From: Bretschneidera sinensis
Taxonomy: Eukaryota > Streptophyta > Magnoliopsida > Brassicales > Akaniaceae
Assembly: GCA_023935145.1 (NCBI GenBank)
Contig: CM043701.1
Coordinates: forward strand, 69,607,317 to 69,671,316
Length of the DNA stretch: 64,000 nt
Direction: 5' to 3'
The notes beneath the pieces were generated by a model. That model worked only from the letters and a program-made list of their open reading frames with translations, searched no databases and had not been told where the DNA came from. A program made the translations under genes and the position numbers. This document shows positions 1 through 64,000 of the stretch, piece after piece (the stretch's first letter is position 1; each line of letters begins with the position of its first letter).

Positions 1-238
1 CCTTATGATCGAGCTTTTCCCACTCTGTGATGACCACTGAAGATGATGCCGAAACCATCATTGGAGACGCCGCCTCTGCTGTGGATGCTACCATCATAGT
101 CATCATACTCTTCCGTATCTCATCGACTATCATCATCCACAAGTCCCTGTCCACAAGTAGATCCTTCATCTTCAGTTTCCACAACTCGAAGCTCTTCCCT
201 CCGAACTTCTTGATTTCAATCTGTGATCCAATCGACAT
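1..238 (-). CDS. copia gag polyprotein, N-terminal 79 codons (partial)
   Basis: From an ATG at 238 the minus strand is open to the window edge, beginning MSIGSQIEIKKFGGKSFELW. This is the conserved copia Gag start (F-x-G-x-S-F-x-x-W), followed by KMKDLLVDRDLW and ITEWEKLD. Gag forms the cytoplasmic virus-like particle that packages element RNA. The related copy at 41664 has a stop at the tryptophan of this motif, whereas this copy is uninterrupted over all visible codons, so it may belong to a younger insertion. Whether the rest of the polyprotein is intact cannot be seen here. Confidence 0.75.
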   Translation of the reverse strand, partial: MSIGSQIEIKKFGGKSFELWKLKMKDLLVDRDLWMMIVDEIRKSMMTMMVASTAEAASPMMVSASSSVVITEWEKLDHK

Positions 239-548
239 CTTTGATCGTTAATCCTCGAACACAAGGCTTTGATACAAATTGAACGATTTGAGACTTATCA
301 ATCATATGAATTACAAACAGAAAAAAAGAACGCAATATACCCAGGTTCACCCCATAATAGGGCTATGTCCTCCCAAAAGTTTCACTATTATCAACCTCAC
401 AAATCTCTCGTTACAATGTGCGCTTAATACATCGAGAGTATTTATAAGCAACTTAAGATGCCCTAATTAGGGTTTTCACCCTGTTGCAAAACCACGACTA
501 TTTATTGGCCCAATCCCAAATCGTCAAGTAAAAAACTAGACCCAAAAT
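1..548 (-). mobile_element. Ty1/copia element, 5' end (LTR, PBS, gag start), cut by window edge
   Basis: On the minus strand the order is LTR (about 548 down to 280), primer-binding-site region (266-279, reading TGTATCAAAGCC, close to the initiator-Met PBS TGGTATCAGAGC) and gag start. The same sequence recurs as the 5' end of the near-full-length copia at 41453-42114, which fixes the identity. The LTR begins TGAACGATTTGAG on the plus strand at 280. Its outer end is not the CTCTAACA seen in the relative: similarity is lost near 548, so this LTR is truncated or diverged. The element body runs leftward out of the window. Confidence 0.8.
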
Positions 549-1690
549 AAACTATGGATTAACAATAGTTGGCTTTTACTATGTATGCTTCTCTTGTTGT
601 GATGACTCTTTCTATTATGACGCTAATAGTAATTCCTTTTAGAATCTAGAGCTAAAATATACTAATAAGTGATGGTTAGGATTTAGTTTTTTATATATGA
701 CTTGCAATTGGTCTTAGGTCGCTGAAGAATCTAGATTTTTTTATATTTGAAATTATTTGTTTAATACTTGTATATAAGCCCTATACTTATTGGTTAGAAT
801 AAAGGGAATAAAAAATACATGTTTTATAGCCATACTCTTCTTCTTTTCTTTCTTCTATATTATGTTTCTTTATTTTTCATCTTCTATTATGGATTTACAG
901 CTAATGATCAAAACACCAAATTTATGTTCACTGATCTGCCACTAATATTTTATACTTGCACTATCAATGCCTAAACCCATACATATAGAACATTTGCAAT
1001 AGAATGATTTAATCAATGTTAGGTATAGGGAAATTCAATGGCTCATCAAGCATCATAGTCAGTTGAATCTATCCTTTGGAACCATTTTCTATCCTGCAAG
1101 TTATATTGATGGGTTCATATCCATGAGTGATCAAGAGTGTTGTAGATGGAGGTATTGGATGGTTAAGTTATTGTTTTTGGCATGTTTATAAATTTCATCT
1201 AATAATTTTAGCGAGACCTCAACTCCTTCCTTGCATGAAATCATATGGAAAACCTCAATAATTCAATTCAATCAAGCACAAACGAATGGATGGGAATTAA
1301 TATTGTTATATGCATTAAGATGGCACCTTGGCAATACAACAATTTACTTGTATGTAAAGTTTCTCATATAAAGCATGTATTAATCTACAAGCCTTTTCAA
1401 TCAAGACCAAAAGTATAATCTTAATCAAGTGCTAAATGATCATTAAAGCGCAATTAGTCAGCCTAATTCACAACTTGGGCGAGTCTTGCTACTGTCTTTC
1501 AAGTATTGTGAAGTGTTGCTTCGAGAGTGAATTAATCCAAGTTTATAATTTCCATGTTGATTTTTATTTTCTTGATTTTGTTGGTTTAAGCATCAATCAT
1601 GAAGTAAGAAATAAGTGAAAGAGGGAAGAATAGTAGAGATTGATGGTGTTCAAGAACCAACAAAGCCTTGATGGAAATACAATGATATTT
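549..1690. other. AT-rich intergenic DNA, no gene recognised
   Basis: Short open frames only (for example about 60 codons at 1436-1618), with no motif I recognise and no repeat shared with the rest of the window. I see nothing supportable here. Confidence 0.5.
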
Positions 1691-2120
1691 CAAAACTCAA
1701 AGACCACTTTCATAAGAGTTATGCATATAGTTGTATATACCTATAGCTGTATATGTCTATAGTTATATCCTAAGCTTACAGTCATAACCAGCTGCAGTAG
1801 TTTACAACAATATTTATTACATTAAATATATCAGTTATATTTTCTGAATTGTTGAATGTTTATTTGGTTGTTACTTGCTGTTGCATTTCTACAACCATGT
1901 AATAAATACTTTGTTCTTTCATCTCTCTTATAAATAAACTACCTCTCATCACATCTTAACACAGAAAAATATAAAAAAAATTATGAATTATTCTCACTAT
2001 TCTGATTACTTTCCCCATATCAAATAACTCTCATTTCTATAAATTATTTTTTCGTTCATTCGAAGGAGTCTAACGCAGTGGGTTTGAGCTTTCAGTCAAT
2101 ACCTTTGCATTTTTGAATGC
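1690..2120 (+). mobile_element. possible 5' LTR or promoter remnant of the downstream copia
   Basis: The stretch contains a repeated 'tatag(c/t)tgtatat' theme, then a TATAAATA box near 1930 followed by a CT-rich leader, an LTR-like U3/R arrangement. It lies just upstream of the plus-strand copia Gag/Pol remains that start near 2290. I could not find a partner LTR downstream, because a gypsy LTR abuts the copia 3' end at 5772, so the assignment is positional inference only. Confidence 0.25.
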
Positions 2121-2506
2121 ACATCTGCAGAGAATACGGTAGTTGAATCCTACATAGTAGGTTACCACTAAGCTATTTCACCGAGTCATCGACTCTGAAG
2201 GGCACAAACTACTCGTAAGGATAGTGAACTCACATGCTTCTACTGCAATAAGTATATATTTTCTCTAACTTATTCTTCAATTTTTATAACAATCTTAAGA
2301 GTAGTTATGAACATTGCACTGATAACTCCAAAACAAATTCTTGATTTTAGTAAGATAGAGCACTTTTTAGTATGCCTTTTAGACATTAGCAAGAACGATT
2401 TCACTCTTCACTTGATATATTTAATCTCACTCATTTGCTTAAGCCATGTGAACTTCAAAAAAGAGTATGAAAATTATAAAACTTCCAACAAATTCAGAAT
2501 CAAAAG

Positions 2507-2640
2507 AGTAATAGCAATGCTTTCAAAAAGAAAAGACATTGCTCTATCTGTGGCCAACCTGGACACCATTCACCTCAATGTGAACTGAGAAAAAGAAGCG
2601 ACAATGTTTCCAAAACTAATTTGGTTAGGCAAATACCATT
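2507..2640 (+). pseudogene. copia gag C-terminus with intact CCHC zinc knuckle
   Basis: In the frame that reads TGC at 2540, the translation contains CSICGQPGHHSPQC, a perfect C-x2-C-x4-H-x4-C nucleic-acid-binding knuckle, followed by ELRKRSDNVSKTNLV. The longer open frame over the same bases (2307-2588) is shifted and hides the motif. The frame is lost soon after, so this is a relic with one well-preserved domain. Confidence 0.75.
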
Positions 2641-2679
2641 GTGGAGGTAGTTTATGAGGTGATCATGGTGATAGGACTA

Positions 2680-2760
2680 AAGGTCTGGGTGCTAGACTTT
2701 GGAACTACCAAGCACATTTGTGGAAACAAAGTGCATTTTTCTCATATACCCCACTAGGAG
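2680..2760 (+). pseudogene. copia protease relic
   Basis: The frame reads VWVLDFGTTKHICGNKVHF, matching the copia aspartic-protease pattern W-[IV]-L-D-S-G-A-[ST]-x-H. The active-site D-S/T-G is D-F-G here, so the site is damaged even though the surrounding pattern is recognisable. Stops follow within about ten codons. Confidence 0.6.
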
Positions 2761-3097
2761 AAGGTGAGGAACAAGTGTTCATGGGTTATTCAAGACCCAC
2801 GCTTGCAATCGGCAAAGGGAAGGTTCTTTTCAAGCCGACTTCGAGAAAAACCTTTAACTCACCAATGTGTTGCACGCGCCAGACATCTGTTATAATTTGG
2901 TTACTGTTTCCTTATTTTGGAAAGTTGAGATTTTTGAGTTTGATAAAATTATGATGACTAAGAATAATGCTTTTGTGGCGAAGGGTTATTGCAACTAGGG
3001 CCTGTTTATGTTAAATGTCTTTAACACAATAAAAATACATCTTTTTTTTGCTTACTTGGTTAACTCTTTTGACATTTAAAATGCCAAATTAGGAAAT

Positions 3098-3660
3098 ATG
3101 AATGCATCTTGCATTAAAAAAATGAAAGAACTAGGATTACTTCATAACAGTTATGGTTCATGTATGGATAAATGTGAAGTATGTGTAGAATCTATGACCA
3201 ATAAAAAGAGTTGTAAACCAATTATAAGAGAAACCGAATTACTCAGTTTATTTTATTCAGATTTAGGTGACTTAAAGAACATTGTAACTAAAGGTGGTAA
3301 GAAATTATATATTACTTTCATTGATGACTATTCTAGATACTCTAAGAAATTCTATATCACTTGCATTGATGATTATTCTAGATACACTAAATTATATTTA
3401 CTTAAGTATAAAGATGAGGCTTTTGAAAAATTTCAGCAATATGTGGTTGAAATTGAGAATACATTTAATAGAAATATTAAAAGGCTAAGGTCGGATAGAG
3501 GATGAGAATCTAAAAATATAGTCTTTTTAATTAATTTTGAGAAGAAAAAATGAGTAACACATGAGATTAAGCCACCATATTCTCTTGAATCCAATGGAGT
3601 GGCAAAAAGGAAACATAGACCACTGAAAGAAATGATGAACATTCTCATAATTAGTTAGGG
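3098..3660 (+). pseudogene. copia integrase relic with internal duplication
   Basis: An open stretch of 135 codons (3098-3505) carries CEVCVES of the integrase zinc finger, the catalytic region around YSDLGDL, and then YITFIDDYSRY, KSDEA-like and RSDRG blocks typical of copia integrase. The block KK(L/F)YIT(F/C)IDDYSRY occurs twice in tandem, which would disturb the RNase-H fold. After a stop at RSDRG the frame continues with the PYSLESNGVAKRKHR block (normally QNGVAERKNR), in which the usual catalytic Glu is Lys. The gene is dead. Confidence 0.75.
3299..3388 (+). repeat. 45-bp in-frame tandem duplication inside integrase
   Basis: Copies 3299-3343 and 3344-3388 encode KKLYITFIDDYSRYS and KKFYITCIDDYSRYT. 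They differ at about six positions and the length keeps frame. Confidence 0.85.
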
Positions 3661-3669
3661 AGTGCCTTT

Positions 3670-3965
3670 GAAGTTGTGGGGGGGGGGGGGGAGGGGGGGA
3701 GCTATTCTATCTGCTTGACATATATAGAATAGAATCCCTTACAAGAAAACTAGGAAGACACTTTATGAGTTATAGGAAGGTCATGTACCAAACTTTGCTT
3801 ATTTGAACTTGTGGTGAAGTTGTGGGGGGGGGGGGGGGGGGAGGGGGGGAGCTATTCTATCTGCTTGACATATATAGAATAGAATCCCTTACAAGAAAAC
3901 TAGGAAGACACTTTATGAGTTATAGGAAGGTCATGTACCAAACTTTGCTTATTTGAACTTGTGGT
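3670..3965 (+). repeat. tandem duplication (146 and 150 bp) with long poly-G tracts
   Basis: Copy 1 (3670-3815) and copy 2 (3816-3965) appear identical by eye except for the first G-run: 14 G at 3678-3691 against 18 G at 3824-3841. Each run is followed by A and a second run of 7 G. The unit is copia integrase/linker sequence. Identity outside the homopolymer implies a very recent event or an assembly artefact. Confidence 0.9.
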
Positions 3966-4379
3966 GGTGTGTAGCAAAGGTGATTTTACCTTAACCTAAA
4001 AATAGAAAACTTGGTCTTAAAACATTTAATTGTGTGTTTATTTGATATACTTATAATAGTGCTACATATAGGTTTCTTGTGTTAAAAAGAGATAATGGAA
4101 TAATGGAACCTAAAACAATTGTAGAATCTAAAAATACGAATTTCTTTGAAAAGTTTTTGCGTTATAAACTAGAAAAAGAAAAATTTGTTATGACATCTCA
4201 TGATGAAATGAATAAGGCTAATGAAGAATCGAAAATTGAATAATGAAGAAGTAAGAGAATTAGAAAAGAAACTAATTTTGGTGATGATTTCTATACTTTC
4301 TTGGTTGATACTGATCCTCAAACTTTTCAAGAGTCCATTTCTTCTCCTGATCCACCATTATGGAAAAAGGCCATAAAGT

Positions 4380-5757
4380 GAAATTGAATCAATTCTTTTC
4401 AATCATACTTGGACATTGGTTGATTTATGTCTTAGTGCTAAAATAATTGGGTGTAAATGGATTTTTAAAAGAAAACTAAAACTTGATGGTTTAATTGATA
4501 AGTTTAAAGCGAGATTAGTTGCTAAAGGCTATACACAAAAGAAAGGTGTTGATTATTTTGATATGTTTGCACATGTCTCTAGAAGTGCATCTATTCGAGT
4601 ATTGATCGCATTAGCATCCATTTATAACTTGGTAATACATTAAATTCATTTAAAATAAATTTTTTGAATGGTGACTTAGAAGAGAAAATTTATATGGACC
4701 AATCCGAAGGGTGTGTGGTTCCTGGTAATAAGCATAAAGCGTGTAAAGTAGTGAAATCTTTGTAAAGATTAAAACAAGATCCTAAGTAATGGCATGAAAA
4801 TTTTGATAATATTTTTCTTGATAATGATTATTTAATTAATGATTTGGATAGATGCATAGGTATTGAATTTGTAGATTGCATTGGTGTGACAATTTGTTTG
4901 TATGTAGCTGATATGCTCATTATGAGCACTGATCTAAATGTTGTGAATAAGACTATAAAATTTTTAGTTTCAAAATTTGATATAAAAATATATGGGTGAA
5001 ATTGATGTAATTTTGGGCATTAAAATTTCTTAGACTTCTAATGGCATCATCTTGATCACAAGAACACCATATTGAGAAAATGCTGAAAAGATTTGAAATT
5101 TTGATAGTAAACCAGTATGTACACTATATGATACTAATTTACTTTTGATAAAGAATGTAAGAAATAGTATTTCTCAACATGAATATGCTTAAATTATTGG
5201 TAATCTTATGGACATGATGAACAATAATTGTCATCATATAGCTTATTCAGTGGGCATACTGGGTACATATACTCATAATCCTAACAAGGATCATTGGACT
5301 GTTGTTCATAAAGTAATTCGGTTATTGAGATGGACCATGGATCATGGTCTATTATATAGTGGATTTCTTACTATATTAAAAGGGATACATCGATGCTAAC
5401 TGGATCTCAGATTCAGATGAGACGAAATCCCCTAGTGGTTGTATCTTTGTACTTAGTAAAGGTGCAGTTTCATAAAATCTTTCAAGTAAACTTGCACAGC
5501 TCAGTCTACAATGGAGTCCAAGTTCATTGACTTAGAAAAGGCAGGAGTAGAAGCTAAGTGGCTTAGAAACTTTTTAGTAGATATCCCATTATGGATATTT
5601 CCTTTAGTGTTTATACGTTGTGATTGTTAGGTGGCAATTGCTAATGCAAAAAATAAAACTTATAATGTGAGGAATAGACACATAAGACCGAGACACAACA
5701 CTGTGGGACATCTATTAGAAAATATGGTGATATCCCTTGATTTTGTGAAATCATAGT
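4380..5757 (+). pseudogene. copia reverse transcriptase and RNase H relic
   Basis: The 4416-4643 frame reads IIGCKWIFKRKLKLDG and KARLVAKGYTQKKGVDY, the opening blocks of copia RT. Further pieces in shifted frames run to about 5060. RNase H pieces follow: STMESKFIDLEKAG near 5510 and the RHIRPRHNTV block near 5680. The RT catalytic Y-x-D-D is not readable as such, and stops are dense. The protein would have copied element RNA to DNA; it is inactive here. Confidence 0.75.
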
Positions 5758-5771
5758 TTAATTTAGCCTAT

Positions 5772-7047
5772 TGAATTACGCCTAAACAGTACTATGTGGT
5801 AGCAGCAATATAGAATGGGGTGTCGATCCCACGAAAAGAACATTCTACAGTCAAAGTCTCACGCAAAAAATAATGGACACAAAATTAAAAATTAATATTA
5901 AGAAAATGTTGAGAATTAAATGAAACAATTGAATTAAGTGAAAGAAAATCAATAATGAGAAACACAAGGGTCCAAAAATCCCTCATAGATTTCACAGCTT
6001 CAGCTTGTATCAATTTAGTAATTATAACTCAACTACACATTTCACATCCCAAATGTGTAACCAAAAAATAATAGTGAAAGCACCAAAAATATTCTTTTGT
6101 AAATTATTATGAGAAATCTCCTTCTTGTTTTTAAAAGTAATGCAACAGCTGATCATATATGATATTCTAAATCGACGATATATCCAGAGACAATAACATA
6201 GTAAAGGACAATCATATATAACTAATCTACTGAAATAAATTGCACCCTAAATTCCACACATAAGAGAAGCATGACTGAACTTACATGGAGAAAAAGAACA
6301 ACAATCACCAGAGTTAAATAAAATCTATGGAAGAAGAAAATACAATTGTCTGTCACACAAAAACATCAACTTCAATATTAAATAAAAGAAACATCTCAAA
6401 ACAATTATTCAACGTTAAAAACATAAATAACTGAATTAAATATAAGCCAACACCGCTATGTCTAGGAGTTCATCTCTTCATCTTGGTTGGAACTTAGCCT
6501 AGCCGACAATACATAATTACCAAAGCTCTCCGAAAAATTCAATGTGTGTCTCTTCATTCCCCCACCCCTCTTTTCTGAGTCTAAAGTCCTATATATATAT
6601 CTGTATGGAGATGGTTTTTTAGACAGAAAAATCGCACTAGGGTTTCTGTTTGGAAATTCGGGCAGTGACCTTCTTCTGTCCAGGCCCGGTCTCGTTCTGT
6701 CCAGGCTGTATCTTTCTTCTGTTCAGGCCGTGTTTCTTGCTATCCATGCCACAGTTTCCATCTGTCCAGGTCTCGGTTCCATTCTGTCCAAGCTAGTGTT
6801 CCCTACTGTCTAGTCTGCGGTTCTGTCCAGTTCAGGCCCGTGTTCCTTGCTGTCCAGGCCGCGCTTTTGCTCTCTCTAGGCCCCGGTTCTATTCTATCTA
6901 GGCCCGTGGCTTTTCTTGTGTCAAATACATACATCGACTTGCCTTTGATTACTCTGAATTGATCCGAATGTTGTGGATTCTTTCAAACATATTTTATGTA
7001 TTTTTTTTGTTTAAGACTTCTTTGTTTTTTTTAATCAGCAAAACACA
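5772..7047 (-). mobile_element. gypsy 3' LTR
   Basis: The outer end at 5772 (plus strand TGAATTACGCC) is preceded, on the minus strand, by the GTGGGATCGACACCCC motif. That motif is also near the 3' end of the solo LTR at 11110-12416 and, as GTGGATTCGACCTCG, near those of the LTRs at 21676 and 24671. A TATA run at about 6590-6600 lies roughly 820 bp from that end, as in the relatives. The inner boundary near 7047 (TGTGTTTTGC on the minus strand) was chosen from a preceding purine-rich stretch and similar total length; it is uncertain. Confidence 0.6.
6676..6915. repeat. degenerate 20-27 bp repeat array in the LTR U3
   Basis: About eleven variants of CTGTCCAGGCC(C/G) followed by a pyrimidine-rich spacer, immediately upstream (minus-strand sense) of the TATA box. 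GC-rich compared with its surroundings. Confidence 0.75.
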
Positions 7048-7761
7048 GAATTCTCCAAAGGACCACACTTATCAAAAAATTCAATGAATAATAAAATATA
7101 ATCTCAACAAATGCATATAATTAACTCCATCTGAAGTGCATTTTCATGCCCTAATCACAACCTCCAACCAACTCATTGCTAGTACCTAGTGATGTACGCG
7201 AAACAGCAATGCATGAAAAGTAACATAGCATGAATGTTGTTTATCCGAGAATTTTGCAGAACTGTCTAGCATTCAAACAAATGTTGGCCAAAGCTCACAG
7301 ATGCTAACGAGATTTACAAATCATATCTTCTGAGAAACTGTGAGTGTGTGTACCAAGCCTAAACCTTCTTACCACAACCAATGATGCATAAAACTTTGAA
7401 TTCAACTAGGAAAGAAGCCTCAACTCCATTATCCTCACAGGTATAGTGTTTACCAATTAAAACAGGCAAGATACTTACTCATTGAGTTGGAAAGCGGATA
7501 AAAGCACTCAGTAAAAGGGTCAAGCAAGTGAACAAGAATGGACCATAAGATAGGCTAATCACACAGTTCAGAACACTTTATCCGACTTACCAATATAATG
7601 CCTCGAAATTTCAATGGTTAATAAATAAGCCTTGGTGTTGAAGCTCTTTTCTTCTGAGTGTGGTGCGACAACTTATCTTTTTTAAACTATTGAATCTTCC
7701 TTCTTTCGAATAAAAACTGAAAGCTGAAGTAAACAAAAACCGATATTTTCTTCTTTTTTTC

Positions 7762-7890
7762 TATTCTCTTTTTTTTTCTTTTAGAGAATTACAATATAAA
7801 TAAATAAGTTGATAGAAGAATGATTTTTTTTATTCTCTTTTTTTTTCTTTTAGAGAATTACAATATAAATAAATAAGCTGATGGAAGAAG
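7762..7890. repeat. 69-bp tandem duplication in the gypsy 3' untranslated region
   Basis: The sequence starting tattctctttttttttcttt at 7762 recurs at 7831. The second copy differs at a few bases near its end. Confidence 0.8.
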
Positions 7891-8289
7891 AATCATTCCC
7901 AAGATATTGTTGATGATCAAAACTCCGCATAAATGTTAATGATGGATTCGAAGGCTTTAATGACTAACCAAATCATTTCTCCACACGTAAGGTAAACCAA
8001 ACAAAGCATCTCAAATAATGATAAAATCAATTCAAGTAGGCAATAAAAGTTCACAATGCTAGTTTTCTCAAACTCTCCACTTAATAAAAATAAATGTGCT
8101 TCAAACATGGTTAAAAACCAAAAATCATATGCATCACTCTCTAAACAATCCACAAAGCTTAGTATGTGCATAGAAATGAGTTTCTAGAAAACAATCAGTG
8201 TTAATCAAGATAGTTCCATTGGACCTTGACGAAAACAGAGTTGTAATCATGCATCAACAGTTCACAAAATTGCAAAATCTCACAAACAT

Positions 8290-8399
8290 GCCATGATAGT
8301 TTCACACAAAACAATATATAACAAGCATGCATATGCTACCTGCTGCCATGATAGTTTCACATAAAACAATATATAACAAGCATGCATATCCTACCTGCT
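8290..8399. repeat. 55-bp tandem duplication
   Basis: Copies 8290-8344 and 8345-8399 (beginning gccatgatagtttcaca) differ at two bases. Confidence 0.9.
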
Positions 8400-8603
8400 A
8401 TCACCCCTAACCAGAATGTGACAGTGTCCTCACAGTCACCAAAAGATAAGAAAATCATACCGACGAAAGAGAGGAACTCCAATAATGTAGCGTAGGTAAA
8501 CCTGCATCACACAAAACAAAACATAAAAGCAAATAATGCTAAACAAATGAAACTAAACTAGAAAGCAGTAAAATATAATACAGATAGAAGTACCGAACAT
8601 CAA

Positions 8604-10004
8604 TCAAAGTAGACAAGGGAAACCAGAGAGATCTCCTATGGATTCCTCTATTTTCTCCACATAGTGCTTCAGACGTTGCTCATACACTCGAAATATTCTC
8701 CCAACTATTGGATTTTCTATCTCAACCAAACCATTGGGAAAGACTTGCTTAACCACGAACAGGCCAGTCCATCTCGATTTTAGCTTGCCGGGATGAAGGT
8801 GAAGCCTCGAGTAATAGAAGTGGACTCGTTGATTAGGCTCGAAATACTTCCTTATAATTTTCTTGTCATGAGCCGCCTTCATCTTTGCCTTGCAGATTCT
8901 TGAGTTGTCGTAGACATCATTTCATAACTCCTCAATCTCAACCAACTGAAGCTTCCTATGAATTCCTGCATAATTAATATCAAAGTTAATGCTCTTTACA
9001 GCCCAATAAGCACGATGTTATAACTCAACCGGTAGATGGCAAGCTTTTCCATAGGCAAGCCGGTACGGAGACATCCCGAGGTTGGTCTTGTAAGTAGTAT
9101 GGTAATCCCAAAAAGCGTCAGGAAGGCACAAAAACTAATCCTTTCTATTCGGGTTCACCATTTTCTCCAACATTTGCTTCACCTCTCGGTTGACTAATTT
9201 AGCTTGGCCATTCATCTGTGGGTGATAGGTGTTATCGACCTTGTGGTGCACTCCATAACTATATATCAAAGCCTCAAAAGAACGGTTACAGAAATGAGTG
9301 CCTTGATCACTAATCATAGCTTGAGGCGTACCAAATCTGGAGAAAATGTTTTCCTTAAGAAATTTGACAACAGTGTTGTTGTCATTGTTTTGGCACACCA
9401 CAGCCTCTACCTATTTGGACACGTAGTCCATTGCAAGCAAGATATATAGATACCTAAAGGAATGTGAAAAGGGTCCCATAAAATCGATCCCCCAACAGTC
9501 AAATATTTCAATGACAAGAATCGAGTTAAGGGGCATCATATGCCTTCGGGACAAAGCACCAAGATTTTGGCATTTATCACATAAACGGCAAAAAATTTTA
9601 ATGTCTTTAAATAGAGAAGGCCAATATAATCCAGATTGTAGAATTTTTGCGGCAGTCTTTTTCATAGAAAAGTGACTGCCACAAGCTGAACTATGACAAA
9701 AATGTAAGACACTATCAATCTCAACCGCAGGGATGCACCACTTCATAATTTGGTCAGGGCAATACTTATAAAGATAAGGGTCATCCCAATAGAAATTTCT
9801 TACCTCGACCAAAAATTTGCACTTATCTTGTGCACTCCATGTGGATGGCATTACACCAGAAACCAAGTAATTTACAATTTGTGTATACCATGGTACTTGG
9901 CTTATGGTGAACAAATGTTCGTCGGGGAAGTCGTCTCGATTGGGTGGGCCATCGGCGAACTCATTGAACTCCAGGCGAGACAAGTGATCTACCGTGAAAG
10001 ACAA
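8604..10004 (-). pseudogene. gypsy pol 3' half: RNase H tail and integrase
   Basis: The minus strand reads VDHLSRLE at the RNase H end, then an H-H-C-C zinc-binding domain (CHSSACGSH ... CRLCDKCQ). The integrase core follows with the first Asp in WGIDFMGPF and the second in ISDQGTHF. The catalytic Glu position, normally NGQAE, is NGQAK, so the D-D-E triad is broken. Stops at about 9410, 9134 and 8935 split the frame. The C-terminal domain (8604-8882) has FEPNQRVHFYYSRLHL and LKSRWTGLFVV and ends normally near 8604. Integrase inserts element DNA into the chromosome; this copy cannot. Confidence 0.85.
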
Positions 10005-10005
10005 G

Positions 10006-11100
10006 ATGGAGTCAATGGATAAAAATCAAGTATGGGACCTTGTTGAGTTACCCGAAAGAGTCAAGGTCATTGGGTGTAAATGGTTCTATAAAACTAAAAA
10101 ATGACTCTTTTGGTAACATTAAGCGATGTAACGCTAGGCTTGTAGCCAAAGGCTTTACTCAAAAAGAAAGCATTGACTACCATAATACATTTTTTCATGT
10201 TTCAAAGAAGGACTCATTTCGAATCATTATGGCTTTAGTAGCTCATTTTGATATGGAGCTACATCAAATAGATGTGAAAATGACATTCTTGAATAAGGAT
10301 CTTGATGAAGAAGTATACATGACTCAAGCTGAAGGATTTAATTCTAAAGAGAACAGTCACCAGGTTTACAAGTTAAGGAAATTAATATATGGGTTAAAAC
10401 AAGCCTCACGTCAATGGTATTTCAAATTTCACAATGTAGTTACTTCATTTGGTTTCGCGAAGAGCATTGTGGATAATTGTATATGCGTTAAGGTTAGTGG
10501 GAGAAAGTACATATTTTTAGTCCTATATGTTGATGATATTTTACTTGCAACCAATGATTTAGGTGTGCTGCATGAAACAAAGTATTTTCTCTCTCAAAAC
10601 TTTGACATGAAGGATATGGGTGAAGTTTCTTATGTCATTGGAATAGAAATTCACAGAGACATATCTCAAAGGACATTAGGATTGTCTCAAAAGACCTACG
10701 TTGAAAAGGTTTTAGAAAGATTTAAAATGAAGGATTGTTCACCTTTTGAAACATCTATCTTAAAAGGTGACAATTTTAGTTTAATTAATGGCCAAAAAGT
10801 GCTTTGGAAAATGAGCAAATGCAAAGTATTCCTTATGCATCAGCAGTCAGTAGTCTAATTTATACATAAGTGTGCACTAGAACTAACATAAACTTTTTTG
10901 TGGGAATGCTTAGTAGATAACAAAGTAATCTAGGAATGAAACATTGGAAGGCAGTTAAGAAAGTCATGTGACACTTGCCAGGAACCAAGAATTAAATGCT
11001 CACATATAAGCATGTTGATCAACTGGACGTGGTTAGATATTTAGATTCAGATTTTTCTGGTTGTCCAAACTTGATGAGAACCATAAAATGCATCTTAACA
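10006..11100 (+). pseudogene. copia reverse transcriptase, nearly intact
   Basis: After one frameshift near 10100 there is a long open frame (10040-10858). It has ARLVAKGFTQKESIDYH, HQIDVKMTFLNKDLDEEVYM, YGLKQASRQWYFKFH and the catalytic LYVDDILL (both Asp present at about 10530), then DMGEVSYVIGIEI and LSQKTYVEKVLERF. A frame change near 10790 separates the connecting region (PDI-type VGSLMYA block degraded) up to the SDFSGC block of RNase H near 11060. It is one of the better-preserved RTs in the window but lacks gag, protease and integrase. Confidence 0.85.
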
Positions 11101-11109
11101 ACACCTAAT

Positions 11110-12416
11110 TGTTAGTATTTTAGAGTTGATCTAGGTTTTAATTGCACTTTTATATGTTAAAAACTCTAAAGTGTCATTCTTGGTTCACTGATTTGTTTTG
11201 ATGCATTTTCAGGTATTTTAAGTCTTAAAAAGATGGAAAAACTATTGTTCAATGAAGCACAAAGATTCCATGCATACTAGAGCAAAAGAGTGCTTTCGAA
11301 AAGGCTAAAAAAGGAGATCCAAGTACGTGTGCCGCGACTTGGATGGAGCTGGGCTGCACCCTCCAGAACAGAGACCAAAAGAAGCAAGGAAGCCATCAGG
11401 TCAGGTCGCGCCTTGGACCAAGAGGTGCCGTGCCCTGAGGTGTGCGTCGCAGCCTGGATGGAGCTGGGCTGCACCCTCCAGAATGACCATAAATCCTGAC
11501 AAAAGCCAAGCTTAGGCGAGAAAAAATCCAAGCCTAGGCGCGCACACGGACTTTGTTCTCCGAGTTATGACCTAATTAGGTCTTTAATGATTATTCAAAC
11601 CCTAAAACATCTTTGAATTTTGTACATTATAAATAGCCCACTTAGGGTTTGATAAGAGGAAATTCACAAAACCTGGAAAACTCAAGGAAGCAACCAATTC
11701 TCCTCCATCAAAGTGATCAACCATGAGCCCTATGGCTAACTAATCTTCAAGCAAGGCGAAGGGATGATTCCCTAGGTGTAGTTGTTCCTAATTTCCTTTA
11801 CTTGGTTCAGTTGTAATAAGGATTTATTGTTAAGATATTGTTATGATTTACTTTGCTATCTAATTATAAGATTTTCTGTAATCTGGTGATTGCATCTTTT
11901 TCCTTGATATAAATCTAGTTATGCTTTTCTTATGTCAAGATTGTTGGGATATGATTGAGTCTGGTAGGTTTACCCTTTAGGTTTGTCCATTACTGCAATA
12001 TTGTCATAAAAGATATATTGTTGTTTCTTGATAAACCTATAGGGTGAATCATGTGTGCATGAATCAAAAGTAAAGTATTTCATAACAATTACATTTGGGT
12101 TTATACATGCTCTTATTAAATATTTGTCGGTTGCATGTTTGGGATGTGAAACCCGCAACTGAGATAAAAATAACTGAATCAAGTTAGGATTAGGGCAACA
12201 AACCTAGGGAGGATTCCCGGAACCTTGTTGTTCCCCTATTATATTTTACAATCTATTTTACACAATTACTTCATTATCAAAAATTCATACTTTTTCACTT
12301 AAATTTGTATCGTTTGTGATATGGTTCACACCTTATTTTGTAGATAACTTGTTTCTCTGTGAAATCGACACCCCAAAGTCATGCTACAACTACCGCGTGT
12401 GTTTTGGGCGTAATCA
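11110..12416 (+). mobile_element. solo gypsy LTR inside copia RNase H
   Basis: The sequence begins TGTTAGTATTTTAG and ends TTTTGGGCGTAATCA. It carries AATCGACACCCC about 50 bp from its 3' end, as in the minus-strand LTR at 5772, and a TATA box (cattataaatagccc) near 11629. No internal gypsy sequence adjoins, hence solo LTR. The flanks CTAAT and AGACT do not form a target duplication. Left and right copia flanks seem to cover overlapping RNase H positions, so recombination as well as simple insertion is possible. Confidence 0.7.
11340..11483 (+). repeat. 29-bp exact direct repeat in LTR U3
   Basis: The 29-bp unit beginning tggatggagctgggctgcac is present at 11340-11368 and 11455-11483 without mismatch, 115 bp apart, upstream of the TATA box. 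GC-rich. Confidence 0.9.
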
Positions 12417-12856
12417 AGACTCCAGGAAGTCGACCTCAAGATATGTGTTTTTACTTGTTAGAGGTTCAATATAATGGAGAAGTGCAAAACAATCAATAGT
12501 CGTTTCATCCACTATAGAGGCAGAATTTAGAGCATGCTTTGAAACTACTTCATAAGCAATATGGTTAAGGAATTTCATTACAAAGATTAGAGTGGAGGAT
12601 TCCATAGCTAAGCCATTGAAGTTATATTGTGATAATTTGGCTACAGTGTTCTTTTTCTAAGAATAACAAGAGTGGAAGTCAAAATAAGCACGTTAACATT
12701 AAGTACTTAGTTGTCAGAGATAATGTGAAAAAGTATATAGTAACGATCGATTATGTAAGTATAGAGTTAATGGTTGTAGATCTCATGACAAAAAGGTTGT
12801 CAGTGAAAGTGTATAAGGATCACGTGGATCATATGGGACTTATTAGCTCATTTTAG
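12417..12856 (+). pseudogene. copia RNase H C-terminal relic
   Basis: In shifted frames this reads STIEAEFRACFETTS, LYCDN and SKNNKSGSQNKHVNIKYLVV, then MVVDLMTKRLSVKVYKDHVDHMGL (12629-12856). This is the end of copia Pol, ahead of the polypurine tract at 13201. Frameshifts and one stop separate the blocks. Confidence 0.8.
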
Positions 12857-13211
12857 TTTCATTGTTATTTGACAACATTTGTTTTACACTCAATTCTGAC
12901 ATGATGTTTATATTTGGTGCACACAAAGTGTTTGTCATGTTTTATTAATCCACTAAATGGATTGGACCCTGAATGACTTATAAGAAATCATTCATATGGA
13001 ACTAATACCATATAAGGTTCTAGAATCATCCATTATAACACATGGAAAAAAGTGTTAGGTAAAAGAGCTTACCCACTATGATTCGTGTATTGAGAATATC
13101 TTTTTGAGGATACAATGTCCATAATTATGAAATGGGTAGTTTCAGTTAATAGCCATAGTTTATGTAAGTGTTACCCAAATTTCAATTATATCACATGGCC
13201 AAGTGGGAGAA
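12857..13211 (+). other. copia untranslated region and polypurine tract
   Basis: Non-coding sequence between the Pol end and the 3' LTR. The polypurine tract aagtgggagaa at 13201-13211 sits directly before the TG of the LTR, where plus-strand DNA synthesis would be primed. Confidence 0.6.
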
Positions 13212-13640
13212 TGTAAACTGACGTGGCCCATGTTTTATTTGGGTGACATGTTTGGAATTAACTACCCACTAATTATGTAATTGGGCATATGGGTTTTGGG
13301 TGGTTTATTAAAAATAAACTACTAGTAGTGATGGGAAGTTATAACTTTCTTGATAGAAGGGAGATATAAAAAGAATTTTAAACTGACAAAGGTCCCTAGC
13401 CTAGCAAAAGATATGATATCTTTGATTTCCATCAAATCTCATCTTTAGAGATTTGCATAAGCTAGTAGGCTTTGTCAAACACTTCAATTATTTCAGAAAA
13501 TCTTAGTAAGTTAACTAATACGGAATCGTGGTGCTATCTTGGATAGCAAAACAAGTGGATTTCGATAGAGAACAACGTGTTTGATCATTCATGGTTAGAG
13601 GTTAGTAATTTAATTTTATTTTGTTTCTTCCGTAATAAGG

Positions 13641-14469
13641 CTAAATTTATCACCCAAACATAGAAGCTTGTCTTCTTCATCACACCTTGTTAACTTCTTT
13701 CAATGAGAACTCAAAAAAAAAAAAAAAATCCATTGTACTCATGAAACACGATAAAGAAACCTTGAAACATTCCTACAATATAAAAAGAAGGAAAAGTTAA
13801 ATACTTGAAAAATCAAAAATTAAAGAATTTCATAAAATGGAATTTGTATAAGCCCTAGAAACAAAAGAAATGATAAATCTTCATAACTTCATCATTATTA
13901 TCCTTCACTCATAAGAAAAAATAGCTCCTGGAAAAATTGAAATAGCACATTAGAAATTTTTAGTAAAAGTATATCAAACAAGCATTATAAACATGATGAG
14001 TAATAATAAAAGTAAAAGAAAAACGCTTACATCATAATCAAGCTCACTTTAGGTTATTGGTTGAAAGTGTTATATTTAAGTCGATCACTCTTAAGATGTC
14101 TCCACCATCAACTAGACAAAAATCACATTGAGAACCTTAAACACTAGCTTCAGTTTCATTTTAACATATGTAGATATTATGATCTACAACTTTGCAAATT
14201 TTATATCTTCTTGTTGTTTCAACTATCTCAAATTGTGAAGGATCTTATTTTGTGGACCTTGATTCCTTCTTTTTCTTTGATATTAAAGGGCGACCTTTGT
14301 GGGCTAGAACATTTGTTTTAAAAAGTAAATAAAATGGTGCACTCATAAGTTGATAAAACTTTTCTCTTGTTTTTTTTTTTCCTTTTGAGCAATGGGCCAT
14401 TTTTTGTATTTATCTCAAAACTCATTGAGCAACTCTACAAATTCACCGTCATCATCATTTTTTCCACCA
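13641..14469. other. non-coding DNA downstream of the MULE relic
   Basis: AT-rich, with a 16-bp poly-A run near 13713. It lies 3' of the minus-strand transposase relic and may be part of that element, but I saw no terminal inverted repeat. Confidence 0.4.
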
Positions 14470-16040
14470 CTAGCACATGGTAAACTCTTTGTGTCAATTT
14501 CCAATTATGAATGTATTATGTTTAGTGGCAATGCCTTATCTTTGTGCCCCATCATCATGTGTGCATAAGGAAGACCCATAGTAGACATAAAATGACCAGT
14601 GCATATAGGTTTAGTCTTCCCAAATTTAACCATTTCAATAGCTTGTATAGCTCTTTCATTGCAAAGATTGACACATTAGTGACAATTTTCTTAAAAAGAA
14701 AAATATTGAAGCTATGACAAACTCGAAACTTTTCACATGAAAGTTTTGCTTTTATCTCTAAAAATCCATTTTCAATTGCAAGGCACATTTTTTCTTTCAT
14801 ATGTCAAAGATCACCCATAAAATCTTTCAAATATTTCTAAATTTTGTATGCGTACTTTCTGCCCCTGAAGAAGCTCGATTTTCAAAATGTGAATACTTCA
14901 ATCCATGTACTCACAAATCACTCTTTGTAAGGAAGCCATGTCTTTTGGATATACATCAACACATCCTTTTTTTCTTTAAATAAAATATTAAAAAAGCACC
15001 AAATTTTCTCAAATGCTTCCTTTGTTTTGTTATACACTACTTCATTCCAAGTAGACATGAATAGATTCTAATTTTCTTGTTATTCAAAGTGATGCTTACA
15101 ATTCGAAAAAATATTCTTTTATATATGACATACACACAAAAGATGTCAAGTTGTAGGAAATAAAACTTTTATGGCATTCATAAAAGTTGATTCTCTATCT
15201 GACACAATGACCGAAGGTTGATAACTAGGAGCCAATATGTTCTTAAACATTTGCAAATCCCAAATATAGTATTTTTCTCCCTCCTTTTTGAAGAACGAAA
15301 AATAAGAATAAAATGAAGTGTTGAAACTTGAAACTCCAACTATATAAAATAATGGCATCTTGTACTTATTAGTCTTGTAAGTACAACCCATCACAAAGAC
15401 ATTCGATAAAGTTCGAGTCAACTCATTTGACTTTGTGTGTGCAAAGAATGTGTTAAATGCCCATTCTCATCACACACAATGTTGTAAGTGAAACCTCCAT
15501 GTACAAGTTCTTTAAATAAGTCTTGTACTATGGAACGACCTTTCAAGTTGTTCATGTGGATCTTAGCCTTCATATTATAAATAGTCTTAGATATTACTTA
15601 AAGGCTTGGATTCTTTTGTCTAAGTGAAGAAAGGATTTCACATGGTGGAACTCTTGACATAGGCATTTCTTTATAAGAGGAACAACGAGAAAAAGGATGA
15701 CCAGACATATCACTAAATGGGTCATGATTGTGCTAGAGATTTCTTGCCTCAAGTGTCCAAAAACTTTATTTTGTTCCCTTGCCGTGAACTTCAAAACGGC
15801 AACTAATGAGATGAGTTTTCGTTTTCCTTTTCATATATCCTATCAAGAGATATTATGCCTATCTCGATAATGACCCCCTTTATCACAAGCTAAAGTCACA
15901 TTTTAATTTTTCTTAGAATTTTTTATAGATAACACACACCCTTTTAATTCGAAAAACTTCCGAACATCATCAAAAAGCTCTTCACGAGATTGAAAATTTT
16001 CATTTAAATAACTCCCCTAATTCATTTTTTGTGCAGACTC
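14470..16040 (-). pseudogene. MULE (FAR1/MuDR-type) transposase relic
   Basis: Blocks occur in family order on the minus strand. An N-terminal FAR1-like zinc-finger region (about 16010-15850) reads SREELFDDVRKFFELKGC. The MULE core (15421-15146) reads GCTYKTNKYKMPLFYIVGV and VIVSDRESTFMNAIKVLFP. Next come SGAESTHTKF near 14870, and FAMKELYKL with a SWIM-like zinc finger CTGHFMSTMGLPYAH near 14560. The first catalytic Asp (DCTYKTN) is Gly, and a SWIM Cys is Tyr. Many frameshifts are present. This family catalyses cut-and-paste transposition; FAR1-type host genes derive from it, but the decay argues against a functional host gene here. Confidence 0.8.
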
Positions 16041-16639
16041 CTTTAATCTGCATTATAGAAAGAAAAAAAATATGTGCAATTATTTAGAAAACAATTCTTT
16101 TGGGTCAAAAACTAAAACAAAACAACACTCACCCATATGACATTATTTTTAAGGATAAAAAATTATTGATATAGATATCATATAAGTAATACTAGTTATC
16201 TTAAAGACACAAAAATGGCCAAATTTAAAATATACATACTGAAGTGAACTAAGAAATCAATTCAATTTTGTTTTCTTTTTTTCTTGAGTATTAAAATATG
16301 CTATTGAAATAATTTTGTTTTGGCCGAAAATGCATAGGCCTTCTCTGTTCACTCTATAGTAGCTCAAAATTTCATTTTTGATATTTTTTCTTTTAAATCT
16401 AGCCAAAAAGTAACTAAATTTCATTTTTCTCATTCACAATGACAAGTTGCAAGACTTCGTTGTTTGTGCTTGTCGCTGAATTCTTCATCAAAATATAAAC
16501 AAATCATTGGATTGATCAACCTTGGAGACAAGAATTAAAATCAAACTTAATGTCCCAAAATATTCCAAATGAGAATAACAATCGATAAATTTGTGAAATC
16601 AACCCATAAATTTTCAAGAACTTCAAATTTGGAGGAAAG
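16041..16639. other. non-coding DNA upstream of the MULE relic
   Basis: No coding signal. Probably 5' sequence of the MULE or unrelated spacer, ending at the solo LTR insertion. Confidence 0.4.
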
Positions 16640-17698
16640 TGTAGTACCCGTATTCTGAAAGTAAGGGTAAAAAAGTAATTTGATATTTGTATTAATTAAA
16701 TAATGCATACATGAAGTATTTACCGTTTACTTTGAAATAATTTTGAAAGATGATATTTGAGAATTTTATTGAAAGGAGTTAGAATATTTTTAAGAAGAAA
16801 ATATCAAATTACTATGAAAATGGAAGTTGAAAATGAAAGAATTTTAAAGAAAATATGGAATGAGGTTGAGTAAAATAATCAGAAAATTTGGTAGAAGAAA
16901 ATACAATTTTTTTATATTTTTCTATATTTTTTAAGAAATTTTTGGAAGGAACAAAAAGAGAAAAAAAAATTGATTTTTTGAAGATAATTGCAAAATGATA
17001 ATTATCTATTGAATGGTGGTGTAGGGGAACCAGTTGGCAAAGTAGCCAACTAGTGGGTGAACCAGTCAGTCAAGTAGCCTACTGGTAATGGTAGTTTTAT
17101 AAATTTTTCAAAAAAAATTATGTAAAGGATTTTGAAGTTTGAAATCAGTTTACGAAATCATTTTCTCTCTTTAAGACTACTCTCTCTCTCTAAAAAAAGA
17201 TTTGATAAACACTTGGGATTGAAAGATTTGATAATTAAAGATTGAAAGATTTAAATTTGTCAAAACTTCCGAAAGAATTTTCAAGAAATTCGAGGAAATC
17301 TTTGAAAAATGTAACAATATGAATTTTATTGTGAATTTATATATTGTTCTTCTATTATTCTTAAAAAGATATTTTGAAATTGAATTTAAATAGAAAGAAA
17401 ATAATTTTAGTTAACTATATTGAATTTTAAAGACAATTAAATTTATGCATACATGAAATTACCCAGAATTGGGTATAGAAATTTATAGAATATGAAATAT
17501 AGAAGAATTGAAGAATAAGATAGAAATTTAATAAGATGTTATTATAGGTGTTGGTGATCAGAAATTGGGTGGAATTATCGAAAAGAGGTTATCCAAAAGT
17601 AGCTTTAAGTGCTATTAGGTGAGTTGAATTTACTTTTAGTAAACGAGACTAACATGTAAATTGTATGGAAACTGATATAATAAATAATATAAAGAGAT

Positions 17699-17729
<31 letters not shown>

Positions 17730-18888
17730 TGGATGAAATAGAATGACAATATGATGAAATGGAAATTGTTGAATGTTAAATGTATGAAAGATTAATTGAT
17801 AGAAATATATGTTGAATGGAGAAATGAATCTATGAAAGTTATGATTGATAAATTGATATTATATGAAGAGATGGTTGATATCGATATGATAAAAGAAAGA
17901 TAGTTTAATTTGTATGTTATGATATACATGCTTGCATGTTGCTGATCATATGCATAGAGGGAAGACCATAAAGGTAGTTGGTCTAGATGAAACATGTAGA
18001 CATGTAGGAAGATGTTCCCAGATGATGTACCAAAATTCGTATTTTTCCCATACGTTGATAGTATGGAATGATGATGAAATGATGAGAAACAAGAAAAGAA
18101 AGATGATATAATTGCATGCATTTTTATTTAGAGTATTTTATCACTGGTGATTAAGATGCCTTAGCATCAAAGTGATTAAATAATGATGATAGAAACAGAA
18201 GTCTCATGATGAGACAACTATGATAAGGAAAAAGATATGACATGATAAATAATAAATTTATTGTATATTGTGAACCTCATAACGAGGTAAATTATTATAG
18301 TTAGATGATGATAATGTTATTGAGATGATAAACTTTAGCTGATTAAATATATTAGAAGATAATTGAAATGATATGAATATAAGATAGAATTTTGAAAGAA
18401 TATAGTATGATGATTGATTGGAATTACAATATATGAAGAGATAGAAGAATACTCATGTTGAAGTATATATGAGATGATAGATGAAAGAATATTAAAAGAA
18501 TATTGTTATGATTTAATATTGAATTATGACTAAAAGTATACAAATCAAGTACTTCTAGTAAATTTAACTCACTAAGTTTATGAAGTTCACTCCTCATTGT
18601 TGAATAAATTTAAAGCAGTGGGCAGGACTGGTAGATTATTGAACTAATACTCAAAGTGAGTAATTTAAGTAAGTCTTGTTGTCAGCGTCCTAAAACATTG
18701 TAAGAAATAGAAAGAAAGAAAATTTTAAGAAAGACTGTTCATGCATTTTATTATATTTGTATATATTTAATTCTGATTGGAGAAAGATAATGTATATTTA
18801 TTTTCAGTTGATGTATTGTATTATTGCATATATGTGTTGTGCTGGGATGGTAAAATGTGACAATTTCATCTCGGGATGGGTAGTTACA
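16640..18888. mobile_element. solo LTR-like element, about 2.25 kb (family A)
   Basis: It begins TGTAGTACCCGTATTCTGAA and ends GGGATGGGTAGTTACA, with TG...CA termini and inverted TGTA/TACA ends. The element at about 42133-44235 has the same termini and shares internal blocks (agctttaagtgcta near 17600 and 42780, aagtactt near 18550 and 43853, gtgctggga near 18840 and 44167). Flanks are GAAAG and AAAAG, a 5-bp target duplication with one mismatch. There is no coding sequence. The type resembles long gypsy LTRs that start TGTAA and end TTACA; that lineage link is from memory. A (TA)n tract lies at 17700-17724. Confidence 0.7.
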
Positions 18889-20837
18889 AAAAGTTATGGG
18901 TAAAAACCCTAAATTGCTAGCCAATAAATTGTGGGATAAATGTTTATCAATAAAATGCTATAAACACTACCCTGATAAAAATGAAAGTGTATTACCTTAA
19001 GTGATTTCAATTTCAGCTCATTGATCGAAATCTTTGTATCAAAAACAAAATAACAAGAGTGCATGACAACAAAGAGCAGCACACACCAAAGTGAAAAGGG
19101 GTCTTTGTGGTCCCATAGAGGCAAATAAAATAGGGGCATGGGATATTTTTGGCATAAAAGATTAAGTGGGATTACTTTGGGAATGGATCAATCCTGTTTT
19201 AAATGGGTGATGAAAATTGTCTTTGTGCTCATTAGAATACAAAATTTTTGTGAATGAAGCACTTTGGCCCATGTATATAACGCCTCCAATTTGGCATATG
19301 TCATAGATAGACATGATAGGCGTTGCGGAAAACGCCACAATCCAATGATAAATCAACCAAGATATAAAAAATCACACAAGCAAACCAAACCCAAAAATAA
19401 ATAAAGCATAAAAGAGGAGAACAAAATATTTACATGTTCCTACATCCATGGTAGTGTTTAAACACTGATAAAATTTCAATATGAGAGTAAGAAAATTACA
19501 AATTGTTTCAAATTTGAAACCCTAACACAATTCAAGTCCCTAAACACCTAATGCAATTGTTTTTTATATTTTCACACACCCAAGGAAGAATAAGATTCTC
19601 TTCCTAGCTCTAAAAAAAACATATTTATAGTCCCATGGTTAAATAGCTTTTGTGCACTAAAACAATTCAAGTCTATATGCACAAAATTGTGTTAGGAATA
19701 AAGACTTTTGGTACTTAGTCGAGCAATTCTTAACTGCTTCTTAAACTGGAACTTACTACCATAATTAGTGTCAGACTAATACTTTACTGCTTCACATACA
19801 TCAATGTTCCGTTAGAGTTGGTTGACTAATTATGGTAAATGGTCAAGCAATTCTTCACTACAACATAAACAAGTCTCTGAGCTAAAATTTGAGGACAAAA
19901 CTCAATAATTAATAAGGCTTTAACAATACTTAATCGATCAAAGATGACAAGCAGTATCTGTTGTGATCATGGTTGGTTCCTCTATCAAGAATCAACCCTT
20001 GAAGATGAAACTCCCTGTAGCAACCAAGGGTTGTAGTGTTCCAAAAATGCTCTCACTAGAAATTTCTCACATAGAACACACTATTTGAGGTTTTACTAAA
20101 TCTATACATGCATGAACATGTAGAATTACAAATTCATTCTTTATTTAGTACTTTAAGCTGCTAAATAATACCATTGTTACTAATAGTTTGCCCCAGGTCA
20201 AATTAGTCCTCAATCTTTCAATTACAAGAAACAAACTCCCTAACTATCATTTTTTCAAATTAATAGCTATCCCCCCCCCCCCCCCTCTCTTAATTCTCCC
20301 AGACTTTCTTAGTGTTATTTCCATATAAGATAGAACAATTTAACCATGTGGATAAATTATTTAACCACATGTCATACTAAAGTCAAGAATTCTCTTGCTT
20401 AATTCCTCGTCGTGTCTTTTTCATCAAACACAGTAAACTCAAGTAATTTTTACTATTTGGGCATATCAATAAGAAAGGCTATTTTACTATTAAAAGTGCA
20501 TACCATGTTGCAAGAACTCAACGAAAATCTAGTGGCTCAGGGTGGTTTGGCATATAAACAAGAAGGGCTATTTTACAGTTAAAAGTGCATACCATGTTGT
20601 AAGAACTCAAAGAAAATCGAGTGGCTTAGGGTGCCAGTAGTTCTTCTTCCCCTAATCATGATGGTATTTGGAACTTAATATAGAGCTTATAAATGCCGAA
20701 TAAGATTAAGGTATTTACCTGGCGAGCATGTAGGGACATTCTCCCAACTTGGTTGAATCTATTAAGAGAGGTATTTTGATAGATACTCTGTGTTATCTAT
20801 GAGGGTGCTGGCAAATCAATTACTCATGTATTGAAAG
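18889..20837. other. intergenic DNA without recognised genes
   Basis: Two short minus-strand open frames (18909-19139, 19162-19356) have no motif I know. A 15-bp poly-C run lies at 20271-20285. Around 19282-19337 there is an AACGCC / GGCGTT / AACGCC set able to form a small hairpin. A tandem duplication at 20456-20633 is listed separately. Confidence 0.5.
20456..20633. repeat. 90-bp tandem duplication
   Basis: Sequence from tttggcatat at 20456 recurs from 20546 with the shared core taaaagtgcataccatgttg. The copies differ by about ten bases, so the event is old. Confidence 0.8.
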
Positions 20838-21310
20838 TGTTCAGATTTTACCCCTAAAATCTACATACTCAAACGTACAATAATTAAATAAGCAAATAAA
20901 CAAACAAATATCAAACATAACAATTTAATGTGGTTTGTAAGCCTTTTTTTCTATGCCACCAATAAACTCACAACTTTATTAATTATTAATCAAAACTTTA
21001 GGAAAATCAAAATTATTACCCTAATAACCTCACAACCCAAAATCTCCAATACAACCAAGGCTCTCAACCTAGCTCTAGTTGTAAATCTCTCATATTTACA
21101 ATGTATATTGGAATTATGAGTGTGCCTCAAACCTTCTCTAGGGCCCCTTTATATAGAGGATATTTCCCTAATACTATTACTTGTACAATGAACAATCTAA
21201 TAGAAAACTAGTACTACTCCTACTAGAACAACCAACTATAAGATAGAAAACTAATTTTTCCAAACCAATTAGAATTCTTCCTTATGAGGATTTGAGCCAA
21301 AATCCTAACA
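20838..21310 (-). mobile_element. copia 3' LTR (473 bp)
   Basis: Aligns over its length with 27026-27538. The right-hand LTR carries an additional segment of about 40 bp near 27370. A TATA motif (tatatagagg) lies near 21152. Confidence 0.85.
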
Positions 21311-21675
21311 AATCTCCACCTTGGCTCAAATTTTTCACACCTCATCAACAAATCTAACTTTCTTCTTGGTTGGTATAATCCTTCCTTTTGGTCCTTCCAT
21401 ATCTTCTCCACCTAATTTTCTAAAAAAAATCTTCTCATCCAACATATACAAGCCCTTCTTGTTTATAGTAGCCTTCAACACTATATTTGATCTATTAAGA
21501 ACTTGCATATCTCCATTTGCCGCAGTCTATGTGTATCTCATCCTATCAAAATTTCCTAAAGAGATGATATTTTTAGTGAGAGAGGAAGCAAACTTTACCT
21601 TATCAAGTTTCTTCATGCTTCCATCATGGAGCTTCAACCTTAAGTTTCATTCACTATCAATTACTTTGTGTTTCC

Positions 21676-22945
21676 TGATGAGTCTTAAATATTGCAAATT
21701 TTAGACCCTTAACTTATATTTGTTATGCTCTTAGTTAGTAGTATTTCACTTTATTTTACATCTTTCTTGTGTTTTGTGTATTTTTACAGGTTTGGGGAGA
21801 AAATGAAGCATTTCAGGAGATGTGAAGCCTCTGGAGACATTGCGATCGATCGCACGAGATATGCGATCGAGCGCACCTGCACTCGAGCGCACCTGCCTAC
21901 GAATGAGCGCATGGTCAACATCCCACATCGAAATATTTGAAGTTCAGTGCATCTGCGATCGATCGTAGCAGACATGCGATCGAGCACACATGAGATCGTG
22001 CGCACAAGACATGCGATCGATTGTACCTGCGATCGGGCGCACACGGGCAGTATCCCACATCGAATCTGCAACCCATATTGCTCCGAGTCTTCCCCTATAT
22101 AAACACCATCTAGCTTCATCATTCAGTGTGCAATTATTTGTGTCATTGGGTACAATTCCTGAGCCACTTTGGTGTTTACCGGTGGACATCCGCTAGTATT
22201 CTGGTGGATCCCGAAGGCATTGCTACCACGAGGGGAAGCGCCGCCCATCAGCGAGTGGAATTTCTCCCATGTAAAGTTGTTTATTTATTTATTTTTATTT
22301 AGTTGTTGTAGTTTAATGTTTAACACTTCTATTATGAATTATAGTTTCATAGTTATGAGTTGCTAGACTCTTCAGCTAAGGTTGAAGATGAAGCCCCGCC
22401 GTTGTTTGGCGAAGTAGTTCAGATTTGCTTGTACAAATCTGACAATTTTTAGTATAAATGTTCTGTCAATTATTTGAGTTAATCTTATAATTGATTGAGT
22501 TTAAATTGTCTGTTGGATATTCCTTGTGTTTCATCTGATGGATACATTGAATGCTTTTCGATTAAATTGGATTTCCTTTGTGATTTGTTAAGAGCGGATA
22601 CATTGGATGCTTTTGGTTTAGTTGGGATATTCTTTGTTTTTTGTCTTATAGTTGGATTCATGGAATGTTTTGATAGGCTATATTTTTAGAACATATATGC
22701 TTAACTTTGGTGGGGTGGATTCAGAAACCTTAGTGTTTTTATTATTAGTTTTAAAAATCAATTTAATTTAGTTTTATTTTGTTTTCTAAAATATCATTCC
22801 AAATTCGGAACTAGGTTAAGATAAAGTTAGTTTAGATTAAAAATATATTTTCACAATGCAATTCCCTGTGGATTCGACCTCGAACTTGCACAATGCTATA
22901 CTGCAAACAACTCATGCGCTTGCGAGTAAATTAAAACTCACAACA
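21676..22945 (+). mobile_element. gypsy 5' LTR
   Basis: A TATA box (ctatataaacacc) lies at about 22092. A GCGATCG repeat array lies upstream of it. The GTGGATTCGACCTCG motif is near the 3' end. Differences from the 3' LTR look mostly like C/T and G/A transitions, as expected of methylated DNA. Confidence 0.9.
21838..22045 (+). repeat. U3 array of TGCGATCG(A/G)nCGCAC motifs
   Basis: Six TGCGATCG cores by eye, several extending to the palindrome GCGATCGATCGC, in an otherwise AT-rich LTR. The 3' LTR (24835-25064) has the same array with one extra unit of about 20 bp, which accounts for the LTR length difference. Confidence 0.85.
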
Positions 22946-22951
22946 AGTTTT

Positions 22952-22981
22952 TGGCGCCGTTGTCGGGGATCAAACCCGGGT
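22952..22981 (+). other. primer binding site for tRNA-Asp
   Basis: The sequence starts TGGCGCCGTTGTCGGGGATC. It matches the complement of the plant tRNA-Asp(GTC) 3' end as I recall it over about 30 nt with two mismatches, longer than the usual 12-18 nt. It begins 6 bp after the LTR. Minus-strand cDNA synthesis would start here. Confidence 0.8.
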
Positions 22982-22983
22982 TA

Positions 22984-23406
22984 GAGCATCGTGCGTATTG
23001 GGCTATCAAGCAACTCAATTTCAATCTTTCCAAGGCTGGCTCACAACGAAAACTCCAACTCAATGAATTGGAGAAGCTGTGGAATGATACATATGAGTGT
23101 GCCCGATCATACAAAACACAAATGAAGAAGACTCATGACCAAAACATTTTGAGACGAGCTTTTAAGCCGGGTCAAAAAGTTCTTCTTTACAATTCACGCT
23201 TGCATCTTTTTCCAGGCAAGCTCAAATCTCGTTGGACAGGCCCATTTATTATTCGGTCAATTTTTCCTCATGGGGCCATCGAGATTGAGGATCCCAAGAA
23301 TGGTAACATTTTTAAGGTAAATGGACAAAGGCTAAAACCATTCTTGGAGTTGAGGAGTCTGGACATAGAGACGATAATATTGGAGGATCCTAGTTATTCT
23401 GATTGA
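22984..23406 (+). pseudogene. gypsy integrase C-terminal fragment
   Basis: An open frame runs from the PBS without an ATG: LEHRAYWAIKQLNFNLSKAG, then QRKLQLNELEKLWND, FKPGQKVLLYNSRLHLFPGK, LKSRWTGPF and GNIFKVNGQRLKPF, ending at a stop at 23406. This is the last third of an Athila/Tat-type integrase. A deletion has joined the PBS region directly to it, removing all upstream coding sequence. The first ATG in frame is at about 23122, so a translated product is doubtful. Confidence 0.85.
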
Positions 23407-24670
23407 GTGTCGTCTACTAAGGGGAGTCTGGCTGAAGACTTTAAACTTAGCGCTCATGGGAAGCACCCCACAGCTTATGTTTTCTGTATATTTCTTAATT
23501 TTTATGATTAATGTTTGTTTCCAGTATTTTTTGTTTTCCAGTTTTTATTTTTCAGGGACAATGCGTACTTCAGTTCAAGTTTGGGGGTATGCTACGAGCC
23601 ATACTAGTCCAGATAGTTCTCCATATCCCAGGTCAGCTCTTTCCATATTATTCACACATTGGGGTCAATGTATAATTTAAGTTTGGGGGTATGGGAGACA
23701 CATCACACACTTTGTCCTAATTTGTTGTCTTTTCGTCGTAGAGATAAATGCATGCTCATGTTATCGTGAAATTTTGGTTGATCTTAACATTTTCTGTGAT
23801 GTGATGTCATTAGTGAGCTTAACATTTTGAACACATGATCTGGTGATAAATTTTTAAAATTTAGTTACTTACCTTAGGCATTTGAGAATTCACATGTTTG
23901 ACATAATCTAACACGAGCACATTAACACAAATTATGTGAGGTATGACATGTGATTTTAATGTGTATTTTTCCTTATCTTAACTGAAACTGGATGACTTGT
24001 TGGATGAACACTTGGGCATAAAAAAAATAATAAATAAAAATTACCACAACTTTCCACTGAGTAACTGGACCTCTTGCCTCAGTAAGCAGTGAGTGTTCAC
24101 GTCAAAAGGTGGAATTTTGCTTGGTAGTATTAAGGCTGGTTTATTTTCATAGCTTTTTTGACTCGAGTTAGTAAGTCCTTAGGGGTGTCTATACACCTAA
24201 TGCCCTAAAACCATCTGGTTTGGGAGTCATTGACTCAACACTCATTACATGGGTCAATTAGAAAGCTTAAGGGAACTAAACATTGTCGTGCCTTATTATA
24301 AAAAATAAAAAAAAAATTATGCCTTTTTCGTTCATTTTGATGGGAAATTCGGTGAATCTTGAGACATAGAGACCTTACACATTGGAGTTACTTCGAAGCT
24401 TCACTTTTATATGCTAATTCACTTTACACAGTGTCAGACTTGTGATGCCTTGACCTGCCTTTTGTAAGTAATTAGATTTTAACATTTCTATTCATTGCGA
24501 AGATGGGTTTATCTTTTTAAGTTTGCTCATGAATGAATATCATGGTGATGTGTGCTCCTTAAATTTTTGGATACCATGAGTGATGAACTTATCTTTATGT
24601 TCTTTGTTTTTCATTGAGTCTTTTATTTTGTTTTGCTAAGGGACTAGCAAAATATAAGTTTGGGGGTATT
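23407..24670 (+). other. element 3' untranslated region with three polypurine-tract copies
   Basis: AAGTTTGGGGGTAT occurs at 23577-23590, 23679-23692 and 24656-24669. The last directly precedes the 3' LTR and is the functional-position polypurine tract; the other two are about 1 kb upstream. The rest is non-coding. Confidence 0.8.
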
Positions 24671-25960
24671 TGATGAGTCTTAAATATTGCAAATTTTAGA
24701 CCCTTAACTTATATTTGTTATGCTCTTAGTTAGTAGTATTTCACTTTATTTTACATCTTTCTTGTGTTTTGTGTATTTTTACAGGTTTGTGGAGAAAATG
24801 AAGCATTTCAGGAGATATAAAGCTTCTGGAGACATTGCGATCGATCGCACGAGATATACGATCGAGCGCACCTGCGCTCGAGCACACCTGCCTACGAACG
24901 AGCGCATGGCCAACATCCCACATCGAAATATTTGAAGTTCAGTGCATCTGCAATCGATCGTAGCAAACATGCGATCGAGTGCATATGAGATCGTGCGCAC
25001 CAGACATGCGATCGATTGTACCTGCGATCGATCGCACCACACTGCGATCGAGCGTACACGAGCAGTATCCCACATCGAATCTACAACCCATATTGCTCTG
25101 GGTCTTCCCCTATATAAACACCATCTGGCTTCATCATTCAGTGTGCAATTCTTTGTGCCATTGGGTACAATTCCTGAGCCACTTTGGTGTTTACCGGTGG
25201 ACGTCCGCTAGCATTCTGGTGGATCCCGAAGGCATTGCTACCACGAGGGGAAGCGCCGCCCGTCAGCGAGTGAAATTTCTCCCATGTAAAGTTGTTTATT
25301 TATTTATTTTTATTTAGTTGTTGTAGTTTAATGTTTAGCACTTCTATTATGAATTATAGTTTCATAGTTACGAGTGGCTAGACTCTTCAGCTAAGGTTGA
25401 AGATGAAGCCCCGCCGTTGTTTGGTGTAGTAGTTCAGATTTGCTTGTACAAATCTGACAATTTTTAGTATAAATGTTCTGTCAATTATTTGAGTTAATCT
25501 TATAATTGATTGAGTTTAAATTGTCTGTTGGATATTCCTTGTGTTTCATCTGATTGATACATTGAATGCTTTTCGATTAAATTGGATTTCCTTTGTGATT
25601 TGTTAAGAGCGGACACATTGGATGCTTTTGGTTTAGTTGGGATATTCTTTGTTTTTTGTCTTATAGTTGGATTCATTGAATGTTTTAATAGGCTATATTT
25701 TTAGAACATATATGCTTAACTTTGGTGGGGTGGATTCGGAAACCTTAATGTTTTTATTATTAGTTTTAAAAATCAATTTAATTTAGTTTTATTTTGTTTT
25801 CTAAAATATCATTCCCAATTCGGAACCAGGTTAAGATAAAGTTAGTTTAGATTAAAAATATATTTTCACAACGCAATTCCCTGTGGATTCGACCTCGCAC
25901 TTGCACAACACTATATTGCAAATGACTCGTGCGCTTGCAAGTAAATTAAAACTCACAACA
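24671..25960 (+). mobile_element. gypsy 3' LTR
   Basis: Partner of 21676-22945. Followed immediately by the TTTCC target duplication. Confidence 0.9.
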
Positions 25961-25965
25961 TTTCC

Positions 25966-26110
25966 CACATGCATTAGCAACTATGACATGGGTAGGTTCC
26001 CTCATACAATCAAAGTACTTCTTCTTATTGAATATGTGAATGGAGGACACTGAATCAAGTAGCACCATATTACTCTCATCAACTTTTTTTCAATGTGCTC
26101 AATAGCTAGC
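25966..26110 (-). pseudogene. copia protease region, interrupted by the gypsy insertion
   Basis: The minus strand reads VLLDSVSSIHIFNKKKYFDC near 26062, matching the protease block L-D-S-G-[AS]-[ST]-x-H with Gly replaced by Val. It continues after the insertion at 21675-21420 with KLHDGSMKKLDKVKF and NIVLKATINKKGLYML, the GAG-pre-integrase region. The end of the internal region then comes at the polypurine tract. Confidence 0.65.
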
Positions 26111-26369
26111 ACCTCTTCATCACTTCCCTCAGTGATATTAGAACTTTCATTACTCTTTCCATCATCACTCTTCTTCCCACTCATCCTTCTACATTTTTTT
26201 TTAAATCATCCTTCATGGTCTTGCAATAATATTGTATGTGTCATATCTCTCTATAGTAGAATCACTCATTTTTACTGTCATCTCTAGGCCTAGATTTGGA
26301 TTTCCACCTTGACCCATTGTTCGCTCTCCATTGGCTCCTCCCTCGATTAGAACTCTCCACTACAAGTGC

Positions 26370-27011
26370 TTAACTACCACTAGACAAGCTCTCATTTCCT
26401 ATCAACCTCTCATTCTCGTATAGGACCGTGATCACATCATATAAGTTCAATGTCAATTTACCCACTAACAATGTTTGTACCAATAGTTTGTAAAATTTTG
26501 GTGAAGATGATAATAAAAGCAATGCCTTCTCCTCATCCTTCAATTTTTCTTCTGAATTGAACAATTGAGACATTAGCTTGTTGAGTTCATTCAAATGATC
26601 ATGAAGACTTGTACCGTCTTCCATCTTTTGAGAGTAGAGGTTCATCGTAAGATACAATATGTTGTTCAAAGACTTTGATGCATAGATGCTCTCGAGCTTA
26701 TCCCACAAACCCTTGGGTGTAGTTTCCTTCAACACAGTATACTTGATCTTAGGAGTAAGAACCAACTTGATTGTGTTCACACCTTTTCTCTTAATTGATT
26801 GTCACTTTCTATTAGTCACCTCTTCTAGCATTTCTTCCTCTAAAGCCTGATCAATATCTTGTTGCACTAAAAGATCTTGAACTATACTTTGCCACAGAGT
26901 AAAATTATTTCTTCCATTAAATAAATAAACCTCAAATTTAGGAATATATGTTGACATGATGGCGCAGATGCAACAAATAATAACAAGCCGCTTCTTCAAA
27001 TAGATAACCAT
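26370..27011 (-). pseudogene. copia gag
   Basis: Two open stretches on the minus strand, 27011-26802 and 26780-26370, separated by a stop and a frame change. The first has PKFEVYLFNGRNNFTLWQSI, the Gag N-terminal block, and LLVQQDIDQAL. The second has GLWDKLESIYASKSLNN, LYSQKMEDGTSLHDHLNELN and EEKALLLLSSSP, the UBN2/Gag domain. A degenerate CCHC region follows near 26220. Structural protein of the particle; it needs only a few changes to be open, consistent with an element mobilised in trans. Confidence 0.8.
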
Positions 27012-27025
27012 GCTTTGATACCACT

Positions 27026-27538
27026 TGTTAAGATTTTACTCCTAAAATCCACTTACTCAAACTTACGATAATTAAATAGGAAAATAAATAAACAAATATC
27101 GAGCACAAAAATTTAATCTGGTTTGGCAACCACTTTTTCTATGCCACCAACAAACTCACAACTTTATTAATTCTTAATCAAAACTTTAGGAAAAACAAAA
27201 TTATTACCCCGAAAACCTCACAATCCAAAATCTCCAATACACCCAAATCTCTCAGCCTACCTCTAGTTGTAAATCCCTATTATTTACAATGTATATTGAA
27301 ATTATGAGTATGCCTTAAACCTTCTCTATGACCCCCTTTATATAGAGGATATTTTCTTAATACTATTACGAAAAGAACAAAAATATCATAGTAGATTACT
27401 AGTACTACTTGTACAAGAAACAATCTAATAGGATACTAGTACTACTCCTACTAGAACAACCAACTATAAAATAGAAAACTATGTTTTCAAAACCAATTAG
27501 AATTCTTCCTTGTGATGATTTAGGCCAAAATCCTAACA
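27026..27538 (-). mobile_element. copia 5' LTR (513 bp)
   Basis: Partner of 20838-21310. Followed on the minus strand by the PBS at 27012-27023. Confidence 0.85.
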
Positions 27539-27834
27539 CAATGAGTTTCAGGCTGCAAAGGTAGTGTGTTTAACTTCTTGTGGATTTCAAGCTTCATGGG
27601 GATCACCAATGGGGTTGAAGAAATGGGCAGAATATTTGGCTAATCATATGGATAGTGAGATGCTAGCGTTACTTTTACAATAGCTTCATGTTTGTCGATA
27701 AACAGAAACATCAAGCTCTATAAAAAAAAAAAAATGAGATGCCACACCATATGCATTTTATCAACGGGTTTCTGTTTACCTTCATGATTTTCTAGAAGTT
27801 CAAGATTTTAGAAGTTAGTCGGCTTCTCGGGCCT

Positions 27835-28290
27835 TAATGAGACATAAACCACTAGGAGTGGGGTCATGGAAATTGAATATAGATGGTGCAGTTGTCCATT
27901 ATCGAGTCATGGGGTTGAGGACGGTTATTAGAATCATCCGGGATGGTTTGTTGCTTGTATGGCTAAACAGAATCAGGATATGGTTGATCCATATCTAGTT
28001 GAAGCATTAGCGCTCTATGAGGGGTTCTTCTTGCTATAGATCTTTAGTACCATGGTCTTGAGGTAGAGAGTGACTATCTGAACTTATGTAGCACTATCTA
28101 AAGCTTGGAGGATGATCTATCTCTAACAGGCCCTATGATACCTGATATTAACCTGTTGCTATCTGATTTTCAAGCTGTTCTATTAGTTATTTACCTAGGA
28201 ATTAAATTTTTTTACCCACACTATTTCAAAGTGTGCTCTAACTGTTAAGGGGTATTGCTCTTTGGAAATTATGGCTTCTCCATTTCTTAT
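27835..28290 (+). pseudogene. RNase H-like (RVT_3) domain relic, LINE-type
   Basis: The plus strand reads GSWKLNIDGAVVHYR, then in another frame MAKQNQDMVDPYLVEALALYEG, then VESDYLNL and DDLSLTGPMIPDINLLLSDF. These carry the D-E-D catalytic positions of the RNase H domain that ends many plant non-LTR retrotransposon proteins and also stands alone in a plant gene family. At least two frameshifts and one stop are present. No RT or endonuclease region was seen upstream, so this is either a 5'-truncated LINE or a decayed solitary domain. A short A-rich run precedes it at 27721. Confidence 0.65.
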
Positions 28291-29271
28291 TTCAATGCTT
28301 GCAACCAATTTTTGTTCTTCTATATATATACATATATAGGGAGAGAGAAAGAAACTTGTTAATTATTATTATCCTCTCTGTTACTTTTTGTCAACCAACT
28401 CCCATAGTTCTTACTTCTAATTGAATTTAGAAATTGTGCTAATCTGAAACTATTGATTGCTTCATATAACTTCAAACCTATTAGTGAGCTATTTGTTTTC
28501 TATAGGACAGACATAACTTGCATCTCAATCTAAAGGTAATATTTTTCGTTGAACATAATTTCTTCCCGAGTGGATTATATAATGTTAAATCATGATATTC
28601 TGTGCCTTTAGATTTAAACTAAAGTAAAGAAATTATGCAACAAGGGGATCATAGGAGGAGCAGCACTAACTAGGAGAATCAAAAGATGCATCAAGCTTGG
28701 CAATATATTTAGAAATTACAATGGCCTTATAAAGTCCATTGTTTATTAAAAAAAATATTGCATGGTATTTTAAAGAGTTCAAAATCATTTTTTATGCCTA
28801 CTATTTAAAAAGGAGGAAAACATGAACCATATGTAGTCACATTGTGATATATCAAAACATGAGTTAAAGGTAAATTTCTTCGTCCTTTGTCATTGAAGGC
28901 AAAGATATCAGAAGTTCATCTTCTTGATTAGAATCAAAGGAGTTATAACAGAAAATAAGAGACATTATTGCCTGCATTACCTTCATGGAAAATTTCAAAA
29001 GAGGTCATCCTTCTTAATAAAGATTTTTCTCCTAATGAGCAGGAGAAGGGAGCTAAATTCTTTATATATTGTATTTCATATTATTTGGGAAACTTTTGTT
29101 TATGCAGTAATGAAATTCTTTGTATGGATTATTTAAAGTGTATTATTTTTTCTAAAGTCTTAAGAAAAATTGTGTAGATATTTCAATCTTTTCTAATGTA
29201 TTTTTCTTCTCTACTCAAGCTCGTGCATATCACAGGTTCATGTCTAGTACATAAAAAAAAAAAATTAAACT
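28291..29271. other. intergenic DNA, no gene recognised
   Basis: AT-rich. An open frame of 70 codons at 28924-29136 shows no known motif. Short TA-rich and GA-rich stretches lie near 28322-28352. Confidence 0.5.
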
Positions 29272-29797
29272 TGTTAAATATGGCTATAATTTATTGGTTC
29301 CGGTTTAGCTCTTGTGTTGATTCTAATGCCATGTCATTCGCAACTAAAGTTGTGGGTCTTCTAACAGTAGACTTGTAATTAAAATAAAACAAGGACAAAA
29401 TTTTATTGGTGGTAAAATTATGAATAGGTATAGGACACTAAATTCTAGACCAAAAAAAAAGTGTTATTCTCCGTGGTTACTGTTCCTATATAAATGTTTT
29501 GGGGTTTTCTTTGTGATACAATACAAAACAGACAGCGTAGTAGAAAAAAATTAAGTTAAATCGGTCAGTTTCTATTTTTCTTTATTACTAGGCTATTGTA
29601 TTTTCCTAATTAAATTTATGATAGCTTAGATTTGGGTATATTGCGATTTGGGCTTAGAGATTTTTTATCTCTCTTGATTTTTACTCCAATTTGATTATAG
29701 TAGAATCTCTCACCATTGCCCATGGACGTAGAGTTTTAGCTCTGAACCATATAAATTTTTTATGTCTATTTATTTTTTGTCTGTTTTATTCCTAATA
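29272..29797 (+). mobile_element. copia 5' LTR
   Basis: TATA-like cctatataaatg near 29488. The 3' boundary was set by comparison with the 3' LTR end TTCCTAACA. Confidence 0.8.
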
Positions 29798-29835
29798 AAC
29801 TAGTATCAGAGTTATTGTTAATCGATGTAGACGCT

Positions 29836-30600
29836 ATGTCTTCTACCACTTCGTACGAGATATAGAAGTTTGATGGAACCTACAGTTTTAATATTTGATA
29901 AGTAAAGATACAAGTCGTATTAACCCAAAAAGGTTTAAAGCAGATGATGTTGGGGAAAGAGAAGATGCCTAGTACGATGACAGATGAATAAAAGCTAGAG
30001 ATGGATGAGACAACTTTGATTGTGATTTAGTTATGTCTATCAGATGGAGTTTTGCGTGAAGTTCTTATAAAGAAAACTGTTGCTAGCTTATGATGTAAAT
30101 TAGAGTCTATGTACAGGACAAAACCCCTCACTAGCAAACTTTTCTTGAAGCAACAATTTTATTTGTTGCATATGGAAAAATGGAATAATTATGAGAAATA
30201 GAGTCAAGGTGATGATGCCCTAGTCACTAAAGGTTCTAAAGGTAGATATAGAAAAAGATGTTCAGGTAACAATAGCAAGAAATTTCAATCTAAGTCTAGA
30301 ATTAAGAACGTGACTTGTTATTACTATAAGAAAAAAAAAAGGCATTACAAGTCTAAGTGTTGGAATTTGAAAAAGAAAATTCTGGAAGAAAACAATTAGA
30401 ATCTAGTTCAAAATCGAGATCAAAATCATAATCAAGATCGAAAAAAGAAACAACCTGAAGCCAATGTTAGTGAAGAAGACTCTTATGGATATGATTGTGT
30501 TCATACTATTAGTGGTAATAGGTTCTTTGTGTCTAATTGGATTATGGATTTAGCTATACATTTTTCTACTACTCCATCTGCTTTTCATTCTGTCACAAAG
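29836..30600 (+). pseudogene. copia gag and protease start
   Basis: Frames read SYEI-KFDGTYSF (Gag start), VLTQKGLKQMMLGKEKMP, DGVLREVLIKKTV, TKPLTSKLFLKQQFYLLHM, then a damaged zinc knuckle VTCYYYKKKKRHYKSKC in which the second Cys is Tyr and the Gly before His is Arg. The start of protease follows (WIMDLAIHFSTTP in place of W-I-L-D-S-A). In-frame stops are frequent. Confidence 0.75.
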
Positions 30601-30602
30601 AG

Positions 30603-31817
30603 AACCCCAAAACACTTATATAGGAACAGTAACCAAGAAGAATAACACTCCTTTTTGGTCTACAATTTTGTGTCTTGTACCCATTAGTAATCTTGCCACC
30701 ACTAAATTTTTTTCATTGTTTTATTTTAATTAAAAGTATACTGCCTTTTATGTATAGGCATAAGACCCACAACTTTAGTTGTTGATGACTTGGTATTAGA
30801 AACAACACAAGGGTAGAACCATAACTAATAAATTCAAGCTATATTTAACAAATCTCCACCTTGATTTGAATTTTCACAAATAGAAAAATATTGTCCACCA
30901 TCTCAAAAAATTCTCCAAGGCATAATTCAAACGTTGTAAGTAACACAAATCAAGTCTAAGCAATACTCAAACTTGGACATTGGAAGTGGCTTAGTCAACA
31001 TATCTACTGGATTATTTATTGTCCTAATTTTTTTCACAATAATCTCACTCCTATCAACTATGTCTCGAATAAAGTGATAATGAACACCAATATGCTTCGT
31101 TATATCATGAATCATCATCTTAGATTTATAACCAATTGTTGTTCTGTCGATTACAAATGCTGAGTATATAGCTATAACAGAGGCTACCAAAGAAATTGTT
31201 TGGTTGAGAGGGTTATTTAGTGAATTATATTGGATTCATGATGCTACTATTTTTCATTGTGATAATAAAAGTGTCATTCACATAACTAAGGATCAAATGT
31301 TCCATGAGAGAACAAAGCATATTGATGTTTGTTATCACTTTGTTCGAGACATAGTTGATAGCAGTGAGATTGTTGTGAAGAAAATTGGGATAGGAGATAA
31401 TCAAGAAAACATGTAGACTAAGCCACTTCCAATGTCCAAGTTTGAACATTGCTTAGACTTGATTGGTGTTACTTACAACGTTTGAATTATGCCCCGTTGG
31501 AGAATTTTTGGGGATGGTGGAGAGTATTTTGCTATTTGTGAAAATTCAAGCTAAAGTGGAGATTTATTAAATATGGCTATAATTTATTGGTTCCGGTTCA
31601 ACCTTTATGTTGCTTCTAATGCCACGTCATCAGCAACTAAAGTTGTGGGTCTTATGCTTATACATAAAAAGGCAGTAGACTTTAATTAAAATAAAACAAA
31701 TACAAAATTTTAGTGGTGGCAAGATAACTAATAGGTATAGGACATGGAATTCTAGACCAAAAATGAGTGTTATTCTCCTTGTTTATGTACTGTTCCTATA
31801 TAAGTGTTTTGGGATTC
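30603..31817. repeat. inverted repeat, arms of about 530 bp, loop of about 160 bp
   Basis: The left arm (about 30603-31130) is, in reverse complement, the same sequence as the right arm (about 31290-31817). From the outside inwards both hold part of the LTR, the polypurine tract and the RNase H tail. The minus strand of the left arm encodes KHIGVHYHFIRDIVDRSEII and the plus strand of the right arm KHIDVCYHFVRDIVDSSEIV. The arms are similar but not identical. Confidence 0.85.
31135..31490 (+). pseudogene. copia RNase H C-terminus
   Basis: Plus-strand reading NAEYIAITEATKEIVWLRGL, then FHCDNKSVIHITKDQMFHER and TKHIDVCYHFVRDIV, ending near TKPLPMSKFEHCLDL. It is the normal 3' end of copia Pol ahead of the polypurine tract, with one stop at about 31416. 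A second, inverted copy of the last part lies at 30927-31130. Confidence 0.8.
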
Positions 31818-32092
31818 TCTTTGTGACAATGAAAAAAAGACATGGCAGTAGAAAAATGTATAGCTTAATTAATTACTTTCTATTTTTCTTTATTACTGGG
31901 CTATTTTATTTTTCCAATTAAATTTTGATAGCCTATAGTTAAGTGTATTGTGAATTGGGATTTGGGATTAGGGAGTTTTATTTTTCTTGATTTCTACTCC
32001 AATTTAATTATAGTGGAATCTCTCACCATCGCTCGTGGACGTAGAAATTTTAGCCAGTGTCTATTTATTTTATATTTGCTTTATTCCTAACA
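31566..32092 (+). mobile_element. copia 3' LTR
   Basis: Preceded by the polypurine tract aagtggagattta. The first bases are TATTAAATATGG, so the initial TG has mutated to TA. TATA-like cctatataagtg near 31795. Confidence 0.8.
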
Positions 32093-32496
32093 AAAATAAG
32101 TTCAAACATTCTTGATGCATGTGAATAAAACCTAGAACTATTCACATTGCCTCAAGCAGATTAACTATCAAAATTAAAATACTGATAATTAGTTATAAAT
32201 AATATAATCTAATAAGAAAAGAATGTAGTAGCAATTTAACGTTAATATTGATAAAAGATTACCTTATTTTAAAGTGTGCATATTGATTCCATTGATCCCA
32301 CTGTCCTATCTCCACAGTTTGAAAGATAACACAAGCACGAGTTATCCAAAGGAAAACTATAATTCTATGCCTTCAATTATATCAGAAAAAGATAAAATTA
32401 ATCTATAAAGAGAAACTGACCAAGTAAATCAATCAAGAGAAAAATCATCCTTAAGAATACAAAATAAGTTAACAATTATGATTATGGACATACAAA
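32093..32496. other. spacer between two retroelements
   Basis: AT-rich, no coding or repeat signal recognised. Confidence 0.5.
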
Positions 32497-32965
32497 TGTT
32501 AGAACAGTAGTGCTAGAATTATGGTATTCCACTAATTCTAGCTAGTGACAGCTCTTAATGGAAGAGAGAAGATAGAAAGAAGAGAGCTTGTGAAGAAAGA
32601 AAAGTGGTTTACTCATTAATACCTCTTTCTTATACATTCGGGCTTATTTATAGCCAATGCTTGAAGACTATAGATACAATGAAACAATTATTAACAGAAT
32701 TCAAGACTACCAACTCATCTTGTAACAGACTACTCCACCTATAACAGAATTAACTACTTCAACAAACTAACTCTCCCTCTTCTCTAGTGGCATTTGTTAT
32801 ATCACATAGTCCTTTGTCCAATTAAGAACCTTCCTAGTCCTTCTTGGTTGGTTTTGAATCTCTGGCTTTGTACTATTTTCCTCCTCTGTTAGCAATAACT
32901 ATTTTGTATCTATTACCATCTGATTTTGATCCACTGTTACAAGCTCTATCTCTTTGATCATATCA
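32497..32965 (-). mobile_element. chromovirus 3' LTR (469 bp)
   Basis: Plus strand begins TGTTAGAACAGTAGTGCTAG and ends TTTGATCATATCA. A TATA-like element (gcttatttatagcc) lies near 32642. Longer than the 5' LTR because that copy has lost about 70 bp around 44783. Confidence 0.85.
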
Positions 32966-33042
32966 TTCCCACCTTCATCAAATACAACCTTGTCCTCAAG
33001 GTTTAAGTGGGGATAAAGCTGAGATAAGTTATGTAAATTTCC

Positions 33043-36000
33043 TCAAGAAGTGTCTTCAAGTGCTAAACCTTGCCACTGCAATAGAACTTGTTGGACTTGC
33101 TGTTGGTTAAGAATTATAGTTTTATGACCCAATATTGCCATAGGCATAGTAATAGATTTGTTTCCCACTAATAGAGGACATAAAGAAGCCAGAGCTTGGT
33201 TAGGATCACCATGAAATTTCTTTAAGAAAAACACATGAAAGACAAGGTGAATTATACTGTGGACATGTAAAGCCATCTTGTAAGCTACAGCTACCACCTT
33301 CTGTAGAACTTCAAAAGGCCCATAAAATATTTTACTAAGGTTGTGATGGATTCTTACAACCACATATGGTTTTTTATATGGTTAGATTTTGAAAAGAACC
33401 CAATCTCCTACAGCAAAAGAATTATCAGTTATGTTGTGATCTGCAAAATGTTTTATCCTAATCTGAGCAACTTGTAAATTTTGGTGAAGTTGTTCAAGAA
33501 TTGTGTCACTAGTAGATAAGTCCTAATCCAACGCTTCAATATAAGAGGAACCTCTGATGTAGTGTATAATTGTAGAGGGTTGTCTACTATAAATGGATTG
33601 GAAAGGGTCATTTTTATAGCAGTGTGATTGGAGGTGCTATACCAATATTCTACCCACAACAAAAACTTTGACCAGATGGTAGATGGATCATGAGAAAATG
33701 ATCTCAGGTATTTCTCCAAACACCTATTGAGAACCTCATATTGTCCATATGTTTGAGGATGATAAGCAGAGCTCATATCTAGTCTTGTGCCACTGAATTG
33801 GAAAAGATGTTGCCATAGGTTACTCAAGAAAAATAAGTCTCTATAAGAAAAAATAGATCTAGGAATTCCATGCAATTTGACCACCATTTCATCAAATAGT
33901 TTAGCAACTTTTTCAGTAGTGAAATAAGTAGGTAGTGCAACAAAATGAACACCTTTAGATAGCTTGTCAACTACCACCATGATCACTATATGACCTTGAA
34001 AACTAGGTAAACCAGTGATGAAATCCATAATAATATATTTCTAAATTTGTTCTAGGATTAGAAATGGTTGTAAAAGACCAGTTGGCATTGTAGTGGGGTA
34101 CTTAGTCTGTTGACAAATGACACACTTGGTGATAAACTGTTTAACATTATATCTTAGCCCAGGCCAGTAAAAGGTTGTTGAGATCCTCAAGAAGGTTTTT
34201 AGTATGCCAGTATGTACTCTAGTAGGTGTTGCATGAAATTCTTGCAAAATAAGAGGTTTAAGGGATGAAGTAAAAGCAAGCCTTAGCATGCCTTTGTAGT
34301 ACCACAACCCATTCTTCATTTGATAAGCTTGATCAACTAAAGTATCATTTTGTAAGCCTTGATGTAATGTCACCAATTCATAATGAGTTAAATTCTCTTG
34401 TTGTAATTGTGTTAAGAATTCAAATGTAGGGATAGTTACTGCATTAATTAGTTGGATCTTTGATATGCTAGAACTATAAGCATTGTTATGAGTACTGTCA
34501 GGTAATCTGGATAAGGCATCTGTTGTTGCATTCTCTTTGCCAGGTTTATACACAATAGCATAGTGATATCCCAATAATTTGTTGAGATAATGATGCTACT
34601 CTAGAGTTTAAATAACCTTATCCATTAAATTTTTAAGCTTCTATGGTATATTCTAATGATGAACTCTCTGTCCAACAAATATTTTCTCCACTTAATAATA
34701 TCTTGGGTAATGGTAAACAATTCTTTGACATAAGTGGATGTTGTAGCCATTTTGGTACTGAGCTTCTTGTAATAAAAAGCAATGGGGTGTCTTTTTGTCG
34801 TAAGATAGTTTCAATTCCTACATTAGAAGCATTAGTCTCCACCTAAAAAAGCTTTGTAAATTTTGGTAAGGCTAACATTGGAACTTCTATCATAGCTTAC
34901 TTCAAATGAGTAAAAGCATTCATGGCTTTTGTAATCTAATGGAAAGCTTTTTTCTTCAAAAGATCAGTCAAGAGGGGAGCCATAGTGGCATATCCTTAGA
35001 CAAACTTCCTATAATACCCTGTAAGGCCTAAAAGAACCTCTCAATTGTTTCACATTTTAGGGCACTAGCCATTCAAGCATACCTACTACTTTAGAATTAT
35101 TTGATCTTACTCCTTCAACATAAACAATATAGCCAATATATTCTACTGAGGATTGACAAAAGAAGCATTTACTAAGTTTTGCATATAGTTGATGAGAGAT
35201 TAAGCATTGTAAGATAGTTCTTAAGTGTTGTAAATGATCATGGAAAGAACTATAAACAAGTATATCATCAAAGAAAACAGTAACAAACTTTCTCAAGTAG
35301 GGCTAAAAAACCTGATTCATAGAGAACTGAAAGTTATAAGGGGCATTGGTAAGTCTAAAAGGCATCACTACAAACTCAAAATGACCTTGATGTGTTCTGA
35401 ATGTTGTTTTGTGAATGTCAGCAGGGTCCACTCCGATTTGATGATATCTATCCCTTAAATCCAACTTGGAATGGAAAAACTGTCTTTGACTGTAATGATA
35501 TTTAGAGCTCTATAATCTATACCAAAACTCCAAGAATCATCTTTCTTTTTTACCAACAGAACAGGAGATGAAAAGGAACTATGGTTGGGTCTAATGATAC
35601 TGGTTTGAATCATTTCAAAAACAAGTTTCTTAATTTTTTGTTTTTTGAAAGTGGAGATATCTATATGGTCTGACATTTATAGGAGGAGCTTGAAAATAAA
35701 TTAATCTGATGATTAAATGGTCTTGAAGGTGGTAACTGAGTGGGTTCTTTGAAGATAGACTCAAATTCTTGCAATAAGGATTGGACAGCTTCAGGTACAG
35801 TAGCTTTGATAACAGAATCCTGTGTTGGTACTGCAGATGCTACCAAGTGATAGAAAAATGACATTTCAGTTCCATTATCTAACTTCTTCAGGTGTTTCAT
35901 GTGTAAGGGATTATGAACTAGATGGTATTCTCCTTTTAATTGAATATTTTTGCCTTACCATTGAAAGTTCATAGTTAGAAGCATATAATTTGTAAGTACA

Positions 36001-36251
36001 TGTCCCAATACCTCCAACCATTGGATGCTAAGAACAACTCAGCACCTTGTATAGGAAGAATAAAGAGGTCTACTATGAAGATCTAGTCTTAAAGATTAAG
36101 TGCAACTGCAAACCATTGCTTAGTACAGCTCAAGTAGTCTCCATTGCACACATAAACCTTTAATGGCTTAACTGGAGAAATTTGTAAGGCTAACTTTAGA
36201 GCTATCTTTTCTTTTATGAAGTTATGTGTGCTACCACTGTCAATGAGCACT
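33043..36251 (-). pseudogene. chromovirus pol: protease, RT, RNase H, integrase, chromodomain
   Basis: Protease VLIDSGSTHNFI (36251-36216) is intact at the D-S-G site. RT has the [18 protein letters not shown] block near 35540 and catalytic VFFDDILVYS (35280-35250, both Asp kept). Then come HYAIVYKPGKEN-ATTDALSRL (34574-34510), zinc finger H-H-C-C (FHATPTRVH ... CVIC), and integrase core with first Asp in MDFITGLP, second site FSYRD (normally SDRD, Asp changed to Tyr) and Glu in QYEVLNRCLEKYLR. The C-terminal stretch VLLQWQGLALEDTS and, past a stop, HLNLEDKVVFDEGG is chromodomain-like, the part thought to guide insertion. At least eight stops or frameshifts: inactive. Confidence 0.85.
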
Positions 36252-36299
36252 TGGAGCTTATGTTTCACATGAGTTCCAATAATTTGATAGTTCTTCGGT

Positions 36300-37168
36300 T
36301 TAACTACCCTGCTAAAGCATGCATACTGACTTCAGGAAATCTTATCTCTTCATCTGATTCTTGGTTTTCTTGATTGGATATAAAATGATCGTTTTCCTCC
36401 TTCTTATCCCCTACCATCAAGAAAAATTGTCTTTTACATTTGGGATTCTTATAATACTTATCATCATAATTATAAAATAGCCATTTTTCCCTTCTAACTT
36501 GCATTTCAGTAGGACTCAATCTTCTAATAGTAGTATTTGGAGGAAAGGGTAACTTGTTTTGCTCCCCAACTGGTGTTTTCAAAATTCCTAGAGCCAATGA
36601 GTGTCTCAGCCATTGATTCTTGAATGATTGCCTCATTTCTTTATATTTATATTCCTGTAATCTAGCTAATTTCATAGCTTGAATCAATGAAGTGGGTTAT
36701 GCCACGAATAGTTCTGTCTTTAATTCAGGTTAAAGACCTGATATGAAGAAATTGATCAATAAGGATTCTTGTAACCTAGAAACCTTAGTAGATAGCATCT
36801 CAAATTTAACTTAATACTCAGCTACTATAGTTCTTGAGTCAATTTTGACCAGCCCCAATATAATCCTCAAACATTGATGGTCCAAAACTCAATTGTAATG
36901 CCCTTAAGAACTCTTTCCAAGTATTAATGAATTTGTTGTTGTGCATCCATTGATACCAAGAGATAGCAGGTCCTTCCATATGAAATGAAGCTATAACAAG
37001 TCTTTGATCATCTAGAGTGTAATGATAATCAAATAATTGTTCAGCTTTAAAGATCTATCCTGAAGGATTCGAGCCATCAAATCTTGGAACATCTAATCTC
37101 ATAGTTTTAAACTTTTATGAGATTGGATGAGTGATTGTAACCTCTGCATTTTGATCCAATGAAGCTTT
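36300..37168 (-). pseudogene. chromovirus gag, main part
   Basis: After the copia insertion the minus strand reads NSKASLDQNAEV, RLDVPRFDGSNPSG, FKAEQLFDYH, VIASFHMEGPAISWYQWM and FLRALQLSFGPS, the retrotransposon Gag domain. A frame open over 127 codons (36687-36304) holds the C-terminal part, with YKNPKCKRQFF at the zinc-knuckle site and HALAG before protease. Several stops separate the pieces. Confidence 0.75.
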
Positions 37169-37173
37169 AGAAT

Positions 37174-37569
37174 TGAATAATTTGAGACCTGTCAATCACA
37201 CGAATTATAAATAGAAAGAAAAGAAGACAATATTTACCTAAGTTCACCCCAGAACAAGGCTACATCCTGCTAGAAGTTTTTTATTATCAACTTCACAAAT
37301 CTCTCGTTACAATGTATACTCAGTACATAAAGAGTATTTATAAGCAACTTAAGACGTCCTAATTAGGGACTAATTAAGATTTTCGCCTTTCTGTAGAAAA
37401 ACGGCTATTCATGGGCCCGAGCCCAAACCACCCAGCAAAAAAACAGACCCAACTCATATACAGGGCCTGAAAGTTTAGGGGGCACTGCCCGCTCTCTGAG
37501 GAGCGGGACCCCCATAGTCATCCGGGGTTCTATAGATCTGATCCCGGGAATTATGTACCAACTCTAACA
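37174..37569 (-). mobile_element. copia 3' LTR
   Basis: Partner of 41706-42114, with a short GC-rich block near 37490. Confidence 0.88.
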
Positions 37570-37618
37570 ATCTCCCACTTGGTAAATACTTCACACACAT
37601 GGAAAACTTCCCAGAACT

Positions 37619-40600
37619 CTATTTCTTCAAGCCGATCTCAGTAGCACACCACTCAAACTTTACTAAACTAATTGCCTTAGTCAAGAAATCTGCGTTGTTC
37701 ACTGTTGTATCGAATTTCTCCAAGATTATCACATTTTCTTCAATCTTTTCTCTGATGAAGTGATATTGGATATCAATGTGCTTCATCCGTGAATCAAATA
37801 GAGGATTCTTTGCTAAGAAGATAGCACCTTGATTATCACATTTTACCTTCACTGCTCCTTGTTTAAACCCAAGCTCAGTACATAACCTTTGAAGCCAAAC
37901 CGCTTCCTTTCCAGCATGAGTTATTTCCATATACTCTGCTTCTATGGATTAAAGAACAACAATACTTTGTCTCTTGCTCATCCAACTCACCGCCCCACCA
38001 AACAGATTGAATATATATCTGCTTGTAGACCTCCTGCTATTAATGTCTACTCCCTAGTCAGCATCAATTGTTCCTACAATATCAAGATTCTTCTTACCTT
38101 CCATACCTCCATAACACAATGCAAACTCTGATGTGCCACGAAGATATCTAAGAACTCTCTTGGTTGCAATCCAATGCTATTTCCTAAGATTAGACATATA
38201 TTTGCTCAATACTCCCACTACTTGGGCAATATCTGGTCTCGTACACACCATGGTGTACATCAAGCTTCCAACCACACTAGCATAAGGTACATGTGCCATC
38301 TCTTCAGCTTCTTCCTCCATCTTCAGACATTGTTCCACAAATAACTTGGTTCCTAAAGGTATAGGAGTCCCTACCGGCTTACTGTCAGACATGTTGAATT
38401 TCTTCAACACTTCTTCAATATACTTCTTCTAACCTAGCCACAGTTTTCGATTTTCATGATCCTTCTTTATCTACATGCCCAAGATAAAGTTTGTTGGCCC
38501 TAGGTTTTTAATGTCAAACTGTCTTGCCAACAATGCCTTCACAGTGCTAATCATCTTCCTGTTATTTCCAATCAACAGCATATCATCAATATACAAGGTT
38601 AAAATGACAAAATCAACCATAAACATTTTCACATAGACGTAGTGATCAGCATAACTACGAGTGAACCCAAGCTAAATGACATATGTATCAAACTTTTGGT
38701 ACCACATCTATGGTGACTGCTTTAGTCCGTACAAAGACTTCTTTAATTTACAAACCAGATCTTCCTTGCCTTTGCTCACAAAGCCTTCAAGTTGTTTCGT
38801 GTAAATTTCCTCCTCTAAGTCCCTATAAAGTAAAGCTATCTTCACATCCAATTTCTTAATCTCTAGATCATAAGCAGCTGCCATAGATAAAACACATCTG
38901 ATAGAAGTCAACTTTGCTACCGAAGAAAATATCTCACCATAGTCAATTCCCTCATTACCCCTTTGCAACCAGGCATACTTTATACATTTCTACCATTCCA
39001 TCTGCATTTGTTTTCTTCTTGAAAATCCATTTGCACCCAATTACCTTCCTATCTCTAAGAAATTTCACAAGGCTCCATGTTTCATTCTTATCTAGTGCCT
39101 ACATTTCCTCTTTCATAGCATCCTTCCGCAGATTTGCATCCTTCGAGGTCCTTGCCTATTTCATTGTGCTAGGATTATCACCAGTAATATTTAAAGCATG
39201 TAATGCATTACATGCATTAGGGGAATACCTGATGGGTGGTCTCCTAACCCATGTGGATCGCTTTATGACAGGCGTGATCTCTACCCCCAAGCCAGTATCT
39301 AAATCCTCATCCTTTACATCAGAAACATGAATATCGTACTTAGACCCAACTAACTTAGAATCTGAAGTATCCGATGCAATCTATGGGGTAGTCTCCCACT
39401 CTTTATCTCTTAGGCTAAGATCAATCTGAAACTACTTTAGCTGTTCCAGTACATCTTGGACAGCCACCACATCTCTTTGTGTTTCCTTGAACACAACATC
39501 TCTGTTGTAAACTGTACTCTTTTTTTCTGGATTCCATAACTTGTACCCCTTGACCCCATCCTTATAACCAATGAAAATGAACTTCACCGATTTGCAATCA
39601 AGCTTGTTCCTCTTTTATTTTGGCACATCCATATAAGCATCACACCCAAACACCTTAACATGAGCCAAACTCGGCTTCTTCCTGAATAGTGCCTCAAATG
39701 GTGTTTGATCCTACAAGGCTGATGTAGGTGACTTGTTCTTTAGATAACATGCTGTAGCAACCACCTCTGCCCAAAACTCCAGCTCTAAGTCTGCACAACT
39801 CAACATACTCCTCGATTTCTCCATGAGTGACAGATTGAGTCTTTCGACCACCCCATTCTATTAAGGTGTATATGGAGTTGTTTTCTGTCTTGCAATGCCA
39901 ATTTCCACACAAAATTGATCAAACTTGTTTGAGCAAAATTCCCCTCCATTATCTGTTCTCAGTACCTTTATCTTTCTTTCCATATGATTTTCTACCAATC
40001 CTTTAAACTCACAGAACTTATCAAATGTTTCAGCTTTACTCTTCATGAAATAAATCCATGCATACCTTGAAAATCATCAATGAAAGAGACATAATACCTT
40101 GATTTTCTAAGAGATTGGATCGGAAATGGCCCAAACACATCACTATGTATTAAATCCAGAATACCCTTTGCCCTCGTGCCAGCGGACTTAAAACTCACAC
40201 GGTTTTGCTTGCCATATAGACAATGCTCATAGAAACCGAATCTCATAAAGCAATCTGGGACTCCCTTCACTATCTACTTTGATGATAAATTAGATAGTCC
40301 ATTTTCATCGATATGCCCAAGCCTCTGATGCCACAACATAGAGGACGTCGCCTCATCATCAGTTGTCTTCTCATAAATAAAACCTCCATTGCACTGACTT
40401 TGTACTGTATTTCCCAGCAGCTTATCCAACGTACCATACCAAACACCTCGTGCAATTACTAACGATCCACGAGTCATCTTGCACGAATTTTGGTCACAAC
40501 TGAAATTCACTCCCACATCTGTCATCTTGTTGACTGACATCAGGTTCTTGCTGAGACCCGGAACCTGCATCACGCCTATCATACCTAGAAGTGTTCTGAT

Positions 40601-40800
40601 CGTCCCATCATTCATCCTCAACTTTACATTTCCATAACTAATAATTTTCACCAAAGAGTTATCTCCCAATAAAACATTTCCCCCATCAAAGATTTCATAC
40701 TCACGAAATTAGTCCCTGTGAGGTGTCATGTGAAAGGAGGCTCATGTGTCAATTATCCAAATACTTTGATCTGATTGAGCCAAATAGGATGCCATATTTA
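37619..40800 (-). pseudogene. copia pol: protease, integrase, RT, RNase H
   Basis: Protease site near 40750 (WIIDT-ASFHMT, with a stop). GAG-pre-integrase open 40669-40274 (GLSKNLMSVNKM, LWHQRLGHIDENGL). Integrase has HCLYGKQNRVSF, LIHSDVFGPFP, YYVSFIDDF and LRTDNGGEF (40270-39870). RT has GIDYGEIFSSVAKLTSIR, KKLDVKIALLYRDLEEEIY and YGLKQSP (38968-38708), catalytic YIDDMLLIG near 38590, and PVGTPIPLGTKL with YTMVCTRPDIAQV (38410-38177). RNase H tail (37930-37619) has CDNQGAIFLAKNP, KHIDIQYHFIREKI and NADFLTKAIS. About ten stops; catalytic Asp pairs in RT are kept. Confidence 0.87.
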
Positions 40801-40859
40801 AGTCACCAACATCATAATCTACTAGTCCTTGTTTCCTAAAGTTGATCTCTGGCCTATAC

Positions 40860-41664
40860 ACTTTTTAGGGTTCACATTTTTACTTCTGCAATCCTTCTTT
40901 AGATGCCAAGGCTTCCTACACTTCCAAGACTTCAACCCAGATGTATCCCTACTTTTCGATCGTCCCCTGAACTTGGGTTTATCACCAAACCACTTGTAGT
41001 CTTTATCATAGGTTCATCCTCTCACGGATAAGGCCTCCTTTGACGAGTTATCTGTACCCTGCCACCTCATCTCCTCATACAATAAGGCTGCCACAACATT
41101 CTTAAAAGACAGATCAATCATACCACTACCAATTACAACTATCAAGTTATCCCACGAATTAGGCTATGAACAAAGCAGCGTAATAGCTTTATCGTTATCC
41201 ATCACATCAACACTGATAGATAATAACTAACCTATCAAAGTGTTGAACTCATGTAGATGAACAGAGAAAGAATCGCCCTCAGCGATCCGAAGGTTGTACA
41301 ACTTCTTCCGCAGAAATAGTTTGTTTACTAGAGATTTACTCTGATAAAAGCTTTCCAGCTTCTTCCAGAGATCTTTCGTAGTCTTTTCTCCATAAACATT
41401 TATCATGACAGAATCAGCCAGGCACAGTCGAATCAGACTTTGTACCTTCCAATCAAGCTTCTCCCACTCCGTAATGGTCGTTGAAAATGATATCAAAACC
41501 ACCATTGGCAACGCCTCTGCCATGGACGTCGTACTCTTCAGTATCTCATCAATTATCACCGTCAACAAATCCCTATCCAAAAGTAGATCCTCCATCTTCA
41601 GTTTTCATAACTTGAAGCTCTTTCCTCCAAACTTCTTGATTTCACTCTGTGATCCAATCGACAT
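40860..41664 (-). pseudogene. copia gag
   Basis: Starts MSIGSQSEIKKFGGKSF at 41664, with a stop where Trp of the S-F-x-x-W block should be. It continues open (41595-41227) with MEDLLLDRDLLTVIIDEI, DLWKKLESFYQSKSLVNKLF and EGDSFSVHLHEFN. A damaged zinc knuckle near 40930 reads SWKCRKPWHLKKDC, the first Cys being Ser and the Gly Trp. Structural protein of the particle; two or three stops interrupt it. Confidence 0.82.
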
Positions 41665-41705
41665 CTCTGATCATTAATCCTCGAACAGAAGGCTTTAATA
41701 CTAAT

Positions 41706-42114
41706 TGAATGATTCGAGACCTGTCAATCATATAAATTATAAACAGAAAGAAAAGAAGACAAGATTTACCCAGGTTCACCCTAGAGTAGGGCTACGTCCT
41801 GCCAGAAGTTTCTTATTATCAACCTCACAAATCTCTCGTTACAATGTATGCTCAGTATATAAAAAGTATTCACAAGCAACTTAAGACATTCTAATTAGGG
41901 TCTAATTAGGATTTCTACCATACTGTAGAACTACGGCTATTCATGGGCCCAAGTCCAAATCGCCAAGCAAAAAACAAACCTAACTCATGTACATGGCCTG
42001 AAAGTTTCGGGGGTGCTGCCTCCTAACCCCCGCCCTCTCTCTGGGGAGTGAGACCCCCGTGGTCATCTGGGGTTCTACAGATCTGATCTCGTGAAGTATG
42101 CACCAACTCTAACA
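41706..42114 (-). mobile_element. copia 5' LTR
   Basis: Also matches the LTR at 280-548, showing at least two copies of this family in the window. Confidence 0.88.
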
Positions 42115-42132
42115 AGAATTTTTAAAGTGATT

Positions 42133-44235
42133 ATTGTAATACCTGTATTCGTAAAGTAAGGGTAAAGAAGTAATTTAATAAATATGACATCAAATTAAAA
42201 TAATATATTTATGCAAAATACGTAGAATTGAATAAAATAATTCTTTTGAAAAAAAAAGTTTTTAAAAAAAATTTGCAACAGGTGTTGCCGCCTGTCACAA
42301 GGGGAGGGCTGCCTTGCTGCATGTAAGGCAACTGATTCATGCAATTTAGGCATTGGAGCTGCAGATAATTTTGGTTGCAAAATATATATATATATACTTA
42401 TTATATATATAAACGTTAATAATATACTTATCAAATTTCGTTTAATCTTCCTTCAATTACCCTATTTTCTCAAAGCACTTGGGGACTCAAAGAAATGTTG
42501 AAAGGACAAAATTTTGAAGGAGTTTACTGTGGAATTTCATAGAGAATCACGAGAATCTATCAGAAAAACATAAGGTAATAGTGTGGTGTTTATTTTTGAA
42601 TTTTTAGCGTACATGAAATTTTCCGAAAGTCAAAGTGGGAATTTTCAAAGGGTGTGGTTTATGAAGAATTGAAGAAATAATTAGAAATTTAATACAAATA
42701 TTATGTCAGGTAATAACGATTAGCAACCGGAGAAAATTTCTGAGAAGAACGGGAAAGGCAATGAGGTGATCCACGGGTAGCTTTAAGTGCTACGTGGTGA
42801 GTTGGATTTACTTTTAAGTAGTCTAAATACAAATCAAATATCTAGTGATAATATTAAATTTAATTATTAACATATGCTTTGGTGGTAGATAAATATTTGG
42901 TTGATAGATATGGTATAAATTTTGGACACATAGAAAATTATTATGTGAAAAAAAGAATATTTTTAGAATAATAAGTTGATTTAATAATGATGGTGATAAA
43001 TAAAAATTTTTACGAGTTATGGTTAATAAACTGATGTGATATATGATGAGAAGAATTAATGAAATTTCGTGGATTTTGACAAGCTATGATGGATGATTTG
43101 ATGTGATTTGGGATGAAATTTAGTGAATCTGGACAAGCTTTGATGGATGATTGGATGTGATTTATGATGAAAGGAATTTAGTGGAAATTTAAATATTTGA
43201 ATTTATGTTTGTTTTTTTTTTATGTTATTGTTCATATGCATATTTCATATCATTGTTCATATGCATATGCATTAAATGAAAAGAAAAGAACCGAGAAGGC
43301 AGCCGGTCTAATTGAAAAACCGTGACAGCCAATACGTGTTGAAAATAAAAGGGACACTGTGACAGCCGATATATGCTGAAAATAAATACCGTAGTACCCG
43401 GGACAAGCTGTAAAGAAAAGAACTGAGAAGGCAGCCGGTCTAAATGAGAAAGAAAAGAACTGGGAGGAGGCCGGTCTAAGATAATAAAAACATGTCGACT
43501 TGTGGGAAAACGTTCCCAAAATAATAATTCACGCATTGTATCTATTTTAATTATTGCTTGCATTATTGAAATGTTGATGTGTGGTGTGTTATTTCGAATT
43601 TATTTATAGATGGATAAGTCTCACAGAGAGACAGTTATGGTGATAAGAACCATCCAAATGGTATATTTTATGATATGAACCTCACTATGAGGTAATTATG
43701 AGATAATTGACGGTCTTAAGGTAAACCAATAAATACGATAAAGATATTGATAAAGAATGGATCTTATGACATGTGTAGTGATAGTAGACTGCTAGTATCA
43801 AGTTGTATGAGATATAAATGATTTAATATTGAAAGACCATTTATACAAATTGAGTACTTATAATAAATTTAATTCATTGAGCTTGTGAAGCTCATCCCTC
43901 ATTGTACAATGATTTCAGGTAGCTGACATGACAAATAGTATGTTGGGTTGAGTGTCAGACGAAATCATTTCCGTAAGCCACATACGTGTCAACATCCTCA
44001 GACTAATGAGAAAATAAAATAAATATTTATCTGTAAATATTCATGCATATTACGTTGTGTAAAATGTTTAGTCAATATCAGATTGATATATCTCCCCTGT
44101 TGAGGGTTGAGGATTGATGTAAAAAAAAATATTTGTTAGTATTATTTTTACTGTTGCATATAGGTGTCGTGCTGGGATTTTCAAAATGTAATGACACTGT
44201 CTCGGGGGTGACCAACCCGGGATAGGTCGTTACAA
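42133..44235. mobile_element. solo LTR-like element, about 2.1 kb (family A, second copy)
   Basis: Core runs from TGTAATACCTGTATTCG (42135) to GGTCGTTACA (44234). TGATT occurs on both sides (42128-42132 and 44236-44240) and is a target duplication by the reading frame of the interrupted gag, leaving one or two extra bases at the ends. It shares termini and internal blocks with 16640-18888. Internal repeats include three copies of a gaa(c/t)(c/t)gagaaggcagccggtctaa theme (43285-43475) and a duplicated gatggatgattngatgtgatt theme (43090-43165). No coding sequence. Confidence 0.75.
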
Positions 44236-44475
44236 TGATTCCCTTGCTGTTGTAGTATCTCAAACTTGGAATCGATTGAATGCATGAATTGCTGCATTGT
44301 GATCTTTAATTCATCTATCTTTTGATGTATTTGCTTGTGAAGCTTTATACTTTCCTTTCTGAATTCAATAGATTCTTGATATTGATCTCTCTAGAATTGC
44401 TATTGAGTCTTTAGTTGATCAATGTGAGTCTTGATTTGATCATCCAACTTTGAGAATCTTGTGCGCTCGGCCATG
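44236..44475 (-). pseudogene. chromovirus gag N-terminus
   Basis: Begins MAERTRFSKLDDQIKTHIDQ at about 44475, contains one stop, and continues FEILQQQGN up to the insertion site. Charged and coiled-coil-like, as usual for chromovirus Gag N-termini. It continues at 42132 and at 37168 after the two insertions. Confidence 0.75.
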
Positions 44476-44531
44476 GTGGTTGAATTTCTAAGTGAAACTT
44501 CGTAAGATTGGGAGATCGATGAAAGCACCAA

Positions 44532-44928
44532 TGTTAGAACAGTAGTGCTAGAATTTTGGTAATCCACTAATTCTAGCTAGTTGACAACTCCTAATGGATG
44601 AGGCCAGAAAGGAATAAGAGAGTTTGTGAAGAAGGGAATAGGTTTATTCATTAATACCTCTTTCTTACACGTTCAGGCTTATTTATAGGCAATGCTTGAA
44701 GACTCTAGATATAATGAAACAATTATTAACATAATTCAAGACTGCCAACTCATCTTGTAATAGACTACTCCACCTATAACAGATCATTTGTCTGGTTAGG
44801 AACCCTCCTACTCCTTGGTTGGTTTTGAATCTCTGGCTTTGTACTATTGTCCTCCTCTATTGGCAGCAACTGTTGTGTATCTATTATTTTGATCCAGTGC
44901 TACAGGCTCCATCTCTTTGATCATATCA
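44532..44928 (-). mobile_element. chromovirus 5' LTR (397 bp)
   Basis: Partner of 32497-32965. The PBS-position sequence TTGGTGCTTTCATC lies just inside on the minus strand (about 44518-44531). Confidence 0.85.
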
Positions 44929-45250
44929 ATAGACTTTGAAAATTCTACAGTGATCAATTTCAAAATAAGATCAAAATCATTAATCGTAGCAAAAGAATTC
45001 TGAAAAAGACATACCTGATTCAAGAGAATTCTAAAAATGTTTTTGTTCAAAAAATCTAACATAGAATACTGATTTTTCGAGTGAGTTACTTAGAAGAGAG
45101 ATCAAAGTTAGAATGAGATTCACTTTGATTCTTCATCCTAAAGCCAAATATGAAACTTGGTGGTTGATAAGCTACTAAGGAAAAATTAGTTACATGCAAT
45201 CAGTGAAGCAGAATGAGCGAAACGAAAACACTGTGGTGCTACTGTCGTTA
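44929..45250. other. spacer, no gene recognised
   Basis: A minus-strand open frame of 72 codons (45062-44844) runs into the LTR and has no known motif. Confidence 0.45.
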
Positions 45251-46613
45251 GAGAAGATAAAGTGATAAAAGGGGAGAAAAAAATGCAATCTATTACATAT
45301 AATGAGGGATAATCAGTTTCTAGAACATTAATTGATTAATTACATTCAGTAAGTGAAAAACATGAGTTATTATTTCCCAAATCATAGTATTTCTAAACTT
45401 ATTTCGTCTTAAAAAATTTTGTCATGTCATTATTTTTTTAATAATATAAATTAAAAGAGCAAAACCTATTAATATTACAGCATCTCTCTCTTAAAAGAAA
45501 CCCTATTAATATAACAGCTAGCATCTTTCTCTTTCTCATATCCCTCTCTTCCTTTTTTTTCACTTTCTTCACTGTTCATATTTGCCTACCCTAGCAGGTA
45601 ATTTTTTTTAGCTTTTTTATTTTTTTTAATTAATTGAATAAAATTTGAACATAAACAAAATTTTGAAGCTGTGTACAAAGAGAATGTTTATTCTTATTGG
45701 ATTAGGGTTCTATCATTTTTTTTTTTATTTAACTTAATTCTCTTGAAATCTACATACAAAATAATTCATTATAGAGCACCACTAACTATAAATAACAGAA
45801 AGCTTGTCAAGACTCAAGATTAATCTAATTGGCCTTTTTATCTTTCATTATATATTATATATTATTTGTTATTATAATTATTTTTTACTTTTCTTAGAGG
45901 AAGATGAAAATTATAATTATGCCAATAATTAATTTACAATTAAAAATAATCATTTGAAAAGGTAACTATAAATTTTCAATGAAAAAATGAAATTAAAAAG
46001 TGCAGTTACATGTAAAAAGCAAATGGTTTTGTAGATCTTTCTAAACTAATGGCTGATATTAGTTGAGAACTTCTCTAGATTTAGCTGGACATTTTTGTCG
46101 ATTATCACTTGGTTTTCTACAAAATCCACAATACACTTTTCTTCATTTTTCTTTGATGTTCATCTCATTTCGAGCAAACGCGTCTGTAATAAGGGAAAAT
46201 GAGAGAGAGAGAGATTGCCTTACCTTGTGGCGAGAAACGAAAAGCCAAGGTAGGCAAATATGAACCCTGAATATGGCAAAGAAGAAAGAGAGAATCAAGA
46301 AATAAAAAGAGGCTAACTGTTATGTTAATAGGGTTTCTTTTTTAAGAGAGATATGCTTTAATATTATTAAGTTTTGTTCTTTTAATTAATATTATTTAAA
46401 AAATAATGACATGGCAATTGATGCAACAAAAATACTAGAATATAATAAATAAGTTTAAAAATCCGTTGTTTGGAAAATAAGATTTTCAAACACAATACTT
46501 TATAAAAAAAAAACTCTGGAAAACATTATTGTTCAGGAGAAAATAAAGTGGTGAAAAGAGAGAAAAAAATGCAATTATATAGTTAAGGGAAATCAGTTAC
46601 TAAAACATTAATT
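45251..46613. repeat. direct repeats of about 80 bp flanking the TIR element
   Basis: 45251-45333 and 46537-46613 share gagaa(g/a)ataaagtg, gagaaaaaaatgcaat and aaaacattaatt-type blocks in the same orientation, outside the inverted-repeat element at 45364-46489. Confidence 0.65.
45364..46489. mobile_element. non-autonomous element with long terminal inverted repeats
   Basis: The left arm (about 45364-45597) matches the reverse complement of the right arm (about 46240-46489). Shared blocks include catgtcattatttttt, ttaaaagagcaaaac (a/g variants), tctctcttaaaa, gaaaccctattaa and ttcatatttgcctacc. No transposase. Long TIRs with non-coding centre resemble MULE-type or foldback elements. I could not define the exact ends or a target duplication. 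Confidence 0.65.
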
Positions 46614-46923
46614 TGGTTTTTAGTCTTTTATTTGATAGAAAATTTGTGCATATACATATTATAGATTAGAATATGAATCATATACATATTATTAGTTTAG
46701 AATATGAATTATATGTCAAATACACATGAGGCAATTAGTGTAAAGAAATGTATTTTATATTTTATATAGGTGTATCAGATTGGACTCATCCTCCAAACAC
46801 CCTGGCCACTTTCTTTCTTTTTTTTTCGTATTTTAGTATTGTCATTTATATTCACAATTTTGTGTAGTAGTTTTAATTATCTAAATGTTTTGAAAAAAGA
46901 AAACATCAATGTTCACACATACA

Positions 46924-46971
<48 letters not shown>

Positions 46972-47506
46972 TACTTTAATGAAAAATAACACTACTAGCA
47001 TTTGTTCAATTCATATAAATTTCATTCTTAGTCATGCATTTTTTAGTTCAACCAAACTAAATTGAGAATTGGAATGAAATAATTTATTTTCAATGCACAA
47101 CCAAACGCAATCATTAAAATTACAATTCAATACCATCAAACCAAAACAGACTTAGAAGAATTTGGAAGGATAATCATTATATGCTTTCTTTTACTCTCCT
47201 CTCCTTCAATCCAAACATACCCTAACAATAGAATATATTCATGGAAAGGAAGCAATCCACTAGAGCAACAGCTACCCTTGGCATAAAAAAAAATTCAATC
47301 CTACTCATGAAATATTGTTCTGGGCATACTCAAAAATCCATAATGTAATTTAAAATTTGAAAAAGAAAGGGCAAAAAATCATCTCATGGTCCATTATTTC
47401 ATCAAATCTGGATGCAAATCAAAACTTCAAAGTCTTCTCTTACATGACCAGACCACCCTAAGCCCAAAACAGTTGTAAGACGACCTCAAGAAACAGTAGT
47501 CAATCC
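46614..47506. other. intergenic and RPS11 downstream region
   Basis: Contains a (AT)n microsatellite at 46928-46968. The part next to 47506 should hold the RPS11 3' untranslated region; I cannot fix its end from sequence. Confidence 0.5.
46928..46968. repeat. (AT)n microsatellite
   Basis: 41 bp of uninterrupted AT dinucleotides. Confidence 0.95.
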
Positions 47507-50496
<2,990 letters not shown>

Positions 50497-50576
50497 GATA
50501 CGTAGTTCTCCAGAGAATGTGACGCAGCAATGGAGGAGATAAGTGGGAGAGCTAGTATCTGTAGCTTCACTACGAC

Positions 50577-50640
50577 AAACCCTAAATCTAATTTAAGACA
50601 TAAGGGACATATATGGGCTTTTTACAAAAGATATTGGGCT
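50577..50640 (-). promoter_or_regulatory. RPS11 promoter: telo-box and two site II motifs
   Basis: AAACCCTAA (telo-box, plus-strand reading) lies at 50577-50585, about 80 bp upstream of the ATG. TGGGCT lies at 50614-50619 and again at 50635-50640. The pairing of a telo-box with TGGGCY site II motifs (TCP-factor sites) is known from plant ribosomal-protein promoters, where it links expression to dividing cells. No TATA box is evident close by. Confidence 0.8.
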
Positions 50641-51591
50641 TAACAAATGGTAGGCCGCTGAAAAAATAAAGAATAATGCCAGAATCTCCTACTAATGGTT
50701 AACGTCACAAGTTTACATTAGGTTATATATTAAAATATCATATGTAAATTATATGATAAAATATTTAATTTATTTATTAAATATTTTAATAAAAAGATCG
50801 TGTTATTTATATAAGATTTTTTAATACAAAGCTCATTGTGAAATTGACGCGTTAGTAGGTAAGATGAGGTTCTTTTATATTGATATGGAGTCAAATATTA
50901 TTAAAAGAAATCATTTTAAGATGGGCAAAAATAATAACTTTTCAAAATAATTATAACTGTACCATTAAAATTTAGTAACTCTCATATTACAATTCTTTTT
51001 TCTTTTAATATTTATGGAGTTTCCATGGACTCTCGTGGATGCACTGAGTTAGCATGATAAAAGTGAATCTCTTACACAAAAGATGGAAAAATGAATTGAG
51101 TTAGCATGATCAACCTTAATTCTATTTACTCTATGAATTATTAGCTTGTTTGAGAATGTTAAAAAAATTAACTTATCACTTATCAATATCATATTATAAA
51201 TAATATTTGAATTATTTTTTTAAAACAAAATATTTATTTAGTATTTGGATAACTCTACTTAAATTTTTAAATAAATTGCGAATGTATGTGGTAAAAAAGT
51301 GTTAAAATCAACTTAAAATAATAAAAATGGCCCACAGGGTAAGAAGGATTTGGTTTCTATCATCTTATTGGCATATTGATTTCCAATTAAATTCTCAACC
51401 TCAAAAATTAAAATGCCAATAAAAACTCGTTCATTTTCAGTTGCCACTCTCCAAATTGAAAGCTTTTTCCAACCAGTACCCAAGAAAATGGTTCTTATAC
51501 AAGACGAGTGACTTGTTTGTTGGATTAAACAAAAATGAAAATAACAAAATTTTTAGCAAGCAACCACAAACCAAATTATCATTATAACTAT
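50641..51591. other. intergenic DNA upstream of RPS11
   Basis: AT-rich. No coding signal or repeat recognised. Confidence 0.5.
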
Positions 51592-52162
51592 TGATGCTGA
51601 AAAAAAGGTTAAGGGTATTGTTGTAAGACTAGATTTGGGTTGGATAAGATAGATGACTGAAATTGGCCACGTTCTTTTGTCCACATTAACTTAGTACACG
51701 AACTCCTGCAAGGAAAGCCACCTAGAGTTTGGTTCTTTGGGAAGGACCCTCCGATGGTCTAGTCATTAAGTGTACCATGATAAAGTGAAAGTAAGGGCTA
51801 CTGAAATACCGAAGTGAGAGAGAGAGAGAGATGAAATGGTTCTAGTTGTGAAACTTTCATTTATGAGGCCTTGAGCCTCTTTATATAGGCTCTAGAGATC
51901 TCATCTTCAGAGGATCTGGAATGGATCCCACCAGGGATCTTATCCCATGTCTTTAGGTCTATGCCAAGGGGTCTTCACCCATGCCATTTAAGTCTATGAG
52001 TCACGTAACAGCCTTATCCCATACCTTTGAGTCAATTCATAATCTTACCCAATGTCTTTAGGTCTGTACTAGGGCGTCTTGACCCATGCCGTTTAGGTCT
52101 GTGAGTTATGTCAAGATCCACGTGTCCAAATTTTTTTGGGTAGGATATTCCTGCCTATATCA
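51592..52162 (-). mobile_element. Tat-type 3' LTR
   Basis: Plus strand TGATGCTGAAAAAAAGG ... CCTATATCA. Contains a TATA-like ctttatataggc near 51881 and a short (GA)n run near 51820. Confidence 0.85.
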
Positions 52163-52350
52163 TATATCGCTCACTCCCTTGAAAGCCTTTAGGAGTTTTT
52201 AAGGGAGTTTAGTGTTCTCTCTTGTGATGTTAATGATATCTTCATCTCGGTAAGGTATCTCAGTGACGCCTTATATGGGTAAGCATATTGGTTTTCCTGT
52301 GTTGGCTTCGTGGGCTTTAGAGAGCCTCAATGGAATTATGAAGCCCTTAG

Positions 52351-52592
52351 GGATTTAATTCCATCTCGGTATGGGCTTCACTGGACCCTAACAGAACTGT
52401 GTGGCTATAGAGGCCTTAATTCCACTTCGATGTTCAGGGCTTCAGTGGGCCCCAATGAATCGCGTGCTTTTAAGGCCTTAATTCCACTTCTGTATGGGTT
52501 TCAGTGGGCCCTAGCGGAATTACGTGGTTACGGAGGCTTTAATTCCACTTCAATGCTCAGGGCTTTAATAGTCCTCAAGGAGTTGTGGAGGT
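52351..52592. repeat. tandem repeat, four units of about 62 bp
   Basis: Units begin at 52351, 52413, 52475 and 52536 with (g)(c/a)(c/t)tttaattccacttc-type sequence followed by gggcttcagtgggcccy-type sequence. A more diverged unit may precede at 52300. The repeat lies between the 3' LTR and the antisense ORF remnant. Confidence 0.85.
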
Positions 52593-52946
52593 TGTCTTTA
52601 GGCCTTTAATATTCATAATTACGATAAGGTTGGCTTCTTAAGGTGCTCCTTTTGGTTACAAGAGTTAATGATGAGGACATTTGGATTGTTTGAATGCCCC
52701 TTGTTTTGTCAGATTTAATAGCGTGGGAGATGAGTTAGCGAAATATTTTTGGAAGTCATTAATGACGGGACTATAAAATGAAGACTTAGGGTTTCGATTT
52801 TCTTCTTATTCCTCATTTCCACAACTCTTAGTTCATGCTACTTCATCTTTCAGAGTTTCTTCCTTTTCCACCTGCAGATCTACTTCCTCTTTCCTCCAAA
52901 ACTTTTCGGTAAGATTCTCCATTCCTTTTCTTTCATTTTTACAATC

Positions 52947-53330
52947 ATGTCTTCTCAATCATAATCTGAGGTTAAAGTAATAAATGGTGAGACTTTTGAA
53001 GGTGAGAGTAGAGAGAATGAGACTTCAAATCTTGAGATCTTTTCGAGGGATGCTAAGCTTGGTGAATCTTAGGGATTCAAAGCTAGGTTTGAAAAAAGCA
53101 CATTAACCCGTGAAGAACTCTTCACTATTCACGAAAAGCATTTTGTCCCCCCACTTTGGACCTCTAAGCATATTAATGATCATATTAGGGCCTGTACACC
53201 CTTAGAGAATGAAGGGTCCTTTCTTCTGACTTGCTACCTTGATTATCAGGTTTAAGGTTTCCTCTTAACCTTGATATGAAATAGATAATAAATGACTTCA
53301 GTGTTTGCCTTCAATCCTTCTTCGTTCTAT
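52947..53330 (+). pseudogene. antisense ORF (aORF) of the Tat element, N-terminal relic
   Basis: On the plus strand, opposite to gag-pol, a CT-rich leader (52800-52946) leads to MSSQS at 52947. The frame continues past stops as SEVKVINGETFEGESREN, LTREELFTIHEKHFVPPLWT and GSFLLTCYLDYQV. After a frameshift near 53251 it reads RFPLNLDMK-IINDFSVCL. The CYLDY...GFRFPL...hydrophobic pattern resembles the plant 'putative gypsy type transposon' (transposase_28) family. Tat elements are known to carry antisense ORFs at this place. It is broken and truncated by about residue 125. Family match is by eye only. Confidence 0.5.
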
Positions 53331-54000
53331 ATCTCATTTAACAGTTGGACTCGGAGGGAAAATTTTCCCACCTCAAAAGAGACCACAGCCTCAAACCTAA
53401 AAGCCAAGAAAAAAGGGGTCTCGCCTGTAAGAGACCGAAGTTTTGTTCTGTATGCTATAGTATGTGGAAGAGTTCCTGAACCCAAAGTCCTTTTGCGTCT
53501 TCCATTCTCTTTTTCAACATGTGCGGTATTGTCCTGTTTATGATTTCGACCAAACCATTAGCTTGACGGTAGCCCACAGAAGCCAATCTGTGATCAGTTC
53601 TAAGCTCTTAACACAACATATTAAGGCGAGCGCTTCAAACTGCTTTTATTATCTATAACCATGGCTAATGGAATTCCAAACCAACAAACTATTGACTTAT
53701 AGACGAAGTCTTTTGCCTTCATGTTGGTGATCTTAGTTAAGGGTTTGGCTTTTTCCTACTTTTTGAAGTAGTTAGTTGCCATAATTAAGAACTTAAGCTG
53801 ACATAGTGCCTTGGAGAAAGGTTCCAGGATGTCGATACCCACTTTGCGAAAGGTATTGAGCTGGTGATGACAGTCAAGGGGTTGGTAAGACGACGAGGAA
53901 TAAGAGCAAACTTTTGGAACTTGACACACTTTTTGATGAAGTCAGTGGCTTCATCTTTCAGCATCGGTCAGTAATACCTTTAGCTCAGAATCTTGTTCGT
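53290..54000 (-). pseudogene. Tat-type integrase relic
   Basis: Minus-strand pieces: CQVPKVCSYSSSSYQPL near 53930, GIDILEPFSKALCQLKFLI (first catalytic Asp, about 53850-53790), DFVYKSIVCWFGIPLAMVIDN (second Asp as Asp-Asn, about 53700-53650), then HVEKENGRRKTLWVQELFHI and RTKLRSLTGETPFF. Several stops and frameshifts. The region past about 53290 runs into the antisense ORF. Confidence 0.75.
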
Positions 54001-54289
54001 TAGAGCTTGGCCATCGAGACAGTTCCTGCAAACTTTTTCATGGATTTTTATCAATGCATAGTCATCTATTCTTGGAGTAAGGAACTTCAAATATGGCAAA
54101 GTGAAGGATCTTATATAAACGCATCCCTTAATCAGTTTATGGGAGCTCACCATTTTGCAAATCTTGATAATGGGAATCATCTAGTTTGGTGTGTTGTTTA
54201 TGTCTATTACCTCGGCATCTTTAATGTTGGGCTAGACAAGAGTTCGATATATATAACTCGGGGTAAGTCTATGGTCTTCGAGGATGCTA

Positions 54290-54680
54290 ACTATGCCAAG
54301 GCATCGACTTTGGCATATTTGGCTTTGAGTACTCGAGTCACTTTCATCTGCTTGAAATGCTTAGCTGATTCTTTTACATTAGCTAGATATTTGATCATTC
54401 ATTCTCCTCTGGCTTCAAACCCCCTTGATAATTGGCTCGCCACCAACTGCAAGTCACTAAAGACTTCTAATACTTCAATCATAGGAGACATGGCTAGTCT
54501 CATTCCTACGATAAGGGCTTTGTACTCAACTTTTAGTTGGAAGCCTTGAAGTTGAATTAGAGTGCATACCCAATTGTAAAGTCTTCAGGACTGATGAGGA
54601 TGAGTCTAGCATTAATCCCCAACGCATTAAAAGACCCATCTATAAACAACTTTTAGCTAGGTAGTTCGGATTGAGGTTCG
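54290..54680 (-). pseudogene. Tat-type RNase H relic
   Basis: Minus strand reads VDGSFNALGINARLILISPE, then QLKVEYKALIVGMRLAM, EVFSDLQLVASQL, ARGE and KYAKVDALA, the gypsy RNase H domain with D-E-D positions recognisable. The longest plus-strand open frame of the region (54007-54549) is only its antisense shadow. Confidence 0.75.
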
Positions 54681-55399
54681 ATTTGTTGTTCTTTTGCAGG
54701 ACGGTCAAGAAATGTGCACTCAACAACAAAGTCTACAAGGGCTTGGCCATTGATGTCTGGCCAAGGCTTGAATGTGATCTTAAACCCGTCCAGCTCTGTA
54801 GACCAGTTCACAAGTTGGCTTGATAGGTCAGGCTTCTAGAGGACTTGGCACAGAGGGTGATTAGTAAGAATAATGACCAAGTACAATTAGAAGTAAGGTC
54901 TCAACTTCATGGCCAATATGATAATCACATAAGCCAGCTTTTCAATGGGCTGATACCTGACTTTAACATTTTGAAAGACTTGATTGACGTAGTAAATGGT
55001 CCTTTAGATCTTTCCTTTTTTCTCGGATCAGTACTGATGCCACGACCACTTCACTAGAAACTAAGTACAACAATAACTCTTCTTTTTCATTGAGCTTGGT
55101 CAAGAGAAAAGACGAGCTCAAATATTTTGTCAATTCTTCAAACGAGGCTTAACACTCTTCAATCCACTAAAACTCCTTAATCTTCTTCAAAGCTTTGAAC
55201 AAAGGCAGATACTTTTCTCCAAACTTGGACATGAACTAGCCAATGGCAGTGATATGACATGCAAGCTTTTGTACCTCTTTCACTATTCGAGGTGCCTCCA
55301 TGTCTAAAATTTCCTTGATTTTCTACATATTAGCCTCTATTCCCATTTAGGTCACGATGAATCCAAGAAACTTACCCGAAGTGACTCCAAACACACACT

Positions 55400-56010
55400 T
55401 AAAGGGATCCAACTTCATTTTGTGCTTCCCCAAGACCAAGAAGCACTCTTCCAAGTCAGCTATATGGTTTGCTGCTTATAAACTTTTGATGAGCATGTCG
55501 CCTATACATATTTCAATGTTGCAATCTTTCTGGTCCTTGAACAGCTTATTCACTAATCTCTAATGAGTGGCACTAGCGTTCTTGAGTCCGAAGGGCATCA
55601 CTTCGTAGCAATAAAGACCATTCTCGGTTACGAATGTTGTATTCTACTGACATAGTTCATTTATTGACCATTCTCGGTTATGAATGTTATATTCTACTGA
55701 TCTAGTTCATTTATTTTGATCTTGTTGTACTCGAAATAGGCATCCATAAAGCTCAGTATTTCATAGCCCAAAGTTGCATAAACTAATTAATTTATTCTTG
55801 GCAGGGGATAGCTGTCTTTGAAACAGGCTTTGTTGATATATATGAAATCGATGCAGATTCTATACTTTCCATTCGATTTTTTTTACTATGATGCCATTGA
55901 CAATACATTTGGGGTAATCTATTTTTGATAAAGCCAGCCTCTAGCAGCTTCCTGACTTTTATGTCTATTTCTTACTACCCTTCTTCTTCTAAATGGCAGG
56001 CTTATACTCA
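55400..56010 (-). pseudogene. Tat-type reverse transcriptase relic
   Basis: Minus-strand blocks: DIKVRKLLEAGFIKN near 55960, CIDFIYINKACFKDSYPLPR near 55850-55800, ILSFMDAYFEYNKIKINELDQ near 55760-55700, and the downstream block around 55600. Two copies of a 50-bp segment (55616-55665, 55666-55715) interrupt it. Reading frame changes several times. Confidence 0.75.
55616..55715. repeat. 50-bp tandem duplication in the Tat RT relic
   Basis: Copies begin gaccattctcggtta at 55616 and 55666 and differ at about four bases. Confidence 0.88.
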
Positions 56011-56251
56011 GGATCGATGTTAAGGAAATGGACCATCACTTTATATCAATGCTCGATATATCTACCATTGACCACACGAAGAGGTCTTGACTGTCCCTTA
56101 AGAATGAGATCAACTCTACTCAAAATCCACACTAAAAACTTGATTCAATTTGAACCACCTTCTCACTTCCCTCATCATCTATAAAAAAGGATTAAGATAA
56201 GTTCTTCTACGGGATTCCCCATTGGGTTCTTCATTTTATCTCTAAGATTTT

Positions 56252-56503
56252 CTATTTTAGGACATTGGTATTATCCTTGCTTCTTACTAAGTCCATATAA
56301 TAGTTTTGGGTTGTAGATTGATTCTTTCTGAATTCTCTCACTCTAGACTCGGTAGGAAATTTCATCTTAAGGTGGTAGGTGGATACTATGACTTTCATCA
56401 TAGGGCAGTAGAGGATGGCATTATAGGAAGGGGGAATATTAATCACCATAAAGGTGCCCATGTTTGTGGTCTGGTGCTGTGCAGTTCCTACTATGACTGG
56501 CAA
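56252..56503 (-). pseudogene. Tat-type protease-RT linker
   Basis: Open over 83 codons, with MVINIPPSYNAILYCPMM and VIVSTYHLKMKFPTE, the conserved stretch after the aspartic protease in Tat elements. Confidence 0.75.
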
Positions 56504-57411
56504 GGTGATATTACCTTTGGGGTAGAATGATCCCCATAAAAACCATACAACGGGTACCTCATGGGTTTTAATTTTTCATAAAGCATTGTAGTATAAGATG
56601 TCTTAGGATAAGCCATTGTCCACTAGGATCCTCTCTATTGATAAATTGGCAACAACAATAGTGACCATGAATGCATCATCGTGAGGGAATTTAACTCCTT
56701 CCAAGTCTTCGTCTGTGAAATTGATTATCTTTTATGTTTGGCTTCTCTTGCTTGGTCCTTCTATCGAACCCCCAAATCTTGCATAATTTCAGCTAGAATT
56801 TGTTCATTCTTTGCCATGGGTTGCTCTTTGAAGATAATTCAAATAATGTATGCATTATGAGCATTATTCAACTTCTTGTCTATGGTACATTACCCTTTTC
56901 TCAACTTTTGCTTCGATCTCGATCCCTGCCTTCAGGAATTCTTCTTTTCCATTTTCTCTTACAGGGATTTGGACTTCCTCTTCTAGGTGAATTTCTTTCC
57001 TGCCCTATTTTCACATACTTCTTCAAGTACCTTTTCTTGGTCAGGTCTTCGATCTAGTTCTTTAAGTGCTTGCATTCATATGTATAATGACCATGATCTT
57101 TATAAAATCTTGAGTATCGACTCATGTCTCGCTTAGCAGTGGATGACTTGATTTTCGGGGGCCATCTGACAATGTCTTGATTGGCTATCTCCCTTAGGAG
57201 GTCCGAACTCGATGTGTTGAAAGGAGTGTAACTCTCGAACCCTCGGGGTCTTGTCTATGATTTTTTTACTTTTAGGGGCATCGTCTCAGTCCTTTTTTCT
57301 GGTTCGTCTTTGACTTTGACCCATCTGTTTTTTTTTTCTTGCCCTATTAAAGTATCTTTTCTATTCCTTCTAAAGGCTTGATCTTCATCGACAATGATAA
57401 ACTCGTTTGCC

Positions 57412-57990
57412 TTAGCCAAAAAGGGTTGTCATCGAGTGAATCTGGTTCTTAGATAGATAATTGTTGAAGTCTGAAGCCTGAAGATCGTTGATAAAAGCCA
57501 TCCTTGCTACCTTCTGGTTTAAATCTCGAACTTGCACTATAGTTGCCATGAACGATGAGATATAGTCTTGAAGTGGTTCATCAACCAATTGGGTAAAATT
57601 GATGAGACTTCCACTGTCTTCTTTGGTCTTCAACCGCTGAAGAAATAAGTTGCAAACTGCTCACGTAGATCTTTAAAAGACCTGAGGAATCCAAAAGGCA
57701 AGTATGAAAACCAGGTTCTTTCTGTTTCCTTAAGTATGATAGGAAAGACTCTCACATTACTGCCTCAGAGTGCCCATGGATGAACAATAGAGACTTGAAG
57801 GTCTCCAAGTGATCAATTGGTCAGTTCTTCTCTATATAGGGTTCGATGTTAGACATCTTGAAGTTTTCAGGCACCTTTATTTCCATGATATCTTCTGAGA
57901 AGCAGTTTCTTGCAGTCCTAATATCATTTAGGATGTTCAGCCAACTAGTCTTTAGAGCGAGGTCTATACACTCATTCATCTACTTTAACT
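57412..57990 (-). pseudogene. Tat-type gag relic
   Basis: Minus strand 57633-57412 reads DSGSLINFTQLVDEPLQDYI, FMATIVQVRDLNQKVARMAF and FNNYLSKNQIHSMTTLFG, the retrotransposon Gag domain. The upstream half lies in other frames (57900-57660). Structural particle protein, inactive. Confidence 0.75.
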
Positions 57991-58612
57991 GTTAAGATAC
58001 CTCGAGATGTCCTCATTTTTCATATCTTCTCCGATGTTAGGAGTCAAACACGAATTCTTCTTCATTCTTATTGGGGGCTGGTCTCTAGGTACTAGACCTG
58101 TGGGTTTCGCTATATTGAGTTCTGCTTCGACCCCCTTCTCCTATCGCCTTTGTACCGGTTATCACTCCGACTAGAAATCTTGGTTATCTCTATTTCTTTC
58201 CTAGTTAGGACCACACTGGATTCCTGAAGGCACACTTGGTCGAGTTGAGGTCGGATCGTGTCTGATATCATGTGCACGACTAGTGTGGCTAGGGTGTTAT
58301 ATCAGCGTCGGAACTCCTCATGCTTAGCTTGGCTGAATAAGGCTAAAAAAATTCTCTGCTAGACTGATTTTTGTTGGGCTAGACTAAACCCACTCACCAT
58401 GGACTTCAGGGCTTTGTCGACTCCCCAAAGGCTGATGAAGGTTATACCTGTCCGTGTGCTCTAGAATTTCTATCTTTATTCTTTCTTCTTCAATTGGCAA
58501 GTTTATAGAACTTCTCAAGGTTATATTGGAAGGTGGAAGAGGCAGAGGAGGTAGCTTCTTTTGCAACATCTTTAGATCAATTTTTTTGTTCCCATAGATG
58601 GCACCAATCTAT

Positions 58613-59164
58613 TGATGTCGAAAAGAAGATTGAAGGTATTGTTATCAAAATGAATCTGGGTTGGATGAGATAGATGATTGGTATTGTCCATGTCAACTTG
58701 GTACACAAACCTTTGTAAGAAAAACCACTTGGAGTTTGGTTCTCCAAGAAGAGCTCTTTGACGGTATAGTCAGTAAGTATACCGAGATTAAGTGAAAGGA
58801 TGGGCTAGTGAAATACCGAAGTGGAAGAAAGAGTCGAAGTGGTTCTAGTTGTGAAACTTACATTTATGAAGCTTTGAGCCCCTTTATATAGGCTATAGAG
58901 ATATTATTTTCAGAGGATCTAGAGTGGGTCCCACCAAGGATCTTATCTCATGTATTTAGGTCTGTACTAGAGGTCTTGACCCATGCAGTTTAGGCTTGCA
59001 TGTCATGCCACAACCTTATCTCGTATCTTTGAGTCATGTCAAAGTCTTACCCCATTCTTTTAGGTCTGCGCTAAAGGTTCTTCACCCATGTCGTTTAAGT
59101 CTACGAGTCACATCATGGTCCACATGTCCAAATTTTATTGGATAGGGTATTTCTGCCTATATCA
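58613..59164 (-). mobile_element. Tat-type 5' LTR
   Basis: Partner of 51592-52162, with the same ctttatataggc near 58883. The PBS-position sequence lies at about 58591-58610. Confidence 0.85.
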
Positions 59165-60237
59165 ATAGCTTTACACAATTTTTTAGATCTAAAAAAATAT
59201 TTTTCATTTTTATCCAAGTAAATGAATTTTATTCATCAAATTGCTTACAACATAACTTAATTATTATGAGTTAAATAGTCAACGGTTGCTCACATGGGAC
59301 TTACAACATCATCTCAAAAAAAATGGTGGCCGTGGTGGTGGGTGGTGGCAATGGATGTGACGATGGTGGTGGGTTTATGAGGTGGAGTAGACAAAATTCT
59401 TGGAAGAAAGGGAGTAGTTGAGGCAGTTTGGGATTATGGTGGTGGGCCCATGCTCATCTCCGTACCAGGTTTTTATTAAGCCTCTGCCATTGTCTAAGGT
59501 GAAGGTTTCAATGGTGTTGAGGTTTACGAGAGTTTGCACAGAGATATGGGAAGAGTGATGAAAAATAGCACTGAGAGGTTACTATTGAGAGGGGCAGTAG
59601 AGTGAAATTAAAAAATAATAAGGGTAAAAAGGGTTTTCAGTTAGTCAAAGCAGATTATAATCTATGGGCTGATTTGAGAAGCTCCATACTTCTTAAAATT
59701 CACTTATTTTCACTCTAAATTCTAATCTCTCCAAATTATAATCTTTTACAAACAATAAAATACAATCTTTATTCCACTTATAAGTTGGTTTGGCCAACTT
59801 ATACATGGAACCAATCAGGGTCTATATAGTGTTCAATTACTTTTCTGATCCTTGATCTAGAGAGTGATTATTTTGTTTGTGGAGTGTCTAGTCTTTTTCT
59901 CTACATTTTTAGGCTTAAAAACTTTACATATTTAGTTTACAACAACCTCATCTTCAGGCTTAGTGAGTATCCATTTTTGGATTTAGCAAGTGTGAATTTC
60001 ATTTTTAAATTTTAAAATATTTTTGAGGTTACTATTTTTTCATAAAATTTATGAGGGACCAATTATATTGAGATTCTATAATAATATAACAATGTAATAC
60101 CTCATGTTTTCAACTAAGGCCTGCACCTCAAAAAAAAATTGACTACTGCCACTGAGAGAAAAAAATGTAAAAAAGTGAGTTCCAACTAAATGGCATAAAA
60201 GGAAGGTAATAAGAATGTCATAAGAATTTGAAGTTAT
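59165..60237. other. intergenic DNA
   Basis: A GGTGGN-rich stretch at 59326-59395 is low-complexity. No gene recognised. Confidence 0.5.
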
Positions 60238-61545
60238 TCCCTAAATGAGTTCCTTATCTTTTCCTCAAAAGGTAAGTTGTGACTCTTCACCCCACAAATC
60301 ATGAGTTTCAGATCATGAATCTTTTTGTTTGGCTTAATTGAAAATATGGACTATAGAGAAAGAAGCAAGGATAGTGAAGAAAAGAAGTCCACAAGACACA
60401 CGAAAGGTAAGCCTTTGTGTGCCTTCTACTTCCCTCCCACCTTTAAACCACATCCATTCACTCAGCCCACGAGGAGGGGAGCTTTGGTAAGACTTGGGGT
60501 TGATGGGAGAGCAGAAAGGCAAGGACCTTACACCACCCTCCAGCCTATAAATAGACTCTTCTTTTTAACTCCAAAACACATCTACCCACCTCCAACACTC
60601 TTCTAATCAAGATTTCTTTCATTTTCTAGGTACAAAGAAGTTTCTTGGCCCACTAGGTATAGAGAATTCTTTCATCTTTTCTTCTAATTCTTATCCAAGA
60701 ATGCCCACAACATACTAGAGTAAAAAGTACTTTAGATCTTCTCAATAGCAAGGATCTAGCAGCCTAAGGTGTTCTGTAAAGTTCGATCCTTCCTTGAGGA
60801 TCCCCCATATGTCAAACAAAGAGGCGTAGCGAGGAGGAAGTCATACTCTAGAGTATTCATCCCTCAAAAAGTTCTTCAAAAGTAGGCCCATTCTCATCCT
60901 TTTTTAGTTTATAAAGCATGTTTGCATATAAATCTCCATAAAGCTTTTGATTTCTTATTTTTGTTTAATCTTGTAAATATTTATGACATATAGATTTAGT
61001 GTTTATTGTTTTGCATGTAAATAATTGTTTTATTTAAATTATGCTTGCTTTTGTATGACCTAGAATGCATAAATAGGAAGTATTTTTTCTATTTAATTAT
61101 TTCTCCTAAATGAGTAAGGACTAGGCTTGGGCCTAAGCGAGATAATTGGCTCGACCCATTTATCATGTAAATCGGAAGCATGGATTTTGAATCTTTAAAT
61201 GTAGACCTTAAATGGATTTAAAAAGAGAGTTCTTTATCTTTCCCTCAAAAGGTAAGTGGCCACTCCTTACCTCATGAGTCATAGGTTTTAGTCCATGAAT
61301 CTTTTCATAGGGATCTAATGAATGGAATGGACCCTAAGAAATGAGGCAAGGAAAGAAGGAAAAGGAAGTGCACAAGGTCCAAGAAAGGTAAGCCCTTGTG
61401 CATTTCCTAAGCAAGCCCTCACCTTGCCCCACTTCAAACTGCACCCTCGCACATCCCCCATAGAGGAGAGTTTGGGAATGGACAAACTCGAGGGGGTACA
61501 TAGAGGGAATGAAAGGCTAAAACCCTATAATTCCTACTAATTAAA
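60238..61545. repeat. direct repeat: about 980-bp unit plus a partial second copy
   Basis: About 310 bp at 60238-60550 recur at about 61216-61545 in the same orientation. Shared blocks include tcaaaaggtaag, gtccatgaatcttttnat-like sequence, a gaaagaag(c/g)aa run and agaaaggtaagcc. The first copy is followed by a TATA box (cctataaatagac, about 60543) and a CT-rich leader, LTR-like, but TG...CA ends and coding sequence were not found. Confidence 0.6.
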
Positions 61546-61717
61546 CACTTAAACACTCAAGTTTATAAACAACAACATAACAACAAGGATCCATGATGTG
61601 CAAAGCACGAACCAGTGCAATCTCTCTCTCTTCTAGGATGAAATATCACCAACTCCATAAATTGAATATTGTTCAAGACCAATTTTGGAAAAAACTCCTA
61701 CCCATGGTACAAAAAAG

Positions 61718-63313
61718 AGGATCAAACTAATTGAGAAACCCAAAATCTCAAGCACCTCGCAACAACAAAGAACCACAAATTCATCCCAATAACACCAAGA
61801 TTGTACAAAAAAATATGAATTACCCAAAAAAATGCAAACCATATATTTCATGTATGCATGAAAACATCTAGGAAGATTTTTAGAATTTTTTGAAAATTTC
61901 AAACGTGAAAGGAGGCCGCAGTAGCATAGTCCCTAGTTTTGGTTAGAAATTCTCATCTCTTCTCTCTTTTTTACCTCGAAATCACTATGTCTTCCCTTAC
62001 TTGTGTACGATTTTGGTAAGAAATTCCTCTATTTCTCTTTTTTGTTTTGTGTGATGTTGACTGTGTATGTGAGTATGAAAAATGATTTTCAAAAACCAAG
62101 AGAAATGAGGTCTTTATGTGAGAGGGCATAGGGTGGGGATGATTTTTCCCTTGCTAATGTTTCACTATGTGTTATATACATCTCTCACACATATTTTAGC
62201 TATGAAATTCCGCTAAATGTACATTAGTGAAGACATTGCAACAACTTACTAGTTGGGAGTTAAATTGGTGCAAATTAAATCCTTAAGGATAAAGTTCAAC
62301 GTCCGTGAAACCTCGATAATGCCAACGATTTTTTTCTCAAAGAGGAGGATCAAAGTAATTGAGAAACCCACAATCTCTAACAGCTCATAACAATAAAGAA
62401 CCACGAATTCATCCTAATAACACCACGATTGTATAACAAATATGAATTACCCAAAAAATGCAAACTCCATGCTTCGTGTATATATAGAAACGTCTGCTAG
62501 GAATTTTAGAATTTTTTGAAATTTTCAAACGTGAAGGGAGGCCACAATAGCATAGTCCCTAGTCTTGGTTAGAAATTACCATCTCTTATCTTTCTTTTTT
62601 CTCAAAATAACTTTCTGTTCCCTCACTTATGTGCGATTTTGGTAAAAAAAAATTCCTTTTTTTCTCTTTGTTTTATGTGATGTTGACTGTGTATACGAGC
62701 ATGCAAAATGATTTTCAAAAACTAGAAGAGATAAGATCTTTATGTGAGAGAAATAGTGGGGATGATTTTGCCCTTGCTGAAGTTTCACTATGTGTCTCTC
62801 ACATGTGTTTTAGCTAAGAAATTCCGCTAGAATGTTCACCAGAGAAGACATTGCAACAAATTACTAGTTAGGAGTTAAATTGGTGGAAATTAGACCCCTA
62901 AGAGTAAATTAAAACATTTTTGAAATCTCAAGAGCGGTAACAAAATTTTATCAAAGAAGAGGATCAAACTAATTTGGAAACACATAATCTCTAGCATCTT
63001 GCAACAACAAAAAACCACGAATTCATCCCAATAACACCAAGATTGACAAACAAATATGAATTATCCAGAAAATTCAAATCCAATGCTTCGTGTAAGCATA
63101 GAATCTCCCAAGATCTTTAGAATTTTTTGAAATTTTCAAACATGAAGGGAGGTCGTAATAGCATAATCCCCAATATTGGTTAGGAATTCCTATCGTTTCT
63201 CTCTTTTTTTCCCCTCAAAATCACTTTCTCTTCCCTTATTTATGTGTGATTTTGATAAGAAATTCCTCTCTTTCTCTTTCTTTCTTTTTTTGTGTGATAT
63301 TGACTATGTATGT
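61718..63313. repeat. three tandem units of about 620 bp
   Basis: Units begin with aggatcaaa at 61718, 62346 and 62960 (periods 628 and 614). Shared landmarks are ccacraattcatccyaataacacca, tttagaattttttgaa, gggaggycryartagcatartccc and gtgtgatrttgactrtgta (IUPAC codes). The third unit is cut at 63313 by an LTR. No coding function recognised in either strand. Confidence 0.85.
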
Positions 63314-64000
63314 TGTTGTGAGTTTTAAATTACTCATAAGCACACGAGTCATTTGCAATATAGTGCTGTGCAAGTGCGAGGTCGAATCCATAGAGAATTG
63401 CATTGTGAAAATATTTTTATCTAAACTAAGCCTATTTTAACATAGTTCCGAATTTTGGATTGTATCTTACAAAGAAATATAAAGTAAACTAAATTGATTT
63501 AAAAACAACTGATAAAAACACTAAGGTTTTCTGAATCCACCCCACCAAAGTAAAGCATATATCTTCATGTTCTATATAAAAGTAATCTATCAAATCATTC
63601 CATGAATCCACCATTATAAAAATCATGGCGAATACCCAAACTAAACCAAAACCATCTAATATATCCATTTAATTTACAAATCACAATGGATATCCAATCT
63701 AATTTGAATGATTCATCGTATCTGGCAAATGAAACACAAAGAATATCCAATTTAACAATTTAAAAACAATCAATCATAAGAGTTCACTCAAACGATTAAA
63801 ATAGAACATTAATACTAAAAATATCATAATTGTACGAATATATCTGAAAATATAATGCTAAACAATGGCGAGGCTTCATCTTCAACCTTAGATGAAGGTT
63901 TTAACCTCACATAATTATGAAACTAAATTTCATAAAAGTACTAAACATAAAACTTTAAAACTCAAAGAAATAAATTAAAACTGACTATACATGGAGAAAT
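63314..64000 (-). mobile_element. gypsy LTR of the 21676 family, cut by window edge
   Basis: The plus strand begins TGTTGTGAGTTTTAA, the reverse complement of the end of the LTR at 21676-22945. The similarity continues through the GTGCGAGGTCGAATCC motif to atggagaaat at the window end. It is inserted in the third 620-bp unit. Whether it is solo or heads a full element is outside the window. Confidence 0.85.

Follow-up and report, generated by a model that had tools for sequence, protein, structure and literature searches.

A reversed copy of the LTR–RNase H end inside a decayed copia-type element of Bretschneidera sinensis: anatomy, folding and possible origin of a transposon-derived inverted repeat

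How does a retrotransposon that still lies between its own two LTRs come to carry a reversed second copy of a 3' end of its own kind, and could RNA read through the resulting inverted repeat silence its relatives? The question is posed by a copia-type remnant of 2.8 kb (29272-32092) in a 64 kb window, the whole stretch of DNA analyzed (C5:69607317-69671316), of the 1.21 Gb host assembly. A sequence-only reading had placed an inverted repeat inside an element with both LTRs, and self-BLAST indeed finds opposite-strand arms between direct LTRs. The remnant is made up of two LTRs, a partial gag-protease region and a truncated RNase H end, with the following features.

29267..29271, no strand: left copy of the putative TSD, AAACT, a 4/5 match to the right copy
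29272..29799, plus strand: 5' LTR, with a TG start and a degenerate end; direct repeat of 31565-32092
29801..29812, plus strand: primer-binding-site-like stretch adjoining the 5' LTR, putative and read by eye
29836..30547, plus strand: gag remnant and opening protease codons, with stops; weak Pfam match; relative L038
30548..30555, no strand: left junction between gag-protease and inverted LTR, 3-8 nt overlap
30548..31115, minus strand: inverted arm, comprising the first ~305 bp of the LTR, polypurine tract and RNase H tail
31116..31127, no strand: middle junction between inverted RNase H tail and resident RNase H, overlap ambiguous
31127..31296, plus strand: resident RNase H coding remnant, the hairpin loop, with protein and DNA relatives
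31297..31869, plus strand: resident arm, comprising the RNase H tail, polypurine tract (by eye) and first 305 bp of the 3' LTR
31565..32092, plus strand: 3' LTR, TA...CA, its initial G altered
32093..32097, no strand: right copy of the putative TSD, AAAAT

Read along the plus strand, the 5' LTR leads into gag and the opening protease codons and then into the inverted piece, whose order on that strand is LTR part, polypurine tract and RNase H tail; the resident RNase H, polypurine tract and 3' LTR follow. The two LTRs stand in direct order with 80% identity over 498 columns (BLAST; K2P 0.189), and they begin at 29272 and 31565 in the orientations that had been claimed, the 5' LTR pointing through the repeat. 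TATATAA boxes are found at 29487 (+), 30622 (-) and 31797 (+), so that transcription in both directions is conceivable. The LTR part of the inverted arm holds U3 with the TATA box at 30622 and continues beyond that box by ~70 bp; it therefore contains more than U3, and the earlier list of U3, polypurine tract and RNase H tail was correct in its components but too narrow. A match of at least 4/5 between 5-bp flanks is expected by chance at 3.2% in the local flanks, which makes the putative TSD weak.

Pfam returned only one match, of 30094-30198 to the copia-type gag family Retrotran_gag_2, and its E of 0.0083 misses the curated cut-off. Protease, RNase H, polypurine tract and primer-binding site are therefore named by the general motifs of such elements and by likeness to relatives. 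The gag-protease remnant matches the two-LTR relative L038 at 77-80% as far as 30546, and we take the first codons after the gag remnant to be protease; the stretch at 29801..29812 would presumably be a primer-binding site of the initiator-tRNA type. We likewise assume that the coding remnant at 31127..31296 is RNase H: the resident piece had no match in Pfam, and 31132-31413 has 19 protein relatives at E ≤0.001 (24 candidates; best E 4e-28, 62% identity), which bear no domain labels and of which ten sequences were inspected. Four matches to ETV6 fusion constructs in a PDB sequence search (E 0.004-0.011) were set aside, a scan of viral contigs confirmed no relative, and Rfam had 0 matches within the 64 kb window.

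Other repeats share the window. An exact tandem duplication with a poly-G start at 3678-3966 (139/139 bases by BLAST; period 150 and 100% by TRF) lies in a repeat-rich region and may be recent or an assembly effect. A 286-codon open stretch at 9998-10858 matches RVT_2, the copia-type reverse transcriptase (E 3e-57). An old copia-like element at 20838-27542, with direct repeats of 85-89% and a copia-type gag on the minus strand at 26373-26801, encloses a younger one, nested at 21676-25960, with direct repeats of ~1290 bp at 94.7% identity. Beginning 400 bp past the copia remnant, a direct repeat pair (81-89%) surrounds an element at 32492-44928 that we take to be gypsy-like; on the minus strand, 33456-34595 matches an integrase zinc-binding domain and, below threshold, an integrase core. 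A second, shorter inverted repeat (45419-45590 and 46249-46417) is 83% identical.

The arms of the repeat within the copia-type remnant (30548-31109/31115 and 31297-31869) align on opposite strands by self-BLAST over 570-576 columns with 85.2-85.4% identity and an E-value of ~1e-168, and a repeat finder places them 181 nt apart. In an all-against-all comparison of the 64 kb window they form the top-scoring inverted match, at 582 bits against 422 for the next; the E-value and the fold described below together exclude chance. Aligning the region with its own reverse complement, the check that the sequence-only reading had proposed, recovered the arms at 85% identity. That reading had the symmetry right but drew everything slightly small, giving 30603-31817 with arms of ~530 bp and a loop of ~160 bp for what is 30548-31869 with arms of ~0.57 kb and a loop of 181 bp; the centre lies at ~31206 and not at 31210, and the supposed spacer turns out to be the resident element's own RNase H coding sequence. 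One assembly is the sole source of the structure, which leaves an assembly artefact to be weighed. A palindromic-read artefact would be expected to give near-identical arms, however, and here they differ by 15%, each with its own indels, and we regard the chance of an artefact as negligible.

The junctions were searched against the whole assembly. With a query across the left junction (30440-30660; 40 of 373 first-look candidates scored), 39 other matches were listed, of which 38 stop at 30550-30555 and the remaining one is the element's own resident arm, starting at 30548; these match ends leave 3-8 nt that fit both sides. With a query across the middle junction (31040-31200; 40 of 274 scored), 62 matches were listed and the own locus alone crosses 31123/31124, all other listed matches stopping at or before 31123 or beginning at or after 31124. 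No other locus in the 1.21 Gb assembly spanned the left or the middle junction among the scored candidates, and a query with the whole structure gave no second copy among the 40 scored of 1446 first-look candidates. A multicopy hairpin family was rejected on the grounds that neither junction nor the whole structure was found elsewhere among scored candidates. An inverted self-match occurred in one of 35 stretches fetched from the family (32 places); it is unlike the present one (L033, 124 nt, 77%).

One junction lies inside the LTR, ~305 bp in, and the other inside RNase H, so that neither coincides with an LTR terminus. Autointegration was rejected for this reason. The same positions bear on the possibility that another subfamily member inserted into this element in antisense and later eroded at both ends. 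Such an insertion is a known route to LTR hairpins, and one was found for EVD in a single Arabidopsis individual (PMC11624286). The family would offer many candidates for it: a query with 31120-31600 gave 1124 first-look candidates, of which the 40 scored comprised the own locus and 39 places at 83-86%, and the family is, as judged from these matches, large. Against it stand the two ends of the inverted piece, ~305 bp into an LTR and inside RNase H, and the absence from the 64 kb window of a second LTR belonging to that piece, by self-BLAST and by the all-against-all comparison.

Among 32 non-own loci compared (L002, L006 and L009 were skipped as own locus or place of L003), only L003, L004 and L005 have the same type of U3; because most of these loci (29 of 32) were retrieved with the resident RNase H part, the counts are no census. 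Of the other 29 loci, 26 match part of the downstream LTR (R-U5) and three have no LTR match; a query with the inverted arm covered U3 at three other places among the 40 matches listed. Across L003-L036, the LTRs thus look modular, 29 of 32 RNase H-sharing relatives being without this U3 and 26 of those 29 matching farther downstream, as if promoters had been exchanged between subfamilies. Another stretch with a family copy, L039, contains a tandem array at 2261-3347 with units of ~48 bp, a spacing taken from staggered self-matches.

Where the inverted arm came from was examined separately for its coding and its LTR part. The RNase H/polypurine pieces of the inverted and the resident arm group as sisters in a tree with 48 relatives from 48 places, which keeps one piece of >200 bases for each distinct sequence (SH-aLRT 89.7, UFBoot 98), and they do so again among 32 relatives (UFBoot 89; L001, L002, L006 and L009 omitted from this and later trees). 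The two pieces have five rare letters in common, against a control mean of 0.94 over 496 pairs, in which three pairs reach at least five, all of them among L003, L004 and L005. AU tests on the RNase H piece rejected none of the placements tried. When the whole inverted arm was used as query, the best outside place among the 40 scored of 741 was the resident arm (644 bits, 568 bases), while L047, which is where L003/L037 lies on C1, came second (597 bits, 529 bases), each match being at 85%. The resident arm owes its lead to the RNase H part together with the final ~36 bp of LTR.

The LTR part gives a different neighbor. Over the first ~268 bp of the LTR (242 columns), the inverted copy is at a distance of 0.128 from L037, 0.157 from the 3' LTR and 0.165 from the 5' LTR, and of 2000 bootstraps, 1171 placed L037 nearest to the inverted U3, 120 the 3' LTR and 53 the 5' LTR. 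The comparable arm (507 columns) gives a tie, at 0.142 from L037 and 0.144 from the resident arm, and a separate comparison showed the same tendency, with an identity of 0.856 on the L037 side against 0.845 on the resident side. A first U3 tree was unresolved, with the inverted copy grouped with L003 at 37; with the last ~36 bp included, the U3 tree splits the three own copies from four LTRs of three relatives (95.3/92), and a pairing of the inverted copy with L037 is excluded by the AU test (p 0.033) but not by the SH test (p 0.051). As the RNase H part is nearest the resident arm and the U3 part as near or nearer L037, the donor of the inverted arm may have been this element or a close sister copy. 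For a nested insertion the two parts pull in opposite directions, the U3 in its favor and the RNase H part against it; with no LTR end at either junction it is not the leading view, and the U3 distances keep some weight on what we judge to be an unlikely origin.

The divergence of the arms (K 0.165) equals that of the LTRs (K 0.189) within error. For the U3 copies, K2P distances are 0.178 between the 5' and 3' LTRs, 0.205 between the 5' LTR and the inverted copy and 0.155 between the 3' LTR and the inverted copy, with overlapping bootstrap ranges; the last distance was smallest in 76% of 2000 bootstraps. At an assumed substitution rate of 1.3e-8 per site per year, arms and LTRs would be ~6-7 million years old. 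Pairwise U3 distances within the subfamily (5' LTR, 3' LTR and relatives) are 0.136-0.186, and the K of 0.189 between the LTRs is no lower than the distances between subfamily members. Since these distances resemble that of the arms, the subfamily would have spread at about the same time, and since its members are as diverged as the arms, the equal age of arms and LTRs is a weak pointer to one event and says little on the donor. Differences between the arms by codon position (10/8/7) lie within the ordinary range: among 496 pairs of relatives, 9.9% are as flat. The inverted repeat is real, well defined, single-copy as far as searched, and old.

The best explanation, and one that we rate at about an even chance, is a single copia-type insertion whose cDNA was rearranged before integration, as an aberrant reverse transcript, and which then decayed. 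Minus-strand synthesis would have proceeded from the 3' LTR across the polypurine tract and into RNase H as far as ~31125. There the growing end would have switched, at the equivalent of ~31288, to a minus-strand template, which may have been the same strand folded back on itself or cDNA from a sister copy packaged alongside. Reverse copying would then have taken in the RNase H tail, the polypurine tract and the LTR's first ~300 bp, and a second jump, to genomic RNA at the start of protease, would have cost the element most of pol. The product, with two LTRs, would have inserted once and then decayed. One faulty cDNA would account at once for the inversion, the missing bulk of pol and the two LTRs that remain, and it is the order of these events and the donor that we infer. 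In its favor are the two direct LTRs, the 4/5 TSD, the sister relationship of the RNase H arms, the split of the three own U3 copies from those of relatives, the junctions away from LTR ends and unique among the scored candidates, and the published template switching of plant LTR elements; against it, the nearness of the inverted U3 to L037, the weakness of equal age as a guide to the donor, the AU tests on the RNase H piece that reject no placement tried, and the weak TSD.

The main rival is repair of a break after integration, in which pol was mostly lost and the gap was filled by a reverse copy of the LTR-RNase H end through microhomology-driven synthesis, with the 3' end of this element or a sister copy as template. 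The junction features are those that repair would leave, with a 3-8 nt overlap on the left and an ambiguous one in the middle; the arm kinship fits equally, arm and LTR divergence agree within error, and the value for the arms is marginally the lower (0.165 versus 0.189). Repair would, however, require a deletion and an inverted copy in one event near the time of insertion, both of which aberrant reverse transcription yields together, an argument from parsimony and not a test. No second site with the same rearranged element was seen among the scored junction candidates. We consider repair possible but distinctly less probable than rearrangement of the cDNA.

Whatever its origin, the repeat folds strongly. 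RNA of 30548-31869 has a computed energy of -740.5 kcal/mol, compared with -277.9 ± 10.2 kcal/mol in 30 dinucleotide shuffles, and the fold contains 508 inter-arm pairs (484 Watson-Crick and 24 G-U), with a longest uninterrupted helix of 40 bp and 71 fully paired 21-mers when G-U is counted. The pairing is kept in a 2441-nt model transcript (511 inter-arm pairs), and read-through RNA is thus computed to form a long imperfect hairpin, in agreement with the earlier proposal that a transcript could fold into a long duplex. The proposed likeness to Mu killer held for the folding only: this is one old copy with arms of ~0.57 kb and ~15% mismatch, as opposed to a perfect 2.4 kb hairpin.

Would such RNA reach the family? 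Of the 32 relatives, 13 hold exact 21-mers of the inverted arm (median 0 per relative) and 27 hold exact 21-mers of the resident arm (median 7); the second count is inflated by the retrieval of 29 of these loci through the resident RNase H part. When up to two mismatches are allowed, all 32 relatives hold some 21-mers of each arm. As the U3 is common to only three of the 32 relatives, the promoter half could reach few copies. Heavy methylation might leave an excess of transitions, and in a weak test there was no such excess in the arms, the counts being 49:34 for the arms, 52:31 for the LTRs and 65:35 for the two LTRs of L038.

A working trigger like Mu killer, one whose transcript from the 5' LTR is diced into siRNAs that silence the family today, could exist beside any of the origins considered. 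The strong predicted duplex (-740.5 kcal/mol), the TATA boxes in both orientations and the 21-mers within two mismatches in every relative would suit such a role; the 15% divergence of the arms, about that of the LTRs and therefore no sign of kept pairing, the restriction of the U3 to three of 32 relatives checked and, weakly, the missing transition excess speak against it. A present silencing role is possible but unsupported, a working trigger of this kind seems to us highly improbable, and most likely the locus now does nothing beyond what any silenced relic does. A broader proposal is that strand switching in VLPs makes ready-made hairpin loci and that this promoter-fronted, self-complementary copy once helped to silence its own U3 subfamily (four loci seen, with many relatives lacking this U3); we think it very unlikely.

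An old mismatched copy by itself is anatomy only. The locus offers a clean, datable case in which one faulty round of retrotransposition could give rise to a hairpin-forming locus with no second insertion involved. Were such products common, siRNAs specific to a family could arise from them spontaneously, which would supply a missing link in the onset of silencing of a new retrotransposon.

Among known systems, Muk of maize is described in PMC2563033 as a perfect hairpin of 2.4 kb that yields 26-nt siRNAs and has been proven to silence in trans. The two loci are alike in being inverted duplications of part of a transposon (MuDR there) whose transcript could form a long hairpin. They differ in that the present arms are 0.57 kb at 85% and belong to an LTR element. 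Where a silencing locus of the Mu-killer type would have perfect or near-perfect arms, we found 85% identity and a longest helix of 40 bp.

A second comparison is with EVD of Arabidopsis, which we take to be a copia element. PMC11624286 describes, in one individual, an antisense nested insertion with LTRs 2562 and 1942 bp apart, and LTR sequence present in both orientations is proposed there, as could be imagined here, as a source of LTR hairpin RNA. That structure arose by a second insertion, whereas here a fragment is joined within one element and the arms are 181 bp apart. Autointegration, according to PMC4751563 and PMC2644782, gives inversions within Ty and retroviral cDNA and so resembles the present case in placing an inversion inside element cDNA; there the cDNA ends attack an internal site, whereas the junctions here lack an LTR terminus.

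Template switching has been described for direct-order complex LTR elements of grasses (Sabot and Schulman, PMC1950507), which are likewise single insertions with an outer LTR pair and extra LTR sequence inside. Their outer LTRs are alike and accompanied by flanking repeats, and their third LTR lies in direct order between two cores (PMC1950507); here the LTRs are at K 0.189 with a weak TSD, and the inner, partial LTR is reversed. In the literature searched, as far as its available text goes, we recognised no description of an inverted 3'-end copy within a plant LTR element. Long inverted repeats have been linked to transposon activation according to PMC12273906, and the present locus resembles those of the LIRBase kind in its long arms and short spacer: two long opposite arms, a short spacer and a stable fold were all found. 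It is a transposon-derived long inverted repeat, and so of a known kind, with an origin that is plausible and somewhat unusual.
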